A stretch of DNA of 58,709 nt. Source: Polyangiaceae bacterium. GTDB lineage: Bacteria; Myxococcota_A; Polyangia; Polyangiales; Polyangiaceae. Below are positions 1-58,709 of the stretch, one piece after another; positions within the stretch are counted from its first letter, which is position 1, and each line of letters starts with the position of its first letter. The stretch covers positions 1 to 58,709 of the forward strand of contig JADLFU010000262.1 in NCBI GenBank assembly GCA_020849655.1, in the 5' to 3' direction. Position numbers and translations under genes: made by a program. The notes beneath the pieces are model-generated. The model saw only the letters and a list, made by a program, of their open reading frames with translations, did not search any database and had not been told where the DNA came from.

Positions 1-74
1 ACGTCATTCGCGTCCACGCCGCGAAGGTAGCCGCCGCATCCGCGCGCACGGCACGTGTCGATCGCGCGCGTCAT
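1..74 (-). CDS. Small Cys-containing protein, cut by window edge
   Basis: The ATG start overlaps the stop of the upstream gene as ATGA, the coupling used all along this operon. Only the first 24 residues are inside the window. They contain CRARGCGG, two cysteines in a spacing seen in small zinc-binding proteins of phages. The frame is open to the edge. If the window ends join, the gene would continue at the right end, but a direct join runs into the next gene without a stop at the expected place, so a few bases may be missing. Function unknown. Confidence 0.5.
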   Translation of the reverse strand, partial: MTRAIDTCRARGCGGYLRGVDAND

Positions 75-253
75 CGCGGCATCTCCTCCCCGTCGAGCAT
101 CCGCAGCACGGTCTGCAACGCGCGCCGCTCGGTCCACGCCTCGACGCACGCCTGCGCGCGCGAGTCGAAGCGCGCCTCGACGTCGCGGCACTGCGCGATC
201 CGGGGGCGTGCCCACGCACGGACGTCGTCCACGCGGTCCTGGAGCGGCGTCAC
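71..253 (-). CDS. Small hypothetical protein
   Basis: A 60-residue acidic and arginine-rich, probably all-helical protein (ends LDGEEMPR). The GTG start overlaps the stop of the upstream coiled-coil gene as GTGA and its own stop overlaps the next start as ATGA, which is the main reason to believe it. No motif recognised. It belongs to the distal part of the early leftward operon. Confidence 0.55.
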   Translation of the reverse strand: MTPLQDRVDDVRAWARPRIAQCRDVEARFDSRAQACVEAWTERRALQTVLRMLDGEEMPR

Positions 254-1362
254 CGCCCACCGCCCTTCGCAGCGTCGAGCGCTTCGCGGAGCGCTCTCTC
301 GGACCGCGCGGTCGCCTCGTCGTTCGCTGCATCGAACGACGCGAGGTAGCCGCGAGCCGCCTCCGCGACCTTGCGCAGCGCCGCGAGCTCGGCGAGGAGC
401 GGCGCGCCCGGATTCGCCCGTGGCAGCGTCAGCGCTGCCGCCGCGCACGTCGAGCAGAGCGGCCCGCCCGAGAGGTCGCAGCGGCACACGCCCTCCTCGT
501 GCACGAGGTTCGTGATGGCAGCGGACATCGCCGCGCACGCCGCCTCCGCAGCATCCCCGGAGCCGACCTGATCCTCGGTTCGCGCGAGCAGCGCACGCGC
601 CGCAACCAAGTCGCAGTCCGGCGTGTGTGCCTCGCGCGCCGTGCCGACGAGCTCGACCGAGTACCAGCCTTCGGGGCAGGACGGGCACCGCGCGCGGTCA
701 CGATCGCGCACCTGGTGCGTCGCCGTCACCAGCCGCGAAAGCGCCTCGCGCATCTCGGTGTCGCGCGCGGCCGCGGCGGCGCCGTTGCCGGGGTACGCGC
801 GCAGACGCTCGGCCCGATCGTGCGCACGGACGAGATCGCGCGCTGTGGCTAGGTGCGCCTCCCGCTCGGCGGCGAGGGCGGCGCGAAGGGAGGTGATCTC
901 GCCGACGGCACGTGAGACGCGATCCTCCAATGCGGCGCGCTCGGGGTTGAGCGTGCGGCTCAAAGCGCCGCACGAGCACACGCATGGAAAATCGCTCCTC
1001 CAGTCGTGCGTCCGCTGGCGCATCAGGCACTTGAGCGCGTGCTCACCAAACCGCAGCAGATCCGCCCGCGCCTCGTCGCGCTCGCGCCGCAACCGCGCGA
1101 TCGTGCGCTGCTCGACCTCCGCCGTCGCCTCGTCGGTCGGCATCTCGGCCACGAGCCCGAGGCGCTCCGCGAGGTCGGCGGCCTGCGTCGCGTGCATGTC
1201 GGCGCGCATGCGCTCGGATTCGGCCCGGTGCTCGGCGTGTGCGAGGTTGCGCTTGGCGGCCTCAAAGGCGTCGAGGAGGGCAAGAACGTCGGCGATGCCC
1301 ACGAGTCCGCGCTGCCGCTCCGCCGCCGCCCGCAGCGCGGCTCGGTCGATCGGTGCCGTCAC
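250..1362 (-). CDS. Coiled-coil protein with several cysteine clusters
   Basis: About 370 residues. The GTG start is chosen because it overlaps the upstream stop as GTGA; the frame is open further upstream but that part reads as antisense noise. Long heptad-like helical stretches rich in Ala, Arg and Glu (roughly residues 30-110 and 150-200) alternate with cysteine groups: CVCSCG, CPSCPEG followed by HTPDCD, and CRCDLSGGPLCSTC. These look like zinc knuckles on a coiled-coil rod. The block CPSC...HTPDC...ALLA resembles the small protein at 9461-9706. No enzyme motif seen; function unknown, possibly nucleic-acid or host-protein binding. Confidence 0.75.
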   Translation of the reverse strand: MTAPIDRAALRAAAERQRGLVGIADVLALLDAFEAAKRNLAHAEHRAESERMRADMHATQAADLAERLGLVAEMPTDEATAEVEQRTIARLRRERDEARADLLRFGEHALKCLMRQRTHDWRSDFPCVCSCGALSRTLNPERAALEDRVSRAVGEITSLRAALAAEREAHLATARDLVRAHDRAERLRAYPGNGAAAAARDTEMREALSRLVTATHQVRDRDRARCPSCPEGWYSVELVGTAREAHTPDCDLVAARALLARTEDQVGSGDAAEAACAAMSAAITNLVHEEGVCRCDLSGGPLCSTCAAAALTLPRANPGAPLLAELAALRKVAEAARGYLASFDAANDEATARSERALREALDAAKGGGR

Positions 1363-1685
1363 GCCGCGCGCTCCCTCTCCGCCCATCGCGCCTCCATGGA
1401 CTCGACGCGCGCGACCTCGTCCTGCAACCGCGCCAACGCACGCTCGCAGTCCCTCACGCGCTCCGCGATCCGCAACTGCACGCCGTACAACCCGCGCAAC
1501 CGCGTCTGCGTGCGAGCTCGCCGCCGCACGCGCGGCGGGTGCTCCATCGCCACGATCTCCGCGACCGTGTGCCCCTCGGCGCGTAGGGCACGCATGCGGC
1601 GCCACGAGATGCCGGCGTGGCGCGCCCAACCGTGGACGCTGCGGGTGTCGGAGCCGATGGTGATGCGTTCGCCGGGGCGGGGCAT
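1359..1685 (-). CDS. Small HTH-like basic protein
   Basis: A 108-residue, Arg-rich protein. Residues about 20-55 (ARHAGISWRRMRALRAEG, then TVAEIVAME) fit a helix-turn-helix arrangement, followed by a helical C-terminus with heptad character. The stop overlaps the downstream start as GTGA. Probably a DNA-binding accessory protein of the early operon; no specific family recognised. Confidence 0.65.
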   Translation of the reverse strand: MPRPGERITIGSDTRSVHGWARHAGISWRRMRALRAEGHTVAEIVAMEHPPRVRRRARTQTRLRGLYGVQLRIAERVRDCERALARLQDEVARVESMEARWAERERAA

Positions 1686-1688
1686 GCG

Positions 1689-2753
1689 TCACCCCGCCGA
1701 TCCGGGCTCTGCGCCGTCGAGCGGCGGGAGGTCCTCTTCGGCGACCTCGCCGGTCGCGGGGTCGTGGGAGCGCTTGGCCGCCGCCTGCTTCACCGCGTCA
1801 CGCGCCTTCGACGCGCGCCCGCCCGCGCTCGGTTTCTCGCCATCGGTCGTGGCCGGCGCCGTCTCGCCGTTCGCGCGCGCCTCGATCACTGCGTGCCACG
1901 TGGTCTCGCCGTCCTTGATCGCGGCGTAAACGGCGCGGAGCTCGGTCAGCTCTGCCGGCACCACCGTCGCGACGTCGTGCCCGAGAAAGCGGCGGAGCTC
2001 GCCGGGGCCCACGTTGATCGCGGCGAACGCGTCCACCACCTTGCGGAGCGCCGCGTCGGGATCGGCCTTGTCGCGCGATCGCTGCGTCTCGACCACCTGC
2101 TCCATGCACTCCTCCACGATGTCGCCCGGCACGACGCGCAGCACGTTCGTGCGGATGGCCTTCGACACGAGCGCGGACTGCTTGACGAGCATCTCATCCT
2201 CGGTCGCGGCGACGAGATAGACCATCTTCCCTTCGCTGTTCTCGCGCACCGAGATCGTCTCGCGTCCGCGGTTGTCGCGCCGCTCCACGACCTTTTCGAT
2301 CGTGATGTCGATCGAGAACGTGGTGTTCGTCTCGAGGTCGCTCACCGCGACGCGCACCAGGCGCTTCTCGGAATCGTCGTAGAGCGTGGGCGTCGAGATG
2401 TCGACATTGCCCATGATCCGCGCGGCCGCCTCCGCGAAACGGATCGACGGACCCGTAATCGACTTGCCGCCGACGGGCTTCGCGTAGCGCGCGACCGCCG
2501 CGAAGCCCGGACGCCGGCACTCCTTCAGGAGCCGCACGCGCACGTCCTCGATGTCGCGCGGCCGCTGGAGCGCCATGACGTAGCGCGCCTGCACCATCGC
2601 GCGCGACTGCTCGGCCGCCGCCGTGATGCTCGTTTCCGCGCGTCGCGTGATCTCGGTCTCGCCGAAGCCGTCGCGCCGCGTGATCTCGCCGCCCCCGTGG
2701 TCGCTCGTGCGAGCGAGCGCCGAGCCCCCTCCGTTGCCGTTGCCCATGCTCAT
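1689..2753 (-). CDS. Putative recombination-associated protein (exonuclease partner)
   Basis: About 354 residues; the ATG overlaps the exonuclease stop as ATGA (a second ATG two codons in has better Shine-Dalgarno spacing). It contains VGGKSITGPSIRFAEAAAR, a signature I associate with a widespread phage protein encoded beside YqaJ-type exonucleases. The middle has alternating strands (SIDITIEKVVERRDNRGR), while the C-terminus is Ala/Glu-rich and probably disordered. By position and genetic linkage it may be the annealing partner of the exonuclease, in the role of Beta or RecT. It does not show a RecT or Erf signature I can recognise, so the role is inference. Confidence 0.6.
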   Translation of the reverse strand: MSMGNGNGGGSALARTSDHGGGEITRRDGFGETEITRRAETSITAAAEQSRAMVQARYVMALQRPRDIEDVRVRLLKECRRPGFAAVARYAKPVGGKSITGPSIRFAEAAARIMGNVDISTPTLYDDSEKRLVRVAVSDLETNTTFSIDITIEKVVERRDNRGRETISVRENSEGKMVYLVAATEDEMLVKQSALVSKAIRTNVLRVVPGDIVEECMEQVVETQRSRDKADPDAALRKVVDAFAAINVGPGELRRFLGHDVATVVPAELTELRAVYAAIKDGETTWHAVIEARANGETAPATTDGEKPSAGGRASKARDAVKQAAAKRSHDPATGEVAEEDLPPLDGAEPGSAG

Positions 2754-4090
2754 GCTCCCTTCATGCGCACGTCGAGCGCGCGCGTTGGCTGTCCCGTGTG
2801 ACGCGCGATGATGTCGCCGCGACTCTCCGCGCCGAGCTCCATCGCGACATCCTTCCAGCGCACCGAGCCCGCGCGTGCCTGCCACTTGGCGCGACCCCAC
2901 GGGCCCTCGATCCCTTCCGCGTCGCCGATCTCGAGGCGCAATTCGTTCGCGACGTTCTCCTGGCGCTCCTCGATCGTCTTGACCGCGCGGCGCAACCGTT
3001 CGTAGCGCTTCGCCAGGCGCTCCCCGTGCGCAGTCGCCGCGACCATCCCGCGGCGCACGCGCGGGTAGAGCGCCTCGACCGTTTTGCGCCCGACGCCGTG
3101 CTCTGCCGACGGCAACGCGCCGCCCTTCACGCAGTCGGACCAAAACGGGCGCGCGATGGCGCGAAGGTCGTCGAGGAAGTCGACGTCGAGCTCGACTTCG
3201 TAGACGCGCGTCTCGGTGCCGATCTGCGCGACGACGTTCGCGCGCGAGAGGCGAGCGACCCCCATCTCCCACGTGACCTGCGCGTAGACCTCGGGCGGGA
3301 TCCCGTCGGCGCCGAGATCCGTCGAGTCCCATCGGCGCGCTTGGCGCAGTCCGACGAGTTTGCACTGCACGTCGATCGCGCCGTCGGCAATCGCGTCGGG
3401 CGTGGCGCCCATGAACGGCTCGTCGGCATCGAGCAGCGTGCCGGGATACGCGAGCGAGACGCCGCGCCGCGGCGCGTAGAGCCCCTCGAGGATCGGTCGC
3501 TCAAGCACGTTCCCCGCCTCGGCTTCGGGTCCCGCCTTGTCCTCGATGACGCCGCGGAGCTGCGCCCACACGTCGAGCGCCGTCTTGTAGGGGTGGAGCC
3601 CGGCGACGGCCGCGATGCGCGAGCCGCCGAGGTAGCTGTCGTACGGGAGCGTCGGTCCCTGCGCCGTCACCGCGCGTCCCCCGTCCTCGTCGCTCGGCTC
3701 GCTGCCGTCCCACGCGTCGAGCGGCCCGTCGTAGATCACACGCCCGCCGTGCGTGACCCGCAGCAAGAGCGTCGCGGGCCCGCGCTCGAGGATCGGCCGA
3801 TCGGGCCGGATGTCGTACGCGTAGCCGCCCCACCCGGGGTCGTCCTCCGTGACGTAGTGCCCGCCGACGCCAGTCTTGAGCCGCGCGATGAGCTGCGCCG
3901 CGAAACAGCCCATGCCGTTGGCGGTGCCTTTGCCGTCGCCGCGGATGCCGCACGTGATCGGCATGCCCTTCGCGAAGGCGAGCAGGTCTCGGCCGTGACC
4001 GTCCGGGTAGCCGTCGAGTTGCCGGTACAGCGTGACGAGCGGCGTCTCGGCGCCGTGCTCGAAGATCCTGGTGAGTGCGTGTGTTCCCAT
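2750..4090 (-). CDS. YqaJ-like 5'-3' exonuclease fused to an N-terminal phage domain
   Basis: 446 residues in two parts. Residues 1 to about 125 (MGTHALTRIF..., with GYPDGHG, NGMGCFAAQ and GGHYV) resemble a protein I know as a separate small phage/bacterial gene. Residues about 150-340 are a YqaJ/lambda-Exo type nuclease: GGSRIAAVAGLHPY, the acidic E197 region, ATPDAIADG with D232, and VQCK (242-244) at the place of the usual E-x-K. A helical C-terminal tail follows. Such enzymes degrade the 5' strand at double-strand ends for annealing-type recombination. The start overlaps the upstream stop as TAATG. The fusion and the Q-x-K variant are the odd points. Confidence 0.8.
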   Translation of the reverse strand: MGTHALTRIFEHGAETPLVTLYRQLDGYPDGHGRDLLAFAKGMPITCGIRGDGKGTANGMGCFAAQLIARLKTGVGGHYVTEDDPGWGGYAYDIRPDRPILERGPATLLLRVTHGGRVIYDGPLDAWDGSEPSDEDGGRAVTAQGPTLPYDSYLGGSRIAAVAGLHPYKTALDVWAQLRGVIEDKAGPEAEAGNVLERPILEGLYAPRRGVSLAYPGTLLDADEPFMGATPDAIADGAIDVQCKLVGLRQARRWDSTDLGADGIPPEVYAQVTWEMGVARLSRANVVAQIGTETRVYEVELDVDFLDDLRAIARPFWSDCVKGGALPSAEHGVGRKTVEALYPRVRRGMVAATAHGERLAKRYERLRRAVKTIEERQENVANELRLEIGDAEGIEGPWGRAKWQARAGSVRWKDVAMELGAESRGDIIARHTGQPTRALDVRMKGA

Positions 4091-4314
4091 TATCGCTTCC
4101 CTCCCTCGATCACTCGCAGCCCCCGCACCTCCCGCGCGACACTCGCCGCGAGCGCGTCCGCGACCTCGCTCTGCGCCCCGTGCGCCGCGAGATCGGTCGC
4201 GATGTGCGCCGCGGCCAGCCGCAGGAACGCGGCGGCGGCCCCCTCGTCGCCCGCGTGCCGAGCGGCGCGTGCGCGGTGGAGCGCGACCTGCGCGGCGGTG
4301 AGGCGGTCGATCAC
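4090..4314 (-). CDS. Small helical hypothetical protein
   Basis: 74 residues (MIDRLTAAQVALHRAR...), almost wholly helical, Ala-rich, ending in a short strand-like GLRVIEGGKR. The GTG start overlaps the upstream stop as GTGA and the stop overlaps the exonuclease start. No motif recognised. Confidence 0.6.
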   Translation of the reverse strand: MIDRLTAAQVALHRARAARHAGDEGAAAAFLRLAAAHIATDLAAHGAQSEVADALAASVAREVRGLRVIEGGKR

Positions 4315-4490
4315 GCGTCCCCCGAGGCGTAGCGGACGAGCAGCGCCGCGATGGCTGACTCGATGGTCGAGCCCACGGCCGCGCGTCCGCCGGTCCACAC
4401 GAGCCACGTGCCGCGCCGCTGGTGTGCGTGCAGCGGGAGCCAGCCGGGGGCGCGGAGAGCGGCGTTCAAGGTAACGAGCGCGTCCGTCAC
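4311..4490 (-). CDS. Small hypothetical protein
   Basis: 59 residues from a GTG that overlaps the DnaQ-like gene stop as GTGA. Tryptophan-containing middle (GWLPLHAHQRRGTWLVW) and an Ala-rich helical end. The track-length frame extends upstream, but the coupled GTG is the better start. Function unknown. Confidence 0.55.
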   Translation of the reverse strand: MTDALVTLNAALRAPGWLPLHAHQRRGTWLVWTGGRAAVGSTIESAIAALLVRYASGDA

Positions 4491-5149
4491 AACGACGCTC
4501 CGTTCGCGCGCGACTCCACCCACGCGCGGTGCCGCGCCTCCTGCTCTTTCGCGAGCGCGTATTGCTGCGAGAGCGCCTCGTCGAGATCAGCCGGGATCTT
4601 CCCTTCGGTCCCGAGCTTCACGAGGAGACGCGCGCACGCGAGCGCGTCACCCTTCGCGCGGTGCGCATCGCCGTGCTCGACGCCGCGGCGCGCGCAGGTG
4701 ACCGAGAGTCTGTGGCGCCCCTCGCCCTTGACGTACCGGTCGCGCTCGCGAATCCACACGAGCGGATCGAGCCAGCGCGACGCGGGATGAAGCGCCGCCG
4801 GCATGAGGCCGTACGGGTCCGCACGCAGCCACTCGGCGCCGATGAAGCCGCGATCGAAGGGCGCGTTGTACGCGACAGGGATCGCGCCGCTCATCGCCTC
4901 TGCGAGGGTGCTAGCGAGCGCGTGAAACGGATCGGCGCTGGCGACGTCGTCATCGCCGATGCCATGGATCTCAGTCGCCTCCGGCGGGATCGGCGAGCCC
5001 GGATTCGTGAGCCACGCGATGCCTGGCAAGATGTTGCCCCGCTCGATCGCGACGAGTGCGATCTCGACGATGCGGTGTGCGCGCGGATCGAGTCCGGTCG
5101 TCTCGACGTCGAGCACAAGGAGCGACTGATCGAGCCAGCGCGGCATCAC
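4487..5149 (-). CDS. DnaQ-like DEDDh 3'-5' exonuclease
   Basis: 220 residues. Exo I motif DVETTGLD near residue 14, EIHGIGDDDV typical of the epsilon-family after the second strand, AYNAPFDRGF as Exo II, and HRAKGDALACARL as Exo III with the catalytic His/Asp. This is the fold of the DNA polymerase III proofreading subunit and of free-standing phage exonucleases. No phage polymerase is seen in the window, so it may act on its own or with host polymerase, or trim DNA ends in recombination. Start is either a GTG overlapping the upstream stop (GTGA) or an ATG one codon later. Confidence 0.85.
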   Translation of the reverse strand: MMPRWLDQSLLVLDVETTGLDPRAHRIVEIALVAIERGNILPGIAWLTNPGSPIPPEATEIHGIGDDDVASADPFHALASTLAEAMSGAIPVAYNAPFDRGFIGAEWLRADPYGLMPAALHPASRWLDPLVWIRERDRYVKGEGRHRLSVTCARRGVEHGDAHRAKGDALACARLLVKLGTEGKIPADLDEALSQQYALAKEQEARHRAWVESRANGASL

Positions 5150-5334
5150 GAGCCTCGCTGCGGGCGCACCGCCTCCGCTGCGATCTCCGGCGTGATGCCG
5201 AACGCGACGAGCAGCGTGAACGCTTCGAGCCGCGAGCGAGCCTCGGTCGGCTGCATCATGGCGAGCGCCGCGATCTCGTCCGCCTCCCGCACGCGCTCCT
5301 CGTCGCGTCGGGCCGCCAGCGTCTCGTCACGCAT
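5146..5334 (-). CDS. Small helical hypothetical protein
   Basis: 62 residues beginning MRDETLAARRDEE. Charged N-terminal helix, then EAFTLLVAFGITPEIAAEA, a hydrophobic helix pair. The start lies 8 nt inside the upstream gene. No recognised domain. Confidence 0.55.
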   Translation of the reverse strand: MRDETLAARRDEERVREADEIAALAMMQPTEARSRLEAFTLLVAFGITPEIAAEAVRPQRGS

Positions 5335-5530
5335 CGGCCACCTCCTTCTCGCCCTTCGCGCCACGCGCGAGCGCCGCCACGGCCTCGCGCAGGCAGTCGA
5401 GGCACAGGTACGTCTGCCGCGGGCCCGAGAGCGCGACGCCCACGCTCTCGCGACACGCCTCGCAGAACACCTTCTGCGGCTCGGGGAGCGACTCCACTCG
5501 CCATCGCCGTCGTCGTCGATCCGTCGCCAT
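5327..5530 (-). CDS. Small zinc-ribbon protein
   Basis: 67 residues, basic N-terminus (MATDRRRRRW), then FCEACRES ... YLCLDCLREAV, two Cys-x2-Cys pairs about 18 residues apart, a classic treble-clef or zinc-ribbon spacing. ATGA overlap with the XRE gene upstream. Likely a nucleic-acid or protein adaptor; role unknown. Confidence 0.7.
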   Translation of the reverse strand: MATDRRRRRWRVESLPEPQKVFCEACRESVGVALSGPRQTYLCLDCLREAVAALARGAKGEKEVADA

Positions 5531-6042
5531 CAGCCCGCCTCTCCGCCGCGCGTCGAGCGCGACCGTCCACGCGCCGCACCGCCGTTGCACGCGCCGTGGT
5601 GCCGCGCGTGGCCACAGTGCTCGCACCGCGTACGCAGACGACGCTCGATCTCGCGCTCGCCCCCGGACTCGTCGCCGCCGAACCCGGAACACGGCCGCAG
5701 CTCCCCGCGCTCGATCGCGGACAGGTCCGCGGGGACCACGCCGACCGCGAACGCTGCCTCGCGCAGGCCAAGATCGAGCGACACGCGGAGGTCGTGCAGG
5801 CGCGTCCCGCGCGCCTCGTCGTCGGCGGGGAAGAGCGGCGACCTTGATACGGAGACAACGCTGCGCGCTCCGATGGCTGCGGTGCACACGATCGCCGGAA
5901 CCTCGCGATAGCCAGCAGGCTCGACGCGATGGAGGTGCAGGCCAGAGTCGACGATCACGCGCGACGTGTCGAGCGCGGGGCCCGTCGATAGCGTTGCGCC
6001 GAACCATGCGGCTGGCGTGTCTCTGCGCGGGCTCGTGCTCAC
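5530..6042 (-). CDS. XRE-family regulator with C-terminal cysteine cluster
   Basis: 170 residues from a GTG that overlaps the upstream stop (GTGA). An extended N-terminal segment is followed by a helix-turn-helix of the XRE/HTH_3 type at about residues 85-120 (LRVSLDLGLREAAFAVGV, then DLSAIERGEL). The C-terminus has RCEHCGHARHHGACNGG, a Cys/His cluster that could bind zinc. It is the second gene of the early leftward operon and could be a secondary early regulator. The Cys/His tail on an XRE domain is unusual. Confidence 0.7.
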   Translation of the reverse strand: MSTSPRRDTPAAWFGATLSTGPALDTSRVIVDSGLHLHRVEPAGYREVPAIVCTAAIGARSVVSVSRSPLFPADDEARGTRLHDLRVSLDLGLREAAFAVGVVPADLSAIERGELRPCSGFGGDESGGEREIERRLRTRCEHCGHARHHGACNGGAARGRSRSTRGGEAG

Positions 6043-6611
6043 GACCAATCCCCCGCGTCGGCGAATCCGTCGCAGTCGTCGAGGGCGCTCAGCTCCTGGC
6101 GCTCGAGCACGCGATCCGCCGCCAGCTCGGCCGCGTCGTCGCCGTCGTCGCAGTCGCAGTCGCAGTCGTCGGTCTCGCCGCACTCCTCGCAGAGCCCCAG
6201 GAGCGCAGCGGCGCCGGGCCGCAGGCCGCCGTCGTGCGAGGGCGGCGGGGCCGGCGCGCAGTCGTTGCAGACGTCGGTGTAGCCGACGAGCCCGTCCGCC
6301 AGCCCGCAGCCGCACGCCGCGCAGAGATGCGCCGCGCACGACTCGCAGGCGCGGTCGGTGCCGCAGGGACGCGACGCGGCGCAGGGCACGTGGTCGCCGC
6401 AGCCGGCGCACTCGACGCGGTCGGCGTCCTGCGCGCGCTGCGCCGCCACGGAGCGGACGCTCGCGGCCCAGCGCTGGATCCGCTCGTTGCTCGCGTTGCG
6501 CGCCGCGAGGTCCGCGAGCCTGCATGCGTCGGGCTCGCCGACGGCGAAGGCGCCGATCACCGCGAGACCGGCGAGGGGGGAGAGGGCGAGGGTGGTGGTG
6601 GTGAGCGGCAT
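6039..6611 (-). CDS. Cysteine-rich acidic protein, first gene of early leftward operon
   Basis: 190 residues. The N-terminal hydrophobic stretch (LTTTTLALSPLAGLAVIGAF) could be a weak membrane helix. The middle has many cysteines in zinc-knuckle spacing (CAGCGDHVPC, CESCAAHLCAACGCG, VCNDC). The C-terminus has CEECGETDDCDCDCDDGDD, an Asp/Cys-rich tail. The start has a good AAGGAG Shine-Dalgarno 8 nt upstream and a 20-nt leader from the promoter. Being first transcribed suggests an immediate-early host-takeover role, but function is not known. Confidence 0.7.
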   Translation of the reverse strand: MPLTTTTLALSPLAGLAVIGAFAVGEPDACRLADLAARNASNERIQRWAASVRSVAAQRAQDADRVECAGCGDHVPCAASRPCGTDRACESCAAHLCAACGCGLADGLVGYTDVCNDCAPAPPPSHDGGLRPGAAALLGLCEECGETDDCDCDCDDGDDAAELAADRVLERQELSALDDCDGFADAGDWS

Positions 6612-6630
6612 CGGCGGGACTCCTTGCTAC

Positions 6631-6679
6631 GGAGACAGTTGTATCGCCGACCTCACCCCTCGTCAATACTTTTGTATCG
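6631..6679. promoter_or_regulatory. Left operator pair OL1 and OL2
   Basis: Two palindromic 16-mers: GGAGACAGTTGTATCG at 6631-6646 and CAATACTTTTGTATCG at 6664-6679. The shared dyad is GGA(G/T)ACA-NN-TGTATCC. Their start-to-start distance is 33 bp. OL1 covers the -10 and OL2 touches the -35 of the leftward early promoter. The same two-site layout, mirrored, stands at the other side of the repressor gene. Confidence 0.8.
6638..6666 (-). promoter_or_regulatory. Early leftward promoter PL
   Basis: On the minus strand TTGACG (-35), 17-nt spacer, TACAAC (-10). The predicted transcript starts near 6631, about 20 nt before the first ATG. It sits fully inside the left operator pair, so repressor binding should shut it off. 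Confidence 0.75.
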
Positions 6680-6721
6680 GTCGCGTGCGCTTTTCTCCGA
6701 GAGCCCGGAAGCAGCGCGAAT

Positions 6722-7123
6722 TCAGCGCGACCGCGCCTTCTCGCGGGTGCCGGACTCCTCCTCGTCGCGCCGCCTTTGCGCCTCTCGCAGCTCAGCCGTG
6801 TCCGCCGCGATGCGAGCGAGCGTGGCCGCCTGATCGGACGGCGCGCGCGCCGCGAGATACTGGCGGTAGTCGAGATCGTCGGGGCCGGCGCAGACGAAAA
6901 AGTCGACGGGCAACCCGAGTCGTTGCCACAGGGCGAAGATCATCTCGGGCCCCGGCCCACGGCTGCCGTCGAGAGCCTTGCTCACGGTGTTCGCGTGGAC
7001 CCCAAGCCGCGCCGCGACCTTCGCTTGCGCGCCGCGATCGTCGCCGGCCTCTCGGAGCAGCTGCCCCATGAGCGATTGCAGTCGCGCGATGCGACGGGGG
7101 TCGTCCTTGCGTCGTTTCGGCAT
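6722..7123 (-). CDS. CI-like phage repressor (XRE family)
   Basis: 133 residues from ATG (MPKRRKDD...). The helix-turn-helix is at about residues 33-55: AQAKVAARLGVHANTVSKAL. The C-terminal half (PVDFFVCAGPDDLDY..., then a charged helix) has no S24/LexA-type autoprotease signature, so induction would need another route than RecA-driven self-cleavage. It lies between two promoters with matching operators, as expected for the immunity repressor. The Shine-Dalgarno GGAGG is only 1 nt from ATG, which suggests weak translation or a different start. The operators next to its own upstream side offer autoregulation. Confidence 0.8.
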   Translation of the reverse strand: MPKRRKDDPRRIARLQSLMGQLLREAGDDRGAQAKVAARLGVHANTVSKALDGSRGPGPEMIFALWQRLGLPVDFFVCAGPDDLDYRQYLAARAPSDQAATLARIAADTAELREAQRRRDEEESGTREKARSR

Positions 7124-7147
7124 GCCTCCGATCGTCGTCTCGCCAAC

Positions 7148-7196
7148 CGAGACATTGGTATTGACAACCGACGGGGCATCGGATACACATGTCTCC
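7148..7196. promoter_or_regulatory. Right operator pair OR2 and OR1
   Basis: CGAGACATTGGTATTG at 7148-7163 and GGATACACATGTCTCC at 7181-7196, again 33 bp apart start to start. The second is a near-perfect palindrome and is the reverse complement of OL1 with three differences. OR1 covers the -10 of the rightward promoter and OR2 touches its -35, mirror-imaging the left pair to the base. Confidence 0.8.
7161..7189 (+). promoter_or_regulatory. Early rightward promoter PR
   Basis: TTGACA (-35), 17-nt spacer, TACACA (-10). The expected start point is at about 7195-7198, on or just before the ATG at 7198, so the first mRNA may be leaderless. Confidence 0.75.
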
Positions 7197-7197
7197 G

Positions 7198-7680
7198 ATG
7201 GATGCCCCCTCCGACGCTCGGACGCGGTTTTCCGCGTGGGTCGAATCGGTCGGGCGGAAAGAGGCCGCCGCGATTCTCGATTGCCACTGGACCTATCCGG
7301 GGCTCGTGATCCGCGGGGAGCGCATCCCGCAGCGACTCCTGGCGCACGCGATCGAGCAAGCCACGGCGTCATGGCCGAGCGGGCCGATTCGCGCCGAGGA
7401 GTGGGACGAGATCGACCCCGAGCGCATGGAGCGCGAGAGGCGCAAGGCGGCCGCAGACGCCGCCTCCGAGCAGCAGACCTCCGAGCCGGACGCGGCGGAG
7501 GCCACGATGATGGACCACGCCGCTCACATCGACCGCGAGTCCGCCCGCTCCCTCTCCGACGCCGCCTGGCGCTCGACCCTGCGGCACGTCCGCGACGGCG
7601 AGAGCGACGCGCAGGCCGCGTGGCAGGAGCGGTATCGCGAGGTCGCGGGGATGTGGGTCGATCACGGCGGGGAGGGCTGA
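7198..7680 (+). CDS. Cro-like DNA-binding protein
   Basis: 160 residues from the ATG at the predicted transcription start; an earlier in-frame ATG (7189) would lie inside the -10. Residues 8-50 (TRFSAWVESVGRKEAAAILD, then HWTYPGLVIRGERIPQRLL) fit a compact Cro/XRE-type HTH. The remainder is a charged helical region. First gene of the rightward operon and divergent from the repressor, the usual place of Cro. No Shine-Dalgarno is present, consistent with leaderless translation. Confidence 0.7.
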   Translation: MDAPSDARTRFSAWVESVGRKEAAAILDCHWTYPGLVIRGERIPQRLLAHAIEQATASWPSGPIRAEEWDEIDPERMERERRKAAADAASEQQTSEPDAAEATMMDHAAHIDRESARSLSDAAWRSTLRHVRDGESDAQAAWQERYREVAGMWVDHGGEG

Positions 7681-7683
7681 GCG

Positions 7684-8145
7684 ATGCGAGAAGACGGCAC
7701 CATCCGCAGTTTCCCGGACGAGGAGTCGGCGATCGCGGCGGGGTTCCGCACGGCGCTTTCGGAGCACGAGGCGAAGCGACTCAAACGGCTTCCCAAGGCC
7801 AAGCGACACGCCGCGCTCACAGCGATGCGCGCCGACCCCAACTGGCGCCCGACGCCGCACGCTCGACGAGCCCGTTCGCGGGGCGCCCTCCGGCGCGCGC
7901 CGCAGAGCGTGCGGCGCGCCGTTCGGGCCGAGCGCGCGAAGGAAGGGGGGGCGATAGATGCCCGCCCCCAAGACCCTCGCGGTCGACTTCGACGGCGTGA
8001 TCCACGCGTACGTGTCGCCGTGGACGAGGCCCGAGGAGATCCACGATCCGCCCGTGCCCGGCGCCCTGACGTTCCTGAACCTCGCGCGCGAACGGTTCGA
8101 GGTCGTGATCTGCTCGGTGCGTGCCGAGACGCCCGAGGGCCGTGA
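7684..8145 (+). CDS. Small phage protein with over-long reading frame
   Basis: The first ~60 residues (MREDGTIRSFPDEESAIAAG, then LSEHEAKRLKRLPKAKRHAA) look like a real, common small phage protein. The rest becomes Arg/Pro noise and overlaps the next gene by 188 nt. In the +1 frame a TAG stands at 7955-7957, exactly before the ATG of the HAD gene, and a run of seven G at 7945-7951 precedes it. The natural gene therefore probably ends at 7957 and the long frame reflects a one-base indel. Function unknown. Confidence 0.5.
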   Translation: MREDGTIRSFPDEESAIAAGFRTALSEHEAKRLKRLPKAKRHAALTAMRADPNWRPTPHARRARSRGALRRAPQSVRRAVRAERAKEGGAIDARPQDPRGRLRRRDPRVRVAVDEARGDPRSARARRPDVPEPRARTVRGRDLLGACRDARGP

Positions 8146-8326
8146 GGCGATACGCACGTGGCTCATCGAGCACATCGGCAACCCCGAAGCGGGCGCGTGG
8201 TTCCGCATCACGCACGAGAAGCCGAAGGCCGTCGTCTACCTCGACGACCGCGCGTGGCAGTTCGCCGGCACGTTCCCGTCGCTCGACGCGATCGACGCGT
8301 TCCGGCCGTGGAACCGGAGGGGCTGA
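7958..8326 (+). CDS. HAD-like hydrolase
   Basis: 122 residues. Motif I is AVDFDGVIHAY near residue 8, with the nucleophile Asp and acid/base Asp; then EVVICSVRAETPEG as motif II and YLDDRAW as motif IV. This is the compact HAD fold seen in many phage 'polynucleotide kinase 3'-phosphatase-like' or nucleotidase genes. Substrate cannot be told. It probably works in nucleotide or DNA/RNA end metabolism. Confidence 0.75.
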   Translation: MPAPKTLAVDFDGVIHAYVSPWTRPEEIHDPPVPGALTFLNLARERFEVVICSVRAETPEGREAIRTWLIEHIGNPEAGAWFRITHEKPKAVVYLDDRAWQFAGTFPSLDAIDAFRPWNRRG

Positions 8327-8329
8327 GCG

Positions 8330-8785
8330 ATGCCCGCCTTCCGCCATCTCCCCGGCGATCGCCACGGCCGCCTCGTGATCATCGCGCGCGAACCCGGTGG
8401 CGCGATCCGCTGCCGGTGCGACTGCGGCAACGAGCACGTCGTCTCCATCAATCAGTGGAGCAACGGGAAGCGGGGCCGCCGGGGCGGCGTGAAGTCGTGC
8501 GGGTGCCTCATGCGCGAGATCGAAGCGAACGGTCTGCGCGCGAAGGCGCGCGAGATCGGCGTGTCCGTGTCGACGGTCCGCGCTCGGATGCGCCGCGGCG
8601 AGTCGCGCGACGAGGCGCTGCGACCGGCCGCGCCCTACGGTGAGACGCTCACGGCGCGCGACGGCTTCGAGGGCACACGCGCGGCGCACGCCCGCAGGCT
8701 CGGGATCTCGCGGCAGGCGATCGACTATCGGATCAGGAGCGGCTGGGATCCGCATGACGCGATCTCGTTGCCGAGGGAGGGCTGA
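8330..8785 (+). CDS. Zinc-finger DNA-binding protein with two HTH-like repeats
   Basis: 151 residues. HLPGDRHGRLVIIAREPGG, then RCRCDCGNEH and KSCGCLMREI, match the treble-clef domain that often accompanies phage HNH/AP2 homing-type proteins. Two HTH-like units follow: AREIGVSVSTVRARMRRGES and ARRLGISRQAIDYRIRSGW, which resemble each other. There is no HNH catalytic motif, so this looks like the DNA-binding half only. Probably a DNA-binding protein of unknown target. Confidence 0.7.
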   Translation: MPAFRHLPGDRHGRLVIIAREPGGAIRCRCDCGNEHVVSINQWSNGKRGRRGGVKSCGCLMREIEANGLRAKAREIGVSVSTVRARMRRGESRDEALRPAAPYGETLTARDGFEGTRAAHARRLGISRQAIDYRIRSGWDPHDAISLPREG

Positions 8786-8788
8786 GCG

Positions 8789-9112
8789 GTGGACGCCCTG
8801 ACCTGCCGCCACATCGATCGCGCGCACTTCCCCTTCCGCGGGATCTGCGCCGCGTGCCTCGGCGCGCTCGGTGTCGCTCGTCGCCGCGCCGCGCAGGTCG
8901 GCTACGCAATCGAGGCTGCGCAGGTCGCCGAGAGCGCAGCGGCCTACGAGGACCGCAAGCGCGCCGGCCTCGTCCGTTGCGTCGGCGGCACGTGTCGGCC
9001 CGAGCGTCTCGCTCCGCCGCCGCCCGCCGAGGCGCCGTGGCTCGACGCGCTCGGGCACGCGCAGGACGCCGAAAGGTTCGAGCTGCGCTTCGAGCGCGGG
9101 AGGGGTGAGTAG
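8789..9112 (+). CDS. Small Cys-containing hypothetical protein
   Basis: 107 residues from GTG. TCRHIDRAHFPFRGICAACL has a His/Cys set that could bind zinc, followed by a helical segment and a Pro-rich linker. The start is set by the recurring junction sequence. No known family. Confidence 0.6.
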   Translation: MDALTCRHIDRAHFPFRGICAACLGALGVARRRAAQVGYAIEAAQVAESAAAYEDRKRAGLVRCVGGTCRPERLAPPPPAEAPWLDALGHAQDAERFELRFERGRGE

Positions 9113-9295
9113 ATGTCTTCTCGCCGTCAACGCCTGCTCCGCGGAGCGCACGACACCATCCGCGATTCTGCCGATGTCGCGCCGTGCGAGATCTGCTCGC
9201 GGTTGTTCCCGGTGCGCGCACTCGCGATCGTGCCCGGCATTCGACGGCGGCTCTGTGAGGACTGCTACCGCGCGTATCGCGTGAGGAGAGGCTGA
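9113..9295 (+). CDS. Small zinc-ribbon protein
   Basis: 60 residues, PCEICSRLFPVR ... RLCEDCYRAYRVRRG: two Cys-x2-Cys pairs in zinc-ribbon spacing with a basic tail. Junction-family Shine-Dalgarno. Likely an adaptor or nucleic-acid binder. Confidence 0.65.
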   Translation: MSSRRQRLLRGAHDTIRDSADVAPCEICSRLFPVRALAIVPGIRRRLCEDCYRAYRVRRG

Positions 9296-9460
9296 ATGAC
9301 GATCACGATCGGACTGCTGGGAGTGGGCAACGACGGGACGCTCTACGCGCCCAACGGGCGGCGCCTCGTGCGTCTGCCGCTGGCGGTCGCGGCGGCCGTC
9401 CAGGCTGCGTGGATGCGAGTCGTCGCGCGGCCCCGGCCTCGGCGCGCGGGGGGCCGGTAG
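9296..9460 (+). CDS. Small basic hypothetical protein
   Basis: 54 residues (MTITIGLLGVGNDGTLYAPN...). The ATG starts directly after the upstream TGA and the TAG stop abuts the next ATG, so it fills the gap exactly. A beta-hairpin-like start is followed by a hydrophobic helix and an Arg/Pro tail. Function unknown. Confidence 0.5.
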   Translation: MTITIGLLGVGNDGTLYAPNGRRLVRLPLAVAAAVQAAWMRVVARPRPRRAGGR

Positions 9461-9706
9461 ATGACCACCGAAAACCCAACCGTGCGCGTAGATCGCGCCG
9501 CCCTCGCGTCGCTCCTGGACCGCTGCGAGACACGGTGGGGGCCGTCTGGGCCCATGCCGTCTGTTGGTGATCCGGGGGCGCCGGGCGGGGCGTGCTGCAA
9601 CGTCTGCGAGGGGCACCGCGAGGGCGACCGCGACGCGGCGATCCCGCACGACCAAGAGTGCGTGGTGCCCGGACTGCGGGCTGCGCTCCTCGCCGGGAGG
9701 GGCTGA
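9461..9706 (+). CDS. Small Cys/His protein
   Basis: 81 residues. DRAALASLLDRCETRW, then CCNVCEGHREGDRDAAIPHDQECVVPGLRAALLAG. The CxxC...HxxxxC...ALLA arrangement resembles the C-terminal half of the coiled-coil protein at 250-1362, so the two share a zinc-knuckle module in different operons. Function unknown. Confidence 0.6.
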   Translation: MTTENPTVRVDRAALASLLDRCETRWGPSGPMPSVGDPGAPGGACCNVCEGHREGDRDAAIPHDQECVVPGLRAALLAGRG

Positions 9707-9709
9707 GCG

Positions 9710-10165
9710 ATGCGCGCCGTCGATTACCTCGTCGAAGCCGCCGCGATCCTCTGGCACCACGGCACGCCCGACGGCGACTGCACGCAGGAGGGCAACCAGG
9801 CGCTCCGTGCGGTCAATGCCGCCTACGACGCTCTCGTGCCCGGCGGCGACCTCGCCACTGCGGTGCGCGCACACGAGGATGTGCCCGCCGCAGAAGCGCC
9901 GAGTCACGCTCCCTTGGAGCCAGCACCGCACGCTCCGTACGAGGTCCGCGTCTCGATCAGTGCCGAGACGTGGCCGGCCGCTATGCGCGCCCTCGGCGAC
10001 ATCGCAATGCACGCCGAGGAACACGGGCCCGAGTGCTCGCGGATGGGTGGTGGTGGCGGCGCATCGGAATCCGTGACCGTCACGCGGCGCAACGTCGCGC
10101 CCGAGCAGTACCGCGCTGAGGTGGATGAGTGGCTGCGGCGGCGCCGCGCCGGGAGGGGCCACTAG
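9710..10165 (+). CDS. Hypothetical protein
   Basis: 151 residues. N-terminal helical part (YLVEAAAILWHHGTPDGDCT, then AVNAAYDALV) followed by a Pro/Ala linker and a strand-rich segment (YEVRVSISAETWPAAMRALG), a glycine run and a C-terminal helix. No recognised motif. Good junction-family Shine-Dalgarno. Confidence 0.55.
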   Translation: MRAVDYLVEAAAILWHHGTPDGDCTQEGNQALRAVNAAYDALVPGGDLATAVRAHEDVPAAEAPSHAPLEPAPHAPYEVRVSISAETWPAAMRALGDIAMHAEEHGPECSRMGGGGGASESVTVTRRNVAPEQYRAEVDEWLRRRRAGRGH

Positions 10166-10366
10166 ATGCACCACGCCATCGACATCGCCCGCGTGTCCGG
10201 CGCGACTTGCGCGACCTGCGACGCCGCCGCGGTCCTCGTGATCGCGGACCAGGCGCACTGCCGCGAGCACGCACGCGAGCACGCCCGGGCCGTGCTGCGC
10301 ATCGTCCACGACGTCGAGCCGCACGAACGCGGCGTCGTCGGGCGCGTGGCGGGGAGGGGCGAGTAG
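10166..10366 (+). CDS. Small Cys/His protein
   Basis: 66 residues. GATCATCDAAAVLVIADQAH, then CREHAREHARAV: CxxC plus HC...H...H, likely one zinc site. Stop and next start are joined by the junction repeat. Function unknown. Confidence 0.55.
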   Translation: MHHAIDIARVSGATCATCDAAAVLVIADQAHCREHAREHARAVLRIVHDVEPHERGVVGRVAGRGE

Positions 10367-11092
10367 ATGCGCGACAACGATCGCTGCCTCGCCGTGCTGG
10401 ACGCCGACGACGTCGCGCGCGCGAACTCGCCGCCGCCGCTCACCGGAGCGTTCACGCTGCGGTGCCAGCGGGAGCGCGGGCACGACGCCGAGCACCGCTC
10501 CACCGTCGCCGGCCCCCTCGTCGGGCACCGCATAGTGGCTGTTTGGCCCGCGAAGGAGGTGCCCCCCGCAGCAACCGCGCAACCGAGCGCCCCCCGGCGC
10601 GCCGAGGTGTCGGGGGGCGCGCAGACTCCGAGGGAGAGGGCGCTGCTCGCCATCCACAACGGGTGCCTGCTCGGCTACGAGCCGCCGTCCGCCGAGGAGG
10701 TGCTCGACGCGCTCGAAGCCGCGGGGCTCCGCGTCGTGGACGCGCAGGAACACGAGCGTGATGCGCGCCTGCTCCGTGAGTCGATCGATGCGCTCGCGGC
10801 GGGGCCGACAATCAGCACGGCTCCCTCCGCTCCGTGCCCCGAGTGTCGCGCGTCCGGCGCCCATAAGCTCGACTGCTCGCGTTCCGGACGCGTGCGGGCG
10901 GTTTCGGCGCGCTCCACCGATCTCCCCGACTGCGACGCCAGCAACGGCGCCGACATGCGATGCAACTTCGCGCGCGGACACCTCGGGCCGCACGGCTATC
11001 GCTCGCACACGTCCGGGTTGCCGCTCGTGACGTGGACCGACGACGAGGCCGAGCAGCGACGCCGCGCCCGTCCCGATTGGCTGACGAGGTAG
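10367..11092 (+). CDS. Multi-knuckle Cys/His protein
   Basis: 241 residues. Three cysteine clusters: an N-terminal LRCQRERGHDAEHR, a central CPECRASGAHKLDC, and a C-terminal CDASNGADMRCNFARGHLGP followed by HGYRSHTSG. The first and last share the pattern RC-(x5)-GH-(x2)-xH, as if one zinc module were used twice around a helical middle. No enzyme motif. Unknown role. Confidence 0.6.
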   Translation: MRDNDRCLAVLDADDVARANSPPPLTGAFTLRCQRERGHDAEHRSTVAGPLVGHRIVAVWPAKEVPPAATAQPSAPRRAEVSGGAQTPRERALLAIHNGCLLGYEPPSAEEVLDALEAAGLRVVDAQEHERDARLLRESIDALAAGPTISTAPSAPCPECRASGAHKLDCSRSGRVRAVSARSTDLPDCDASNGADMRCNFARGHLGPHGYRSHTSGLPLVTWTDDEAEQRRRARPDWLTR

Positions 11093-11096
11093 TCGC

Positions 11097-11261
11097 GTGG
11101 TCGCCGTCCCCAACCCTCTCGCGCTCCTGATCGCGCTCCCGCTCGGCGCCGTCTGGACGCTCGTAGCCCTCGTGATCGACGCGCTCCGCGCGCTGGACGC
11201 GGCTCTGGCGCTGTGGCTGTCGGAGCCGCGCGGCGTGGACGAGCGGGGGTGCTGGTCGTGA
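11097..11261 (+). CDS. Small membrane protein
   Basis: 54 residues from GTG. NPLALLIALPLGAVWTLVAL is a clear transmembrane helix, followed by an amphipathic ALRALDAALALWL. The stop overlaps the next start as GTGA. It could be an inhibitor of host or superinfecting phage at the membrane, but nothing in the sequence decides that. Confidence 0.5.
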   Translation: MVAVPNPLALLIALPLGAVWTLVALVIDALRALDAALALWLSEPRGVDERGCWS

Positions 11262-11482
11262 GCGAGCGACCCGAGCCGATGCCGCCCGCGCGACGCCGCG
11301 TGCTGTCCGCGCTCGCGGCGGGCCACCGCACGCAGATCGGCGCACGACCCGACGCCGTGCGTCGTGACCTCAGCATGTTGGTCGGGGGCGGGCTCGCGAC
11401 CAACAGCGGCGAGCGGTCGCCCTCGGGCGAGACCGTCTACCGGTTGACGGAGCGCGGGGCCGCGCTCGCGGGAGGGCGCTGA
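11258..11482 (+). CDS. Small winged-HTH-like protein
   Basis: 74 residues from the GTG in the GTGA overlap. RRRVLSALAAGHRTQIGARP, then VRRDLSMLVGGGLATNSGE and TVYRLTERGAAL, has the helix-helix-recognition helix-wing order and closing 'xYRLTERG' of MarR/PadR-like wings. Likely a minor transcription regulator. Confidence 0.6.
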   Translation: MSERPEPMPPARRRVLSALAAGHRTQIGARPDAVRRDLSMLVGGGLATNSGERSPSGETVYRLTERGAALAGGR

Positions 11483-12001
11483 ATGCTCGACCACGACGAC
11501 ATCGAGCACGCACCCGTCGTCGAGCCAGCGGACTCGGAGCCACGCCGCGTCGATGTGCCGCCGCCCGTCATCCCCGCGCTCGGGCGCGTCCGCACCGTGC
11601 GCCACGAGCCGCTCGCCGAGCACGTCCACGTCGGCCCCTCGCGATTCCCCGCCGACCTCCCGAGCATCGAGCACTGCGTCCACCGCGAGGACGACGCGCC
11701 GTGCGGCAAGTGCGCCGAGATCCGCGCCGCCGAGCGCCGTCTCCGCGCCGTCTCCGAGATCCCCGCGCTCTTCGCCGGCACGCCCTCTGCGCTCGACGTG
11801 CTCCGCGACGACGCGAGCTACTACGAGAGCGCCGCGCGCAATCACGAGGCACGCGCGTTGGCCGTCGGGGCCGGCGAGAGTCGCCGCGAGCACGAGCAGC
11901 GGGCCGCCATGTTCGGCGCCGTCGCGAAGGCGCTGCGCGTCGTCCTGGGGCTCCACACGGGCAATGTGGCAGCCGCCACGGAAGGCGAGCAGTCCCGATG
12001 A
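11483..12001 (+). CDS. Hypothetical protein with CxxC
   Basis: 172 residues. Pro/His-rich N-terminus, then SIEHCVHREDDAPCGKCAEI (one possible zinc site), then a long helical C-terminus (SYYESAARNHEARALAVGAG...). Function unknown. Its stop overlaps the next start as ATGA. Confidence 0.55.
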   Translation: MLDHDDIEHAPVVEPADSEPRRVDVPPPVIPALGRVRTVRHEPLAEHVHVGPSRFPADLPSIEHCVHREDDAPCGKCAEIRAAERRLRAVSEIPALFAGTPSALDVLRDDASYYESAARNHEARALAVGAGESRREHEQRAAMFGAVAKALRVVLGLHTGNVAAATEGEQSR

Positions 12002-12396
12002 AGCCGCCGACCGCGTCTGCGCCGGTGTCCAGTGGTCGCGTCGCCCGAGAGGTGCGCGCGGACGAGATGTCCGCGCTGTTCCGGCGCTCGCTCGACGCGC
12101 ACGGGGCGTCGCGCAAGGCCGTGGCGATCACGCTCGGGGTCACGCGCTCTCGCGTGGACGACTACTGCGATCCCGAGCATGAGGCCGGGCTCCGCGCCGC
12201 CGACATCGCCGCTCTCCCGCCCGCCGTCGTCTACCGGTGGCGGTTCCATGGGGAGCGGGCGCCCACGCCCGGCGAGGTTGCGCGCGTGCTCATGCTCGCG
12301 GGCGACTACTTGCACCTAACGAGGTACGTGCTCGGGCAGGAGCACTGCGTGCGGCAGCTCCGCGATCTGTGGAGAGCGCGGAGGGCGCGAGAGTGA
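11998..12396 (+). CDS. HTH protein upstream of integrase
   Basis: 132 residues. LDAHGASRKAVAITLGVTRS, then RVDDYCDPEHEAGLR, fits an HTH at residues 35-65. A second helical unit (TPGEVARVLMLAGDYLHLTR) follows. It is coupled to the integrase by a GTGA overlap, so a role in regulating lysogeny or excision is a fair guess but not shown. Confidence 0.6.
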   Translation: MKPPTASAPVSSGRVAREVRADEMSALFRRSLDAHGASRKAVAITLGVTRSRVDDYCDPEHEAGLRAADIAALPPAVVYRWRFHGERAPTPGEVARVLMLAGDYLHLTRYVLGQEHCVRQLRDLWRARRARE

Positions 12397-13367
12397 CCGC
12401 CCGTGCCCGCTGCCCCGCCTGCGGTCGCCGCACGTGTCGCTGCGCTGGTGTCCCGCGACTCGTCGCCGCGCGCGAGGCGTTCCTGCGGTACGGCGACCAC
12501 GAGCCGGGGTGCCTGTACGACGGGCCCGCGCAGGATCGGGCTCTGCTGAGCCCATTGGCTGCCGTGCTGGTCGCGCCTCGCGGAGATCACGACCGCGAGC
12601 GTCGGGGACTACGCGCGGAGGCGACTCGCGCACGTGCTCGCGGCGACCGCGCGGAAGGAGCTCGCCGCGCTGCGCGGCTTCCTCGCGTGGTGCCAGGAGC
12701 GCGGAGACCTCGCCGAAGCCCCGGTGGTGCGCGGGATTCCGAAGGGCGTCACGGGCACGCGCTCGCGCTACCGGCCTCGCAAGCGCGCGCCGGTGCTGCT
12801 CACGGCCGGCGAGGCGGAGCGCGTGATCGCCGCGATGCCCGAGCGCACTTCGCGCGGCGGAACGCCACGGGCATGGGCCCGCGTCGCGTGGGAGACGGCG
12901 TTGCGGAGGGCGACCATCGCGGCCCTGCGAGCGCCCGAGGACTACCGACGCGGAGCCGCCGTGCTCGTCGTGCGCGCCGAGGCGGACAAGTCGCGCTTCG
13001 CTCGCGTGCTTCCGCTCACCGCCGCAGCGCGCGCGGCGACTCCGTGTGCCCCGACGAGGGGCGGCTGTTCCCGATCGCGGACTATCGCGAGCACCTGAAG
13101 CGCGCGGCGCTCGATGCGGGCATCGACGCGGAGCGCGCTCGCGCCATGTCGCCGCATGACCTCCGGCACTCGCGCATCACGCACGCGGTCTCGTCGCCGG
13201 GAGCGAGCACGGCTGGCGTCGCGTACCTCGCGGGGCATCGACTCGTGAGCACGACCGATCTCTACGCGCACCCGCAACTCGCGGCCGCGGAGGCGGCACT
13301 GCGAGCCGTCGAGGGCGGGACAGGATCGGGACAGGGAGCCAGGAGACCGAGGCGGGCGAAACGCTGA
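12393..13367 (+). pseudogene. int: Tyrosine integrase interrupted by two frameshifts
   Basis: All catalytic parts of a tyrosine recombinase can be read, but in three pieces. Frame one: GTG start, CPACGRRTCRC zinc-like N-terminus, to about 12,560. Frame two: SRLAEITTASVGDY, core-binding domain, TALRRATIAALR (Arg I) and DKSRFARVLPLT (Lys), to about 13,045. Frame one again: SPHDLRHSR (His-x2-Arg), AGHRL (His) and DLYAH (Tyr nucleophile), to the end. The two shifts cancel. Either the gene is inactive or the sequence has an added base near 12,570 and a small deletion near 13,045. attP follows directly. Confidence 0.8.
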
Positions 13368-13376
13368 ATCGCCCTG

Positions 13377-13428
13377 TGCGGAAGAGAGGACTTGAACCTC
13401 CACGGGTGTTACCCCACTGGAACCTGAA
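13377..13428 (-). other. attP: attP core: 3' part of tRNA-Leu
   Basis: On the minus strand 52 nt read as the 3' half of a bacterial tRNA-Leu: anticodon loop TTCAGGT (anticodon CAG), the class-II variable arm GGGTAACACCC, the T arm GAGG-TTCAAGT-CCTC, and the acceptor end CTTCCGCA. The D arm and 5' acceptor strand are absent and anticodon-stem pairing fails upstream, so it is not a functional tRNA. It is the identity segment that would restore a host tRNA-Leu after integration. Position just after the integrase is typical. Confidence 0.85.
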
Positions 13429-13512
13429 CGCAGTCCGAAACGAGAAACGCGCAGGATTTCGAGGCAAAGGGTGCGCAGAAACACGCAGAGAACCGAGCGG
13501 AGCGGAGCCGAA

Positions 13513-13629
13513 CGGGACAGGCTGTCCCGATGCGCTCCGGCGGCATCGGCGCACCATCGCGCGGACTCCGGAGCGACGTCACCCCCCCCCCCCCCCCCGC
13601 CGCGCGCCGTGCAGCTTTTCGGCACGGCG
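13513..13629. terminator. Two hairpins after the integrase
   Basis: CGGGACA-GGC-TGTCCCG at 13513-13529 (7-bp stem) and CGCCGTGC...GCACGGCG at 13605-13629 (8-bp stem, loop AGCTTTTCG). Neither has a clean U tract. They could end the rightward operon or structure the attP arm region, where short repeats GCGCAGGAT, GCGCAGAAA and ACGCAGAGA (13450-13495) may be integrase arm sites. Confidence 0.4.
13582..13598. repeat. Poly-C tract of 17
   Basis: Seventeen consecutive C between attP and the operon promoter. It is not inside a supported gene. Such tracts vary in length by slippage and are also prone to sequencing error. Confidence 0.9.
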
Positions 13630-13693
13630 ATCGGCGGCACGGCTCGCTAATCCGGCTAGTTTCCGCGCCTCTCCATTGCGTGTCGATTTTTTG

Positions 13694-13721
13694 TTGACAC
13701 CCGGCATACGTGCGCTATTCT
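13694..13721 (+). promoter_or_regulatory. Strong sigma70-like promoter
   Basis: TTGACA, 16-nt spacer, TATTCT in a locally AT-rich stretch. The leader downstream has a perfect hairpin CGGCGG-CAGGAA-CCGCCG just before GGAGGG Shine-Dalgarno and the ATG at 13765. No immunity operator overlaps it, so it may be active in the lysogen. Confidence 0.7.
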
Positions 13722-13764
13722 CTCTCTGTCGGCGGCAGGAACCGCCGGCACGGAGGGTAGAGAG

Positions 13765-13965
13765 ATGACAACGATCGACAGGTTCGCCGAGCAGCACGGG
13801 ATCGTATTTGTCGGCGAGGGAACCGACCGCGTCTCGACGTGCGCCGTCCCCCTCGCGGTGGCGCGCGAATACGAGCGTCTCGGGCTCGCCGCGGGCCGCG
13901 AGGTCTCGTGGGCGCCGGACCATGACGATCGGAAGTCCGCGTGGATCTACGAGGTGGCGTCGTGA
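13765..13965 (+). CDS. Small hypothetical protein, first of a rightward operon
   Basis: 66 residues (MTTIDRFAEQHGIVFVGEGT...), a mixed alpha/beta small protein with VPLAVAREYERLGLAAG and SAWIYEVAS. Good GGAGGG Shine-Dalgarno 8 nt upstream, own promoter, GTGA overlap with the next gene. It lies between attP and the late region, a usual place for lysogenic-conversion genes. Function unknown. Confidence 0.65.
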   Translation: MTTIDRFAEQHGIVFVGEGTDRVSTCAVPLAVAREYERLGLAAGREVSWAPDHDDRKSAWIYEVAS

Positions 13966-14186
13966 GCGCCCGCAGCATCCGGGACTGGGAGCGACTCGGC
14001 TCGGAGGCCGAGTCTGAGGATCGACGCATCGCCGAGCGCGAGGGGCTGGAGCCGATCCACCCCCGCAACACGATCGACGAGATGCTCGCCTACCACTTCT
14101 GCTGGGATCTCGACAATCCGGAGATCACGCCGGACCGTGATGCCGCCATCGCCGCGCTCGTCCGCGGCTACCGCGAGGGCGCGTGA
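13962..14186 (+). CDS. Small acidic hypothetical protein
   Basis: 74 residues from the GTG of the GTGA overlap. Helical N-terminus (RSIRDWERLGSEAESEDRRI), then DEMLAYHFCWDLDNPEI with a Trp/His/Cys core. Its stop overlaps the RHH gene start. Unknown; could be the partner of the neighbouring ribbon-helix-helix protein. Confidence 0.6.
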   Translation: MSARSIRDWERLGSEAESEDRRIAEREGLEPIHPRNTIDEMLAYHFCWDLDNPEITPDRDAAIAALVRGYREGA

Positions 14187-14386
14187 CCGCCCGCAAGCGC
14201 GGCCGCCCCGCCGCTGACGGCCCGCGCGTCGCCGTGCGGCTCACCGACGCGCAGGCGAAGGCGCTGGAGCGTGTCGCGGCGAAGGCCGGCGTGCCCCTGT
14301 CCACGTACCTGCGAGAGGCCGCGCTGCAGAAGGCCGGGCTCGCGGCGCTGGGGATCGCGGGCGAGGCGGCAAGGATCGCGGGCTGA
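14183..14386 (+). CDS. Ribbon-helix-helix DNA-binding protein
   Basis: 67 residues from GTG. RVAVRLTDAQAKALERVAAK, then AGVPLSTYLREAALQKAG, is a typical CopG/Arc-like RHH: one strand, helix A, short turn, helix B. Basic N-terminal tail ARKRGRP. Likely an autoregulator of its three-gene operon. A hairpin terminator follows 12 nt later. Confidence 0.7.
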   Translation: MTARKRGRPAADGPRVAVRLTDAQAKALERVAAKAGVPLSTYLREAALQKAGLAALGIAGEAARIAG

Positions 14387-14618
14387 CGGAACGCGAAACG
14401 CCCCGACCACCTCCCGCGTGGGGAGACGATCGGGGCGCTGGGTTCTGCGGCGTGATGTCGCGGTGGGCTACCTCGGCGCCCTCGGCCTCCCATCGGCGGA
14501 GGTTCTCGGCCGCTCTCGCGACAACCTCGTCAGGGTCCTCCCCCGCCTGCCGCAACAGAGCGCGAGCGCGCTCCCACTCGGCATCGGAGAGCCGGAAGTC
14601 GAGATCGGCGTGCGACAT
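14241..14618 (-). CDS. Last gene of the leftward late operon
   Basis: N-terminal 55 residues (SHADLDFRLSDAEWERARAL, LRQAGEDPDEVVARAAENLR) look like a real helical protein with a good AAGGAGG Shine-Dalgarno. The Pro/Arg-rich remainder crosses the terminator hairpin and runs antisense to the RHH gene by 146 nt, so the frame may be artificially long or have lost its stop. ATG at 14618 chosen over a GTG three bases upstream for spacing. Confidence 0.45.
   Translation of the reverse strand: MSHADLDFRLSDAEWERARALLRQAGEDPDEVVARAAENLRRWEAEGAEVAHRDITPQNPAPRSSPHAGGGRGVSRSVSPRSLPPRPRSPAPRARPSAARPLAGTWTGARRPSPRHAPAPSPARR
14399..14437. terminator. Hairpin between convergent operons
   Basis: Outer stem CGCCCCGA/TCGGGGCG with an inner stem CTCCC/GGGAG. 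No long T run, but it stands between a rightward operon and the leftward late operon and would work both ways. The ORF of the leftward gene reads through it. Confidence 0.5.
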
Positions 14619-14821
14619 CACCCCTCCTTCGGCAGGGACTCATGCGCCTTCTCGGCCGCTGCCGCTGCCTCGCGCAGAGACGCCGCGACGCGCTCGATCG
14701 CAGCGATGGCGTCGTCCGAGTCCACCTCGATCTTGATGCGGTAGACCATGTCGGCGGGCGGTTTCCGCGGACGTGGCGCGAGCGTGAGGGAGTCGATGGC
14801 GCGAAGGATGCGAAGGATCAT
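14618..14821 (-). CDS. Small hypothetical protein
   Basis: 67 residues: MILRILRAIDSLTLAPRPRK, then MVYRIKIEVDSDDAIAAIER and an Ala-rich helix. The second part is a strand-helix unit that repeats as in small dimeric phage proteins. ATGA overlap with the upstream gene. Function unknown. Confidence 0.55.
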   Translation of the reverse strand: MILRILRAIDSLTLAPRPRKPPADMVYRIKIEVDSDDAIAAIERVAASLREAAAAAEKAHESLPKEG

Positions 14822-15237
14822 TGGGTGTCCCCCCGTACCACGACCGGCACGATCTCGGTCTCGTCCGGGATCGCCCACGGCGCGCTCCACATGAGCCGCC
14901 GCGCGTCGTCCTCGCTCGCGAACATCAGGGCGCCGCTCGGCAGCCGGCCCTGCCGCGGTCGCTCCCACGACGTGCAGATGTCCTCGTCGTCGGGCGCCGC
15001 GTCGTATCCCGCGCCGCCGGCCTCGAGCGACAGGAGCACGCCGCGGTCGGGGTCCGCGAGGACATAGCGCAGGACGCGCACGGGGGGCTCCGCGAGCCCG
15101 AGCAGCCCGTGGACGGTCGTCGGTTCGGGGTCGCCGCCGGAGGGCGCTGGCGAGGCGCACAGGGGCCGGCGGCACATCTCGTCGAGGCCGCGGAGGATCA
15201 GGCGCAGCCCGAGGTGGAGGCGCGCGAGCAGGGTCAT
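14818..15237 (-). CDS. Hypothetical protein in lysis region
   Basis: 139 residues from the ATG overlapping the SLOG-gene stop. Amphipathic N-terminal helix (LLARLHLGLRLILRGLDEMC), strand-rich middle, ends DETEIVPVVVRGDTQ. No recognised domain. Coupled on both sides by 4-nt overlaps. Confidence 0.55.
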   Translation of the reverse strand: MTLLARLHLGLRLILRGLDEMCRRPLCASPAPSGGDPEPTTVHGLLGLAEPPVRVLRYVLADPDRGVLLSLEAGGAGYDAAPDDEDICTSWERPRQGRLPSGALMFASEDDARRLMWSAPWAIPDETEIVPVVVRGDTQ

Positions 15238-15605
15238 GCCGGCCGCCGGATCTCGACCGGCTTCCCGAGCGACTCGGCGCACCGGATCGCGTCGCCGGTC
15301 CCGCGACTCGCGCCGTCCCAGAACGCCACCATCCGATCGCAGTGCTCCGCGATCGACCGGTTGCGGATCGGTCCCGCGGCGCGCCCGTGGCGCAGCCAGT
15401 CGGCGGCGTAGATCACGACCGCGAGTCCGCGCTCACTTGCGGCGGCGCACGCCGTCTCGTCCACGCCTCGGGGCGGACGCACGTCGGAGGGCGGCGGGCG
15501 CGTGCCGGTGACGACCACGGTGCCGTCCGGCAGGTCGCGGACGAACGCGCGCACGGCGGCGAGGTCGGGATAGAGGCGCGAGCCGACGATCGCGATGGCC
15601 GTCAC
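15234..15605 (-). CDS. DUF2493/SLOG-like nucleotide-binding protein
   Basis: 123 residues. IAIVGSRLYPDLAAVRAF, TVVVTGTRPP (the glycine-rich loop), RGVDETACAAASERGL, ADWLRHGRAAGPIRNRSI and FWDGASRGTGDAIRCAESLG together match the YspA-like SLOG family (DUF2493), a Rossmann-like fold thought to bind nucleotides or nucleotide-derived ligands. Its place in a lysis cassette is unusual; SLOG proteins often appear in stress and anti-phage contexts. GTG start by GTGA overlap. Confidence 0.8.
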   Translation of the reverse strand: MTAIAIVGSRLYPDLAAVRAFVRDLPDGTVVVTGTRPPPSDVRPPRGVDETACAAASERGLAVVIYAADWLRHGRAAGPIRNRSIAEHCDRMVAFWDGASRGTGDAIRCAESLGKPVEIRRPA

Positions 15606-16585
15606 GTGAGCAGCCCAGCCGACCGCAGCGCGCGCCACGTGAGCGGCCCGGCGATCCCGTCCGCCGCGAGCCCGTGCGCGGACTGGAACGCGCGGACGGC
15701 GGCCTTGGTCCGCGGCCCGTACGTGCCGAGCCCGTCGTCGGGCGCCGGTAGCGCCATGTGTCCGCCGCGCGAGAGCGCGCGCTGCAGGTCCGTGACGCTC
15801 GGCGCCGTCTCCGCGCTCGCCTCCGTGCGCACGTCGGCCCAGCGGCGGACCCACGTCTCCAGCTCGGACTGGCTTTCCATCCACGGGACGAGGAACCGAA
15901 AGCCGATCATGTCGTCGTCCTCGCCGTCGTCGTCGAGGTCGATCTCCACGCTCCGGCGCATGAGCCGATAGAGGTCGTCGAGCAGTTCGTGCCCGCGGGG
16001 CAACACGGGCTCGCCGCCGACGCCGCCCTCGGGTCGCCCCTCGCCGCGGAACCAACGAGCGAGCGGCCGCCACGTGCCGCCCTGCCTGTCGGCGATCAGC
16101 AGCGTCGCGTGCCCGGCGATGAGGTGCCCGTACGTCTGGCAGTCCACGTACCCGCGCGAACAGAGCGTGTCGCGGAGCGTGTCGGCGAAGCTCATGTCGC
16201 CGTCGGGGCGGCGCCCGATCGTCGCGGCGTTGCTGCACGACAGAAGCGCCCACGTGCAGGCGCGCGAGAGGCGCCCGCGGAACGCGTCGACCAGGTCGTG
16301 CAGGTTGGCTGTGCTCGAGCCCTCCTGCCCGCCGCGTGGCCAGCCGTGGCGCAGGACGATCACGCTATCGATCGTCTCGCCGGACGCGAGCGAGAGCGCG
16401 ATCCGCGTGAGCGCCGAGCACGTGAACGCGAAGCGCCGCGCGGGCTCGGCGTCGTGGTCGAAGAGGACGACGCGATCGTCCGGGATGTCGTAGAGCGCCT
16501 GGAGCCGCGCCGCCTCTTTGCGGAATACGTGTTTGCCGCCGCCGCCCTGCGGCGCGACGATGACGGCGCGGCCGACCGCCCTCAT
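15602..16585 (-). CDS. Putative endolysin: His/Cys protease-like domain plus PG-binding domain
   Basis: 327 residues. The C-terminus (about 262-327: VTDLQRALSRGG, YGPRTKAAVRAFQSAHGL, DGIAGPLTWRAL) is a PG_binding_1 domain. The N-terminal ~165 residues show strand-SVIVLRHGW with H80-G81, then TWALLSCSNA with C117, and later GHATLL. This order (His-Gly after one strand, Cys after the next) is that of clan CD cysteine peptidases such as C80 or C14. No muramidase, amidase or CHAP signature is seen. Located in the lysis cassette with several membrane proteins, it is the best endolysin candidate. The catalytic assignment is inference. Confidence 0.6.
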   Translation of the reverse strand: MRAVGRAVIVAPQGGGGKHVFRKEAARLQALYDIPDDRVVLFDHDAEPARRFAFTCSALTRIALSLASGETIDSVIVLRHGWPRGGQEGSSTANLHDLVDAFRGRLSRACTWALLSCSNAATIGRRPDGDMSFADTLRDTLCSRGYVDCQTYGHLIAGHATLLIADRQGGTWRPLARWFRGEGRPEGGVGGEPVLPRGHELLDDLYRLMRRSVEIDLDDDGEDDDMIGFRFLVPWMESQSELETWVRRWADVRTEASAETAPSVTDLQRALSRGGHMALPAPDDGLGTYGPRTKAAVRAFQSAHGLAADGIAGPLTWRALRSAGLLT

Positions 16586-16755
16586 CGCCCCGCCCTCGGC
16601 CGCTTCGTCTCCGCCCGCACGCCTCGACGCCGCCACCCCGCATCGCTCGCGCCGACGTCGATCCACGCGTCGCGCACGGCGGCGGGGTTGCCGGACTCGC
16701 GGGCGAGCGTGTCGGCCATCTCGGTCAGTCGTTTGCGGATCTCGCGTTTGCTCAT
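16582..16755 (-). CDS. Small charged hypothetical protein
   Basis: 57 residues (MSKREIRKRLTEMADTLARE...), a basic helix followed by an Arg-rich tail. Flanked by ATGA overlaps. Unknown; may be a small regulator or accessory of lysis. Confidence 0.5.
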   Translation of the reverse strand: MSKREIRKRLTEMADTLARESGNPAAVRDAWIDVGASDAGWRRRGVRAETKRPRAGR

Positions 16756-17528
16756 GGTCCCTCCATCCGCAGGTTGGCCGGCGCCGCCGGTCTGCCGATC
16801 CAGTAGCGGTTGCTCCCGCACGCGGCGTTCGGCAGTCGCACGCGGCGCGCGAGCTGGTCCGTGTGCGTCGCGCTCGCAACGATCGCGTAGTCCCGCGGCG
16901 AGAGCGCGGCGCGGGCGTCGTCCTCGTGGTCGCCTCGGGGCCACGAACGCAACGCACCGCGGAGGTCGCCGAAGCGGCCCGCGATCGAGCTCCACGAGAG
17001 CGACCGGATCTCGGCGCGGCGAGCGAGCCTGCGCGCGCCGCACATGGGCGAGCCCACGTGGGTACCGCCGGGTCCGCACGCCGGTCCGCCGGGTCGCCAC
17101 CTGCTGCTCGTCGCCGTCGAGTACTCCCGCAGGCTGTCGCCGAGGCGCGGCGCTCGGCCGGAGCGCGCGTCCACCTCGGACATGGCGGCATGGCGGTTCG
17201 CCGCCGCGCGGAGACGGCACCAGGCGCCGACGGCGAAGCCGGACGGGCTGTGACCCGCCGCGTGCGCCGCGGCCGTCTGCGAGCCGACGAGAGCGCGCGC
17301 GAGCCACAGGAGGTCGCTCTCCCGGATCTCGACCCGCCGCGGACCCTGGCCGTCGCCCCACGTGAGCACGCCGTGGACGGTCTCGCGCGTCTGCGCGACC
17401 GCTCCGCACGAGTCGAGCGCCACGCCGACGATGGCGGCCACGCCGAGCGCGAGCGCGAGCCACCACGCGGCGCGCGCAGACTCGTCCGTGGCGCGCCGGA
17501 GCGCGCGGTGGTCGTAGCTGCGACGCAC
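16752..17528 (-). CDS. Membrane-anchored hypothetical protein
   Basis: 258 residues, GTG start 3 nt after the upstream stop. A single transmembrane helix at about residues 20-42 (AAWWLALALGVAAIVGVALD) with basic N-terminus, predicting an N-in anchor and a large periplasmic domain. The domain has Trp and Cys (GAWCRLRAAANRHAAM, SPMCGARRLARR, ACGSNRYWIG). Within the lysis cassette; could act on or span the envelope. No family recognised. Confidence 0.6.
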   Translation of the reverse strand: MRRSYDHRALRRATDESARAAWWLALALGVAAIVGVALDSCGAVAQTRETVHGVLTWGDGQGPRRVEIRESDLLWLARALVGSQTAAAHAAGHSPSGFAVGAWCRLRAAANRHAAMSEVDARSGRAPRLGDSLREYSTATSSRWRPGGPACGPGGTHVGSPMCGARRLARRAEIRSLSWSSIAGRFGDLRGALRSWPRGDHEDDARAALSPRDYAIVASATHTDQLARRVRLPNAACGSNRYWIGRPAAPANLRMEGP

Positions 17529-17531
17529 GCG

Positions 17532-18080
17532 CTACCGACCCGCGCGCTCTTCGTGGACGTCGAGCCACGAGCGCCCCGCGTTGCCGGTCTCGATCGGATC
17601 CGTTTGCCCGTAAGCGCTGCGCTCGATCTCCGCGTCGCGATAGGGGTGCGTCCCACGGAGCAACGCGCCGAGGTGCGCGACGGCGAGCAGCGCATACGAG
17701 CCGCACACGAGCCCGAGCGCGAGCGGCCACGCGGCGAGTCCGCAGACGCCGAGCACGAGCCCGGCGATCGTCCACGCGAGGATCGCGGCATCCTCGCCCT
17801 GCCGCGTGTGGACGCGCTCGTGCTGATCTGTGTGCCCCGCAAGGTGGCGCTCGTGCCGACCGTGCCCGTGCCCGAGCGTGGTCGAGTAGCGCCAGCGCGC
17901 GGCGATCCACGGGCGCCAGACGCCGAGCAGGATCCCGTGGTCGAAGCGCCACGTCCGCGGCTGCGTCGTGACGAGCACGAACGGATAGCCGACGAGCAGA
18001 TCGAACGGGAGGCACAGGATGTGGAGCACGAGTCCGCCGACGCGGCTCAGTCCAATACGAAGACGATAGGGCAACGTCAT
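17532..18080 (-). CDS. Membrane protein with HExxH motif
   Basis: 182 residues. A hydrophobic N-terminal segment (VGGLVLHILCLPFDLLVGYP), then TLGHGHGRHERHLAGH and HERVHTRQGE, then two transmembrane helices (AAILAWTIAGLVLGVCG, ALGLVCGSYALLAVAHLGAL). HERVH fits the HExxH zinc-metallopeptidase motif, and 'TLGH...HERVHTRQ' recalls a small bacterial membrane family. It could be a membrane peptidase helping lysis, but this is inference. Confidence 0.6.
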   Translation of the reverse strand: MTLPYRLRIGLSRVGGLVLHILCLPFDLLVGYPFVLVTTQPRTWRFDHGILLGVWRPWIAARWRYSTTLGHGHGRHERHLAGHTDQHERVHTRQGEDAAILAWTIAGLVLGVCGLAAWPLALGLVCGSYALLAVAHLGALLRGTHPYRDAEIERSAYGQTDPIETGNAGRSWLDVHEERAGR

Positions 18081-18595
18081 GTCGATCCCCCGATCGCGAA
18101 CGCGAGCAGCACCGCGAGCCCCGCGCCGAGCACGACGCCCGCACCGAGCAGCACGACCGGCGCTCGGTACCAAGCGTCTCGGCTCCGCTCCGCCGCCATG
18201 CGCCTCGCCTCTGCGGATCGCAGCACCGCGCGGATCTCGTCGCGAGCTCTCGACGTCGCGGCCAGCGCCGCGCGTAACTCGGTCGCCTCGCGCTCCCGGA
18301 GCGTCAGCCGACGTGCCGCGAGGTCGAGCCGCTCGATGTACCCGGCTTCGAGCTGGAGCGCGCCGAGCGCCTCCGTGTACGCGTCCTCGTCGAGCCAATA
18401 GCCCGCTCGACCGTCGGGGTGGCGCATGCGCTCCACGCTCGCGGGCGCCACGGGGGGCGCGGGGTCGACGCCTTGCGCGGGCACGGAGGGCGCGACAGGG
18501 GCGCTCTCGGGGCGAACGTCGCGCGATTGGGCGTGCGCCATGGACGAGAGCGCGACCCACCACGCGAGCGCGGAGGCGAGGAGTCGGTGCGTCAT
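18077..18595 (-). CDS. Exported coiled-coil protein with C-terminal anchor
   Basis: 172 residues. Signal peptide MTHRLLASALAWWVALSSMA with a likely cut after AHA, Pro-rich linker, coiled coil (about 85-135, EREATELRAALAATSRARDE), then a C-terminal transmembrane helix (VVLLGAGVVLGAGLAVLLAF). Topology and coiled coil recall spanin-type envelope proteins, though not a standard Rz/Rz1 layout. ATGA overlap upstream. Confidence 0.6.
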   Translation of the reverse strand: MTHRLLASALAWWVALSSMAHAQSRDVRPESAPVAPSVPAQGVDPAPPVAPASVERMRHPDGRAGYWLDEDAYTEALGALQLEAGYIERLDLAARRLTLREREATELRAALAATSRARDEIRAVLRSAEARRMAAERSRDAWYRAPVVLLGAGVVLGAGLAVLLAFAIGGST

Positions 18596-18978
18596 CGTCC
18601 CCTCTCCTCCTGCCGCCGCTTGCGCGCCGCGATCAGCGCCGCCCCGAGCGCGGCCTTCTCGTCCGGCGACATGCGCTCGACATCGCGCGCCTTGCGCATC
18701 GCCGCCGACTCCGCCGCGTCCTGCGCGCGCTCGAGATCGCGTTGCTCGTCGCGCGCCGCGTCCGCTCGCGCCGTGTGCGTCGTGGTCTGCTCGTCGAGCA
18801 CGTCCGCGTGACCCTCGGCGCGGCCGACGTCGGTTGCGCGCCGCGTGTCGTCCTTCGTCGAGCGGCGGCCGATCGCGTAGGCGACGAGACCGCCAAGCGC
18901 GGCGAGTCCGGCGAGGATCGCGACGGCGTGCCTGCGGCACCACGACCACGCGGCGCGGAGGGCGACTACGAGAGACAC
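18592..18978 (-). CDS. N-anchored coiled-coil protein (i-spanin-like)
   Basis: About 128 residues from GTG at 18978 (another GTG at 18993 is possible). N-terminal membrane helix (HAVAILAGLAALGGLVAYAI), then a charged coiled-coil region (RADAARDEQRDLERAQDAAE) and basic tail. This is the usual shape of an inner-membrane spanin. The next gene downstream carries a signal peptide, so the two could be partners. Confidence 0.55.
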   Translation of the reverse strand: MSLVVALRAAWSWCRRHAVAILAGLAALGGLVAYAIGRRSTKDDTRRATDVGRAEGHADVLDEQTTTHTARADAARDEQRDLERAQDAAESAAMRKARDVERMSPDEKAALGAALIAARKRRQEERGR

Positions 18979-19328
18979 GGCGACCGTTGGCACTCGTGAC
19001 ACGCGCCGAGCGCGTAGCGTCGTCCGTGCTCGCAGTGCGTCGCCGTGCCCGTGGTTGTGACGGTCGTCGAGGCGCCGCAGATCGTCCCGGGCGCAAACTG
19101 GAACGTAAAGAGCGCCGGCATCGTCTGTCCGCAGTCGAGGCACCGCTTGCCGGCGGTCGAGTCCTCTTGGCGGGGGTGCCCGCACGTCTGCCCGAACGTG
19201 CTCGGCACCACGAACGGCACGACGCCCGCTCCGTCGCTGGTCGCGGCATGCTCGTTGGCGGGGCACCGCGAGCACGCGCTCGTGCTCGGCGAGTAGCACC
19301 CGCCGCAGCCGGGGCACTTCCAGCCCAT
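18966..19328 (-). CDS. Cysteine-rich zinc-ribbon protein
   Basis: 120 residues with four cysteine groups: KCPGCGGCYS plus CSRCPANEH, TCGH...RCLDCGQTMP, ICGA...THCEHGRR, and ACHECQRSPC. They would form two or more zinc ribbons. The unusual place is between a holin-like and a spanin-like gene. TGATG overlap with the holin-like gene. Function unknown. Confidence 0.65.
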   Translation of the reverse strand: MGWKCPGCGGCYSPSTSACSRCPANEHAATSDGAGVVPFVVPSTFGQTCGHPRQEDSTAGKRCLDCGQTMPALFTFQFAPGTICGASTTVTTTGTATHCEHGRRYALGACHECQRSPCLS

Positions 19329-19696
19329 CACGACACACCGCCGAACCGCTTGACCGCCGCGACCACGCCGCGCTTCGCGATGTCGTACGCGAGCACCGAG
19401 AGCACGCCGCCCGAGAGGTAGAACAGCGCGCCGCCGGCCATTTCGGTCCCGAACGCTGCGGGTCGCGGCAGTCCCGGCACGAGCCCGACGAGCGCGCCGA
19501 GCGCCATCGGGTGCAGCGGCATGGTGACCTCGTAGACGCCGCGCCAACCACGCTTGCCCGCGGTCGGGCCGACGAGGCGCTTGGCGACCTCGCCGCCGAG
19601 TCCGAGCGTGAGCACGCAGACCCAGAGGACAGGGTGCGCGAGCCATTGCGCCAGCACGGCGAGAGCGGGCGCCGCGGCACCGGTGATCGTGTCCAT
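19328..19696 (-). CDS. Holin-like membrane protein
   Basis: 122 residues, three hydrophobic helices (LAQWLAHPVLWVCVLTLGLG; MALGALVGLVPGLPRP; GGALFYLSGGVLSVLAYDIA) with a positively charged C-terminus (KRGVVAAVKRFGG). Strong Shine-Dalgarno GAGGAG. Size and topology fit a class I holin or a phage-encoded small membrane protein of the lysis cassette; assignment by context. Confidence 0.6.
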   Translation of the reverse strand: MDTITGAAAPALAVLAQWLAHPVLWVCVLTLGLGGEVAKRLVGPTAGKRGWRGVYEVTMPLHPMALGALVGLVPGLPRPAAFGTEMAGGALFYLSGGVLSVLAYDIAKRGVVAAVKRFGGVS

Positions 19697-19714
19697 GGTC
19701 GTCTCCTCGCGCGG

Positions 19715-19930
19715 ATGCGCTACGGTTGGTGCGTGGAGGTCAGCGGCGCGTGCATCGACTGCGGCGGCCCGGCGCACGAGGCGTCGGGGGCCGCGTACCG
19801 AACGGCGACGGGCATCGTGCTCGTCTGCGGCGTATGCACGAGGCGCACGTGGAAGTGGGTCCGCGAGCACGTCAACGCGCCGTGGCGACGCGCGTTCTAC
19901 GAGGCGGCGGGACGGGCGGCTGTGGCATGA
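19715..19930 (+). CDS. Rightward zinc-ribbon gene inside leftward lysis cassette
   Basis: 71 residues from ATG (or from a GTG at 19731). ACIDCGGPAHEASG ... GIVLVCGVCTRRTWKWVRE has two Cys-x2-Cys pairs in ribbon spacing and a good strand pattern, too orderly for an antisense shadow. No leftward gene fits this 285-nt stretch. No clear Shine-Dalgarno. It would be expressed against the late transcript, like a moron. Confidence 0.55.
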   Translation: MRYGWCVEVSGACIDCGGPAHEASGAAYRTATGIVLVCGVCTRRTWKWVREHVNAPWRRAFYEAAGRAAVA

Positions 19931-20019
19931 GCCGCGAGGACGCGCCGCGCGGCGTATCGATCACGGAGTACGACGGGCCGCCTACCGACGCGCCGCCCTC
20001 TCCCCGATCGTCGCCCTGA
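19927..20019 (+). CDS. Very small ORF coupled to the zinc-ribbon gene
   Basis: 30 residues (MSREDAPRGVSITEYDGPPT...), ATGA overlap with the zinc-ribbon gene and convergent overlap of 38 nt with the next leftward gene. Support is only the coupling. Confidence 0.3.
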   Translation: MSREDAPRGVSITEYDGPPTDAPPSPRSSP

Positions 20020-20176
20020 GCGGCTGATCCCTCTCCAGCCACTCGCGTCGCCGCTCGCGCCGGACTTCGTGCGCAGCCTTGCGCTTGCGCCCCGTGCAGG
20101 ACGCGGCGGCCAACGGACCGCGCTCACGCGCGGGGCACCAGATGCACTGGCCGTCGCTCCACGTGTGGCGGTTCAT
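19982..20176 (-). CDS. Small Cys/His protein
   Basis: 64 residues, MNRHTWSDGQCIWCPARERG, then CTGRKRKAAHEVRRERRR. The 'HTW...CxxC...C' start is common in small phage proteins and would bind one zinc; the rest is a basic helix. ATGA overlap with the receiver-domain gene. Confidence 0.6.
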   Translation of the reverse strand: MNRHTWSDGQCIWCPARERGPLAAASCTGRKRKAAHEVRRERRREWLERDQPLRATIGERAARR

Positions 20177-20733
20177 CGCATCGCGACCGACGCAACGAGC
20201 GCGTCGGGGTCGTCCCACTTCGCGTGGATCTCGACGACGTCGCGCCGGTCGACGCCGTGTCTGCGCAGGTGATCGTCCACGTCCGACGCCCCGAGCCCGC
20301 TGGCGATCACGATGCGCGTCGCGGCCGCCTGCCCGGCCTCGCGCCGCTCGTTCTCGCGCGCGCGATCGGAGTCGCGGATCGTCGCCACAAGCGACGCGCC
20401 CGACCCGTCGCGCATGTCGAGGTCGATCACCGCCACGTCCCACGCGCGCGCCTCGATCGCGTGCCGCGCGTCGCCGATCGTTGGGCAGAGCAGCGCGTCG
20501 AATTGGCGCGCGAGCAGTCGGAGATAGGTGCGGCCGGTGAGCGCGTCGTCCTCGACGATCAGCACCCGGAGGCGAGCGCCGCCGCCGCGCACGACGCGCA
20601 TCGACTGCGCCTTGCGACCGGGCGCCGGTCTCGACGGGCGCGCGCAGACTTGCGCGATCCGCTCGTGACTCTCGCGCAGCATGGCGTTGGCGCGCATGAG
20701 ATCCGCCCGCAACGTGTCGATCTCCCGCCTCAT
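20173..20733 (-). CDS. CheY-like response-regulator receiver protein
   Basis: 186 residues. Residues 1-35 are a helical, coiled-coil-like start. Residues 55-184 form a receiver domain: VLIVEDDALTG (acidic E61, D62, D63), WDVAVIDLDMRDGSG (phospho-acceptor D104), IVIASG (S145) and HAKW (K172). All residues needed for phosphorylation are present. No output domain is attached. It lies in the lysis cassette, coupled by ATGA to a membrane coiled-coil gene. It could sense host phosphorelay state or mimic a host receiver; both are inference. Confidence 0.8.
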   Translation of the reverse strand: MRREIDTLRADLMRANAMLRESHERIAQVCARPSRPAPGRKAQSMRVVRGGGARLRVLIVEDDALTGRTYLRLLARQFDALLCPTIGDARHAIEARAWDVAVIDLDMRDGSGASLVATIRDSDRARENERREAGQAAATRIVIASGLGASDVDDHLRRHGVDRRDVVEIHAKWDDPDALVASVAMR

Positions 20734-21044
20734 CGACGGCTCGCTTTCGGTCCGGCCGGCGTGCGATCTTCCCAGCGCTCGACGCGCTCGTGCAGGCGCT
20801 CGATCTGCTCGTCGTGCTGGTCCAGTCGCTCGGCGTGGACCGCGGTCGTCGTCGTGACCTTCGCGAGCGTCTCGGCCGTCGGCGCGTGCGCCGTGAGCGT
20901 CTCGCGCAGGGTCTCGACGTGCTTGCGCTGGTCGGCGCGCCCCTCGCGGTAGAGGTAGGCGATCGCGCCCGCGAGCGTGCCGAGGGCGGCCACGAGCGCG
21001 CCGCCGGCACCGACGGCGATCCATGTGCTGATCGTCTCGGGCAT
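20730..21044 (-). CDS. Membrane-anchored coiled-coil protein
   Basis: 104 residues. Transmembrane helix near residues 8-32 (WIAVGAGGALVAALGTLAGA), then a coiled coil (about 40-95) with heptads such as LDQHDEQIERLHERVERWED. Good GAGGAG Shine-Dalgarno. Shape of XhlA-like haemolysin/lysis accessory proteins or of an i-spanin. Confidence 0.6.
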   Translation of the reverse strand: MPETISTWIAVGAGGALVAALGTLAGAIAYLYREGRADQRKHVETLRETLTAHAPTAETLAKVTTTTAVHAERLDQHDEQIERLHERVERWEDRTPAGPKASRR

Positions 21045-21059
21045 CGGGTCTCCTCGCGC

Positions 21060-21323
21060 CTACTCGAACTCGCGGCCGATCCGCAGGCGCAGCACCTCGA
21101 CGGCGCCGAGCAGCGACGTCAGCGCCGGTCCGCTCCACGCGGTTCCCGTGTCGCCGTCGTCGTACGCGACCGCGACACCCACAGCGCCGATGCGGAAGTG
21201 CGACTGCTCGACGTGGTCGGCGACCCTGCGGAGCAACGCGGCGTGCTCTCGGTTGCCGCGACGCGGCGCGGGTACGAGACGCACGACGGGAGCGGGCTCG
21301 GGGCAGTCGGCGAGGAAGACCAC
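21060..21323 (-). CDS. Small phage protein of unknown function
   Basis: 87 residues from GTG. HAALLRRVADHVEQSHFRIG, then AVGVAVAYDDGDTGTAWSG and TSLLGAVEVLRLRI: helix, beta hairpin with a Trp-Ser-Gly turn, and a closing helix. I recognise the layout from a small protein found in many phages and prophages, but no function is known to me. Confidence 0.6.
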   Translation of the reverse strand: MVFLADCPEPAPVVRLVPAPRRGNREHAALLRRVADHVEQSHFRIGAVGVAVAYDDGDTGTAWSGPALTSLLGAVEVLRLRIGREFE

Positions 21324-21333
21324 GGCGCGCCGC

Positions 21334-21648
21334 TCACATGCTCCGCACGGCCTGCGCGACGTCGAACATGAGGCGCGTCGTGCCGTCGGTTTGGTAGAGC
21401 ACCGTGCGCCCGTCGGACAGCACGATCTCGCAGAGCCAGCGGCCGTGCTCGTCCAGGTCGAGCGCGATGAACGTGTACGCCACCGTGTCGGCCGCGTCGC
21501 TCACCACGCCGGTCCACGACACCTGCGTGCCCGAGCGCGGCTTCACCGCGCGAATGGTGGCGGTCACGGCGAGCGACGTGGGGACCGGGAGCTGGAACGT
21601 CAGCGTGTCGCCGTAGCTCCACTGGTTGAACGTCGGGATCGTGGCCAT
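21334..21648 (-). CDS. Beta-rich structural/tail-fibre-associated protein
   Basis: 104 residues. NQWSYGDTLTFQLPVPTSLA, RAVKPRSGTQVSWTG, YTFIALDLDEHGRWLCEIVL, DGRTVLYQTDGTTRLMFDV: an immunoglobulin-like strand order close to the N-terminal domain of baseplate upper-protein-like phage tail proteins. Follows the repeat fibre gene, so probably a virion protein of the tail tip. Confidence 0.55.
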   Translation of the reverse strand: MATIPTFNQWSYGDTLTFQLPVPTSLAVTATIRAVKPRSGTQVSWTGVVSDAADTVAYTFIALDLDEHGRWLCEIVLSDGRTVLYQTDGTTRLMFDVAQAVRSM

Positions 21649-21660
21649 GCGCCCTCGCGA

Positions 21661-23409
21661 TCAGGCGGTGGAGATCGTGGTGGAGCGGGACGCGGCGGCA
21701 GTGCTGACCGATGCGGAGCCAGAGGCGGCGGCGGGCACGGTCGCGGAGCGGGAGGAGGCGCCGGTCGGCACCGATTGGCTCCGGGTCCACACGAGCTGCA
21801 GCAACACGGTCGATGTCGCCGAGAGCGCCGCTGGCTCGACGACGCCAGCTAGCGACGGCGACAGGACCGCCGAGGTCGCCGAGAGCGAACTGGGCTCGAT
21901 GACGACGAGCACCTCGACGCTCGGAACGGCAGACGTCGAGGCGAGGGCGCCCGCGTCGACGACCCCGACGATCGTAGGCCCGCCGAGCGCAACGATCGTC
22001 GCGAGCGCGCCGGGCGTCACGTCGCCGGCGAGCGACGGCGAGAGAACTTCGGCCGTGCTCGATAGCGCACCCGGTTCTGCGACACCACCGGACGCGATGT
22101 CGGGCACGGTCGAGGACGAGGCGAGGGTGCCGGGGCCAACCGTCGCGGTGATGGCCGGACCACCGACGCCCACGGTGGAGTCGGCGGCGTCCGGCGCCGT
22201 CGTGCCCGCCAGATCGACGCTCGGGACGACAGCGGTCGAGGCGAGGGCGCCGAGATCGCTGACGCCGCCGACATCAGGCGGGCCGAGGCTCGCCGTGGAC
22301 GCGAGGGTGCCGGGTTCCACGCTCGCAGCGAGCGTGGGCCCCTCGATCGCGGCTGCGCTGGCCAGCGCACCGATGTCAGCAGATCCAGACAGCGACGGCG
22401 ACGACGCCGAGGACGAGGCAGCGAGCGCGTCCGGGGAGATCCGCACCTGCACATCGACGTCACCCAGCGCGGACGACGACGCGGTTGCGCCGGGCTCCAC
22501 GACGCCCGTCAGCGCGGGAGCGCCGAGGCTCGATGTCGTCGCGAGCGCGCCGGGCTCCACGTTTCCGACGATCGTGGGACCGCCGAGCGAGGAGACGGCG
22601 GCGGTCAACTCGGGCGCGAGGATCCCCGACAGGGACGGCGCGCCAAGGCTCGAGGTGGAGGCGAGGGCGCCGACTGCCACCGCGCCCACGATGGTCGGGC
22701 TTGGGATGCTCGACGTCGACGCGAGCGCCCCGGGCTCCGCGGTCGCAGTGAGCGTGGGGCTCGGGGTGGTGGACGTCGACGCGAGCGCGCCCGGCGCGAC
22801 GAGCATCGCGATCGTGGCGGAGAACTCGACCCACGGACGATCGTCCGTGGTGGTCGTCGAATCCTCGGGCAGATCGGACCCGCTCGTTGGGTCGCCCCAT
22901 CGCCCTTCGGCCTCCGGCGTCGTGCCGGCAGCGTCCAGGTAGCCGAACACGACCACGAGGCGATCGCCGGACTGGACGTCTACGTTCGTCAGGGTGTCGC
23001 CATTCGCCCACGGGTAGTTCCGCAGCGTGGCCAGAGCCGTCAGTTCGGCGGAGCCGGCATACTGCCCGGCGGCGAGCAACGTTCCCCGTACCGAGGATCC
23101 GTCGTTGGTGACGACGTAGACCTCGAACCGAGACCAGACGTTGTCGCTGCTGGCGTTCTCGCGCGCCCTGACCTGCGCCTTGACGGTGCCGCTGATCGTC
23201 TGAGCCGCGAGCGGCTCAGAGACGTACCGACGATCGAGCCCCGTCGAGCCTGCAGACCACGCGCCGATGCGCGTGCCGGTCGCCATCGCGTCGCCGCCGG
23301 GAGTCCCGCGGAGCGCGTAATTGCCGGCCTCCGACGTGTAGCCCCAGGCCCCGTTCGCAGCGGGCGTCACGGCCGCTGCCGTGTTGCTCAGGTAGAACCG
23401 CGACGCCAT
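21661..23409 (-). CDS. Repeat-containing tail fibre-like protein
   Basis: 582 residues. Residues 1-200 form a globular beta-rich head (FYLSNTAAAVTPAANGAWGY, SRFEVYVVTNDGSSVRGT, PWVEFSATIA) of the kind found at the start of phage minor tail proteins. Residues 206-545 are 17 consecutive units of exactly 20 residues, consensus P-G-A-L-A-S-T-S-x-x-x-x-P-x-(L/I/V)-x-G-x-x-x. A Ser/Thr/Ala-rich tail of 37 residues follows. The strict period without any insertion suggests a regular beta-solenoid or trimeric rod. Likely host-contacting fibre. Confidence 0.7.
   Translation of the reverse strand: MASRFYLSNTAAAVTPAANGAWGYTSEAGNYALRGTPGGDAMATGTRIGAWSAGSTGLDRRYVSEPLAAQTISGTVKAQVRARENASSDNVWSRFEVYVVTNDGSSVRGTLLAAGQYAGSAELTALATLRNYPWANGDTLTNVDVQSGDRLVVVFGYLDAAGTTPEAEGRWGDPTSGSDLPEDSTTTTDDRPWVEFSATIAMLVAPGALASTSTTPSPTLTATAEPGALASTSSIPSPTIVGAVAVGALASTSSLGAPSLSGILAPELTAAVSSLGGPTIVGNVEPGALATTSSLGAPALTGVVEPGATASSSALGDVDVQVRISPDALAASSSASSPSLSGSADIGALASAAAIEGPTLAASVEPGTLASTASLGPPDVGGVSDLGALASTAVVPSVDLAGTTAPDAADSTVGVGGPAITATVGPGTLASSSTVPDIASGGVAEPGALSSTAEVLSPSLAGDVTPGALATIVALGGPTIVGVVDAGALASTSAVPSVEVLVVIEPSSLSATSAVLSPSLAGVVEPAALSATSTVLLQLVWTRSQSVPTGASSRSATVPAAASGSASVSTAAASRSTTISTA
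21775..22794 (-). repeat. Seventeen 60-bp coding repeats
   Basis: Degenerate in-frame repeats of 60 bp (17 units, 1020 bp) that encode the 20-residue units of the fibre-like protein. Units typically start at PGALA or a variant (PGTLA, VGALA, PELTA, PDALA, PAALS). Sequence has drifted but length has not, which points to selection on the protein period. Confidence 0.85.
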
Positions 23410-23452
23410 GGCTCACGCTCCAGTGCGCCGCTCGCGCGCGGTCGCCGACTCG

Positions 23453-23680
23453 CTAGCCGCGCCCGTTCACGCTGGCGCGCGATGAGAGCGGTCCGGCTCC
23501 GACGGTCGTGCCGATGTGCTCGATGAGTTGTGCGGGCGTCATGCCTGCGGCCGAGGCTGCCCGCTCGATGCGCTCGAGCGCCGAGAGCTCCTCGGCCAGC
23601 GGACGAATCTGAGCGGCGAGCGCCGCTCGCTCCGCGTTCAGGCGGGCGAGCTCGGCGCGAACGATGTCGATGCGGGTCAT
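23453..23680 (-). CDS. Small coiled-coil protein
   Basis: 75 residues: IVRAELARLNAERAALAAQI RPLAEELSALERIERAAS is a clear coiled coil, then MTPAQLIEHIG. ATGA overlap with the upstream gene. May be a virion or assembly factor of the fibre region. Confidence 0.55.
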   Translation of the reverse strand: MTRIDIVRAELARLNAERAALAAQIRPLAEELSALERIERAASAAGMTPAQLIEHIGTTVGAGPLSSRASVNGRG

Positions 23681-24129
23681 GTCTGGCTCCTCCGAGCGGC
23701 GATCGAGGCCGCGTGGTCACAGGGTCCGGCCGGCAACGTGGTGGCGAACACGCCCGGTGGCGGCAACTGCACCGACGAGCGCACGCCGCCAGGGAGAGCG
23801 CGCCGCAGCTCGCGGTTGTGCGCCGCCTCTTTCGCGGCCTCGTCGAGGATGCGCGGGTCGGCCGTGAGACCGACGCGCAATCGCGTTTCGCGCCCGGCGC
23901 CATCGACGAACGGGATCCCGTCGGCACGGAGCAGGAGTGCGTGATCGAGCGCGACGGCCTCGGCCTTCGCGGTCTCCTCTGCACGAGCGGCCGCGGCGAT
24001 CAACACGCGCCCGATGGCGCGGGCTTGCTCCCACGGCATGAGAGCGTGCATGCCTCCGATGGCGAGATGCACGCGCGGGCCCTCATCGCTCACCGCGATC
24101 CGCTGCGTCTTCGGCGTGATCACGTCCAT
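23677..24129 (-). CDS. Hypothetical tail-region protein
   Basis: 150 residues (MDVITPKTQRIAVSDEG...; a GTG two codons later gives a GTGA overlap). Helical middle with GMHALMPWEQARAIGRVLIA and alternating Ala/Arg/Glu helices, Pro-rich C-terminus. No known family. Its neighbours are virion proteins. Confidence 0.5.
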   Translation of the reverse strand: MDVITPKTQRIAVSDEGPRVHLAIGGMHALMPWEQARAIGRVLIAAAARAEETAKAEAVALDHALLLRADGIPFVDGAGRETRLRVGLTADPRILDEAAKEAAHNRELRRALPGGVRSSVQLPPPGVFATTLPAGPCDHAASIAARRSQT

Positions 24130-24521
24130 GTGAAGATCCCGGTCGCGTGCCACGCCACCGTTCTGTTGCCGCCGTCCGGCGTGAACGGAAGCCCGGTCCC
24201 CGTGTCGATGTAGACGAACAGGGGGGACGTGCCGGCGGCACCCGAGTCGTAGTAGATGTTGATCGACTCGACCGTCGCGCCGGTGACGCCCGACACCGTC
24301 TCGTCCGCCGCGTCGAACGTCCCTCCCGTCGTCGTCTTCGACGACAGGTTGCCGGACGTGGCGATCGTGCCGGCGGAGATGTCGTCCAGGAAGTCGTCGG
24401 TCGTCGTGTTCGGCGTGTCGGCGCCGTGATCGGTGAACACGAACTTGATGTTCGATGCGCTGATGTCGATGTCGGCGTCGAGGAACTTCTTCTTGCCGAT
24501 CGTGTAGAGGGCGTTGGCCAT
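24120..24521 (-). CDS. Phage tail-associated structural protein
   Basis: 133 residues. MANALYTIGKKKFLDADIDI, then NIKFVFTDHGADTP, DDFLDDISAGTIATSG and FVYIDTGTGLPFTP. This start and the 'xxFLDDIsa' block belong to a family seen in many siphovirus tail regions. Beta-rich, about usual family length. Probably a virion component near the tail tip or fibre. Confidence 0.7.
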   Translation of the reverse strand: MANALYTIGKKKFLDADIDISASNIKFVFTDHGADTPNTTTDDFLDDISAGTIATSGNLSSKTTTGGTFDAADETVSGVTGATVESINIYYDSGAAGTSPLFVYIDTGTGLPFTPDGGNRTVAWHATGIFTWT

Positions 24522-24536
24522 GACGGGCAGACCTCT

Positions 24537-24576
24537 GCGCCCTCACGGACGCGGTGAGAGAGCGCTCCGGGAGCGC
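24537..24576. terminator. Two adjacent hairpins in an intergenic gap
   Basis: CTCAC...GTGAG flanked by GCGC/GCGC, directly followed by GCGCTC-CGG-GAGCGC. No U tract. They stand in the 120-nt gap between two tail genes and may terminate partly, or mark an RNA-processing site. Confidence 0.35.
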
Positions 24577-24641
24577 GGAGAGAAGCGCGCCGCCCGCCGG
24601 AGGGGGGATGCCGCGGGCGACGCGAGGGGTGGGTCGCGGGA

Positions 24642-25820
24642 TCAGAGCTGGGCGACGAAGATGCCGCGGACGGTCAGCGTGTTGGCCGCATCGGGCGCCG
24701 CGACCTTGCCCTTGAGCGTGACGGTGAGTCCGTCCTCGAAGCTCGCGGTGCGGTCCGCCGCCTCCGCGTCGGTGTCGTCGCCGGCCGCGTGCCCCGTGGT
24801 GAATCCGCGCACGCTCGGCGTCGCGGCGGCCCACCCACCCGACTCCCACGGATACACAGCGAAGCCGGCCTCGCAGTAGGCGGTCAGCGTGCCGTTGCTC
24901 CACCCATAGGAACCGATCGGGAACCCGCCCAGCTCGATGCCGGTCGAGTCGTGTTCGCTCACGATCTTGACTCGCCCGCCGGTCGTTGCGCTGTTGCTCG
25001 CGTAGACGAACACGGCGATGGACGCGTAGCTCCAGCCCGTGTCACGCGCGTACTTGCGTCGCGGATGCACCCGGATCTTGCCGGGCCACATGCTCGAGTA
25101 GTTCTCGTCCGAGTCGGTCGCGATGTTCTCGCGGTAGTGCGCGTACAGGAACCGCGCGCACCCGTCGGTCTCGACCTCTTTGGCCGAGCGTCGCAGCTGC
25201 TGCACGCCGCCACGCAGGGCGGCGGACCCGGACGTGAAGATCGGGCGGCGAGAGTCGAAGGCCTCGAGGTCGTTGCCGTAGGTGTCTGAGGACACGAGAC
25301 GTCGCGGGAGCTCGAGGCACCGAAGCGACCGGATGCGGATCGTGCCGGTACCGGTCCACGTGATGTTGAAGTCGATCTCGGCGGGCGTCGCGATCGACGG
25401 GATCGTGTGCTCGCCCGGGTCTCGTCGCTCGTAGAACACGAGCGGGCGATGCGCGCGGCGAGACGTTGTGAGCACGTCCACCGGCAGGCCCGACACCCAA
25501 CAGGAGTCCGTCGAGTTGACCGGCGTGAAGCTCGGCGCGAGCGTAACCAGCCCCTCGCTCGGAGGCGTGTCGTACTCCATCATGTAGAGAGCCGCGCGAG
25601 CACTCCGACGCACGAGCGAGCGCGTGTAGATCGGCGCGCCGCCGCCGTCCGCGTCGATGTCGAGATCGTCCAGCGCGAAGCTCACGCCGCCCTCGGTCTG
25701 CACGAGGTTCGCCAGCATCGCGAGGTCGACGCCGTGACCGCCGCGCACGGATCGGCCCGTCAACATCTCCTCGAGCGGTGGGCGGATGACGCGGCCGTTG
25801 GGATCGCGCGAGGCCGTCAT
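24642..25820 (-). CDS. Large beta-rich tail-tip protein
   Basis: 392 residues, ATGA overlap with the gene upstream. Long beta-strand-rich regions (IDFNITWTGTGTIRIRSLRC, WSYASIAVFVYASNSATTGG, LTVTLKGKVAAPDAANTLTV). The C-terminus resembles a carbohydrate-binding-like sandwich. No enzymatic motif. Placed between tail hub and fibre genes, so likely a baseplate or fibre adaptor. Confidence 0.6.
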   Translation of the reverse strand: MTASRDPNGRVIRPPLEEMLTGRSVRGGHGVDLAMLANLVQTEGGVSFALDDLDIDADGGGAPIYTRSLVRRSARAALYMMEYDTPPSEGLVTLAPSFTPVNSTDSCWVSGLPVDVLTTSRRAHRPLVFYERRDPGEHTIPSIATPAEIDFNITWTGTGTIRIRSLRCLELPRRLVSSDTYGNDLEAFDSRRPIFTSGSAALRGGVQQLRRSAKEVETDGCARFLYAHYRENIATDSDENYSSMWPGKIRVHPRRKYARDTGWSYASIAVFVYASNSATTGGRVKIVSEHDSTGIELGGFPIGSYGWSNGTLTAYCEAGFAVYPWESGGWAAATPSVRGFTTGHAAGDDTDAEAADRTASFEDGLTVTLKGKVAAPDAANTLTVRGIFVAQL

Positions 25821-26557
25821 GCGGACGTCACATCTTTCGCCGCATAGGCGGCTCCACGGACGTAGACGCCGTGCAGCTCGGGCGTACCGGCCGAGCCTCC
25901 GGTGAAGCCGCCATACAGATCGAGCGTGAGCATCGGGACCGCAATGGGCTCCCAGTCGTCGGGCGTGCCGATGCCAGCCTGCCGTTGCCACGACACGAGG
26001 CCGACGGGCTCGCGAGGATCGAGCTGCATGATGCCGTACATCTCGGAGGCCGAGAGCACGCCATCGACCTCGGTCTCGGTGAGCGACGCCGACGTGAATG
26101 CCGCTTGGCCGACGTTCCATCCGTCACGCAGCCCGGGCCCGGGGATCGGCCAGGGCGAGGACGGCTCGGCGCTGTAGGGCCGCAGGTGCGCCCGGATGTA
26201 GAAGTTGTTGTGTCCCGCGTCGGCTTTCTTCGCCGCGATCCTCACCCGCACGGGCTCGGGGCGGCCGTCGGGCAGCATGCGGCAGATCCAGGAGAACGAG
26301 CGTAGGTGTGTGAATGCGTCGTTGCCGGCCTTGCTGCCGGTCGCCGAAGACGTGAACGAGATCGCCGTCTGCGCCGACGGGGTGAGGAAGTTGACGTAAT
26401 GCTGGCCCTGCGAGAGCCAGAGGTGGCCGAGGCTCGACGCGAGCTCGTCGTGCGCCAGGAAAGAGGACAGTGGCCGGTCGGGATCCGTGGCGTCGAGGTC
26501 GGTGTGCCCGCGCACGTAGTAGTCGGTCCTCGAGATCGGGACTCGCGGTCGCGCCAT
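25817..26557 (-). CDS. Tail-tip/structural protein
   Basis: 246 residues, beta-rich, with TDYYVRGHTDLDATDPDRPL, NFLTPSAQTAISFTSSATGS and VPMLTLDLYGGFTGGSAG. The C-terminal half resembles parts of the neighbour at 24642-25820 in style. No recognised family. Next to the lipoprotein moron, which is divergent. Confidence 0.55.
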   Translation of the reverse strand: MARPRVPISRTDYYVRGHTDLDATDPDRPLSSFLAHDELASSLGHLWLSQGQHYVNFLTPSAQTAISFTSSATGSKAGNDAFTHLRSFSWICRMLPDGRPEPVRVRIAAKKADAGHNNFYIRAHLRPYSAEPSSPWPIPGPGLRDGWNVGQAAFTSASLTETEVDGVLSASEMYGIMQLDPREPVGLVSWQRQAGIGTPDDWEPIAVPMLTLDLYGGFTGGSAGTPELHGVYVRGAAYAAKDVTSA

Positions 26558-26604
26558 GGCTACCCTACGGGGGCCGCGGCGAGGGCCGGGCGGAGGATGA
26601 GGGG

Positions 26605-27111
26605 ATGAAACTCGGGAGCGTGTTGCTGGGGCTCGTGGTGGTGGCGGTGGCGGGGTGTACGAGCGGAGGCGGCGTCAACCCGGGCGACCCTCTGCCATGT
26701 GACCTGCCGTGCGGGCCGGGCGGCTACGAGTGCCGCTTCGGGGATCTCTTCGTCCAGCGCGGCGAGCTCCAGCCCGACGGCCGTACGCCATGCCCTGGCG
26801 ACTCGTGCTCCGGCCAGGACGGCGTGGACGATTACGCGTGCTGCGACGTCTCGAGCGTGGAGATGTTCCTCGCGGCGGGAGCCGCGAACCCGTGGGCGCT
26901 CGGGTGCCACCCGACAGAGCCGGTTCCATGCCCCGGCGGCGCGTGCGAGTGCATGACCGAGGAGAACTGCGAGGCGGGCGAGGCGTGCCTGGAAGATCCC
27001 GGCACCTTCAACACGTTTTGCGCGCGGTCGTGCACGGACGATGGCGACTGCGACGCGCTCGACTTCTGCGGCTCCACCACGGTCGGCGGCTTCTGCCTGC
27101 CGCGCGAGTAG
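26605..27111 (+). CDS. Cysteine-rich lipoprotein (moron)
   Basis: 168 residues. MKLGSVLLGLVVVAVAGCTS is a lipoprotein signal with lipobox VAGC at residues 15-18. Then a Gly linker and a Cys-rich exported domain: CDLPCGPGGYECRF, CPGDSCSGQDGVDDYACC, ACECMTEENCEAGEACLEDP, CARSCTDDGDCDALDFCG. The DGDC...DxC pattern is common in myxobacterial surface proteins. GGAGG Shine-Dalgarno 9 nt upstream. It runs against the surrounding leftward tail genes, with stops touching at TAGCTA, the mark of a moron. Possible role: superinfection exclusion or lysogenic conversion. Confidence 0.8.
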   Translation: MKLGSVLLGLVVVAVAGCTSGGGVNPGDPLPCDLPCGPGGYECRFGDLFVQRGELQPDGRTPCPGDSCSGQDGVDDYACCDVSSVEMFLAAGAANPWALGCHPTEPVPCPGGACECMTEENCEAGEACLEDPGTFNTFCARSCTDDGDCDALDFCGSTTVGGFCLPRE

Positions 27112-29850
27112 CTACGCCCCCCAAACCTGCGCGGGATCGTTGCTCGTTCCGAGCAGCTTCCCCGAGTCCGCAATGAAGGCGTACTGCAGCTGCGTCGCGG
27201 CGTTGTCGCCCGCCTCGCACGTGTCGTAGTCGTCGTACTCCATGATCCAGCGGGTGCCGGCTGCGTTGAAGTCGGTGGCAGGCGTGTCCACGACGTAGAT
27301 GTAGTGATTCGTCGTGTCGATCGAGCTGATGACGAACGACTCCTCCACGACGGCCGTGATGTAGTCGATGCGCCGGACGATGATGCGGTCACCCGCCGCG
27401 AAGCGCGTGTAGTCCGCGGCGTCCGAAGGCGAGTAGACGGCCTCGTTCCGCATCGTGAGACGACGGTTGCCGGTGCCGCCCATTGGCGAGCTCGCGGCGA
27501 GCTTCGCGGCTGGGCTGTAGGCCGTCGCGTTCCAGTCGGTGAGCATCACCCAGAGGTCCACGTACGCGCCGCCCCACGCGACGCGGCGGCCGACGATCTG
27601 CCCCTTGGCCGTCACGAGCCCGCGCACGCCCTTCCACACCATGCGGGCATCGGTGATGGACACCATCTGGCCGAGCAGCGCGTCGGCGAGCAGCAGGCCG
27701 GGGCAACGCGAGAACATCGCGATCCCGTACGGGTACGCGTAGATGTGGCACAGGCTCTTCGCGACGCGCGCTCGGAAGTCGAGATCCGTGAGGTCAGTCT
27801 GGAGCTCGGTGCCGCGCGGCTCGATCGTCAGCCGCTGCTTGCCGAAGTGCTCCCAGCTCGCGGGCATGCTCGCCGCGCCGATGAGGTTGTCGTACTCCTC
27901 GGTCTCGGCGTTCCATCCGCCGCGCACCTCGACGATGTTGATGACGCCGTCGGGCTGGATCGAGAGCGTCGGCGTGAGGGCCGGCCCATTGGTCGATTCG
28001 TCGATCGTGACGCTCGCGAGAACGGCGCCCGATGCAACCGAGATCGCGACGAGCGTGATGAGCCCCGCCGCGGTCGTCGCCCAGCACAGCCCCATTGCGA
28101 TGAGCTCGGGCGACACCATCTCGCGGAGGGAGCCCGCGCGGCGAATGCGCCACTCCTTCGCGAACGCGTCGCCGCCCGCGCCCATCACGACGCGCTCGAT
28201 GTCGGCCCAATCGAACTCGGCGGATGGGAAGTAGGGCGTGACGCCCGACGTGCCGCTCGCCGGCGTGGCGTCGGCGATGGCCTTGAGCCATGTGTCGAGC
28301 CGCTGGCGCTCGAAGACCAGCACAGGGGAGAACTCGACCGGCGCATCGTGCCAGCCGTAGTAGCGAATGGACTCCAAGCTACCGCGCAGCACGTCGTGAT
28401 CGGTCGCGCGCCGGCCCACCGTCAGGTAGCCCGCGCCGTCGTCGAGCACCGAGAAGTACGTCCCTCCGCTGCGGGACTCGAACCCGAAGGGCGGCGGTCC
28501 CATGAGTTCGGTGACGGCATCGGCCGAGATGGACTCGTCTCCGTGATAGATGCGATTCGGCGGGTTCGTCGCGGCCGAGCCGTCCTCAGGAATCAGCGTG
28601 AGGCTGCGCGACCGGATCACGGTCGCGGCATCGGGAAATTCGTCGCGCTCCCAGCGCGTGCGCCCGGGCTCGGGGATGACGGTGTACGTCATCGCTCCGG
28701 CGACGCCCGTGAGCGAATCGACCCATTCGCCGTCTTCGTCGATTAGGTAGCAAATGTCCTCGCTCGGACACCCCGGCATCAAGCAATAGACGTTGACCCA
28801 TCGCGGATCGCCAGCCTCGCCCGCGCCAGTGCGGAACTGCACGATCAGCTGATTACCGTTCCCGATCGATGCGCTGTAGCCGATGTTGACCGGGGTTGCG
28901 GACCACGAGGCGCTCGACGGCTGGATCGCGGCGTTGATGGCCTGCACAAGCGCGTCACGCGTGCCGTAGCGCCCGACGATCTCGATGTTGCACTGCGCCG
29001 TGACGTCGCGGGTTGCAGCAGGCGATTCGGTGGAGTACTCGTCCACCCGGATGCGCAGCGGCTCCTCATCCGGGAAGTAGTACCCGTCGAGCGCGAACGG
29101 CCCGAGCGTCTCGCCGATCTCCTGGTCGAGCAACGCGCTCACATGGTCCATCGTCACGGACCAGCCCATCGCGTCTTCGGTCTGCTCCACGTGCCGCACG
29201 ATGCCGCGCCACACGACGAACGCCTCGGACTCGGCCGTGTCCTCCACGAAGCAGTACAGCTGCGCCCTGCGTCCCTTCACGGCGACGGGCTGATCCGTCA
29301 CCTCGATCGACTCGGGGCGTTCGGCCTCGTAGTTGTGCGTGACGGCGAGCGTGCCGCCGATTCCGCGGTTGCAGTCGATGAACGTCGTACCGCTCCCGAT
29401 GCCGCCGAGTTGGATCATCTCGCGGCCGATGTGGATCTGCTCAGACCCCGACCAACCCGTGGTGCTCGATACCGTGATGGTCGTGCTGGTGTCCGAGAGC
29501 GCGGCCGCGAGCCACGTGCGCTTCGTCGGCACGCGCCCGCCGAAGATGCGTGACGCGGCGTCCTTGGTGACCCCGCTGGCGTCGTCCCGATCGTTCACCA
29601 CGACCGTCAGGGTCGCGGCGTCGAGCGTCGCGGTCTGCCAATCGATCCGCTCCTCGAACGCGTACTCGCCCGCGTAATCGAGACCGTCGACTCCGTACTG
29701 CTCGTCGTTGTCGCCGAGCTCCCACACCATCGACCCGCCCGTAGCGCGGCGAGGGTCGGTGACCGGCATCTCGGGGATACCCTCGATCCGCAGACCGAAC
29801 GCGAGCCGGCAGTTGCCACCATCGGCGATGAGCTCGTCGCGGATCGTCAC
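27112..29850 (-). CDS. Large tail hub/tip protein
   Basis: 912 residues, the largest tail gene after which smaller tip genes follow. N-terminal 100 residues (NCRLAFGLRIEGIPEM, TLDAATLTVVVNDRDD) resemble phage hub/baseplate starts; TTITVSSTTGWSGSEQIHIG and EMIQLGGIGSGTTFIDCNRG are a beta domain typical of tail-tip attachment proteins; the C-terminus carries DRIIVRRIDYITAVVEESFV, another beta unit. Position two genes after the tape measure fits the central tail hub. No hydrolase motif recognised. Confidence 0.65.
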   Translation of the reverse strand: MTIRDELIADGGNCRLAFGLRIEGIPEMPVTDPRRATGGSMVWELGDNDEQYGVDGLDYAGEYAFEERIDWQTATLDAATLTVVVNDRDDASGVTKDAASRIFGGRVPTKRTWLAAALSDTSTTITVSSTTGWSGSEQIHIGREMIQLGGIGSGTTFIDCNRGIGGTLAVTHNYEAERPESIEVTDQPVAVKGRRAQLYCFVEDTAESEAFVVWRGIVRHVEQTEDAMGWSVTMDHVSALLDQEIGETLGPFALDGYYFPDEEPLRIRVDEYSTESPAATRDVTAQCNIEIVGRYGTRDALVQAINAAIQPSSASWSATPVNIGYSASIGNGNQLIVQFRTGAGEAGDPRWVNVYCLMPGCPSEDICYLIDEDGEWVDSLTGVAGAMTYTVIPEPGRTRWERDEFPDAATVIRSRSLTLIPEDGSAATNPPNRIYHGDESISADAVTELMGPPPFGFESRSGGTYFSVLDDGAGYLTVGRRATDHDVLRGSLESIRYYGWHDAPVEFSPVLVFERQRLDTWLKAIADATPASGTSGVTPYFPSAEFDWADIERVVMGAGGDAFAKEWRIRRAGSLREMVSPELIAMGLCWATTAAGLITLVAISVASGAVLASVTIDESTNGPALTPTLSIQPDGVINIVEVRGGWNAETEEYDNLIGAASMPASWEHFGKQRLTIEPRGTELQTDLTDLDFRARVAKSLCHIYAYPYGIAMFSRCPGLLLADALLGQMVSITDARMVWKGVRGLVTAKGQIVGRRVAWGGAYVDLWVMLTDWNATAYSPAAKLAASSPMGGTGNRRLTMRNEAVYSPSDAADYTRFAAGDRIIVRRIDYITAVVEESFVISSIDTTNHYIYVVDTPATDFNAAGTRWIMEYDDYDTCEAGDNAATQLQYAFIADSGKLLGTSNDPAQVWGA

Positions 29851-30671
29851 GAGCTCGCCCCCGCGGTGTGCTCCACGACGTCAAACGGGACGTTCAGGTA
29901 ATCGACCCAGTGCGGGACGTCGAATGCCATCTCGAAGTCATCACGCCCCTCGGCCGTCAGCTGGTAGACCGCCTCGCGATTCGCGTAGCTGAACGTCGTG
30001 GTGCCGGGCGGGAAGTGCAGCCACCGCCGGTGCGTGCGGTGGTAATCGTAGAATCGCTCGAGCGTCCAGGCGTCGGCCCCGCCGTACTGATTGAGCGCCG
30101 TGGCCTTCCCCATGCGCTGCTCGATCCAGCGACGTCCAAGTGGCAGCGTCGCGGGCCCCACCCCGTACGCCTTCCCCGAGCTGCCGATCGTCGCGCTCCC
30201 GCGGTACGCGCCGCGCAGCACGTTGCGCGGCGACGGCTTCGTCTTGTCGGGGAGGATCAGCCAGTACCAGGGGCACACCTGCGACGTCAGCGACGCCGCC
30301 GCCGTGCGATTGCCCGTCATGCCGAGCAGGTGCCGCATGAGGGTGCCGGCCGTGCCCGAGAACGACATCGCGATCGTGCCGCTCGACGGCGTGAAGGTGT
30401 AGAAGCCGGTCGTCGGGTCGAACGTGACCGTGATGGTCTCGGTCAACGCGGTTGCGTCGAACGCGACCTTGAACGCTGGCCCGAAACAGTCCGTCCCGCC
30501 CTGCGCAGGCGTGGTGCCGTCGTCCGTGTCGTCGGTGGAGTCGCCATGGTAGTAGCGGCTGCTCGTCGCCTGCGGGAGCGTGATGGCGGCGGCGCCCGAG
30601 CCACACGTGCACGTGACGGTCGCGTCGCCGAGCGCGTAGAGGTCGATCCTGCTCGCGAGGTACTCGCTCAC
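29847..30671 (-). CDS. Distal tail/minor tail protein
   Basis: 274 residues, directly downstream of the tape measure. Beta-rich start (SRIDLYALGDATVTCTCG; ITVTFDPTTGFYTFTPSSG), then GMTGNRTAAASL and WYWLILPDKTKPSPRN, and a mixed C-terminus (EMAFDVPHWVDYLNVPF). By order it takes the place of a distal tail protein; no sequence signature confirms it. Confidence 0.6.
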   Translation of the reverse strand: MSEYLASRIDLYALGDATVTCTCGSGAAAITLPQATSSRYYHGDSTDDTDDGTTPAQGGTDCFGPAFKVAFDATALTETITVTFDPTTGFYTFTPSSGTIAMSFSGTAGTLMRHLLGMTGNRTAAASLTSQVCPWYWLILPDKTKPSPRNVLRGAYRGSATIGSSGKAYGVGPATLPLGRRWIEQRMGKATALNQYGGADAWTLERFYDYHRTHRRWLHFPPGTTTFSYANREAVYQLTAEGRDDFEMAFDVPHWVDYLNVPFDVVEHTAGASS

Positions 30672-30678
30672 GGGCCAC

Positions 30679-32622
30679 CTACCTCACGCGGATCGGCGTG
30701 CGGATGTTGCGCTGCCGGCGCTCCTGCAGGTCGGAGCGCCGGAGTTGCGTCGCGAGGTGGCGCGGGCCCTCGAGACCGGTACCGGGCGAGAGGATGAACT
30801 GCTGGATCATGGTGGCGGCCGAGCCGCCCGTGTCGCGCACGGCGCCGCCGTTCGCGCGCGCCGTCGAGCCCGAGGATCGGCGTGCTCCGCCGCCTCCGCC
30901 GCTCGCTGCGCTCATGGCGGCAGCTCCGCCGCCTGCGAGAACTGCGACGGCCGCGTAGGTGCCGGCTGCCGCGAACGCCGCAGCGGCGCCGTCATACTTC
31001 ATGGTGGCGGTGAGGAAGAGGCCCTCGGCCGTCGCGAGCAGCGCCTTGACGGTCGCCTCGGTGGCGATGGTCGTCAGCGTCTGCGAGAGGATGCCGGCGA
31101 GCGCCTGGCCGATGGACTGTTCGCCCGCGACCCATGCGGCAACGTTGCTCTCGATGGCGCCCTGGAGAGCTCCGAGCGCGCCGACGCCGGTGTTTTTCAG
31201 CGCCTCGAGCGCGCCGCCGTATTTCTGCGCCGCTTCGGTCTGACGCGCGAATGCCGAAACCTGCTGCGATGCGTTCCGAGCGCCGCCGAGATTGCCGCGC
31301 CCGCCGGTGCCGCGGCCTTCGGCGTTGAACCCGGGCGCGACGTCGCGATTGCGGTCGGCGCGGTCCTCGTCGTCGGTGATCCCGAAGAGCCCACCGCTGC
31401 GGCGCTCGTCCTCTTCGGCGCGCTGCCGAGCTTCCTCAAGCCGATCGATGAACCGATCGACAGAGTCGATGATCCCGTTGAGCGCTTCCTCAATCGTCTG
31501 GCGGTCGCGCGCGCCGCCTCCTCCGCCGCCACGGCGGCGCTGCGTCGGATCGAATGACTCGGTTCCGAAGAGCAACGCGCCCTGTCCGCCGTCGGAGAGC
31601 AGGCCGCGCGCGGTGGCGATCCGCCTCTGCTGTTCGGCGTACTCTGCTCTGTTGCGCGGCCTGCCGTAATCCGTGCTGGTGTCCGTGACGCTGAGAGCCC
31701 CTCCGGCGCGACCCTCGACGAACACGTCGTCACTGACCCGGAAGTTGGCGACCTGCCGCTGGACGCCCAGCAGGCCGCGGATCTGCGCCGTGAGCCGACC
31801 GACTTCCTGCCCAATGAACGGGAGCGCGTTCGCGAAATTCTCGGCCGCGTCGGCGAGGCCGTGGAAACCGGATGACGCATCTCCCGTCGCCGCCGTGAGT
31901 CGCGCGACCTCGACCGGGAGCTTGACGATCTCCAACAGCAGCTTGTGCGCCGCCGCGATGGTATCGACGATCCCCGCCTCAAGCGTGCCGAGCTTCTCTT
32001 TGCCCGTGTCCCACGCAGCACCAGCACGGTCCCACGCGCCGGTGTTGCGCTCGATGTTCTCCGTGTTAGCCGACAGAGCGCTCGACAGTTGGCGGATGGC
32101 TTCCGCCGTGCCCTCGGCCCCCGTCTGTCCCTCGCGGAGTGCAATCCCGAAGGGACGCAGCCCGCGCGCATTGCCGGCCACGAGAGCGCCCGTGAGTTGC
32201 GCGAGGGCCGACGCGCCGTCGGTACCCGTGCGCATCGCGAAGACCTGCGCGGCGGCAGACACGGCAGCGAACTGCTCGTCCGTGACTCGAATGTTTGCCG
32301 CGAGGAGTCGATTCTCTGCGCCCGCAAGCGCCATCGCGGGGATGAGCCCTTGGGTGACGTCCCGCGCCGCCTCAATGGAGCGCCCGCCGAGTTGTGCGAG
32401 CATATCGTTGAGGACATCGCCCTGGTCGATCAGCTCCTTGACCTCTGCAGCGACCTTGAGGAATCCGGCGGCGGCGAGCGCGTCCTTGAGCCCCCCAATC
32501 CCGCCCGCCGAATCCTCAGCCGACTTGCCGAGCTTGCCGGCCGATTCGCCGACCTTATCGAGCTCGCCCGCGGCAGCGCTGGCGCCCTCGACCTGGACGC
32601 GGATCCCGATGTCAGACGACAT
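30679..32622 (-). CDS. Tape measure protein
   Basis: 647 residues. Ala-rich helical N-terminus with coiled-coil character (GELDKVGESAGKLGKSAEDS), TAAVSAAAQVFAMRTG-type helices, a charged middle (RFIDRLEEARQRAEEDERRS), then hydrophobic helices near the C-terminus (AAFAAAGTYAAVAVLAGGGA) and a Gly-rich tail. Located right after the G/GT chaperones. Its length would predict a tail of roughly 100 nm using the usual ~0.15 nm per residue rule. Confidence 0.85.
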   Translation of the reverse strand: MSSDIGIRVQVEGASAAAGELDKVGESAGKLGKSAEDSAGGIGGLKDALAAAGFLKVAAEVKELIDQGDVLNDMLAQLGGRSIEAARDVTQGLIPAMALAGAENRLLAANIRVTDEQFAAVSAAAQVFAMRTGTDGASALAQLTGALVAGNARGLRPFGIALREGQTGAEGTAEAIRQLSSALSANTENIERNTGAWDRAGAAWDTGKEKLGTLEAGIVDTIAAAHKLLLEIVKLPVEVARLTAATGDASSGFHGLADAAENFANALPFIGQEVGRLTAQIRGLLGVQRQVANFRVSDDVFVEGRAGGALSVTDTSTDYGRPRNRAEYAEQQRRIATARGLLSDGGQGALLFGTESFDPTQRRRGGGGGGARDRQTIEEALNGIIDSVDRFIDRLEEARQRAEEDERRSGGLFGITDDEDRADRNRDVAPGFNAEGRGTGGRGNLGGARNASQQVSAFARQTEAAQKYGGALEALKNTGVGALGALQGAIESNVAAWVAGEQSIGQALAGILSQTLTTIATEATVKALLATAEGLFLTATMKYDGAAAAFAAAGTYAAVAVLAGGGAAAMSAASGGGGGARRSSGSTARANGGAVRDTGGSAATMIQQFILSPGTGLEGPRHLATQLRRSDLQERRQRNIRTPIRVR

Positions 32623-32646
32623 TTGCGACCTCGCGCCTTCGGTGAA

Positions 32647-33060
32647 TCAATCGTGGTGTCCGCCGTCGGCCTCGCGCTTGGCCTTCGCCTTTGCGTCCGC
32701 CGCAGCCTGCTCGGATTCGTACGCTTCGGACGCCGACAATTCAGAGTCGTACAGCGTGATGGCGTCCACGAGCACCTTTGCGGGATTGGGCCTGAACGTC
32801 TCCAGCTGGCCCTTGCTCCACCATCGCCAGCCCTCCGCCACCTCGTTGGTGAACGGGTCTCGCAGCGTGCGATAGGGGCAGAACGTGACGGGCGGCCGAT
32901 CGGGTCGCTCGTCCTTGTCGATCTCTTCGCGGAAGAAATCCCGCCACTGCAGCGGGTAGCCCTCTACGGGTTCGCTGTCAGCTCCGGCGATGGGCTCGTC
33001 CCACTGTTCTCCGAGGCAGTCGCATCGGTGGGCTGCTCGGATCTGCCGCCCTCGCTCTGC
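32647..33060 (-). CDS. Tail assembly chaperone T part (GT frameshift extension)
   Basis: The frame is -1 relative to the upstream chaperone and overlaps its 3' end. From about 33,060 to the first conserved-looking part (LQWRDFFREEIDKDERPDRP, DPFTNEVAEGWRWWSKGQLE) there is no ATG, GTG or TTG, so independent initiation is unlikely. The usual explanation in siphoviruses is a programmed -1 frameshift giving a GT fusion. I could not fix a canonical slippery heptamer. The C-terminus is a charged helix (QAAADAKAKAKREADGG). The start coordinate is approximate. Confidence 0.7.
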   Translation of the reverse strand, partial: AERGRQIRAAHRCDCLGEQWDEPIAGADSEPVEGYPLQWRDFFREEIDKDERPDRPPVTFCPYRTLRDPFTNEVAEGWRWWSKGQLETFRPNPAKVLVDAITLYDSELSASEAYESEQAAADAKAKAKREADGGHHD

Positions 33061-33614
33061 GTCATCGCCTGAATGGCAGTAGCGCGAGCTTGGGTCACCG
33101 CACGAGAGATGCGCGGCCACATGAGGACGGCACACCCAGGCGGCAGATCGAAAAAATCGACGGTCTCCTGACCGAGACGCGTCCGGTCGTAACACCACTT
33201 GCCGAGATCCTCGACGAGAGCGGCAGACACAACCTCGAGCGCCTCTTCGGGCCACACCTCGAGATCGAGCGTCTTGGTTCTCGTCTTCGTGTGCGGCTTC
33301 CACGGTTCGGCGTGGAATGGCCCGCCGCGCGTGCGCCACCCCTCGATGCCGCGCACGGCCGCGAGGAACGCGAACACGTAGCGCATGTTCTCGTTTGGCT
33401 GGACCTCGACGAATCGGTGAAACGCGCGATTGCTGATCGGCGCGAGCGTGACCCACGTGGCGGCCGATGCATCACCGTTGCGGAAGACGAGCAGGCTCGC
33501 GTCGCGCGAGCTGGCGTAATCACGGACACCATCGAAGCCGCCCATCGCGGCGAGGTCGAGCGTCGGATCCGTGACGCTCACGACCCGCACGAGCTCGGTC
33601 GGTGATTCAGGCAT
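32964..33614 (-). CDS. Tail assembly chaperone G
   Basis: 216 residues between the major tail protein and tape measure, the canonical place. MPESPTELVRVVSVTDPTLD, YVFAFLAAVRGIEGW and LMWPRISRAVTQARATAIQA. Good GGAG Shine-Dalgarno. It should bind the tape measure during tail assembly, with a minority product extended by -1 frameshift. Confidence 0.75.
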   Translation of the reverse strand: MPESPTELVRVVSVTDPTLDLAAMGGFDGVRDYASSRDASLLVFRNGDASAATWVTLAPISNRAFHRFVEVQPNENMRYVFAFLAAVRGIEGWRTRGGPFHAEPWKPHTKTRTKTLDLEVWPEEALEVVSAALVEDLGKWCYDRTRLGQETVDFFDLPPGCAVLMWPRISRAVTQARATAIQAMTQSEGGRSEQPTDATASENSGTSPSPELTANP

Positions 33615-33624
33615 TGTGCTCCTC

Positions 33625-33652
33625 TCAGCCCAGGCGAATCAGCCCAGGTGAA
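33625..33652. repeat. Tandem 14-nt duplication at a stop codon
   Basis: TCAGCCCAGGCGAA and TCAGCCCAGGTGAA lie side by side (13 of 14 identical). The second copy contains the stop and last codons of the major tail gene, so a small slippage event seems to have duplicated the gene end. Confidence 0.8.
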
Positions 33653-34862
33653 TGCGCAAGCCGCTGCGCTCTTCCTCGGTCGGCGTCGCGGTCCACGTCG
33701 TGGCCCGGTCGATGTCGCTCTCGAAGCTCACGCGCTGCCCGCGCTTGCGGCCCTTCGGCGCCGGCTGCACGTCCACGATCTGGATCTTGGGCACATCGAT
33801 CGCGACGCTCTCGCCGGCCGCGTTGCCCATCTGAAACCACAACTGATAGGGAGTCTTCGCGCTCCGCCCCGTCTCCCACGCGAGATCCTCGAAGTTGGGG
33901 AGGAACATGCCTTTGACGAGCGGCCGAACCGGAATTCGCCGGTAGCCTACGACACCCTCGATTCCCGCCGTGCTCTCGTCCTCCTCGTACTCGATCGTCG
34001 GCTGAATCTGGATCTCGGCGACGTGCTGGAGGGAGCGCGCCGTGGCCGCGGCGTAGCCCACGACCTGCAGCTCCGAATCCTTGACGACGCCGCGCCCGCC
34101 ACCGCCGAATGTCGGCTCCGCGAACGTCTCGCCCGTCGTCGCGAGCCACGAGCAGCCGCGGAAATTGAACGTGACCTCGCGGAGCTTGCCGCGCCCGATG
34201 TTCAGCGACATCCCCGAGGACGCGAGTCCGAACGCCTGGAATTGATCCGACCCTTCCTTGCCCTCCAGGATTGCCTGCAGGGTCGCGGTCGGATTGTCCG
34301 CCATGTACGCAGTCGCGGCCCCGTAGACGACGTCGTTCTCGGCGGGCGCATGCGAGAGCGCGATGTTGGTCGTGATCGTGTTGGTCGCGAGCGTCGTGAT
34401 GCGCCGCATCTGGAAGAGGCCCGAGCTGGCGGTCGGCGTGACGCCGATGCATCCGCCCTGGCGCATGTTGGTGCCGCTCGCGACGTCTCCGCTTGACGTC
34501 GTCCACCCCGCGGCTGCCGTGCTCCCCATGTTGGTCCGCACGTCGAGCCCGCCCATCACGTGCTGCAGGATCACGGCGAGCCAATAGGTGCTCCACGCCT
34601 GCGAGCCCGTGAGCGGCGTTCCGTGCGAATCGAGGTATGCCGGCAATTCGAGCGTGCAGCGCTTGAGTCCTGGGATCGAATCGGGCCGCGCGTCCGGGTA
34701 GACCTGAATGGTCTCGTCCGGCAGCATCTCGAGCTGACGCGCGAGCATCGCCTTCCCGCGCACCCGAACAGCATAGGAGCTGTTCCAGTTGGCGGGCGCG
34801 GTACCGAAGGTGCCCTCCGTCTGGATGCGGACCTTCTGTAGCCGATCGACTTCGACGCTCAT
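33639..34862 (-). CDS. Major tail tube protein
   Basis: 407 residues. Starts EVDRLQKVRIQTEGTFGTAP; contains QRVSFESDIDRATTWTATPT at the end and many beta strands (GKLREVTFNFRGCSWLATTG; YRRIPVRPLVKGMFLPNFED). The segment GTFGTAP and strand order are those of major tail proteins of the phage lambda V/TP901 kind in its longer two-domain form. Strong CACAGGAG Shine-Dalgarno shared with the major capsid gene, as expected for high expression. Confidence 0.8.
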   Translation of the reverse strand: MSVEVDRLQKVRIQTEGTFGTAPANWNSSYAVRVRGKAMLARQLEMLPDETIQVYPDARPDSIPGLKRCTLELPAYLDSHGTPLTGSQAWSTYWLAVILQHVMGGLDVRTNMGSTAAAGWTTSSGDVASGTNMRQGGCIGVTPTASSGLFQMRRITTLATNTITTNIALSHAPAENDVVYGAATAYMADNPTATLQAILEGKEGSDQFQAFGLASSGMSLNIGRGKLREVTFNFRGCSWLATTGETFAEPTFGGGGRGVVKDSELQVVGYAAATARSLQHVAEIQIQPTIEYEEDESTAGIEGVVGYRRIPVRPLVKGMFLPNFEDLAWETGRSAKTPYQLWFQMGNAAGESVAIDVPKIQIVDVQPAPKGRKRGQRVSFESDIDRATTWTATPTEEERSGLRIHLG

Positions 34863-34925
34863 GGGTCGCTCCTGTGCTCACGCGCGGCGGCGCTCGCGGT
34901 CTGGTGGTGCGAGGGCGGGCGACCG

Positions 34926-35486
34926 CTACGCGGGTCGCGCGAGTTGCACGTCAGCGATGAATCGGTGGGTGACGATGATTCGCTGCGGCACGTTCGGCCC
35001 GCCCGTCGGATCGGGCTTGTCGATCTGCACGGGGTCGACGCTTTCGACGTGCTCCAGAAGCCCCGAGACAATGCCGGTGTCGAGCCCGCGCACCGTGCGA
35101 TCGAGATTGCCGTGCTCCTCGAGCGCGAACTTGATGGCCGCCTGATCGCTGGCGAGCCTCTTCATGACGGCAATCGAATCGCCGCCCAATTCACCACCGA
35201 GGAAATTGCCGCCCTCGTACGCGTAGCCGACGTCGATCGCGACCTCGTAGCGCTGCGTGCAGCCGTCCGCGTTGCGGCCGATGTCCTCGCCGGGGAGAAT
35301 GCGACCGAATCGGAACGAGACCGCGGGCGGGCGCAATGCGGAGGGCGGCGCCTCCGTGATGGAGCCGCGCCCTGTCCAGCGGCGAAAACGCTTCGGCTCG
35401 ACCAGGCACCGGACGCCGGCACCGTCGCACAGCACCTCGAGCACCGCGTCGACCATCGGCGCGAGTGACGAAACGCTGACCGCCAT
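34926..35486 (-). CDS. Tail completion/terminator-like protein
   Basis: 186 residues. MVDAVLEVLCDGAGVRCLVE, a Pro-rich loop, then RYEVAIDVGYAYEGGNFLGG and RIIVTHRFIADVQLARPA. The alpha-beta order, size and place directly before the major tail protein fit a tail terminator (gpU-like), but no diagnostic motif is visible. Confidence 0.5.
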   Translation of the reverse strand: MAVSVSSLAPMVDAVLEVLCDGAGVRCLVEPKRFRRWTGRGSITEAPPSALRPPAVSFRFGRILPGEDIGRNADGCTQRYEVAIDVGYAYEGGNFLGGELGGDSIAVMKRLASDQAAIKFALEEHGNLDRTVRGLDTGIVSGLLEHVESVDPVQIDKPDPTGGPNVPQRIIVTHRFIADVQLARPA

Positions 35487-35488
35487 CG

Positions 35489-35770
35489 TCAGGAACCCGC
35501 GCGCGCCGCACGCATGTAGTCCGGGAGCCGTCGCGGCGCGACCATCGCGGACAGCGCACGGCGCCGCAGGTCGCCTGGCTCGACCGGGAGGGCGTATTCC
35601 AGATGAGCGCTGCGCTCGCCGCGACCGTCGAACGCTGGACCGCGCACGTAAATCACGCCGCCGGGGTGGGGCGCGACGCGCGTCGCGGTCAGCGACACGG
35701 TGAATCGTGGCGCGTAGTCGTCGCGGAATTGCCGCACGAAGTCGAGCGCCGAGTCGTGCGTGGTGATCAT
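35489..35770 (-). CDS. Head-tail joining protein candidate
   Basis: 93 residues from the ATG in an ATGA overlap. MITTHDSALDFVRQFRDDYA, then FTVSLTATRVAPHPGGVIYV and HLEYALPVEPGDLRRRAL. Small alpha-beta protein in the connector gene block; specific role unknown. Confidence 0.5.
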   Translation of the reverse strand: MITTHDSALDFVRQFRDDYAPRFTVSLTATRVAPHPGGVIYVRGPAFDGRGERSAHLEYALPVEPGDLRRRALSAMVAPRRLPDYMRAARAGS

Positions 35771-35967
35771 GTCGGCGTCTCCGCGTGGGCCGGCGCCGGC
35801 TCGGTCTCGGGCGACCACATCGCGGCGGTCTCGCCGATCGCCGCGAGAACCGCGAGATCGGCCAGCCCCGTGCGAACGATGCCCTGCGGCGCGCCGCGAT
35901 CGACGCCCGCCGCAATGGCGAGCGCAGCGGGCGATTGCGGGGCCGCTCGACGGATCGCCGCGGCCAT
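35767..35967 (-). CDS. Small Ala-rich protein
   Basis: 66 residues, Ala-rich helical, ending Pro/Glu-rich. An ATT codon at 36006 with an upstream GGAGG could extend it by 13 residues (IRAAIGRATVARA). Weak sequence support; kept for its place and coupling. Confidence 0.4.
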   Translation of the reverse strand: MAAAIRRAAPQSPAALAIAAGVDRGAPQGIVRTGLADLAVLAAIGETAAMWSPETEPAPAHAETPT

Positions 35968-36016
35968 GGCGCGGGCGACGGTCGCGCGCCCGATCGCGGC
36001 TCGAATGGTGACACGG

Positions 36017-36469
36017 CTACCTCCCGGATCCCGACGTCAGCCGCCGCACGAGTCCCTGGTAGAGAGCGCCCGTGTCTCGCCCGATGTGGTCCGTGCTGCC
36101 GTCGCGGCGTGGTGCCTTGAGCGGAGCTTTGCCGCCCGGCGTTGGTTCCGTGTCGTCGATGCGGCCGCGGATGATCGCGAGCACGCGATCACCGATCTTC
36201 GTCCAGAAGGTCGCGACCGAGACTCCGTGCTGAACCGCCGCTCTCGCGACGATGGCGTCCAGTTCTGCGGCACCCGCCTCGCGGATAGCCTGCTCCATGG
36301 CGGCATCGACCGCGAAGATGTCGCGGCCGCCACGCACGAGCGCCTCGGCCTTTGCCATGTCGGACGCTGCAGGCACGACCTCGACACCCGTTGCGCTCGT
36401 CGAGCGGACGAAGGCGCCAATGGCTTTGACCCGCGCTATCGTCTCGCGGAGACCGGTGACAGTGATCAC
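36017..36469 (-). CDS. HK97 gp10-like/neck protein
   Basis: 150 residues. MITVTGLRETIARVKAIGAF, a helical middle (FAVDAAMEQAIREAGAAELD), and a C-terminus PGGKAPLKAPRRDGSTDHIG, RDTGALYQGLVRRL. The 'tDTGaLyqgl' ending is typical of HK97 gp10-like and Mu-like tail-completion proteins. GTG start by GTGA overlap. Confidence 0.65.
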   Translation of the reverse strand: MITVTGLRETIARVKAIGAFVRSTSATGVEVVPAASDMAKAEALVRGGRDIFAVDAAMEQAIREAGAAELDAIVARAAVQHGVSVATFWTKIGDRVLAIIRGRIDDTEPTPGGKAPLKAPRRDGSTDHIGRDTGALYQGLVRRLTSGSGR

Positions 36470-37113
36470 TCCGCCGCCTCTCGCAGCTCACCCGCCGCGC
36501 TCTCGCCCGCGTCCGCCGGCCGGATCGGCACCAATTCGCATCTGCATCGCCCGCCGCCCAGACAAACGCCTCTCGGAGCGCGCGGCATGCCGTCGCTCTC
36601 CCATTCGTCGAGCGCCTGTTCCTGCCCGTGGCGGTCCTCGCACGGCGCGCACGTGTCCTCGTCCGCCACCGCGAGCCAGACCCATTGCCAGCCGGGCTCG
36701 GCGCCCGCGTCGAGGTGCGCCGCGATCCCCGCCTCGCCGACGACCTCTTTGATGCCCTGGCTGATCGCGTCGTGGAGCGCGCGCCCCATCTCGGAGCGGA
36801 GCGCCTCCGCGTCGATCCGACTCGTGCCGTTGCCGACGTCCAGCGCGAGGTCGCGCAGTCTGTTGCGTAGCCGCCGCATCTCCAGCAGCGGCTCGCCCGT
36901 GGGGCCCGTGAGCCCGAGGTTTCTCAACTCCGTGAGTAGTTCCTCCGGTGGCAGCGAAACGAGGTCCGCCATGCGCGGCAACGTCGGCGCGGAACGTCCG
37001 CCCGGCGTGGACCGAATCCGTTGTCGCAGGCTCTCGCGAGCGATCCGCACACGGTCTGCCGGCGAGAGCGGTCCGCCCAGGTCGCGACCGAGCAGCGACT
37101 CACGAAGTGCCAC
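36466..37113 (-). CDS. Mu F-like/minor capsid protein
   Basis: 215 residues from GTG. Helical N-terminus (EMRRLRNRLRDLALDVGNGT), then WQWVWLAVADEDTCAPCEDR, HGQEQALDEWESDG and CLGGGRCRCELVPIRP. The 'W...vaDedTCapCedrhG...p..HpnCRC' block marks the Mu F-like head protein family; here the usual 'HPxCRC' is GGGRCRC. Likely a minor head protein. Confidence 0.75.
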   Translation of the reverse strand: MALRESLLGRDLGGPLSPADRVRIARESLRQRIRSTPGGRSAPTLPRMADLVSLPPEELLTELRNLGLTGPTGEPLLEMRRLRNRLRDLALDVGNGTSRIDAEALRSEMGRALHDAISQGIKEVVGEAGIAAHLDAGAEPGWQWVWLAVADEDTCAPCEDRHGQEQALDEWESDGMPRAPRGVCLGGGRCRCELVPIRPADAGESAAGELREAAE

Positions 37114-37477
37114 CCTCGCCTCTCCGAGCCTGCTCGCGCGCGACCCGCCGCTGCGTTCGGTGCTCGTCGACCGCCGTGCGCGGGATGCGCTCGAGTCGTC
37201 GCGCCTCTGTCGGCGAGATCCCGCCATGCGCGCGCTCCGTGAGTCCGGGGAGAATGGGTCGCGCCGCCGTCATGGCCGCGAGCGTCACGAGGGCGCAGTA
37301 GGCGTCGGCGAATTGGTCGGCGGTCTCGGCCGTCACGCCGGGTTCGCGCGCGAGCGTTTCGAGGTCGCCCACCATGCGCGCGGCGAGGTCGTCCGCCGTG
37401 GCCTTCGCGTCGTCGTGCGCGTCGTCTTCGTCGGCGGCGCGCTCGAGAGCGGAGGCGCGGGCGCGGGCGGCGGTCAC
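37100..37477 (-). CDS. Helical structural-region protein
   Basis: 125 residues from the GTG of a GTGA overlap. ASALERAADEDDAHDDAKAT, then PGVTAETADQFADAYCALVT, TEARRLERIPRTAVDEHRTQ. All helical. Its frame is open far upstream into the neighbouring structural gene because of that gene's frameshift, so the start rests on the overlap. Unknown role. Confidence 0.55.
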   Translation of the reverse strand: MTAARARASALERAADEDDAHDDAKATADDLAARMVGDLETLAREPGVTAETADQFADAYCALVTLAAMTAARPILPGLTERAHGGISPTEARRLERIPRTAVDEHRTQRRVAREQARRGEGGTS

Positions 37478-37626
37478 CGCCTCGCCTCCCGCGCTCTCGC
37501 CGCGTGCACGTCGCGCATGTCCCGCCCGCCCTCGCGGCACACGCGCCGGGGCTCCGCGCCGCACACGGGGCAACGGATCCGGTAGGCGCGGTGAGAGGGC
37601 GGTGCGGTCGGTGACGGGAGGGTCAC
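37474..37626 (-). CDS. Small zinc-finger protein
   Basis: 50 residues from GTG. IRCPVCGAEPRRVCREGGRD, then HAARAREARR, a one-site zinc finger (CPVCGA...C...H) known as a small conserved protein in actinobacterial and other phages. GTGA overlaps on both sides. Confidence 0.6.
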   Translation of the reverse strand: MTLPSPTAPPSHRAYRIRCPVCGAEPRRVCREGGRDMRDVHAARAREARR

Positions 37627-38464
37627 TGCTCGATCTCGACCCACGCCGAGATGACGGGCGTGTTGCTGATGCCGGTGCTCGTGTAGACGACGTCGATGTT
37701 GTCGCCCGCGGCGAACGTGTGAAGCGCCGTGTCCTTCGCGACCGCGACCGCAAGGCCAGCTCCCGTGATGGCCGCGGAGAGCGCGGCGCTGAACCCGACG
37801 ATGGAGCCCGCGCGCTGCGCGACCCATCCGGGCGCGGAGGCCACGGCGCCGGGACGCACGACCGTGTCGTCTTGGCTAGCGGCGAGCGTCCCGATGAACG
37901 GCCCGACCTGCTGGCGAAACCCGCCGACCGCCGAGAGGTCGCCCGTCGTCGAGATCCCGCCGGTACCCGCGGCATCGAGCCTGCGGCGCCCTGCGTGATC
38001 GCGGTCGTCGCGACGAGGTTGGTCGCCGTGAGGGTCGCGGTCGAGAACGTCAGGTCGGCGTCGTCGGCGAGCAGCCCGCCCGTGGACGCGAAGGGCACGC
38101 GACCGGCGGTGAGGCCCGAGACCGTGGCGGACGCGCAGACCAGCGCGTCGACCGTGGCGTCGTCGAGCGTGATGTCGTCGATCGACAGATCGCGGCCCAC
38201 GAAGTCGGGCGCGTCGTCGAGCCCGTCGGTCGCGTCCACCCCGACGCTCGCGCCGCGGGCGCGGATCGGCAGCGCAGGGCGCGTGACGCCCGAGACGTCG
38301 ATGCCCTCGAGCGCCTGCACGGTGCACCCGTAGAGCGTTGCGAGGTTCGCCATGGTGATGGTGCTGTGCACGGTCTCGCCCGGCGCGAGACAACGCTGGA
38401 ACGGAGCCGGCATCGTGTGCCATGCGCCCGTCGTGTTCTCGATCGTGGTGACCGCGGCCGTCAT
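37623..38464 (-). CDS. Structural protein split by a -1 frameshift
   Basis: N-terminal part (MTAAVTTIENTTGAWHTMPA ... ATTAITQGAAG) and C-terminal part (LDAAGTGGISTTGDLSAVGG ... VISAWVEIEQ) join in sense only if the frame moves -1 near 37,983. Together about 280 residues of beta-rich sequence (STGGLLADDADLTFSTATLT; ALHTFAAGDNIDVVYTSTGI), like a head-decoration or fibre-type virion protein. Without the shift the first frame runs as Arg/Ser noise into the next genes. Either one base is missing or recoding occurs. Confidence 0.6.
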
Positions 38465-38467
38465 GCT

Positions 38468-38596
38468 TCACCCCTGTTCCAACAGCCACGCGGCCGCGAT
38501 GATGGCGCCGAGCGCCGCCACCCCGAGCCAGGCCAAGGCGCACCCCACACGGTCGCTCGTGTAGCCCGGCGGCATGTCCAGGGAGTGGAAACTCAT
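38468..38596 (-). CDS. Very small single-pass membrane protein
   Basis: 42 residues. CALAWLGVAALGAIIAAAWL is a transmembrane helix near the C-terminus; the N-terminus (MSFHSLDMPPGYTSDR) would be soluble. In the structural module, so its role is unclear. Confidence 0.5.
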   Translation of the reverse strand: MSFHSLDMPPGYTSDRVGCALAWLGVAALGAIIAAAWLLEQG

Positions 38597-38597
38597 C

Positions 38598-38945
38598 TCA
38601 GGGCTCCTCGTAGAAGATGGTCGCGCTGACCTCGGACGCCGTGCCGTGCGCCGTGTACGTGTCGCGCGTCGAGCTCCAGCCCCACGCGATGCCGTCGGCG
38701 AAGGTGGCGTCGAGCCCGCCGAGCCCATCGCGCGCCATGTCCTCGAACGAGACCTGGACGAGCGCGCCCGCGCCGACGCGGACCGCGACGAGGGGCTCTT
38801 CGTTCGTGGGGTCGGCGGCGAGGTTGTGGAGCTGGAACCAGAGCACGGTCGCGGCCGTCGCGTTGTCGGCGAGCACGCCCGTGACGCGCTTGCCTGCGCC
38901 GCCCGTGATGACGCCAGAGACGTCCGAGAGTGCCGTGTGGTGCAT
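38598..38945 (-). CDS. Virion protein, paralogue A
   Basis: 115 residues. ALSDVSGVITGGAGKRVTGV, ATVLWFQLHNLA, VAVRVGAGALVQVSFEDMAR, DGIAWGWSSTRDTYTAHGT. Start and end match the next gene upstream (same ALSDV-G...LW-QL start and GIA-GWSS-RD end), so the two are tandem paralogues. Small beta protein, perhaps capsid decoration. Confidence 0.6.
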   Translation of the reverse strand: MHHTALSDVSGVITGGAGKRVTGVLADNATAATVLWFQLHNLAADPTNEEPLVAVRVGAGALVQVSFEDMARDGLGGLDATFADGIAWGWSSTRDTYTAHGTASEVSATIFYEEP

Positions 38946-38960
38946 CGCGTTCGTCTCCCG

Positions 38961-39705
38961 TCAGGGCGCCGTGTGGTGGAGCCAGCCAGAGCGCGAGGTT
39001 CGTGTTGGTCGTCGTGGTCGGCACGAACGAGTCGCGGCGCGAGCTCCACCCGTAGGCGATGCCGCTCACGAACGGACCGAGTCCGGGGCGTGACAGTTTG
39101 CGAAGCGGCACGACGGTGCGCGTCGCGGTCGGGCAGCGGATCGGCGGATGCACCGGCGTCCACGACGCGGCGAACACGATCGGGTCGGTGTCCACGGTCT
39201 CGGGTGCCGTCGTCACGCGGTAGGCGAGCCCCGTCGAGACGGTGCCGACCGTCACGCGCACGAGCGCGTTCTCGACGATCTCGGCGACGGTGTCGAAGTC
39301 GGTCGCGCGCGTCAGGACCGCGTCTTGCCCCGCGCCGTCCGCGGGCGTCGTCATGACGTAGATGCCGTTGGCGTATCGGTCGGCCGTGACCTCGTCTTTC
39401 ACGAGGATCCGGTCGTTCGCGATCGTCGTGACGCCGTCGAAGTCGTTGTGCGCAACGTTGTCGTCGGGGCTCGTGAGCGTCGCGCCCACGCCTGCGCCCG
39501 CCTGGATCCAGCCCGCGTCGATGAGCGCGGCGGTCGTCGCCACGCGGGCGGCGGTCTTCTGCGCCGCGTCGTAGGCGACGACGGCGTCGAAGAGCTGCAG
39601 CCAGAGGGTGCCGCCCGAGATGTTCTCGGCGGCAATGCCCGTGAGCACGTGACCGGCGGTGCCGGAGAGCGCACCGGCGACGTCGCTGAGAGCCTTGGTC
39701 AACAT
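38961..39705 (-). CDS. Virion protein, paralogue B with inserted segment
   Basis: About 245 residues. ALSDVAGALSGTAGHVLTGI, GTLWLQLFDAV, then an extra ~110 residues (DDNVAHNDFDGVTTIANDRI; YANGIYVMTTPADGAG), then GIAYGWSSRRDSFVPTTTTN. In its own frame no stop occurs until 38,593, which would swallow paralogue A; the stop at 38961-38963 lies in the +1 frame. A small indel near 38,970 is likely. End coordinate given for the shifted stop. Confidence 0.5.
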
Positions 39706-39712
39706 GGTGCCC

Positions 39713-40567
39713 TCAGTTGCGCTCGTAGGTCCGCGCGCCCCACGTCGCGGTCTCCGAGGGGCTCACGGCGTTGTCGTCGTCGTGATCGACCGTCGGTTGC
39801 GTCACGACCTTCTGCAGCGCGGCCTCGTACCGCCGCTCGTAGATCGCCATGTGCTCGGGCCGATCTGGCGTCGCCAGTAGCTCGAGCGTCTTCCAGAGGT
39901 GCGCGATGTCGTAGCCGACGAACGTGCCGCGCTGCAGCCACACGGGCCACTTGGCCCCGATGTCCATCTCGAGGATGTCGCGCGCCAGCAACATGATGCT
40001 GTCGATGTCGGTCCCCTCCGACAGCCGCGTGAGGAGAGCGGGATCCGCGTGCGAGAGCAACCGCCCGACGGTCGTGAGCGCGTGCTCGGACACCGCAAAC
40101 TGCAGGTCCAGGATCTGCGCCGCGTTGCTGACCTCGTACGCGATCCGGGCCTTGCCGTAGCGCACGGCATCGGGGAACGTCCCGGCCGTGATGGCGCACG
40201 TCACGCGCGTGCTCGCGACCGTCGCGGTTCGGGCGTGGTCGTAGAAGAGCGGGCCTGAGAGCAAGAGCCGTGTGCCGAGGATCTGCAGCACTCGGCGCAG
40301 CTCCGCGACCTCGCTCGAGCTGCCGATCAGATACTCGCGCCCGACCGCGATCCCGCTCGCGCTCGCGACGTCGATCCGGTTGGATCCCGCCGGCACGAAC
40401 TCGGAGAGCGTCGTGCTCGTCGTGTCGCGCGTCAGGGCCTGCGCCGAGAGCAGTTCGGTCCCGTCCGCGTCGTAGAGCGTGAGGGTCGGGGTCGGGTCGG
40501 CGTCCGAGACGGCCGGGAGGTGCGCCTCGAACGTGACGGCGATGCCGCGCGTGAAGATGATGGTCAC
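39713..40567 (-). CDS. Head/connector protein of unknown family
   Basis: 284 residues. Beta-rich N-terminus (FTRGIAVTFEAHLPAVSDAD; PTLTLYDADGTELLSAQALT), then a helical part (DIDSIMLLARDILEMDIGAK; KTLELLATPDRPEHMAIYER). Between capsid and tail genes, overlapped with its neighbour as ATGA. Could be an adaptor of the neck. Confidence 0.5.
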   Translation of the reverse strand: MTIIFTRGIAVTFEAHLPAVSDADPTPTLTLYDADGTELLSAQALTRDTTSTTLSEFVPAGSNRIDVASASGIAVGREYLIGSSSEVAELRRVLQILGTRLLLSGPLFYDHARTATVASTRVTCAITAGTFPDAVRYGKARIAYEVSNAAQILDLQFAVSEHALTTVGRLLSHADPALLTRLSEGTDIDSIMLLARDILEMDIGAKWPVWLQRGTFVGYDIAHLWKTLELLATPDRPEHMAIYERRYEAALQKVVTQPTVDHDDDNAVSPSETATWGARTYERN

Positions 40568-40977
40568 GGGCTCGCCGGTGCCTCGGCGACGTCACGCGGC
40601 CCACGCCCGAGCTGGCGGGCACGCTCGCGCGAGATCCCCATGCGATCGCCGATCTGCGCCCACGAGAGGCCTTCGGCGCGCAGAGCGGCAATGGCCTCGG
40701 TGCGGTCGTCGGCGGGCGCCGCGGGGACGGGCGCAGCAGGCGAGACGACGGCGGAGGGTTCCGGCGTGCTCGCCTGCTGCTCCACGATCTCCGTGATGCT
40801 CTCGACGTCGGGCCCGAATGCGACCACGAGCCGATAGAGCAGACGCCCGCCGGCGACGTCCACCACGCCACCAGCGCCGAACTGGAACGCGCCGAACTGC
40901 CCCGCCTGGTGGTGGCGCAGCACGACGCGCCAGCGGCGCGAGGGGTCGAGGATGGCATCGGCAGCGGGCGCGATCAT
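40564..40977 (-). CDS. Structural-module protein with C-terminal HTH
   Basis: 137 residues. Beta-rich N-terminus (RRWRVVLRHHQAGQFGAFQF; GRLLYRLVVAFGPDVESITE), Pro/Ala linker, then EAIAALRAEGLSWAQIGDRM, GISRERARQLGRG, which reads as a sigma-region-4-like helix-turn-helix. A DNA-binding tail on a head-gene-block protein is unexpected. Confidence 0.6.
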   Translation of the reverse strand: MIAPAADAILDPSRRWRVVLRHHQAGQFGAFQFGAGGVVDVAGGRLLYRLVVAFGPDVESITEIVEQQASTPEPSAVVSPAAPVPAAPADDRTEAIAALRAEGLSWAQIGDRMGISRERARQLGRGPRDVAEAPASP

Positions 40978-40980
40978 TGG

Positions 40981-41169
40981 CTACTTGCTCCGCGCCGCTT
41001 CTGCCGCATCGGCTGCGCGCACGGGCGCCTTCGCTGCGGCGCGCGCAGCCTTGCGACACGCGATGAACGCGGCCTCGGGCTTGGAGCCTGACGCGACCAT
41101 GGCGCGGGCCTTCTCGAGACAGCCGAGCGCGGCCATCTCCGCTTCCTGGTAGGGCTCGAACATGCTCAT
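40981..41169 (-). CDS. Small helical protein after the capsid gene
   Basis: 62 residues (MSMFEPYQEAEMAALGCLEK...), helical and Ala/Lys/Arg-rich. Two possible ATGs (two codons apart); GAGGAG upstream favours the second. Unknown role. Confidence 0.55.
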   Translation of the reverse strand: MSMFEPYQEAEMAALGCLEKARAMVASGSKPEAAFIACRKAARAAAKAPVRAADAAEAARSK

Positions 41170-41186
41170 TCTCCTCGTGGCGCGGA

Positions 41187-42431
41187 TCAGGCCGTGATCA
41201 GCTCGGAGGCACGCGCGACCGCGAGCTCGGAGCCGAGCTTGTAACCGCCGTACCACTTCACGCGCTGGATCTTGGCGTCCGCCGTGAGGCGGCTGCCGAG
41301 CTGCTCGACCATGAAGCCGAGAACCGGCGCGGTGCGCGGGTCGCCGTTGACCACGTCGCTCTCGTTGCCGACGCAGAACGCCGAGAAGCCGGGGCCCGGC
41401 GTCATGCTCACGAGCACGACGCTCGACAGCGTGGTGGCCGCGCCCTTCGCCTCGGTGCTCGCGATGTTGTCGTTCCGCAGGATGGGGATCCCGCGGTACG
41501 TCGGCACGCCCGAGCCGTAGCCCGGCAGCCGGACGTGATCGGGGTTCGCTCCGCCGAGCGCGCGGCACGCCGCGAAGTACTTGCGCATCAGCGTCCCGTT
41601 CATGATGAACACCAGATCGGTGTCCACCTTCACGGTGTCGATCAGCGCGTCGAGCGTCGCGAACGTGAAGGCGTCGCCGTCGGCGCCCGAGCTCGCGATG
41701 AGCTGCGTGCCGGACGGGTTGATGAACTTGAAGATCCCGTCCGGGTCGTTGGTCGACGCCGTGAACGTGATCTCCGCCGTGCCGTTCTCGTCGGCGTCGG
41801 ACACGTCGAGCGTCACGCGGATCCGCTTGTTCGGGTTGATCGACGCGAGCGTGTAGCTCCCGTCGGACGCACACGCGACGGCGGTGCCGTAGGCGTCGTC
41901 GCCCGGCGCCTTGTACTCGAGCAGAGTGCCGGCGTGCGTGTAGCGCAGGTAGCCCACGCCGAAGCGCGTCGAGTCGGTGAACGGCGACGCGTACACGAGC
42001 GTGTCGACGTAATCGCCGTTCCAGCCGACGGGGCGCGCGATGGTGAAGCCGTCGGCGAACGAGCCCGTGATCGCCTTCGTCGCGAGCGTGCGGCCCGCCT
42101 GGCGGATCTTCGCCGCGAGCTGCACGCCCATGTTGTTCTGGTTCGGCAGCACGGCCGCGAGCCCAGGGACGTCCACGTCCGCCGCGAGCGTGCGCGTCAG
42201 GGCCGTGACCTTCTCCCACGTCGCGCTGGACTCCGAGACGGTGCCGCTGTTGGCCGCGATGAACGCAGCCGAGCCGAGCGACAGCTCGCGGTTGTAGACG
42301 ATGCTCTCCCCCGCTCCGCCCTCGAAGGCGAGCATCGCGAAGAACGCGTCGTAGGTGATGAGGGACTTGAACATCCCTCTCGGCAAGTCGCGATTGGTCG
42401 CGCGCATTGCCTGCTCGAGCGTGAGCGCCAT
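41187..42431 (-). CDS. Major capsid protein with inserted beta domain
   Basis: 414 residues. HK97-like traits: N-terminal helix, LAFEGGAGESIVYNRELSLG, TVSESSATWEKVTALTRTLA as E-loop region, DLVFIMNGTLMRKYFAACRA, YRGIPILRNDNI in the P-domain, and GFMVEQLG...WYGGYKL ending. Between about residues 165 and 245 an extra segment (GSYTLASINPNKRIRVTLDV; GTAEITFTASTNDPDGIFKF) looks like an inserted immunoglobulin-like or insertion domain. Strong CACAGGAG Shine-Dalgarno. Position after the scaffold gene fits. Confidence 0.85.
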   Translation of the reverse strand: MALTLEQAMRATNRDLPRGMFKSLITYDAFFAMLAFEGGAGESIVYNRELSLGSAAFIAANSGTVSESSATWEKVTALTRTLAADVDVPGLAAVLPNQNNMGVQLAAKIRQAGRTLATKAITGSFADGFTIARPVGWNGDYVDTLVYASPFTDSTRFGVGYLRYTHAGTLLEYKAPGDDAYGTAVACASDGSYTLASINPNKRIRVTLDVSDADENGTAEITFTASTNDPDGIFKFINPSGTQLIASSGADGDAFTFATLDALIDTVKVDTDLVFIMNGTLMRKYFAACRALGGANPDHVRLPGYGSGVPTYRGIPILRNDNIASTEAKGAATTLSSVVLVSMTPGPGFSAFCVGNESDVVNGDPRTAPVLGFMVEQLGSRLTADAKIQRVKWYGGYKLGSELAVARASELITA

Positions 42432-42481
42432 TGTGATTCTCCTGTGGTCGGGTCAAACCCGCACGCACAGAGCGGCGGGGG

Positions 42482-43201
42482 CTATTGGCGGATCGGTTCC
42501 GCCAGCCCCGCTGCGAGCATCGCGGCGGGGTCTGCGTCGTCGGGGAGGCGGGCGCCTTTGCCGGGTCCGCCATTGGGGCGGTGCGCGCCGGAACCGCCGC
42601 CGGGGTGCTGCTGGAAATGCGGATTCGCCGTCAGCCAGGCGCCGGCTGCGTCTGCGAGATCCTTGCGAGCCACACCGTCGAATCGAACGGCCGTGATTCG
42701 CCCGTCTTCGTCCGTGTCGATCTCGACCTCGGAGCGGAATGCGGGAATCGCGTGCTTGAGCACGCCCGGCAATGCCTTCGCGGCTGCGAGCGCGTCGCCG
42801 ACCTCGCGCGAGACGTTCGCCTCGACACGTCGGCGCTCTGCGGTCTCCGCTTTGCCGCGCCATTCGTCGCGCTCTTTCGCGAGCGCCGCTTCCCGGTCGG
42901 CGATTGCCTTCGCGGCGCGCTCGGCGTCTTTGCGCGCCTTCTCGGCGGCCGAGAGCTTCTCGTCTTCGAGCGCCTGCAATCGCGTGGTGAGCGAATCGAA
43001 TTCGGCGAGCTTCGCCTTGCTCGATTCGACCTCCGCCTTGACGGCCGCGAGTTCCTTCTCTTTCGAGGCGAGCCGCTGGCCCATCATCCGGTCGATGTCG
43101 GCTTGGGTGTACGTCTTCTCGGCTGGTGCGGTGCCTGCGGCAGACGCAGCTCCGCCCGCTGCCGCTCCCTCGTCGGGGGCGCAGTAGATGCGCGGGTACA
43201 T
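42482..43201 (-). CDS. Capsid scaffolding protein
   Basis: 239 residues. Acidic N-terminus, TYTQADIDRMMGQRLASKEK, then a long coiled coil (about 60-140) and a C-terminal RITAVRFDGVARKDLADAAG, AWLTANPHFQ, Gly-rich tail. The 'TYTqadvDrliagRLare' start plus coiled coil is the hallmark of HK97-type scaffold proteins. ATG at 43201 has AGAGG 8 nt upstream. Confidence 0.85.
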   Translation of the reverse strand: MYPRIYCAPDEGAAAGGAASAAGTAPAEKTYTQADIDRMMGQRLASKEKELAAVKAEVESSKAKLAEFDSLTTRLQALEDEKLSAAEKARKDAERAAKAIADREAALAKERDEWRGKAETAERRRVEANVSREVGDALAAAKALPGVLKHAIPAFRSEVEIDTDEDGRITAVRFDGVARKDLADAAGAWLTANPHFQQHPGGGSGAHRPNGGPGKGARLPDDADPAAMLAAGLAEPIRQ

Positions 43202-43264
43202 GGATTGTCCTCTCCGGTTCGGGCGAATGCCCACGGCTCCGGGGGCCGCTGTCTCCGCGATTGG

Positions 43265-43299
43265 CGTCGTGCTCCGATTGCGCGGGACAATCGGCGACG
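43265..43299. promoter_or_regulatory. Intergenic hairpin before the scaffold gene
   Basis: CCGATTG-CGCGGGA-CAATCGG with an outer CGTCG/CGACG stem. It lies in the 109-nt gap upstream of the scaffold and capsid genes. No U tract; could be an RNA-processing or pausing site that sets capsid gene expression apart from packaging genes. Confidence 0.45.
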
Positions 43300-43310
43300 A
43301 ATTGCCGTGA

Positions 43311-43781
43311 TCAGCTCACGGCGGGCTGAGCCTCGGAAGAGGCGTGGGCATGGAGCAAGACGACGCCGTCACACGTGGCGTCGCTGATGTCGACGCAGGC
43401 CCGAAGCGCGCGACCGTCGCCGGACACGAGATCGAGCCAGCAATCGCCAGTGGCCTCGATGTCGGGCCCGAAGTCGTCATTGGGCGCTGCGTACGCGACG
43501 CGTAGCGGTTCACGCTCGGGCCTGGGGAAGTTGGCCGCTTCCCAGGCGTGCAGCTCCACGAGGCGCGTCTCTGCGCCGCGAATGTACTCCTGGTAGGCCG
43601 AATCGACGGCCGGCGGGAACCTGTCGAATCCCGGAATGGATCCGGGGAATGTCCGCCAATCGATCGGCGGCACGTCGGGCGCCCACTTCACCCGGATACG
43701 GTGATCGCCGCGGGGCGTGGGGCCGTCGATGCAATCAACGAAGCCGCCATTCCACCGAGAGGGGGCGCGGATGGTGAACAC
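43311..43781 (-). CDS. Hypothetical head-region protein
   Basis: 156 residues from GTG. FVDCIDGPTPRGDHRIRVKW, DWRTFPGSIPGFDRFPPAVD, then HAWEAANFPRPEREPLRVAY, alpha-beta with many Pro/Trp. No known family. Between portal-linked paralogues and scaffold. Confidence 0.5.
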   Translation of the reverse strand: MFTIRAPSRWNGGFVDCIDGPTPRGDHRIRVKWAPDVPPIDWRTFPGSIPGFDRFPPAVDSAYQEYIRGAETRLVELHAWEAANFPRPEREPLRVAYAAPNDDFGPDIEATGDCWLDLVSGDGRALRACVDISDATCDGVVLLHAHASSEAQPAVS

Positions 43782-43784
43782 CGC

Positions 43785-44285
43785 TCAGACCGAGCCCGCG
43801 ATCGCGGGCGTCGGGAGCGTCTGCATCCCCGACAAGAAGTGCTTGACCAGCTTCCGCTGCAGCTCGTTCGACAGCGTGTTGGCCGCGTCCTGGTCGGTGC
43901 TCGGGTCCGCGCTCGTGATCTGCAGGTCTGGCGTCACGCGGTGGTACGTCGTGCTCACGACGTGCGCGTTGAACACGGTCTTGAGCTCGATGATGAACGC
44001 CTCGAGTGTCGCGAGGTTCGTGGGCGTCGCCTCTGTCGTGACGTTGACGGCATCGGCCTCGAGATGGACGTCCGTGCTCGCGACGTGCGCGGCCCACGCG
44101 ACCTCGAGCGCCACGCCGAGCGTCACGCTGGTGGCGAGGTCGCTCGCGACCGGGACGGCCGCGAGAGTCGCGGCGATGGTCGCGTCGGTGCCGTAGTGAC
44201 TCGTGCGCCCCGCGAGCTGGTTCACGCTCGAGCGCAGGGCGTGCTCCCACCCGGGCACGCTGTCGTGGACCTGGCGTGTCGTCAC
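43785..44285 (-). CDS. Head-region protein, tandem paralogue 2
   Basis: 166 residues from the GTG of a GTGA overlap. TTRQVHDSVPGWEHALRSSV, EAFIIELKTVFNAHVVSTTY, HRVTPDLQITSAD, then NELQRKLVKHFLSGMQTLPT. The same length and same landmarks as the gene directly upstream: a tandem duplication that has diverged. Helical with repeated 'AHV.S..YHR' blocks. Function unknown, probably virion-related. Confidence 0.6.
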   Translation of the reverse strand: MTTRQVHDSVPGWEHALRSSVNQLAGRTSHYGTDATIAATLAAVPVASDLATSVTLGVALEVAWAAHVASTDVHLEADAVNVTTEATPTNLATLEAFIIELKTVFNAHVVSTTYHRVTPDLQITSADPSTDQDAANTLSNELQRKLVKHFLSGMQTLPTPAIAGSV

Positions 44286-44782
44286 GACACGGCTCCGGGA
44301 ACCGTGCACGCGGGCAACGTCTGCATGCCGTTGCGCAGGTGGTCGAGCACGGCGCGCTGGAGATCGTTCGCGAGCGCGATCCCCGTCGCTTCGTTGCTGC
44401 CGTCCGCTGTCGTGATCTCGCGGTCGCCCCGCACGCGGTGGTAGGTCGTCGAGATCACGTGCGCGTTGAAGTCGTCTTTGAGCTCGTTGATGAGCGTGTT
44501 CGCGCTCGCCGTGTCGGTCGCGGTGTCCGCGGCCACCGGGTTGGTCGCGTCCGCGGCGGCGTGGACCGTGGTGGCTGCTGCGTGCGCGTTCCACGCTGTC
44601 TTGAGCCCGTTCGCGAGCGTGACGAGCGTCGCCTCGTTGGACGCGACCGCGATGGCGTCGAGCGTCGCGGCGATCGTGTCGTCCGTGTCGTAGTGGAGCG
44701 TCGCGGCCGCGAGTTGCTCCACGCTGCTCTTGAGGGCGTTGACCCAGCCGGGCGGCGTGTCGTGGAGTTGTCGAGTCGTCAT
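44282..44782 (-). CDS. Head-region protein, tandem paralogue 1
   Basis: 166 residues: TTRQLHDTPPGWVNALKSSV, NELKDDFNAHVISTTYHRVR, NDLQRAVLDHLRNGMQTLPA. Shares start, YHR block and C-terminal MQTLP with its downstream copy. Follows the portal gene. Unknown function. Confidence 0.6.
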   Translation of the reverse strand: MTTRQLHDTPPGWVNALKSSVEQLAAATLHYDTDDTIAATLDAIAVASNEATLVTLANGLKTAWNAHAAATTVHAAADATNPVAADTATDTASANTLINELKDDFNAHVISTTYHRVRGDREITTADGSNEATGIALANDLQRAVLDHLRNGMQTLPACTVPGAVS

Positions 44783-44798
44783 GTGCTCATCTCCGTGA

Positions 44799-46478
44799 TC
44801 ACGCCGGCGGCGCGGCGGGTTGTCCGTTGGGCGGCGTATTCCCCGCCTGATTCACCGGCGGATTGCCGGGGCGATTGCCGGGCCGACCGAATGGCGAGGG
44901 GCGCGCCGCCGCCTCCGCATTGGCCTGCGCGAGCTTCACGGCCGACGCCTGCTGCTCGAGCTTCGCGGCTGCGGCGTCCTCGAGATCCTCGTCGATCTCG
45001 CCGCGCGTCTCGTCGTCCAGGTTCGAGAGCAGGCGGCCCACGAGCCGACGCTTGATCTCGGTCTCGGCCGTCACGCCGAGCGACAGCGCGAGGGCGGCGG
45101 TGGCCTGGTCGATCTCGCCCTGCAGGTCCTCGACGTCGAAGCTCTCGGGCGGCGTGATGCGGGCGCCGTCGCGCACCGTGTCGCCGAGTCCGAGCGTGAT
45201 GCCCGTCAGGTCGAGCACGTCCTCCCACCACCGAGAGACCTGCAGCGCGAAGTCGTGGATCGCACGATTCGTCTGGGCGAACTCGTACGCTCGCGCGACG
45301 CCCGACGTGGCGGACGCGACGCCGCGCGAGAACTCGGCACGCGCCAACCGATAGAGCTCCGTGACGGTCGCCGTGATGACGTCGTTGTACGTTGCGATCA
45401 CCGACGCGGGCGGCGCGATGAACGCGGGCGCCGGCCACTCGTGGTGGTACTCGATGACGTTGGTGGTGCCGATCGGCGCGGTGGTGCCTGCGGCTGCTCG
45501 CGTCGGATCGGGCACGGAGCCCTTGAAATCCTGCGCCTGCGTCAAGAGCGCGAACACCTGCCCGCGTAGCGACTCGTCACGCTCGGACAGCAGGTTGAAC
45601 AACCGCCGCGCGAGGATCGCGACGTCGGCGTGCATCGGGATCCCGCGCAGCGCGTCGTCGGGGCTCGGCGAATGCCGGAGAATCGCGAGAGGCACGCGGC
45701 CCCAGCTGTGCGGAACGCCGGCCTCGTCCTCGCTCGCCGAGGCGTTGCCGTCGCGAGTCCGCACCGTCCAGCGCGACCAGACGGTGCGTGTCCAGACCGT
45801 GTACGTCTCGACCGGCGTCAATTCGTCGCGCCACGAATCGCGCTCGTGTGAGTCGGTGCGAATCTTGACCCAGTCAAGTTGGCCGTCGGTGCCGAGCTGC
45901 CAATCGACGATGTTCGCGGGGAAGAGCGGAATCAGCCGCGGGGAGGCAATCCCGGCGGCGCGCGCCTGCGCGGTGGAGATCGTGCCGCCGCCCGAGGGGC
46001 CGCGCGGCGCGTCTACGAGGCACGGGCACCATCCGAGGACCGCGGCGCGCAGCACGATGGACGGCAGCAGCTCGCGCCACGTCGTGCCCGCGCCGTCCGT
46101 GTCGTCGTACCAGTCGGCCCACGCGTCGTCGCCCGCGCGGTCGAACGGCTTGCGGAGCAAGAACGAGAGCTTCAGGTCGGTGAGAGTCCTGACGTAGCCG
46201 GGGTAATGGGCGACCTGTTTGCGGCCGTCGAATTTCTTCGGCGTCTCGCGCGGGAATCGATCGAGGTAGGTCTCGTCGTCGGTCGGCGGCTGATAGGCTG
46301 CGCTCGTCTGTCGCGTCGTCGTCGAGCCGATGCTGCCGAAGGGTCCGGGGTCGGCGGGGCGGATGCGGCCGGCGAATCCGCCGCCACCCGTGTAGCTGTC
46401 GAGCGCGAACCGATCGGCCACGACGCTCGCGAGGTAGTCGGACCGCGTGCGGCGCAGCTGCTCGAGGAGATCCGCCAT
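44799..46478 (-). CDS. Portal protein
   Basis: 559 residues. ETPKKFDGRKQVAHYPGYVR near the start, WRELLPSIVLRAAVLGWCPC, LIPLFPANIVDWQLGTDGQL, GRVPLAILRHSP, FNLLSERDESLRGQVFALLT and a helical stem (ITATVTELYRLARAEFSRGV), with a Pro/Asn-rich tail. Matches phage portal proteins of the SPP1 type in length and order, next to the large terminase. Confidence 0.8.
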   Translation of the reverse strand: MADLLEQLRRTRSDYLASVVADRFALDSYTGGGGFAGRIRPADPGPFGSIGSTTTRQTSAAYQPPTDDETYLDRFPRETPKKFDGRKQVAHYPGYVRTLTDLKLSFLLRKPFDRAGDDAWADWYDDTDGAGTTWRELLPSIVLRAAVLGWCPCLVDAPRGPSGGGTISTAQARAAGIASPRLIPLFPANIVDWQLGTDGQLDWVKIRTDSHERDSWRDELTPVETYTVWTRTVWSRWTVRTRDGNASASEDEAGVPHSWGRVPLAILRHSPSPDDALRGIPMHADVAILARRLFNLLSERDESLRGQVFALLTQAQDFKGSVPDPTRAAAGTTAPIGTTNVIEYHHEWPAPAFIAPPASVIATYNDVITATVTELYRLARAEFSRGVASATSGVARAYEFAQTNRAIHDFALQVSRWWEDVLDLTGITLGLGDTVRDGARITPPESFDVEDLQGEIDQATAALALSLGVTAETEIKRRLVGRLLSNLDDETRGEIDEDLEDAAAAKLEQQASAVKLAQANAEAAARPSPFGRPGNRPGNPPVNQAGNTPPNGQPAAPPA

Positions 46479-46488
46479 GCTGGTCCCC

Positions 46489-47979
46489 TCAGAGGTCGTC
46501 GATCACGCGGTTGCGGTAGCCGGACGTCACGACCGGCGCTCGAAACACGGCGAGTCCAAGGGCATCCGCTCGGTCGGGGCTGCGCCCCAGCCGCGCCTTC
46601 GTCTTCGCTTTCGGCTCGACCACGTAACGGCCACTCGTGTCGAATGCGTAGAGGGGCGCGACCAGTTCGCCGTGCAATCGCCCATCGTCAGGGATCGCTC
46701 CGCCATCGCGAAGCCAGTCGCGCGTGGCAAACCACACCTGGTCGCGCATGCGGTGGTAAAGGTCACTCGTCGGCGCGCTCTCGGCCGCGTTCACGCCCAC
46801 CGCCACGAGTCGGGCGGTCCCGCCACCCTTCGCGAGCTTCACCGAGTCACGACGGCGCAGCGTGTCCAGCACGCCAGCACCGATCCCGATCTCGTCCACC
46901 TGGACTCGGATCGTCTCGCCGTCGCGCGCGAGCTCCGAGCACGTCGCGAGCACCTGCCCGGCAACGTCCACCGTGTCCATGGAGCGCAGCGTGCGGATTG
47001 CGTGAGCGCGCTTCCCGCGCACCGGCGCAATGCCCGTCTCATCGTCGCCGAAGCGCGCGGGATCCACGCCGATCGAGAGCGGGCCTTCGTCGGGTGTCGT
47101 CGCGTGACGCGCGGTCGCCGCCTGCACGAGCCCGAGCCCGATGATCGCGTTCTCGCTCTGCTCGGGGAAATTGCCCCGGACACGCACCTGATAGAGCGGC
47201 GAATCTTCGCCCCATTCGGCGCGTTTCTCGGCGATCCACTCGGCGGTCGCGAGGCCGGGCACGCTGGCCTCGCCCGTGACGTTGGGGCTCTCCTCGCTCG
47301 AGATATGGACTCGATTCCAGAACTCGGCGCGAGCCCCGAACGCGTCGAAGAACGTCCCCGACGTCTGCGTGGGATTGCCCGTCAGAAGCACCCGCGCGCC
47401 GCCCGCGCGGTTGCCCTCGATGGCCTCGAAGATGGCCTCGTCTACGCCGCTCGCCTCATCGACGATGAATAGCAACTCGTCGCCCGAGAAGCCTTGCAGC
47501 CGCTCTGCTTCGTCGGTCGCGAATCCGATGATGAACCGGCCGTCCGGGAACCGGAGGCCGGTGCTCGGCAACTTCGCGGGCGCGGCGTCGAAGGTGTCCG
47601 GCGGACAGCGAGCGTACATCGCCCGGACTTCGCGCCAGAGGATCTCTTCGACCTGCCGGCCCGTCGGCGCAGTGAGCACAACACCGCCGCGAGAGCGGGT
47701 GTCCGCCCACCAGTAGGCGATGCCTGCGCAGCTGTTCGACTTGCTAACCTTGTGGCCGCTGCGGACCGCGTTGCGCGGGTGCTGTGCGACGGCCGTTAGC
47801 AGGTCGCGCTGGCGACTCCACGGCTCGATCCGCAGGACGTCGCGGAAGTACCCAACCGGATCGTTTCGATAGCGCGCGCGGTCAGTGGATCGGGATGGCG
47901 TCGGGGCATCCGGCAAGTACTTCGCGAGCCGCTTCTCCAGCCGGTCGAGCTCCTCCAGCGGATCGAGCGAGTCGAGCAT
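46489..47979 (-). CDS. terL: Terminase large subunit
   Basis: 496 residues. Walker-A-like RSGHKVSKSNS near residue 73, VVLTAPTGRQVEEI, Walker B LLFIVDEASG near 170, coupling motif VLLTGNPTQ, and nuclease motif GVDPARFGDDET near 300 with later Asp in LGRSPDRADALGLAVF. The ATPase-nuclease order is complete. The Walker A lacks the usual second Gly (GHKVSKS in place of GHGVGKT). It starts inside the small-subunit gene with a 98-nt overlap. Confidence 0.9.
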   Translation of the reverse strand: MLDSLDPLEELDRLEKRLAKYLPDAPTPSRSTDRARYRNDPVGYFRDVLRIEPWSRQRDLLTAVAQHPRNAVRSGHKVSKSNSCAGIAYWWADTRSRGGVVLTAPTGRQVEEILWREVRAMYARCPPDTFDAAPAKLPSTGLRFPDGRFIIGFATDEAERLQGFSGDELLFIVDEASGVDEAIFEAIEGNRAGGARVLLTGNPTQTSGTFFDAFGARAEFWNRVHISSEESPNVTGEASVPGLATAEWIAEKRAEWGEDSPLYQVRVRGNFPEQSENAIIGLGLVQAATARHATTPDEGPLSIGVDPARFGDDETGIAPVRGKRAHAIRTLRSMDTVDVAGQVLATCSELARDGETIRVQVDEIGIGAGVLDTLRRRDSVKLAKGGGTARLVAVGVNAAESAPTSDLYHRMRDQVWFATRDWLRDGGAIPDDGRLHGELVAPLYAFDTSGRYVVEPKAKTKARLGRSPDRADALGLAVFRAPVVTSGYRNRVIDDL

Positions 47980-48325
47980 CCAGCACCCTCGACGTCACCG
48001 CCACCCCGGAGAGGATCTTGAGCGCCCCCGCGATCGCATGGATGACCGCAGGGTCCTTCACGTCGGCGTCATTCGTCGCGCGGTGCAGGAAGTCGATTGC
48101 TCCCCGGATGGCGGGGGCGAGCCCCGATGCCCATTCCTCGGTCGCCAGCTTCTTCTTGGCCGCGAAGAGACGCGAAAGCTCGACGTCTTGCGATAGGCGG
48201 TTTCGCCAGTTTTGGAGCGTCCGCGTCGTGATGTCGTAGCGTTCGCTGGTTTTCTTGTCGCCCTGCAGCGACGCCTCGACGAGGACGGTCGCGACGCGCT
48301 CGCGGTCGATCCCGGGCTTCGCCAT
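47882..48325 (-). CDS. terS: Terminase small subunit
   Basis: 147 residues. N-terminal HTH (VATVLVEASLQGDKKTSERY, DITTRTLQNWRNRLSQDVEL), a helical oligomerisation core (LAPAIRGAIDFLHRATNDAD) and flexible tail. Position upstream of terL and HTH plus helical ring-like core fit a DNA-recognition subunit. The 98-nt overlap with terL is long for this genome. Confidence 0.75.
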   Translation of the reverse strand: MAKPGIDRERVATVLVEASLQGDKKTSERYDITTRTLQNWRNRLSQDVELSRLFAAKKKLATEEWASGLAPAIRGAIDFLHRATNDADVKDPAVIHAIAGALKILSGVAVTSRVLDARLARSAGGARPAGEAAREVLAGCPDAIPIH

Positions 48326-48406
48326 CGTCGCACCTGTCGTGGCGGGCGGCGCCTACGCGCGCACCCGTGGCCACTGCGAAAACGCTACCGGACAGTCCGG
48401 GAGGCG

Positions 48407-48754
48407 TCAAGGCGGGTCCGCAAACGCCACCACGCGGATCGGTTGCCCGTGCAGAGCCGTCCTTTGGAGCGCGCCGACGAGGCACGGATCATCGACCGAC
48501 CCAACAACGATGATCGGGATCCCGGCGTAGGTCGGGATCGGCTCCCTCTCTGGCAGGCGCCCGCCAAGCGCCACCACGAGCGACGTCCACGCCCGCATCG
48601 CGGACGGCGACATCACAAGTGCTGCTGGCCGCACGAGATCGACGCGGCAGCATTCGTCCAGCAGCGCATCGATATCCCGGAGGCTCATGGGACGCAGGGG
48701 CGCCGACGGGCGCGTTCCAAGCCCGGCTTCTCCCGTGGTTCGATATCCGCTCAT
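48407..48754 (-). CDS. Capsid-like C-terminal fragment protein
   Basis: 115 residues from ATG with AAAGGG 8 nt upstream. AALVMSPSAMRAWTSLVVAL, GGRLPE, then YAGIPIIVVGSVDD parallels the major capsid block IMNGTLMRKYFAACRALGG ... YRGIPILRNDNI. It looks like the P/A-domain part of an HK97-type capsid without its N-terminal half. Could be a decayed capsid copy or a capsid-fold protein with another task. First gene downstream of a possible late promoter. Confidence 0.45.
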   Translation of the reverse strand: MSGYRTTGEAGLGTRPSAPLRPMSLRDIDALLDECCRVDLVRPAALVMSPSAMRAWTSLVVALGGRLPEREPIPTYAGIPIIVVGSVDDPCLVGALQRTALHGQPIRVVAFADPP

Positions 48755-48889
48755 CTGGCACACCCTTTCCCAAAAAAACCTGTCAAGAAAAATCGTCGCG
48801 CTTCCGCCCTACGTTTTTCAGCACTTCCGAAAAATCGACACGGCGCCGCCGGATCTGGCCGCATCCTATGCGGGGCCTCGCGCGTGCGG
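48755..48889 (-). promoter_or_regulatory. AT-rich boundary between early and late operons
   Basis: On the minus strand, end of the early operon: hairpin CCGCAT-AGG-ATGCGG and CGGCGCCG then TGTCGATTTTT, a possible terminator. Further on TTGACA at 48786-48781 follows a second CGATTTTTC and is a good -35, but no good -10 stands 16-18 nt downstream (TGTGCC). This fits a late promoter that needs an activator or alternative sigma; the repeated CGATTTTTC could be its binding site. Inference. Confidence 0.4.
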
Positions 48890-49231
48890 TCACGGTCTCG
48901 ATCGGTCGGGGCGTGGCTTCGCCCCCGTCGCCACCTCGAGATCGAGCCGAGCGCGTCGTACCTCTCGTGCCGCCGCGTCCGCCTCGCCCGCCGCGAGGTG
49001 CCGTTCCGCGTGCATGACGGCGTCGAGCGCCGCCAGCATGAGGGCACGCGGGGACGCGACGACCTGCCGCCGGAGCACGTCCTCGGGCCGCAACTCGGCC
49101 GCGTAGCCGTCGTCCACGACCCACGCGCCGTCCGCGTTGCGAGTGGCCGGGACGTCCCCGCGCTCGCAGGCGCGACGGACGCTGCGCTCGTGGATGCCGA
49201 GGCGTCTCGCGATGTCGCCGCAGCGGGTCAC
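48890..49231 (-). CDS. HTH_17/excisionase-like DNA-binding protein
   Basis: 113 residues from GTG. TRCGDIARRLGIHERSVRRA, CERGDVPATRNADGAWVVDD is the MerR/excisionase-type winged HTH: helix, turn, recognition helix, then a wing reading 'dGaWvV'. A helical Ala-rich C-terminus follows. Last gene of the early operon, right before the late promoter region. Could be a late activator or an excisionase. Confidence 0.65.
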   Translation of the reverse strand: MTRCGDIARRLGIHERSVRRACERGDVPATRNADGAWVVDDGYAAELRPEDVLRRQVVASPRALMLAALDAVMHAERHLAAGEADAAAREVRRARLDLEVATGAKPRPDRSRP

Positions 49232-50274
49232 GTCGCCGCCCGCTTCCCTCGCGCCGCCACGAACGCCGCGACGGCCTCCTTGTGGAGCTCCACAACGAGC
49301 ACACGCTTCTGGTCGGCGCCGAGTTCGCCCCATGCCGCGCGCGCGTCGCGAAGCGCGCCGGCGGCGGCGCTCCCTCGGTGCGTGCGGGTCGTGTCGCGGG
49401 CTTCCTGCAGGTGCCGCTTGGCGAGCCGCAGATCCAGCTCCGCGGACGTCACCGACGCGCGTTGCGTGATTGCCGCCTTGTTGCGTCGACGGCGAGCGCG
49501 CCCCTTGCGCTTCCTCGGCGCGTCCTCGCTCTCCTCGGCGGGCGGCGCTTGCGGCGTGACGATCTGCTGCAGGCGCTTCACTTCCTCGGCGCACGCGCGC
49601 TCGTTCGCGGCGGCCATCAGGATCCGCCGCTCGTCGTCCTCGCCGCGGGCTCCGAGCAGCACGGCGCCGTACGCCTCGACGGCGCGATCGATCGGCGCGG
49701 CGTCGTGCGGGCCGCCGTGCCAGGCGCGGAGCACCCATTCGTGCAGCGCGCCGCGTGGGCCCGCCTCGACGCGAGCGATGGCGCGCGAGATGGTGGCGTA
49801 CCGGATCGCGTCCGCGCTTTGCCCGTCGTCGTCGCGCGACGTGGACGCGGGGGCGCGCTCGAGCGGGATGGCGCTCCCCGTCAGGGTTGCGCCGCGGGTG
49901 TAGTACCAGTCGAGATCGGCGAGGGCGCTCATGTCAATCTTCCCTCTGTTCCTTTCCCCGAACCCGAGCAGCCTCCGCAGCACGCGCGCGCCCTCGGGAT
50001 CGCCCGGGAGGAGCCCGCGCGCGGGCGCGGCGCGCTGCTTCCGCGTCGGCCCGTTGAACCGCCGCCGCTTCGGTCGCTCGACGCGCACGAAGGTCACGGC
50101 GATGCGGTGAGGCACGGCCGCGTTCACCGGGCCCCACCAAGCAACGCCCCGCTCGAAGCGGTACTCAATGTGCGGATCTGGTAGCGGCACGAGACGCCCT
50201 CGGCGCACGTCGCGGCGGAAGGCGCGACGATCTGCGCGTTGCTGCCACGGCCAGCGGCGGGAGAGGCGGCTCAT
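49228..50274 (-). CDS. Hypothetical early protein
   Basis: 348 residues from the ATG in the ATGA overlap. Basic N-terminus (MSRLSRRWPWQQRADRRAFR), strand-rich PHIEYRFERGVAWWGPVNAA, VPHRIAVTFVRVERPKRRRF, then a helical half with DADAIRYATISR-like Ala/Arg helices, a basic linker (RKRKGRARRRRNKAAITQRA) and a helical end. No family recognised. The basic patches suggest nucleic-acid contact. Confidence 0.55.
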   Translation of the reverse strand: MSRLSRRWPWQQRADRRAFRRDVRRGRLVPLPDPHIEYRFERGVAWWGPVNAAVPHRIAVTFVRVERPKRRRFNGPTRKQRAAPARGLLPGDPEGARVLRRLLGFGERNRGKIDMSALADLDWYYTRGATLTGSAIPLERAPASTSRDDDGQSADAIRYATISRAIARVEAGPRGALHEWVLRAWHGGPHDAAPIDRAVEAYGAVLLGARGEDDERRILMAAANERACAEEVKRLQQIVTPQAPPAEESEDAPRKRKGRARRRRNKAAITQRASVTSAELDLRLAKRHLQEARDTTRTHRGSAAAGALRDARAAWGELGADQKRVLVVELHKEAVAAFVAARGKRAAT

Positions 50275-50840
50275 GCTGATCTCCGCTTCGGCAGCACCTT
50301 CGCGACCTCGGGAGACCGCGACGCGTAGATCCCGATGCAGATCGCGGCGGCCTCGTCGTGATCGATCGACTCGCGCGCCGTCTCGTGCCGCGCCCTCGCG
50401 ATCGACCGCGCCCGGCGCTGCTCGGTCGTCAGCGCCGCGCCGCCGAGGATCGCGGCGCTCCACCGACCAACGTGGACCCGCACCACGCGGCGCTTCGGGA
50501 TCCCGGACTCTGCGAGCGACTCGCGCCACAGCGACCATGCGGACAGCGCGCCCGTGGGCACGCCTCCGCGCATGCGCCGCGGCCACGTCTCGGCCACGAC
50601 CACGAGCGGACGAGACCAGAAGTGCGCCTTGTTGACGGCCCTGGCGATCGCGCTCGCGCGCTCCGTGCTCCCGGCCGCCGTGCCGCTGGCGCACACGAGC
50701 CCCGTGACCAGGAGTGCCCACCCCGAGACCTCGCCCGGGTCGATCGAGAGGATGGCGCACTCGTGCGGCTGGTACGCCGCCGGCTGCGCAGGCGCCCGTT
50801 TACGGCGCTTGGGCACCCCGGACGCTCCGACACCCGTCAC
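50271..50840 (-). CDS. RuvC-like Holliday junction resolvase
   Basis: 189 residues from GTG. Four acidic sites in order: AILSIDPGEVSGWALL, VVVAETWPRR, and DHDEAAAICIGIYA at the end with its paired acids. The RNase-H-like fold of the RuvC family is clear. It would cut branched DNA before packaging or during recombination, together with the exonuclease and annealing protein at the other end of the operon. Confidence 0.8.
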   Translation of the reverse strand: MTGVGASGVPKRRKRAPAQPAAYQPHECAILSIDPGEVSGWALLVTGLVCASGTAAGSTERASAIARAVNKAHFWSRPLVVVAETWPRRMRGGVPTGALSAWSLWRESLAESGIPKRRVVRVHVGRWSAAILGGAALTTEQRRARSIARARHETARESIDHDEAAAICIGIYASRSPEVAKVLPKRRSA

Positions 50841-51175
50841 GACCTCTCCGGGCGCCTTGGCGGGGCTCCTGCGCGTCCCTTCCGCGCCCGAGCCGGCGGG
50901 CTAAACTGCGACGCCCGGAGCGCGCGCGGCGCCCGAAGCTCGGTCCCCACCTCCTCGCGGTGGAGCGCGCCGACCGGGCAACCCACGCACACGCCGAGCG
51001 TCTGCGCGTCGAGGCTCGCGGCGGTCCGCTCGCGCTTGGCGGCGGTCAGGCGGATCGTGGCGGCCTGCGCGTGTCGGCGAGCGCACGCGGCGCGCGAGAG
51101 GTCGGCGGGGATGCGCTCGCAGGCGAAGAGCTCGACGCCGTGGAGCACGCGGAGGGTCGGGGGGCGGGCGGTCAT
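50837..51175 (-). CDS. Cys-rich small protein (possible Fe-S or zinc site)
   Basis: 112 residues from the ATG of an ATGA overlap. ELFACERIPADLSRAACARR, then LGVCVGCPVGALHREEVGTE. CxxC-P-x-G with the two earlier cysteines looks like a metal or Fe-S cluster site, of WhiB-like spacing only in part. Basic tail. Next to the PP-loop enzyme. Confidence 0.55.
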   Translation of the reverse strand: MTARPPTLRVLHGVELFACERIPADLSRAACARRHAQAATIRLTAAKRERTAASLDAQTLGVCVGCPVGALHREEVGTELRAPRALRASQFSPPARARKGRAGAPPRRPERS

Positions 51176-52032
51176 GTCGCGCACTCGCAGGGCATCGCGT
51201 CCTCACGCTCGCAGGCGATCGGGTCGAGTCCGCCGTATCCGCCCTCGGCCCAAACGTGGAGTTGCCGCTTGCCGTGCGGGTTGCACCGCATGAGACCGAC
51301 GACGTCCGGCGCGTCGACTTCGGCGTTCCGCGACATCTCGACGGCCTCCGCGAAGCGGCCGGGCTCGTCGCGTCGGAGCGCCTCCCATTCCCCAAGCGTG
51401 TTGTTCGGGCAGAACGTACACGCGCTCTTCGGCGGCAGCGGCAGCCCTTCCTCAGCGATCAGGACCTCGCACTCCTCGCGGTCGAGCCCCGCGTCGCGGA
51501 GCGGGTACCAAGGCACGAGCCGCGGGGCCTCCCACGTGTTCTGCATCGCCGCGAGAGCGCGCGTCGGCTCGCCCGTGTCGTAGCCGATGGCCTTGACGAC
51601 CTTCCGGCCGGCGTCCCATTCGGCGTGCGCCCACGGCTGCCGATTGAGCCACCAACGATGCGGATCGCCCTTGTGCTTGGCGCTGCACCTCTTCCAGCCG
51701 TAGGCGACGCTGGGGAGCGCGTTGATCCGCATGCACTCGTCGCGGAGCGTCTCCAGTCGCCACGCGCGCGGAACGTGCTGGCCTTCGGAGATCCGGTCGA
51801 TGACGGTGATCGGCGGGAAGCCGTGGGTGGCGAGCCACGGCGGCATCACGACGTCTCGGAAGCGGATCGTCTCCGCGCGCTCGGAGCCGGGATCCGCCAT
51901 CGTGATCGCGTGCGGTGTGATGCCGTGGCGCGCGAGCATGACGAGCATCGCGACGCTGTTGACACCGCCGCCGTAGGACACGACGACGAGGCCCGGAGGC
52001 GGCGCGAGGTCGGGCGAGAACAACTCTCTCAC
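51172..52032 (-). CDS. PAPS-reductase-like PP-loop enzyme
   Basis: 286 residues from GTG. SYGGGVNSVAMLVMLARHGI is a PP-loop (SxGGxxS), then ITMADPGSERAETIRF, WKRCSAKHKG, IGYDTGEPTRAL, WYPLRDAGLDREEC and ACTFCPNN. This is the adenine-nucleotide alpha-hydrolase family (PAPS reductase, DndC). Related genes are common in phages; they may modify DNA or tRNA or affect sulphur flow. The CxxC near the end could hold a cluster or zinc. Specific reaction unknown. Confidence 0.8.
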   Translation of the reverse strand: MRELFSPDLAPPPGLVVVSYGGGVNSVAMLVMLARHGITPHAITMADPGSERAETIRFRDVVMPPWLATHGFPPITVIDRISEGQHVPRAWRLETLRDECMRINALPSVAYGWKRCSAKHKGDPHRWWLNRQPWAHAEWDAGRKVVKAIGYDTGEPTRALAAMQNTWEAPRLVPWYPLRDAGLDREECEVLIAEEGLPLPPKSACTFCPNNTLGEWEALRRDEPGRFAEAVEMSRNAEVDAPDVVGLMRCNPHGKRQLHVWAEGGYGGLDPIACEREDAMPCECAT

Positions 52033-52295
52033 GCGCGCCTCGCGTCCGCCGCGACGGCACCCGCCCACCGTGCGAGGCGCTCCCGCCGTAGCCACAGTCG
52101 CCGCGTCTGGCCGAGCACCGCGACCATCGCCGCGTTCGTCGCGCGCTCGCTCTCGCGTGCTCGGGCGAGGTCGGCGCGTAGGTCCGCCGCCGCGTGCGCG
52201 AGGGACGCCACCTGCTCGCGAAGGCGGACGCAGTCGGGGCACTCGGCCGGCGGGTAGATCGCGGCGCCGTCGGGGCGGGTGATCGGGCCGGTCAC
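52029..52295 (-). CDS. Small coiled-coil protein
   Basis: 88 residues from GTG. AECPDCVRLREQVASLAHAA, DLRADLARARESERATNAAM, a CxxC followed by a coiled coil and basic C-terminal helix. Coupled by GTGA to both neighbours. Unknown. Confidence 0.55.
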   Translation of the reverse strand: MTGPITRPDGAAIYPPAECPDCVRLREQVASLAHAAADLRADLARARESERATNAAMVAVLGQTRRLWLRRERLARWAGAVAADARRA

Positions 52296-53107
52296 GTGGC
52301 CTCCGCGATCGGCTCGACGCACAGATCCTCGGGGTTGTCGTCCGCTCGCCAGATCGGCAGCGTGTCGTTCGTCACCCACCGCCCGCGCTCGACGGTCTGG
52401 CCTTCGACGGCGTGCCCTCGCGCGAGTAGCGACGCCCACGCCTTGGGCGGCATGACGCTCGACGCAGGCACGGTCTCGACGACGCGCCGGAGCGCGAAGC
52501 CGCGGCGCCAACGGAGCGCGATGTCGCGCGCGACGTTGATGCCCGCGTGCTCCATGAGCATCGCCGTCTGTTCCTTCGTGCTCTTGCCGAAGATGCGCGA
52601 CTTGCCGATGTGCTTCTGCGCGTACGCCTGCACGCAGTTGACGAACGCGTCGCCCATGCGCCATGCGAAGTAGCCGGCGACGAGATCCGTCGGCAGTGTG
52701 AACGCGCGGCAGTCGAAGATCGCGTCGGTCGCGCCGAACCGATCACGCGCATGTTCGTTGAACACCACCGAGCAACGGGACGCGAGCAGCGAGCAGAGTT
52801 TCTGGATCCGGTTGCCGACGAAGGGCTCGGTCTGCTCGCTCCGATCGTTGCGGAGCCAGATCGAAATCTCGTCGCTCTGCGAGTACGCCAGCACCGCGCC
52901 CGACGCGTACTCGACGCACGCGCGAACAGCGGCTTCCATGCACGCCGAGAAGCGCCGATCGAACGGACGTTCGCAGCCGACCGTGCGCGTGAGCCGCGAG
53001 AACGAGTTGCCGTCGAGCCGAACGATCACATGCTGCTTGGGCGGCAGCCGCAGGTCGGTCGCGCGCTCGGCGACCTTGAACGTCTCGCCGACCTTATCGA
53101 GCGGCAT
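52292..53107 (-). CDS. Thg1-like 3'-5' nucleotidyltransferase
   Basis: 271 residues, the normal length of Thg1 and Thg1-like proteins. HVIVRLDGNSFSRLTR holds the first metal-binding Asp, AYSQSDEISIWL the second acidic pair, and FDCRAFTLPTDLVAGYFAWR, MGDAFVNCVQAYAQKHIG the following conserved block. These enzymes add nucleotides to the 5' end of tRNA, to mature tRNA-His or repair damaged tRNA. In a phage it may repair tRNA cut by host defence, or act on another RNA. Between a PP-loop gene and a sigma-like gene in the early operon. Confidence 0.85.
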   Translation of the reverse strand: MPLDKVGETFKVAERATDLRLPPKQHVIVRLDGNSFSRLTRTVGCERPFDRRFSACMEAAVRACVEYASGAVLAYSQSDEISIWLRNDRSEQTEPFVGNRIQKLCSLLASRCSVVFNEHARDRFGATDAIFDCRAFTLPTDLVAGYFAWRMGDAFVNCVQAYAQKHIGKSRIFGKSTKEQTAMLMEHAGINVARDIALRWRRGFALRRVVETVPASSVMPPKAWASLLARGHAVEGQTVERGRWVTNDTLPIWRADDNPEDLCVEPIAEAT

Positions 53108-53303
53108 GGTCTGCCTCCCGCCGCATGACGCACACGCTCTCGAGACTCGGCAGGTCGAGCCCCGGCGGCACCTCCCCGCGGCGGTACACGCGCGTCTGCC
53201 CGTCGGGGTGAGCGTCGAGCCGATAGCCGGCGTGCTCGAGAGCGGTCACGCGCGTGGTGCCGGCGAGGACTTCGGCGGCGGGGAGCGTGAGGGTGGTCGT
53301 CAC
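53094..53303 (-). CDS. Small hypothetical protein
   Basis: 69 residues from GTG (GTGA overlap). TTTLTLPAAEVLAGTTRVTA, GYRLDAHPDGQTRVYRRGEV, short beta-rich protein. Overlaps the Thg1-like start by 14 nt. Unknown. Confidence 0.5.
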   Translation of the reverse strand: MTTTLTLPAAEVLAGTTRVTALEHAGYRLDAHPDGQTRVYRRGEVPPGLDLPSLESVCVMRREADHAAR

Positions 53304-53581
53304 CACGGGTGCTCCTGCGTCGCGAACGCGAAGCGACGCGAGAAGTGCCGGAGCGCCCGTTCCTCGACCTGTCGGATGGCCTCGCGCGTCACGCCGAACG
53401 CGGCGCCGACTTCCTCGAGCGTTGCGCCGCCGGGGTGCGCGGCTACGAACGCGCGGGCGGCGGGGTCGTCGGCGTAGCGGGACTCGCGGGAGACGGGGAA
53501 GCGGGAGCGGAGGGACCGTGCCGCCTCGGGCTCGAGGTAGCGGGTCGCGCGGAAGTCGCCTGCGGTGGCCGTCGTCGTCAC
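53300..53581 (-). CDS. Sigma-70 region-4-like protein
   Basis: 93 residues from GTG. After a charged N-terminus, GGATLEEVGAAFGVTREAIR, QVEERALRHFSRRF matches the -35-binding HTH of sigma70 region 4, including the 'REAIRQVEERALRHF' recognition helix of primary sigma factors. No region 2, so it cannot be a full sigma factor. Could compete with or replace host region 4 to redirect polymerase, for example to the late promoter. Confidence 0.75.
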   Translation of the reverse strand: MTTTATAGDFRATRYLEPEAARSLRSRFPVSRESRYADDPAARAFVAAHPGGATLEEVGAAFGVTREAIRQVEERALRHFSRRFAFATQEHPW

Positions 53582-54930
53582 TCTGCCGCCTCCTGCATTT
53601 CGATCTGTTCCTCGACCTCGTGGAACTCGCCGGACGGCGCGCGTCGCATGCGCACGAGAGCGCCGGGAGATCCCCACTTCAGCTTGCCGACGCGCATCGA
53701 CACGACGCGTGGATCGATCAGCTCGATCTCGTCCTCGACGCTCGGCGCGCGCTCGTGCCAGCACATAACGATCGCGTCCGCGCTCGCCTCGATATCGCCC
53801 GTGTACCGCAAGCGCTCGATCGTCGGCTCGTCGTACTCGCTCCCGCGCTCGGGACGCGAGAGCTGCGACGCCGTGACGAGCGGCACGTCGAGCGACTCTG
53901 CCTCTTCCTCGACGGCCGCTGCCGCGTTGCTCACGCGCTCGAGCACGCCGTGTCCCTGCGCGCGGATCTTCTGCAGGTAGTCCACGAACAGGCACGTGCA
54001 GCCCTTCTCGCGCACGAGCCAGCGCATCTCGGCGCAGACGACCTCGGCGCGGTTCGAGTACGGCACGACCACGTACCCGCCCGCGTCGTGTAGCCGCTGC
54101 ATGCCCTCGACGAGCGCCGCCCATTGCTCGCGCGTCAGCCTCGACGTCTCCTCGTCGCCGATCCACCGCAGGGGCACGCCGGACGACGCCGCGAGCGCGC
54201 GCTCTCCCGGCACGTCCTCGTCGTCCTCGATCGAGACGTAGCCGGGGCGCTCGCCCGCCGCCGCCTGTCCGAGCGCCATCTGCAGCATGACCGTGCTCTT
54301 GCCGACGCTCGGACGCGCGCCGATCACCAGCATGGAGCGCGAGCGCAGTCCGCGCAGCGCCCGGTCGAGCGCCGGGATCCCGCACGTGATCCGCCGCCGC
54401 CCGTCGGCCGGTCGCCCCTCGTGCTTCGCGAGAAGGCGCTGGAATGGTCCCTCTGCCGCCTCCGCGATCGTCATGCGCCGCGAGCGGCTCACGGTGGACG
54501 CGCCTCGCCGCGAGAGCGCCGCCGCGCGCGACTCGGCGTCCTCGAGTTGCCCGGCGGCGTAGAGCGCCGCAATCGCCACGTGCTCGGCGCGCCGCTCGCG
54601 CGCCGCCGCCACCTCGCGCACCCGCTCGGCAGCCGTGATCGCCAGCGACAGATTCGGGATCGTCTCGGTCACCTCGACGAGCCAGTCGACCGGGACGAGC
54701 GCGAGTTTGCCGCGCCGCTCGAGCTCGAGCCGCAGTGCGTTGACGTCCACCGCGCTCTTGCGCACGTGCAGAGCGCGCAGGCACTCGATCACGAGCACGT
54801 GCCGCCCGTCGGTGTAGTCGCTCGGGTCCGCCACGTAGAGCGCCGCCGAGACCCGATCGTCGTCGGCGAGCAGCACCGACGCGATCACCGCGCGCTCGCT
54901 CTCGAGCGCCACAAGCGGGTTGTGGCTCAT
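53578..54930 (-). CDS. DnaB-like replicative helicase
   Basis: 450 residues. N-terminal DnaB domain (LESERAVIASVLLADDDRVS), linker, then RecA-like core: GARPSVGKSTVMLQMALGQA (Walker A, about residue 205), VSIEDDEDVPGERALAASSG, CLFVDYLQKIRA (Walker B) and VPLVTASQLSRPERG. Length and motif order are as expected. It should unwind DNA at the phage origin, loaded by the initiator upstream. Confidence 0.9.
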   Translation of the reverse strand: MSHNPLVALESERAVIASVLLADDDRVSAALYVADPSDYTDGRHVLVIECLRALHVRKSAVDVNALRLELERRGKLALVPVDWLVEVTETIPNLSLAITAAERVREVAAARERRAEHVAIAALYAAGQLEDAESRAAALSRRGASTVSRSRRMTIAEAAEGPFQRLLAKHEGRPADGRRRITCGIPALDRALRGLRSRSMLVIGARPSVGKSTVMLQMALGQAAAGERPGYVSIEDDEDVPGERALAASSGVPLRWIGDEETSRLTREQWAALVEGMQRLHDAGGYVVVPYSNRAEVVCAEMRWLVREKGCTCLFVDYLQKIRAQGHGVLERVSNAAAAVEEEAESLDVPLVTASQLSRPERGSEYDEPTIERLRYTGDIEASADAIVMCWHERAPSVEDEIELIDPRVVSMRVGKLKWGSPGALVRMRRAPSGEFHEVEEQIEMQEAAE

Positions 54931-55913
54931 GCCGTCCTCGCGTCGCGTTGTGCGGCAAGCTCGCGGCGCCGGGCGGCTTCGTCCGCAGGCGACGACTTGG
55001 GCGGCTTGCTCGTGCCCGTCAGGTGCTCGGCGAGCTGGTAGACGCCCGACGCGAGCCACGACGCCGGGCGGTCGCCGCGTACCGCCGCCTTGCCGCCCGG
55101 AAGCGGCGTGCCGTCGGGCCACGTCAGGTACGCGCGGCAGAGCCGCTCGAAGGCGTCTGTGGGCGCTTGCGAGAGTTTGGCGGCTAGCTTGCGCTCGGTG
55201 GCTTGCCACGCCGTCTCGAGGTGCTGGCGGTTGACCGGCGCGTCGAAGGCGAGCCCGTGCTCGTCGCGCAGAGCGAGCCACCGCGCCCACCGCTCGGCGT
55301 CCGGCTCGGGTTGCTCTCTCTCGCGTGCGTGCGCGTGCGTGCGCGCGTGCGCGACACTCACGGGTTCGGGTACGGGTTCGGGACGGGTACGGGGTGGCGT
55401 GACGCGAACAGGGCGGGTTTCTGCTCCGTCGTCACGTTCGCGTGTTGCGTGACGCGACTCGTTACGTTCGCGCGTGACGTCACCCAGCGTCGTCACGCAA
55501 CCGGCGTCACGCGTCGCGTCACGCGTGACGAACGGCGTGACGGCGGCGACCGTCGAGGGAACGCCGGGCTTGCGCTCGCGGTAGCGACGAGCACGCTCGG
55601 CCGCCGCCTTCTGCGCCGCCTTCGCGTCGGCGCGCGACGGGTTGTAGTCGAGGAAGTCGTGAACGCGGTAGTCCCCCTCGGGCGTGAGCTCGAACAACCC
55701 CGCCTCGAGGCACGCGCGCGCCGCCGCCTCGTTATCGAACGACTCGCCGATCGGGCGCCACACCTCGGCGAGTAGGTCGCGCTCGATCACGCCGTCCGTG
55801 TGGTGCGCGTTGCACCAGTTCACGGCGGCGAACCACAGCATGCACGCGGCGGTGCCGGCGCGGCGCACCTTCACGCTCTCGGTCGCGCGGTCGTCGAAGC
55901 GAGACCAGGTCAT
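54927..55913 (-). CDS. O-like replication initiator
   Basis: 328 residues from the ATG in an ATGA overlap. N-terminal winged-helix part (ACMLWFAAVNWCNAHHTDGV, ACLEAGLFELTPEGDYRVHD, FLDYNPSRADAKAAQKAAAE) as in phage replication proteins of the 'DnaD-like/O' type, then a low-complexity linker encoded by repeats, and a C-terminal WARWLALRDEHGLAFDAPVN ... LTWPDGTPLPGG. Coupled to DnaB. The middle overlaps the candidate origin. Confidence 0.75.
   Translation of the reverse strand: MTWSRFDDRATESVKVRRAGTAACMLWFAAVNWCNAHHTDGVIERDLLAEVWRPIGESFDNEAAARACLEAGLFELTPEGDYRVHDFLDYNPSRADAKAAQKAAAERARRYRERKPGVPSTVAAVTPFVTRDATRDAGCVTTLGDVTRERNESRHATRERDDGAETRPVRVTPPRTRPEPVPEPVSVAHARTHAHAREREQPEPDAERWARWLALRDEHGLAFDAPVNRQHLETAWQATERKLAAKLSQAPTDAFERLCRAYLTWPDGTPLPGGKAAVRGDRPASWLASGVYQLAEHLTGTSKPPKSSPADEAARRRELAAQRDARTA
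55397..55541. repeat. Iteron-like repeats, candidate replication origin
   Basis: About eight copies of GCGTGACG or its complement CGTCACGC within ~145 bp, for example near 55397, 55431, 55447, 55473, 55491, 55504, 55516 and 55534; some pairs face each other (GCGTCACGCGTGACG). They lie inside the initiator gene, as the lambda origin lies inside gene O. Confidence 0.6.
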
Positions 55914-56125
55914 GGCTTGAAGACTCCCGGCGGAGCCGTCTGCCCGCACGAGAAACACCGCGCCCACCCCTGCCGCTCGCTCACGTAGAGCGTGGGTCTC
56001 CCGCAACTCGCGCACGTGCCCACGAGCGCGCCGCGCCTACGCCGCAATCGCACGCCCGCCGCGCGCACCGCCTCGACGACAGGGGGCAGCGGGTCAATCC
56101 CGGCAATCGTGCTCTGTCGGACCAT
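55910..56125 (-). CDS. Small zinc-finger protein
   Basis: 71 residues from ATG (GTG one codon before is also possible). LVGTCASCGRPTLYVSERQG, WARCFSCGQTAPPGVF: two Cys-x2-Cys pairs like a primase-type zinc ribbon, next to the initiator. Its frame is continuous with the HNH gene upstream, so it may be made separately or as the end of a fusion. A separate protein is favoured by the internal start after a G-rich stretch. Confidence 0.55.
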   Translation of the reverse strand: MVRQSTIAGIDPLPPVVEAVRAAGVRLRRRRGALVGTCASCGRPTLYVSERQGWARCFSCGQTAPPGVFKP

Positions 56126-56680
56126 CACCCCGCCCCCACCAACAACCCCACCTGCCGCATCCGCCCGCACCGCTCCGCCGCGAGCTCCGCGTGTGCGCGC
56201 GAGACGTCGCCGCCGATGCCGATGCGCCAGTTGCGCCCCCGACGTGATGTTGGTGATCTGCTGGCGCGTAACACCAAACCGGGCGGCTACGTCAGAGACT
56301 CGCTCCCCGGACCGACGGAGCCGGATGATCTCGATTGCGTCAGCAGCCGAGATCTTGGCCGCTGGATTCTTGGCCCCGGCAAGGGCTGCGCAGCGCCCGC
56401 GAAGGGACTTGTCACGCATGTTGTCCGCGTGGGTCCCGAGATAGAGATGGACAGGGTTCACGCACCACCGAACGTCGCACCTGTGCAGTACGTGCTGCCC
56501 ATCGGGGATGGGCCCATTGGCCAACTCGAAGGAGACCCGGTGGGCCGTCCGCGTCCGTCCTCGCCAGGCGACCATGCCGTAGCCCTTGCTATTGAGGCAC
56601 CCGGCGAACAGCCAACAGCCAGTGTTGGGCTCGGGCTGAACCTTCTCGAAGAAGGTTTCGGGTGTGGCCGGAGGGAACAT
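55910..56680 (-). CDS. HNH endonuclease, in frame with zinc-finger ORF
   Basis: The HNH part is residues 1 to about 150: HRVSFELANGPIPDGQHVLH, RCDVRWCVNPVHLYLGTHAD, NMRDKSLRGR, then KISAADAIEIIRLRRSGERV, SDVAARFGVTRQQITNITSG. This is the HNH_3 nuclease plus HTH layout of free-standing homing endonucleases. No stop separates it from the zinc-finger ORF downstream; the Arg/Gly/Ala stretch between them looks non-coding, so a lost stop or real fusion are both open. TGATG overlap with the methyltransferase. Confidence 0.75.
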   Translation of the reverse strand: MFPPATPETFFEKVQPEPNTGCWLFAGCLNSKGYGMVAWRGRTRTAHRVSFELANGPIPDGQHVLHRCDVRWCVNPVHLYLGTHADNMRDKSLRGRCAALAGAKNPAAKISAADAIEIIRLRRSGERVSDVAARFGVTRQQITNITSGAQLAHRHRRRRLARTRGARGGAVRADAAGGVVGGGGVMVRQSTIAGIDPLPPVVEAVRAAGVRLRRRRGALVGTCASCGRPTLYVSERQGWARCFSCGQTAPPGVFKP

Positions 56681-57294
56681 CACCACCACTCCACGCGCGT
56701 CATGCGCTGCGCACCGCGCTCGATCTCCGCGACGCAGTACGCCGTTGCGGGCGAGTGCTTGCCGCCGAACCGTGGGCGCTTCACCAGCACCGCCAGCCGC
56801 GTCAGCCGCAGGTGCCGCCACGCCGACGCGTACCGCTCCGCGCCTTCCAGCGCCGTCAGGGGCAGGAGCACAACCGCTCTCTTCGCGACCGTCGCCATCG
56901 GCAACAGGTGAGTCGCTACGAGCGAGAACGGCGGATTGGCGAAGCACAGATCGAATGCCGGTCCACCGCCCGAGTCGAGCGGAGCCCGACTCGCGAACGT
57001 GGGCCAGTCTCCGATCGTCACGCGATCGGCGCCGGCATCGTGCAGCGACATCTTATGCGCCGGATTGACGTCCACGGCCTCGATCCACGCGTCGCCGCGC
57101 GTCCGCATGTGCTCACGTGCCGCGCGCACGAGCGCGCCGTCTCCCGCGGACGGCTCGACAATGCGACTGCCGGGTGCGGGATCGGCCCATTCGATCATCC
57201 GTCGAGCGAGCCAATCGGGCGTTGGCCAGAAGTCGAGCACGCCGTGTGCGGACGGCGCTTCGGCGAGACTGCCGAGGAGAGCGAGCTGCGTCAC
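56680..57294 (-). CDS. DNA N6-adenine-type methyltransferase
   Basis: 204 residues from the GTG in the GTGA overlap. DFWPTPDWLARRMIEWADPA, motif I RIVEPSAGDGALVRAA, EAVDVNPAH, and motif IV FDLCFANPPFSLVATH (NPPF). Target-recognition part is small. Acts on DNA as a solitary methyltransferase, likely against host restriction. 'FWPTPxWLARRM' is typical of phage Dam-like enzymes. Confidence 0.8.
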   Translation of the reverse strand: MTQLALLGSLAEAPSAHGVLDFWPTPDWLARRMIEWADPAPGSRIVEPSAGDGALVRAAREHMRTRGDAWIEAVDVNPAHKMSLHDAGADRVTIGDWPTFASRAPLDSGGGPAFDLCFANPPFSLVATHLLPMATVAKRAVVLLPLTALEGAERYASAWRHLRLTRLAVLVKRPRFGGKHSPATAYCVAEIERGAQRMTRVEWW

Positions 57295-57458
57295 CTCCGC
57301 ACCCCCGCCGCCTGCCAGCTCCGCCCGTACTCCCGCGCCACCTCCGCCACGTCGAGCGCCTGTCGGACGAGCACCGCCATGGGCACGCGCGTGCGCTCGG
57401 AGAGGGCGCGCAGAGCCGCGAGCTGGTCGGGGCGGATGTACGTGGTGATGGACGTCAC
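57291..57458 (-). CDS. Ribbon-helix-helix protein
   Basis: 55 residues from GTG; GTGA overlaps on both sides. TSITTYIRPDQLAALRALSE, RTRVPMAVLVRQALDVAEVA: strand, helix A, helix B of a CopG/Arc-like RHH. Too short for long-ORF searches. Likely early autoregulator. Confidence 0.65.
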   Translation of the reverse strand: MTSITTYIRPDQLAALRALSERTRVPMAVLVRQALDVAEVAREYGRSWQAAGVRR

Positions 57459-57721
57459 CGCGCCCTCCGAGCCGCAAGCGCAGCCTGTCCGTCGGGCGTG
57501 ATGACGATGGCGCGCGACCTCCCCGCGTCTCGTCGGATGAGCCCGCGGCGTTCCAGCGACACCAGGACGCCGTGCACTGCGTTCGTCGAAGCGACGCCGA
57601 ATCGCTCCCCGATCTGCCGCAGCGTCGGCGGATAGCCCTGCGCCGTGATCGCGTCCGCGATGCCCGAGAGGATCTCGATCTGCCGGTCCGTCGCGGGACG
57701 CGTGATGGAGACGGCGATCAC
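57455..57721 (-). CDS. LexA N-terminal-like DNA-binding protein
   Basis: 88 residues from GTG. PATDRQIEILSGIADAITAQ, GYPPTLRQIGERFGVASTNA, VHGVLVSLERRGLIRRDAG: nearly the LexA winged-HTH with its 'GypPTlreIg...s...v...L..LekKGlI' pattern. No peptidase half, so it cannot self-cleave. It could bind SOS-type operators of host or phage and link induction to DNA damage state. Speculative. Confidence 0.75.
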   Translation of the reverse strand: MIAVSITRPATDRQIEILSGIADAITAQGYPPTLRQIGERFGVASTNAVHGVLVSLERRGLIRRDAGRSRAIVITPDGQAALAARRAR

Positions 57722-58119
57722 CGCGCCCTCCGCACGCTACCGATCCGCAGACACGCCGTCGCCACGGCCGCCCGCGCGTGCTCCCTCACCTCGAGCAGCG
57801 CCGGGATCGCGTCGTCGCACTGCCGCTCGAGCCGCGCTCCTTCGGCCGGCGTGATCTCCCCGTCGGCGCTCGCCTCGTAGGCGTCCGCGATCACCTCGCC
57901 GGCCTCGCGTGCGAGCCGCGCGGCGGCGAGAGCACACGTGGAGCGGGAGGCGGCGGGGGGCTCCACCACGCCGAGCCCGAGCGCGTCGGCAATCGAGCGG
58001 AGCACGTCGAGCGCGACGGCGTACGCGTCCGCGAGCGCGTCGGGATCGGCGAGGGTGTACCGCTTGGTCTCGTCGGTCTCGTCGTGCGGGAGCTCGACGC
58101 GAAGGCGCGTCACGTTCAC
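57718..58119 (-). CDS. Hypothetical helical protein
   Basis: 133 residues from GTG. LADAYAVALDVLRSIADALG, LAREAGEVIADAYEASADGE, RLERQCDDAIPALLEVREHA. All-helical; 'ITPAEgarL' resembles a four-helix small phage protein. No function known. Confidence 0.55.
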   Translation of the reverse strand: MNVTRLRVELPHDETDETKRYTLADPDALADAYAVALDVLRSIADALGLGVVEPPAASRSTCALAAARLAREAGEVIADAYEASADGEITPAEGARLERQCDDAIPALLEVREHARAAVATACLRIGSVRRAR

Positions 58120-58517
58120 CACCTCCTCACCGTCTCGACGTCCACACCGCAGAGCGCGGCGATCTCTTCGTCCATCACGATGCCGTGCGGACGCGCGATG
58201 TTGTCGTGTACGGCGAGCGCGTAGCGGTGCACCACGAAGATGAAACCGATCGCGCCGAGCGCCTCGAACGCGCGGCGGCCGCTCTGCGCGCAGAACATGC
58301 ACAGCCCGTCGTCCGAGTCGATGCGCGCCACGTGGCACGTGCGGCACGACTGGCAGCACGAGCGCGCGGCGTCGAGCGACTCGGCGGCGCCGTCGGCGAT
58401 GGACTCGGGGCCGCGGCGCCCCATGTCGACGAACGGCGCCGCGACGTTGCGACAGACGCCGCACGCCCACGCGTAGACGGTGCCGTCGGGGGCGGAGAGC
58501 GGGATGGGGTCAGCCAT
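58116..58517 (-). CDS. Cysteine-rich small protein
   Basis: 133 residues. WACGVCRNVAAPFVDMGRRG, SCCQSCRTCHVARI, DGLCMFCAQSGRRAFEALGA: at least three CxxC groups, two zinc sites likely, then a hydrophobic helix and a C-terminal helical part (EIAALCGVDVETVRRW) that may be an HTH. Overlaps the upstream gene by 8 nt. Confidence 0.6.
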   Translation of the reverse strand: MADPIPLSAPDGTVYAWACGVCRNVAAPFVDMGRRGPESIADGAAESLDAARSCCQSCRTCHVARIDSDDGLCMFCAQSGRRAFEALGAIGFIFVVHRYALAVHDNIARPHGIVMDEEIAALCGVDVETVRRW

Positions 58518-58692
58518 CGGTCCCCCTCGCGACCACGACGCGCAGCGCGTGACAGATCGCGAGCGCCCCGCGGCGAGCCGTCGCGCGATCGGGCGCTGTG
58601 ACGCGCAGCATGGCGCGCCCCTTGGGCTCGTCCACGAGATGCTCGCCGTACGTCGCCTCGACGATCACGGTGCCGTCGGTGAACTCGGTCAC
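58510..58692 (-). CDS. Small beta-rich hypothetical protein
   Basis: 60 residues from GTG. TEFTDGTVIVEATYGEHLVD, RAMLRVTAPDRATARRGAL: strand-rich then helix. First complete gene at the right edge; upstream sequence is cut. Unknown. Confidence 0.5.
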   Translation of the reverse strand: MTEFTDGTVIVEATYGEHLVDEPKGRAMLRVTAPDRATARRGALAICHALRVVVARGTDG

Positions 58693-58709
58693 GTCGCAGG
58701 TCGCGCGAC

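Follow-up and report, generated by a model that had tools for sequence, protein, structure and literature searches.

Which arrangement of operators may keep the early promoters of a temperate phage silent, and how far does it depart from that of lambda? The question is raised by a locus in a 58,709-nt stretch of DNA from a Polyangiaceae bacterium (the window), in which a preliminary description, made from the sequence alone, had placed a repressor gene between two pairs of dyad sites.

The phage contig and its repressor and Cro-like genes

The window is a 58.7-kb contig (C262) of a 6.56-Mb assembly (307 contigs), with a GC content of about 70%. Family searches detected portal, large terminase and integrase-like genes. 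These occur together with RecE/YqaJ and RNase T-type exonucleases. The contig is a tailed temperate phage or prophage, and the region of interest is very probably its immunity region. The leftward operon starts with a Cys-rich gene of 190 aa (6039-6611, minus strand), for which no family match was found in Pfam or PHROGs, and includes an RNase T-type exonuclease (4487-5149, minus; Pfam RNase_T 4e-22, phrog_192 2e-47), a YqaJ/RecE-like recombination exonuclease (2750-4090, minus; Pfam YqaJ 2.7e-12, phrog_434 1.3e-44) and a phrog_3657 protein (1689-2759, minus; 1.1e-56), listed in PHROGs as of unknown function and without relatives in IMG/VR. YqaJ relatives were present in 3 other genomes of 183, and the terminase relatives (n = 4) all lay on short contigs. 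In the rightward operon, the gene at 7958-8326 (plus) resembled phosphatases of the HAD/polynucleotide-kinase type (phrog_23773, 1.3e-17; Pfam HAD_SAK_2 below the cut-off) and was followed by an HNH-type gene (8330-8785). Beside the integrase, positions 13376-13428 shared 89% identity over 53 nt with part of a host locus (G000:C218, L017) that carries tRNA-Leu(CAG), a complete gene by ARAGORN; this stretch is a likely attachment site.

Families, folds and gene order identified divergent genes for a repressor (133 aa; 6722-7123, minus) and a Cro-like HTH protein (160 aa; 7198-7680, plus, from the ATG at 7198), separated by 74 bp. The Cro-like protein was assigned from alignments with relatives, a structure model and a fold match. 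The repressor model (mean pLDDT 78) was all helical, with a five-helix HTH domain (helices 9-77) and a low-confidence C-terminal helix (95-130, pLDDT about 50-70). Its fold neighbours included TP901-1 CI (Z 6.3, rmsd 2.6, 70 residues aligned), P22 c2 (Z 5.9, 2.8, 65) and a Salmonella-phage repressor complexed with an antirepressor (Z 6.0, 3.4, 73); middling Z values of about 6, such as these, are common. For the Cro-like protein (model pLDDT 83), the matches included P22 c2 (Z 8.1, 3.2, 64) and 434 Cro (Z 6.6, 2.8, 61). Foldseek returned no match for either model at E <=0.001, and VIA-align listed none for the C-terminal part of the repressor, which is not evidence of absence. On the models, both predicted folds are lambda-repressor-like HTH.

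The repressor had been described as having no self-cleaving domain, and this was upheld. Pfam (E <=0.01) detected HTH families only and no peptidase domain in ten repressors (that of the window and nine relatives), the model was helical throughout, and no RecA-stimulated self-cleaving (LexA/S24) C-terminal domain is recognisable in the 133-aa protein. Since Pfam found no peptidase domain in any of the ten repressors, induction by self-cleavage is unlikely. A myxobacterial LexA motif had 0 matches. Direct searches of IMG/VR, the genome contigs and phage records detected no close relative of the repressor.

Four predicted operator sites on two early promoters

Four 16-bp sites were present where the preliminary description had placed them, two to the left and two to the right of the repressor gene. 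On the minus strand, the proximal left operator OL1 (6631-6646; leftward CGATACAACTGTCTCC) covers the -10 of the predicted leftward early promoter PL, and the last TTG of the distal left operator OL2 (6664-6679; leftward CGATACAAAAGTATTG) starts the PL -35. On the plus strand, the last TTG of the distal right operator OR2 (7148-7163; CGAGACATTGGTATTG) starts the -35 of the predicted rightward early promoter PR, whose -10 is covered by the proximal right operator OR1 (7181-7196; GGATACACATGTCTCC); the OR1 dyad extends over 7177-7200 with one mismatch. The start-to-start spacing was 33 bp in both pairs. The proposed mirror-image distance from the distal site to the -35 was also confirmed: on both sides the site centre lay at -5.5 relative to the base that opens the -35 (TTGACG from 6666 leftward, TTGACA from 7161 rightward). 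A stem-loop between the repressor start and OR2 (GTCTCG-CCAAC-CGAGAC, 7137-7153) presents an extra half site facing OR2; as a terminator this hairpin was rejected, its occurrence being at chance level (1 vs 0.5 expected).

Promoters were scored at about 117,000 start positions in the window with a simple, general sigma-70 matrix. Each operator pair coincided with one of the five best promoter-like sequences of the window: PR (7161-7189, plus; -35 TTGACA at 7161-7166, 17 bp, -10 TACACA at 7184-7189) ranked second and PL (6638-6666, minus; -35 TTGACG at 6666-6661, 17 bp, -10 TACAAC at 6643-6638) fifth. Both -10 hexamers were poor, and a stricter consensus scan, which demands a final T in the -10 that PL and PR do not have, returned no promoter in the region. 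The sigma-70 matrix yielded no convincing promoter for the repressor gene (best score 0.78); a weak one would be expected if it needs activation. The cro mRNA may be leaderless, since the ATG at 7198 lies only 8 nt beyond the PR -10; a second in-frame ATG, at 7189, overlaps the end of the -10. On the left, a 26-nt gap with AAGGAG separates the PL -10 from the ATG of the 190-aa gene. First in the promoter ranking was a sequence at 13694-13721 (plus; TTGACA-16-TATTCT), which precedes a short gene with its start at 13765 and may be active in the lysogen, because it carries none of these operators.

The dyad itself was described less accurately than the sites. The proposed GGA(G/T)ACA-NN-TGTATCC was fitted exactly only at 7181 (minus strand) and with one mismatch at 6631, while the sites at 6664 and 7148 deviated by more than three mismatches; the distal sites depart from it in part because the TCG expected of the half site gives way to the TTG that the -35 requires. 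Nor was this strict dyad enriched (4 matches vs 2.18 expected), which is what would be seen if the sites were chance dyads in GC-rich DNA. A better-aligned motif stood far above background. Matrices built from three sites placed the fourth, in each case, within the top four of the 58.7 kb. When the window was scanned for further sites, as the preliminary description had proposed, the four sites clearly came first, scoring 22-25 with the matrix of all four; the next best (11.7, at 13867) lies inside an open frame and was set aside as a possible fifth site. The palindrome SGAKACANNTGTMTCS, allowing at most one mismatch, was not scattered over the 6.56-Mb assembly: it matched only at 6631 (OL1) and 7181 (OR1), with 0 matches for a control pattern. 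When the pattern was relaxed to fit all four sites (SRAKACNNNNGTMTYS), it occurred at 34 places in the 6.56 Mb, five of them in the contig (the four sites and 13867).

A de novo pairing test, independent of the motif of the preliminary description, was also performed. It asks of each tile whether two 16-mers that resemble each other lie 20-60 bp apart and whether the matrix built from both picks up a second, remote pair; an earlier statistic of this kind, which left the pairing rule out, had no power. The repressor-cro tile scored 20.3, a value reached by 0 of 170 other tiles (best 13.7) and by none of 60 simulated 15.2-kb sequences (maximum over all tiles 14.3). The AT-rich sites moreover coincide with both early promoters. 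Chance dyads are thus strongly disfavoured, to the point of being hardly credible, and as judged from the sequence the four predicted operator sites are real. The left and right sites were identical at 12 of 16 positions for O2 and 13 of 16 for O1, compared with 5 of 14 spacer and 11 of 41 downstream bases outside the sites (random expectation, a fraction of 0.30). Because the spacers are random-like while O2 and O1 agree, the left-right symmetry is not a recent duplication.

The two-sided plan in distant relatives

Weak repressor matches in genomes of the same order seeded profiles, which were run over 377 genomes of the phylum (E <=1e-6) and detected the repressor in 7 and Cro in 9 genomes, that of the window included. 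The repressor profile gave 10 matches, those in G041 and G301 being outside the locus comparison; the Cro profile gave 13, with G189 (two), G392 (two) and G431 outside it. The same divergent repressor/Cro pair was found at six further loci (L047, L048, L049, L050, L051 and L052), with intergenic gaps of 61-97 bp in L047-L050 and L052. The five relatives' repressors aligned first showed 26-34% identity to that of the window. Used as single queries, the relatives' repressors had no match in the genome contigs and none in IMG/VR save one of 19 residues (L057).

In L049 (G058:C413), sites resembling GCTGACA-NN-TGTCAGC formed a right-hand group of three, with spacings of 24 and 25 bp, and a left-hand pair with a spacing of 25 bp; these were the top five of 16 kb, and TTGACA and TTGACG overlapped the distal-site ends on the two sides. 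In L050, sites like CTTGYCGCRTGGCAWG formed a right pair 29 bp apart and a left pair 52 bp apart, the latter without a clear -35. With 16-nt words, the score of L049 was reached by 0 of 174 tiles and that of L050 by 0 of 209; with 18 and 20 nt, 1 and 4 background tiles scored at or above L050. Two plus two sites with longer words were found in L051, which comes from the same genome as L050 (G181); its score was reached by 0 of 144 tiles at 20 and 22 nt only, and by 13, 13 and 90 of 144 tiles at 16, 18 and 14 nt. At both early promoters of L049, the ATG lies 6-7 nt past the presumed -10, and both transcripts could be leaderless.

No two-sided pair was detected by the pairing test in L047, L048 or L052, all of which have the same gene pair. 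With the window counted in each, 4 of 11 loci were positive, or 4 of the 7 in which both genes were identified; in L053-L056 one gene of the pair is unidentified and the intergenic borders are placeholders. As a control, lambda was recovered (at each of five word widths, its score was reached by 0 or 1 of 138 tiles), while N15 was missed at 16-20 nt and the places found at 14 nt differ from its annotated left operator. Since the test missed the N15 control, its sensitivity is limited, and the misses in L047, L048 and L052-L056 are weak evidence.

The 33-bp spacing had been described as about three helical turns. It does equal 3.14 turns in the window, but this is not general: spacings in the relatives were 24/25, 25, 29, 52, 42 and 21 bp, a range of 21-52 bp against 33 bp in the window. 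The spacing neither supports nor excludes the side-by-side dimer contacts or the loop predicted from it, both of which are possible. That no close relative of the repressor was found limits this comparison to the layout of the sites. Two-sided pairing recurs in distant relatives with unrelated predicted operator sequences, and this sharing of one plan is the most useful new point.

The proposed switch and its relation to known phages

In all likelihood, the locus serves a temperate tailed phage as its immunity region, in which the repressor, at OL1/OL2 and OR1/OR2, silences PL and PR. Dimers of the 133-aa HTH repressor would bind both pairs, the distal site hiding the -35 and the proximal site the -10 at each promoter, and in the lysogen neither the recombination operon on the left nor the cro operon on the right would be expressed. 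During lytic growth, the Cro-like HTH protein made from PR would compete for some or all of the four sites. Induction would take a route other than self-cleavage, most probably an antirepressor, a plausible and natural alternative by analogy with the Gifsy phages (available text of PMC3121763). The operator plan would be that of lambda minus O3, with the proximal site about one helical turn further downstream. The predicted sites, the placement of the promoters, the divergent repressor/cro genes and the recurrence in relatives are readings of the DNA; we infer the binding of the repressor, the cooperativity of its dimers, the role of Cro and the route of induction.

Alternatively, the Cro-like protein or a different regulator might be what chiefly occupies the sites, and the 133-aa protein might act at other places or by way of another signal. 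No single protein is marked out by the sequence as the one that binds them, and such assignments can surprise: in phiKO2, according to the available text of PMC4997575, Cro binds only OR3 and the prophage repressor binds five sites. We nevertheless consider this improbable, given that the sites flank the repressor gene, lie on both early promoters and recur beside relatives of the repressor, which is what a prophage repressor needs. A looped switch would add to binding by the repressor and would not replace it. Repressor bound at OL would join that at OR, about 517 bp away, in a higher oligomer, giving stronger repression, setting the repressor level and taking over the role of O3. The two sites per side and the short distance, similar to that between OL and OR around cB in N15, are consistent with a loop. 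It is rather unlikely, however: no oligomerisation domain was predicted beyond one C-terminal helix (pLDDT about 50-70), and, of the left-right site distances of 484, 517 and 550 bp (46.1, 49.2 and 52.4 turns), the latter two gave no phasing signal. Long-range cooperativity in phiKO2 is reported as unknown in the available text of PMC4997575.

Taking silencing by the repressor at both operator pairs as the preferred reading, it is possible, and we propose it tentatively, that a family of short non-cleavable repressors and Cro proteins (26-34% identity, wholly different operators) kept or independently reached the lambda geometry, by which we mean that PL and PR, as mirror images, each have the distal site on the -35 and the proximal one over the spacer or the -10. 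RNA polymerase, and not the repressor, would then set the layout, and the window would represent a reduced version that does without O3 and maintains lysogeny without lambda's feedback site for repressor level. The layout of lambda recurs beside unrelated predicted operators, and it does so in the absence of O3 and of a cleavable repressor. The sites provide a candidate operator code for a phage group for which no cultured representative was found in this analysis. If the proposal is true, immunity specificities of uncultured phages could be read from sequence by searching for two-sided pairs. The de novo test, which asks for one pair of sites between repressor and cro and another at a distance, is a simple means of decoding the immunity regions of uncultured phages.

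In the portions of the open-licence literature available to us, no description of a two-plus-two operator case was found. The immB regions of N15 and phiKO2, as described in the available text of PMC4997575 and PMC4488713, share with the window 16-bp sites, an OR between repressor and cro, a pair of OL sites directly downstream of the repressor gene, and a comparable distance from OL to OR; the two-site OL is known in phiKO2/N15 (PMC4997575), and the N15 record places OL at 34056-34094 and OR at 34729-34793, flanking cB. N15 and phiKO2 differ in having three OR sites vs two, a left promoter that drives repA and a repressor annotated as LexA-family. Their OL controls a plasmid replication gene; the first leftward gene of the window has no family match, and the exonucleases lie further left. 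L049, with three right and two left sites, has the same count as N15, in contrast to two plus two in the window. A leaderless mRNA has been described from the corresponding region of PY54 (available text of PMC4488713).

Phage 933W, compared by description, is reported to have no OL3 and to keep OR3 (available text of PMC5977221), whereas the window has no O3 on either side. Mycobacteriophage BPs is similar in its unusual and short repressor (gp33, in the gp33-103 form) and in palindromic sites that occur, among other places, in the intergenic region on the rep-cro side; it differs in integration-dependent immunity and in a 12-bp palindrome with a variable half site, and no OL/OR pair flanking the gene is described in the available text of PMC4557955. 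The Gifsy phages have small non-cleaved repressors (about 150 aa) and are induced by LexA-controlled antirepressors (available text of PMC3121763); these repressors are likened by description to that of the window in size and in a plausible induction route.

The closest comparison is with lambda, from which the preliminary description had set the layout apart. Site centres were counted relative to the start of the -35, with lambda taken from the annotated record NC_001416 and the -35 hexamers of the relatives picked by eye. The centres were -29/-6/+18 at PR and -26/-6/+18 at PL in lambda, -5.5/+27.5 on both sides in the window, -30.5/-6.5/+18.5 (right) and -6.5/+18.5 (left) in L049, -10.5/+18.5 on the right of L050, and -8.5/+33.5 and -4.5/+16.5 in L051. 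An O1 near +18, between the -35 and -10, was thus found in L049 and on the right of L050 (+18.5) and not in the window (+27.5). The contrast with three-site lambda held for O3, the 25 best matrix matches in the window including no third site close to PL or PR, and for the proximal site, which is 9.5 bp further downstream. The spacing (20-24 bp in lambda vs 33 bp), the number of sites per side (three vs two) and the LexA-family repressor of lambda, in place of a 133-aa protein without that domain, also differ. The contrast did not extend to the mirror symmetry and the fixed distal-site distance, which are lambda features and not departures, because the distal site of lambda, too, ends in the TTG of the -35 and takes the same place (-6 vs -5.5). 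In both phages, a recombination exonuclease belongs to the left operon, and the repressor gene lies between two operators, which in the window are predicted to sit on both early promoters. The region amounts to a reduced lambda-like immunity switch, of a known kind with a variant layout.

What the first reader, a model, noticed from the sequence alone, without database searches (positions are those of the whole stretch)
21661..23409. Fibre-like protein with 17 units of exactly 20 residues
1020 bp of 60-bp units that differ in sequence but never in length. This suggests a strict structural period (beta-solenoid or trimeric rod) and a molecular ruler that could lengthen or shorten by recombination between units.
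Basis: seen in the sequence. Interest (0 to 1): 0.7.

Follow-up and report, generated by a model that had tools for sequence, protein, structure and literature searches.

The report
Phage fibre-like protein, twenty-residue repeat stalk
A phage carries a probable virion fibre protein made of a sugar-binding-like head domain followed by 17 repeats of exactly 20 amino acids; related phages keep the same head domain and often the same 20-residue spacing while the repeat sequence itself is completely different, which points to an exchangeable stalk with a fixed structural step.

Summary
ORF 21661-23409 (minus strand, 582 aa) has 17 units of exactly 20 residues (21781-22800), with 16 of 16 spacings equal to 60 bp. 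First and second codon positions are conserved in register and third positions are saturated, so the motif is old and under selection. The protein is a 203-residue beta-sandwich (AlphaFold pLDDT mostly 80-98; best structural matches are CocE/PepX C-terminal jelly rolls and carbohydrate-binding modules), then the array, then a 39-residue tail. It sits between tail genes and a probable lysis gene of a 58.7-kb phage contig. The array matches, in register, arrays of mycobacteriophage 'minor tail proteins' found in the same slot before lysin A. The head domain occurs in about 20 other viral contigs. Eight of twelve arrays there, window included, have period exactly 20 although they fall into about five unrelated motif classes. 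In one relative the domain is fused to the distal tail protein Dit. Best reading: a tail-associated adhesin or fibre with a CBM-like head on a rigid stalk. The 'ruler changing length by unit recombination' is not supported, because synonymous sites are saturated. Whole-stalk exchange fits better. Solenoid or trimer remains open. New variant of a known kind.

The parts
21661..23409 (-). CDS of the fibre-like protein, 582 aa
   Evidence: open frame with GGAG upstream; N-domain homologues; codon-position pattern
22801..23409 (-). N-terminal domain, residues 1-203, beta-sandwich (jelly-roll/CBM-like)
   Evidence: AlphaFold pLDDT mostly 80-98; VIA-align Z 12.8 over 156 residues to the C-terminal domain of 8yzo and Z 11.8 to CocE 3puh, CBM29/36/6 Z 6.4-6.8; family alignment A2
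21781..22800 (-). Array of 17 units x 20 residues; consensus VePGALASTSsvgsP.l.Gv
   Evidence: 16/16 spacings = 20
21664..21780 (-). C-terminal tail, 39 aa, Ser/Ala/Thr-rich, weak 11-residue periodicity
   Evidence: class autocorrelation z 3.6 at lag 11
21334..21648 (-). Next gene downstream, 104 aa, beta-rich by sequence; only a sub-threshold Ig-like (Big_8) hit
   Evidence: small genes of similar size follow in several relatives, but with no detectable sequence similarity
20730..21044 (-). Small membrane/coiled-coil protein, probable lysis (Rz/holin-like)
   Evidence: phrog_1009 E 9.5e-5, phrog_739 Rz-like spanin E 7.8e-4
23453..23680 (-). Upstream small gene, 75 aa
   Evidence: weak phrog_686 hit only
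24120..24521 (-). Small protein, 133 aa, phrog_644 (function unknown)
   Evidence: E 4.1e-25
27112..29850 (-). 912-aa probable tail-tip/fibre protein
   Evidence: weak PHROG tail fibre hit E 0.0046; position
30679..32622 (-). 647-aa probable tape measure protein
   Evidence: inference from position and sequence; no PHROG or Pfam family above threshold
41187..42431 (-). Major head protein
   Evidence: phrog_212 E 8.2e-28
42482..43234 (-). Head scaffolding protein
   Evidence: phrog_206 E 4.4e-12
44799..46478 (-). Portal protein
   Evidence: phrog_145 E 4.6e-41
46489..47979 (-). Terminase large subunit
   Evidence: phrog_2 E 1.2e-35

Best explanation
The gene encodes a virion protein of a tailed phage, most likely an accessory fibre or adhesin of the tail tip. 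Its N-terminal 203 residues form a jelly-roll of the carbohydrate-binding-module type that binds a surface glycan or docks on the virion. The following 17 x 20 residues form an extended beta-structured stalk in which each 20-residue unit is one structural step (two short strands separated by Gly/Pro turns); the short C-terminal tail closes or anchors the stalk. Because the step is fixed, selection removes indels inside units. Phages change stalk length or surface by exchanging whole arrays rather than by adding single units. Shown: the array, its selection, the domain fold prediction, the gene slot and homologies. Inferred: glycan binding, extended rod, location in the virion, and which end is distal.
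For: Array exact and selected. N-domain fold. Phage structural contig with terminase, portal, scaffold and MCP; the gene lies after the tail module and before a probable lysis gene. The array profile matches mycobacteriophage minor-tail-protein arrays in register: phiT46-1 gp23 and prophiGD03-1 gp72 score +22 and +27, against -63 and -60 (sd 16-17) for column-permuted profiles, 0/1000 each; those genes lie just before lysin A. A blind tblastn of the array alone against 50,697 phage records returns only such M. abscessus phage minor tail proteins, at non-significant E 0.2-0.6. PHROG_13352 'minor tail protein' matches the array of relative L006, whose array aligns ungapped with the window's (permutation z 4.2). 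N-domain fused to Dit in L016 (phrog_33 E 3.5e-13; Pfam SPP1_Dit above cut-off). CBM decorations of Dit, Tal and MTP are an established theme (PMC7291167). Two phages 98% identical across the N-domain diverge abruptly right after it (L032/L033). Charge-hydropathy places the array on the folded side.
Against: No direct virion evidence. In several relatives (L004, L032, Wakanda, MW202601, probably L007) the gene lies near head or connector genes, so head attachment is possible. No PHROG or Pfam family hits the window protein itself. The N-domain also occurs with a putative signal peptide in a WOR-1 MAG and in a large Lentimicrobiaceae protein, so it is not purely phage. In the full-length AlphaFold model the array has pLDDT about 30-50.
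Confidence: 0.6

Rival explanations
1. Head-attached fibre or decoration: the N-domain binds the capsid and the array projects from the head.
For: In Wakanda, MW202601, L004 and L032 the N-domain gene lies between the major capsid or head proteins and connector genes; Wakanda gp27 is little more than the N-domain.
Against: In the window the gene lies well downstream of the head genes, after the probable tail genes and next to a probable lysis gene; Dit fusion in L016; the array relatives are minor tail proteins.
Confidence: 0.2
2. Trimeric beta-fibre shaft (triple beta-spiral-like) rather than a single-chain solenoid; the N-domain trimerises at one end. (A rival about the stalk's fold, compatible with the best explanation.)
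For: Two Gly/Pro turns and two short strands per unit resemble shaft repeats in outline; most phage fibres are trimers (general knowledge); the monomer model of the whole protein is not confident in the array.
Against: The 5-unit monomer model is solenoid-like at pLDDT 74 / pTM 0.63; triple beta-spirals usually tolerate variable loop length (general knowledge), whereas here there are no indels.
Confidence: 0.4
3. Flexible low-complexity linker (Ala/Ser/Thr/Gly/Pro) without a regular fold; the repeat is only a spacer.
For: Low-complexity composition with almost no aromatic or basic residues; low pLDDT in the full-length model.
Against: A linker needs neither exact unit length nor conserved columns; saturated synonymous sites with conserved positions 1 and 2 show selection on each unit; hydropathy on the folded side; recurrence of period 20 in unrelated motifs.
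Confidence: 0.15
4. A molecular ruler whose length changes by slippage or recombination between units.
For: Unit number differs widely between relatives.
Against: Fourfold sites near random between units, no recent duplicates; the same in most relatives; motif changes together with length.
Confidence: 0.08

Closest known systems
Mycobacteriophage minor tail proteins with GIASAEAFGTP / VPSRVAVGTP arrays (PHROG_13352 class; Marvin gp88, Kumao gp32, phiT46-1 gp23, prophiGD03-1 gp72)
   Same: About 20-residue unit with the pattern P-x-[GAST]-[ILV]-[AP]-S-x3-[FLV]-G-x-P in register; in phiT46-1 and prophiGD03-1 the gene also lies between tail genes and lysin A
   Different: There the array is N-terminal, followed by a different C-terminal domain, and unit spacing varies 20/22/23; the window array is C-terminal, strictly 20, and its N-domain is different
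N-domain family in viral contigs (L004-L019, L029-L033, L061-L065), Streptomyces phage Wakanda/Muntaha gp27, Manatee Spring phage MW202601
   Same: Homologous N-terminal domain (R4, Y6, W22, D103-G104, R108-G109-T110, D149, G156, W193, E195 invariant in alignment A2)
   Different: C-terminal parts differ: arrays of unrelated motif with period 20, inserted extra domains, Dit, or nothing
CBM-decorated 'evolved Dit' / BppA CBM of siphophages
   Same: Jelly-roll module of CBM type attached to tail-tip proteins; direct fusion to Dit in relative L016
   Different: Window protein has no Dit part; the domain's best structural match is the CocE/PepX C-terminal jelly roll rather than BppA; CBMs in evolved Dits are inserted in loops, not N-terminal
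Triple beta-spiral fibre shafts
   Same: Short repeat with Gly/Pro turns and alternating hydrophobics; stalk role
   Different: 20 residues fixed, no demonstrated trimer, no sequence relation to any solved chain

Membership tests
Mycobacteriophage-type minor tail repeat (PHROG_13352 class) | Unit motif in the same register | tested here: met
   0/1000 column permutations for three of seven targets, 11 and 17 per 1000 for two, not significant for Marvin and Kumao
Mycobacteriophage-type minor tail repeat (PHROG_13352 class) | Direct match to the PHROG_13352 profile | tested here: not met
   no PHROG hit to the window protein up to E 0.1; relative L006 does hit, E 4.8e-53. So not filed as a PHROG_13352 member, only as the same repeat class
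Mycobacteriophage-type minor tail repeat (PHROG_13352 class) | Gene slot between tail genes and lysis genes | tested here: met
   window; phiT46-1, prophiGD03-1. The lysis assignment in the window rests on one weak hit
Carbohydrate-binding-module-like jelly roll (N-domain) | Beta-sandwich jelly-roll fold | tested here: met
   predicted model, Z 12.8 over 156 residues (8yzo), CBM29/CBM36/CBM6 Z 6.4-6.8
Carbohydrate-binding-module-like jelly roll (N-domain) | Glycan binding | not testable with these tools
   needs binding assay; shared fold shows no function
Evolved Dit | Dit core domain in the same protein | tested here: not met
   no phrog_33 / SPP1_Dit match in the window protein; present in relative L016
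Beta-solenoid | Single-chain coil, one unit per turn | tested here: inconclusive
   5-unit model pLDDT 74, pTM 0.63, periodic strands; Z 6.5 to synthetic solenoid 4yc5; known AF2 bias (PMC11795689)
Triple beta-spiral / trimeric fibre | Homotrimeric shaft | not testable with these tools
   no multimer prediction available
Pentapeptide repeat (20-residue coil of 4 x 5) | Five-residue periodicity | tested here: not met
   lag-5 identity 0.10 vs shuffled 0.12
Collagen-like fibre | Gly at every third residue | tested here: not met
   glycine is 11% of the array and concentrated in unit columns 4, 13 and 19

The most novel reading that the evidence does not exclude
A general plug-in stalk platform: one CBM-like head domain shared by many phages is joined to interchangeable arrays whose sequence motifs are unrelated but whose structural step is held at exactly 20 residues, so that the step length rather than the sequence is what is conserved and exchanged.
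Probability: 0.25. Interest if true: 0.6.

Novelty: new variant of a known kind. Interest (0 to 1): 0.4.

Why it matters
Phage stalk repeats are usually called low-complexity and left unannotated; the window protein has no Pfam, PHROG or PDB match by sequence. This case links an uncharacterised head domain to tail-tip biology through the Dit fusion. It also connects the window array to a repeat class annotated only as minor tail protein, and shows that the 20-residue step outlives the sequence motif. That makes a testable rule for predicting fibre length and for finding adhesins in uncultured phages, and offers a natural set of unrelated 20-residue repeats for testing structure predictors.

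Tried and rejected
Pfam, PHROGs and PDB sequence searches with the window protein gave nothing above threshold (best chance hit for another array E 0.29). Search of 194 related genomes with the protein found no relative; a phylum-wide profile search gave only two false matches in wrong frames, L046 and L047. A four-unit array profile found no relative in IMG/VR. The small gene downstream of the fibre gene was considered as a conserved partner, but the copies in relatives have no detectable similarity. L065's C-terminal part was considered as a tail-hub fusion, but no family or similarity to the window's 912-aa protein was found. Pentapeptide and collagen-like repeats rejected. Foldseek of the array model found no significant solved structure (best E 0.77), and VIA Z values of 4-7.5 are in the range of chance. 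No literature on the motif was found in the open-access library. The library used holds no cellular AlphaFold models.

Full report
The observation. The window is a whole 58,709-base contig (C262) of a 6.56-Mb, 307-contig genome. ORF 21661-23409 on the minus strand encodes 582 residues. A profile search places 17 units at residues 204, 224 ... 524, with every one of 16 spacings exactly 20 residues; this is 1020 bp at 21781-22800. Self-identity at lags 20, 40, 60 and 80 is 0.35-0.40, against 0.12 in shuffles with a maximum of about 0.18. The consensus is VePGALASTSsvgsP.l.Gv; the most conserved columns are P3, G4, A5, L6, A7, the hydrophobic 12, P15, hydrophobic 17 and G19. The array is 19% Ala, 16% Ser, 12% Val, 11% Gly, 11% Leu, 10% Thr and 9% Pro, with net charge -21.

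Age and selection. Between units, identity at codon positions 1, 2 and 3 is 0.51, 0.59 and 0.41, while out-of-register comparisons give 0.31, 0.34 and 0.39. At fourfold sites of identical residues identity is 0.416 against 0.375 expected. The units therefore shared DNA long ago, their synonymous sites are close to saturation, and the amino-acid pattern and unit length have been kept by selection. No pair looks like a recent duplicate (best 72% nt identity; longest in-register exact run 20 nt). This weakens the proposal that the array grows and shrinks by recombination between units. The same holds for most relatives; L006 (0.66 vs 0.46) and the small L004 array (0.47 vs 0.33) retain some synonymous similarity.

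The rest of the protein. Residues 1-203 form a domain found in Streptomyces phages Wakanda and Muntaha (gp27), in a Manatee Spring phage, and in about 20 IMG/VR contigs. It also occurs in three bacterial MAG contigs, among them a WOR-1 protein with a putative signal peptide and a large Lentimicrobiaceae protein, so the domain is not confined to phages. AlphaFold gives a beta-sandwich with pLDDT mostly 80-98. The best structural matches are the C-terminal jelly rolls of CocE/PepX-type hydrolases (Z 12.8, 156 residues, 2.9 A) and, lower, CBM29, CBM36 and CBM6 (Z 6.4-6.8). A 39-residue Ser/Ala/Thr-rich tail with weak 11-residue periodicity ends the protein.

Arrays in relatives. The relatives were collected by the N-domain, not by their repeats, so period is an unbiased observable. 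Of twelve arrays examined, counting the window, eight have a dominant period of exactly 20 (window, L005, L006, L007, L009, L012, L032, L040); the others have 21 (L004), 24 (L010), 18 (L011) and 27 (L015). Scanning each unit profile over every other period-20 array, in all phases and with column-permuted controls, finds L007, L012 and L040 related, window and L006 weakly related, and no clear relation otherwise. Column patterns of large hydrophobics and Gly/Pro give the same grouping. So about five motif classes share the period. Unit number runs from none (L061, Wakanda gp27) to more than 25 (L009). The closest relative of the window N-domain (L004, 50% identity) carries a different, 21-residue, roughly five-unit array. 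In L006, L007, L009 and L032 further non-repeat segments lie between N-domain and array. L032 and L033, 98% identical over 4.8 kb including the N-domain, diverge abruptly just after it. These facts fit exchange of whole C-terminal modules.

What the window array is related to. The L006 array (GIASAEAFGTP) matches PHROG_13352 'minor tail protein' and many mycobacteriophage minor tail proteins. The window array aligns with it without gaps over five units. The window profile scores far above permuted profiles on arrays of Mycobacterium phages phiT46-1 gp23 and prophiGD03-1 gp72 (0/1000) and virus Rctr197k (0/1000), weaker on L006 (17/1000) and prophiFSIL01-1 (11/1000), and not significantly on Marvin and Kumao. 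A tblastn of the array alone against 50,697 phage records lists only M. abscessus phage minor tail proteins, though at E 0.2-0.6. Those mycobacteriophage arrays have spacings of 20, 22 and 23, so the strict 20 of the window is at the stringent end of its class, though similar to L006 (mostly 20).

Context and site of action. Terminase, portal, scaffold and major head genes lie at 41-48 kb on the same strand. The fibre gene follows the probable tail genes (24-33 kb) and precedes a probable lysis gene at 20.7-21.0 kb. In phiT46-1 and prophiGD03-1 the array gene is likewise between minor tail genes and lysin A. In L016 the N-domain is fused in one frame to a distal tail protein Dit (phrog_33 E 3.5e-13; Pfam SPP1_Dit above its cut-off). 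CBM modules on Dit, Tal and tail proteins are an established way for siphophages to hold on to host glycans (PMC7291167). Against a purely tail role, the gene lies near capsid or connector genes in Wakanda, MW202601, L004 and L032. I give tail attachment about three times the weight of head attachment.

Structure of the array. The full-length prediction leaves the array unresolved (pLDDT 30-50), but its alignment carried almost no array information. A prediction of five units using the other window units and L006 units as alignment gave pLDDT 74 and pTM 0.63, with a short strand at about unit positions 11-12 and a longer one at about 16-21 in successive units, solenoid-like. The nearest solved structures are a synthetic beta-solenoid, LRR proteins and the SV2C luminal domain at chance-level scores. 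[quoted passage not shown] The fold is therefore open; charge-hydropathy argues against disorder. If solenoidal, 17 turns at about 0.48 nm would be roughly 8 nm; if a triple beta-spiral-like shaft, more than 20 nm (inference).

Verdict. The feature is real and selected. It is most likely a tail-associated adhesin or fibre with a CBM-like head and a 20-residue-step stalk: the same repeat class as mycobacteriophage minor tail arrays, in a different architecture. The unexpected part is that the step of 20 residues persists across phages while the motif does not.

Noticed in passing
window 26542-27111 (+): A Cys-rich predicted lipoprotein gene (lipobox VAGC) on the opposite strand inside the tail module; looks like a moron, no Pfam family.
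   Followed up: partly
window 52292-53107 (-): tRNA-His guanylyltransferase (Thg1, Pfam E 4.5e-29) encoded in a phage contig, although no tRNA gene is found in the window.
   Followed up: no
window 2750-4090, 4487-5149, 53578-55290 (-); 12237-13367 (+): YqaJ/RecE-like exonuclease, RNase T-like exonuclease, DnaB helicase and an integrase-family match just above its cut-off: a possibly temperate phage with its own recombination functions.
   Followed up: no
L032 7488-8267 (+): ORF whose start resembles a caspase/metacaspase fold (NRVALLFAINAYGNGNDLRGCINDVNLAEEKLL) two genes downstream of a repeat fibre gene in a viral contig.
   Followed up: no
L010, L011, L007 C-terminal tails: After the arrays, tails with 10-residue periodicity (class autocorrelation z 7.5, 4.1, 2.9), half of 20; the window tail has 11. 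Possibly a common cap or anchor element.
   Followed up: partly
L032 / L033 around 4775 of each locus: Two nearly identical viral contigs switch to different sequence directly after the shared N-domain of the fibre gene, as expected for a receptor-binding region.
   Followed up: partly
L038, L039: The same N-domain occurs with a putative signal peptide in a WOR-1 MAG and in a large Lentimicrobiaceae protein, so it also serves outside phages.
   Followed up: no
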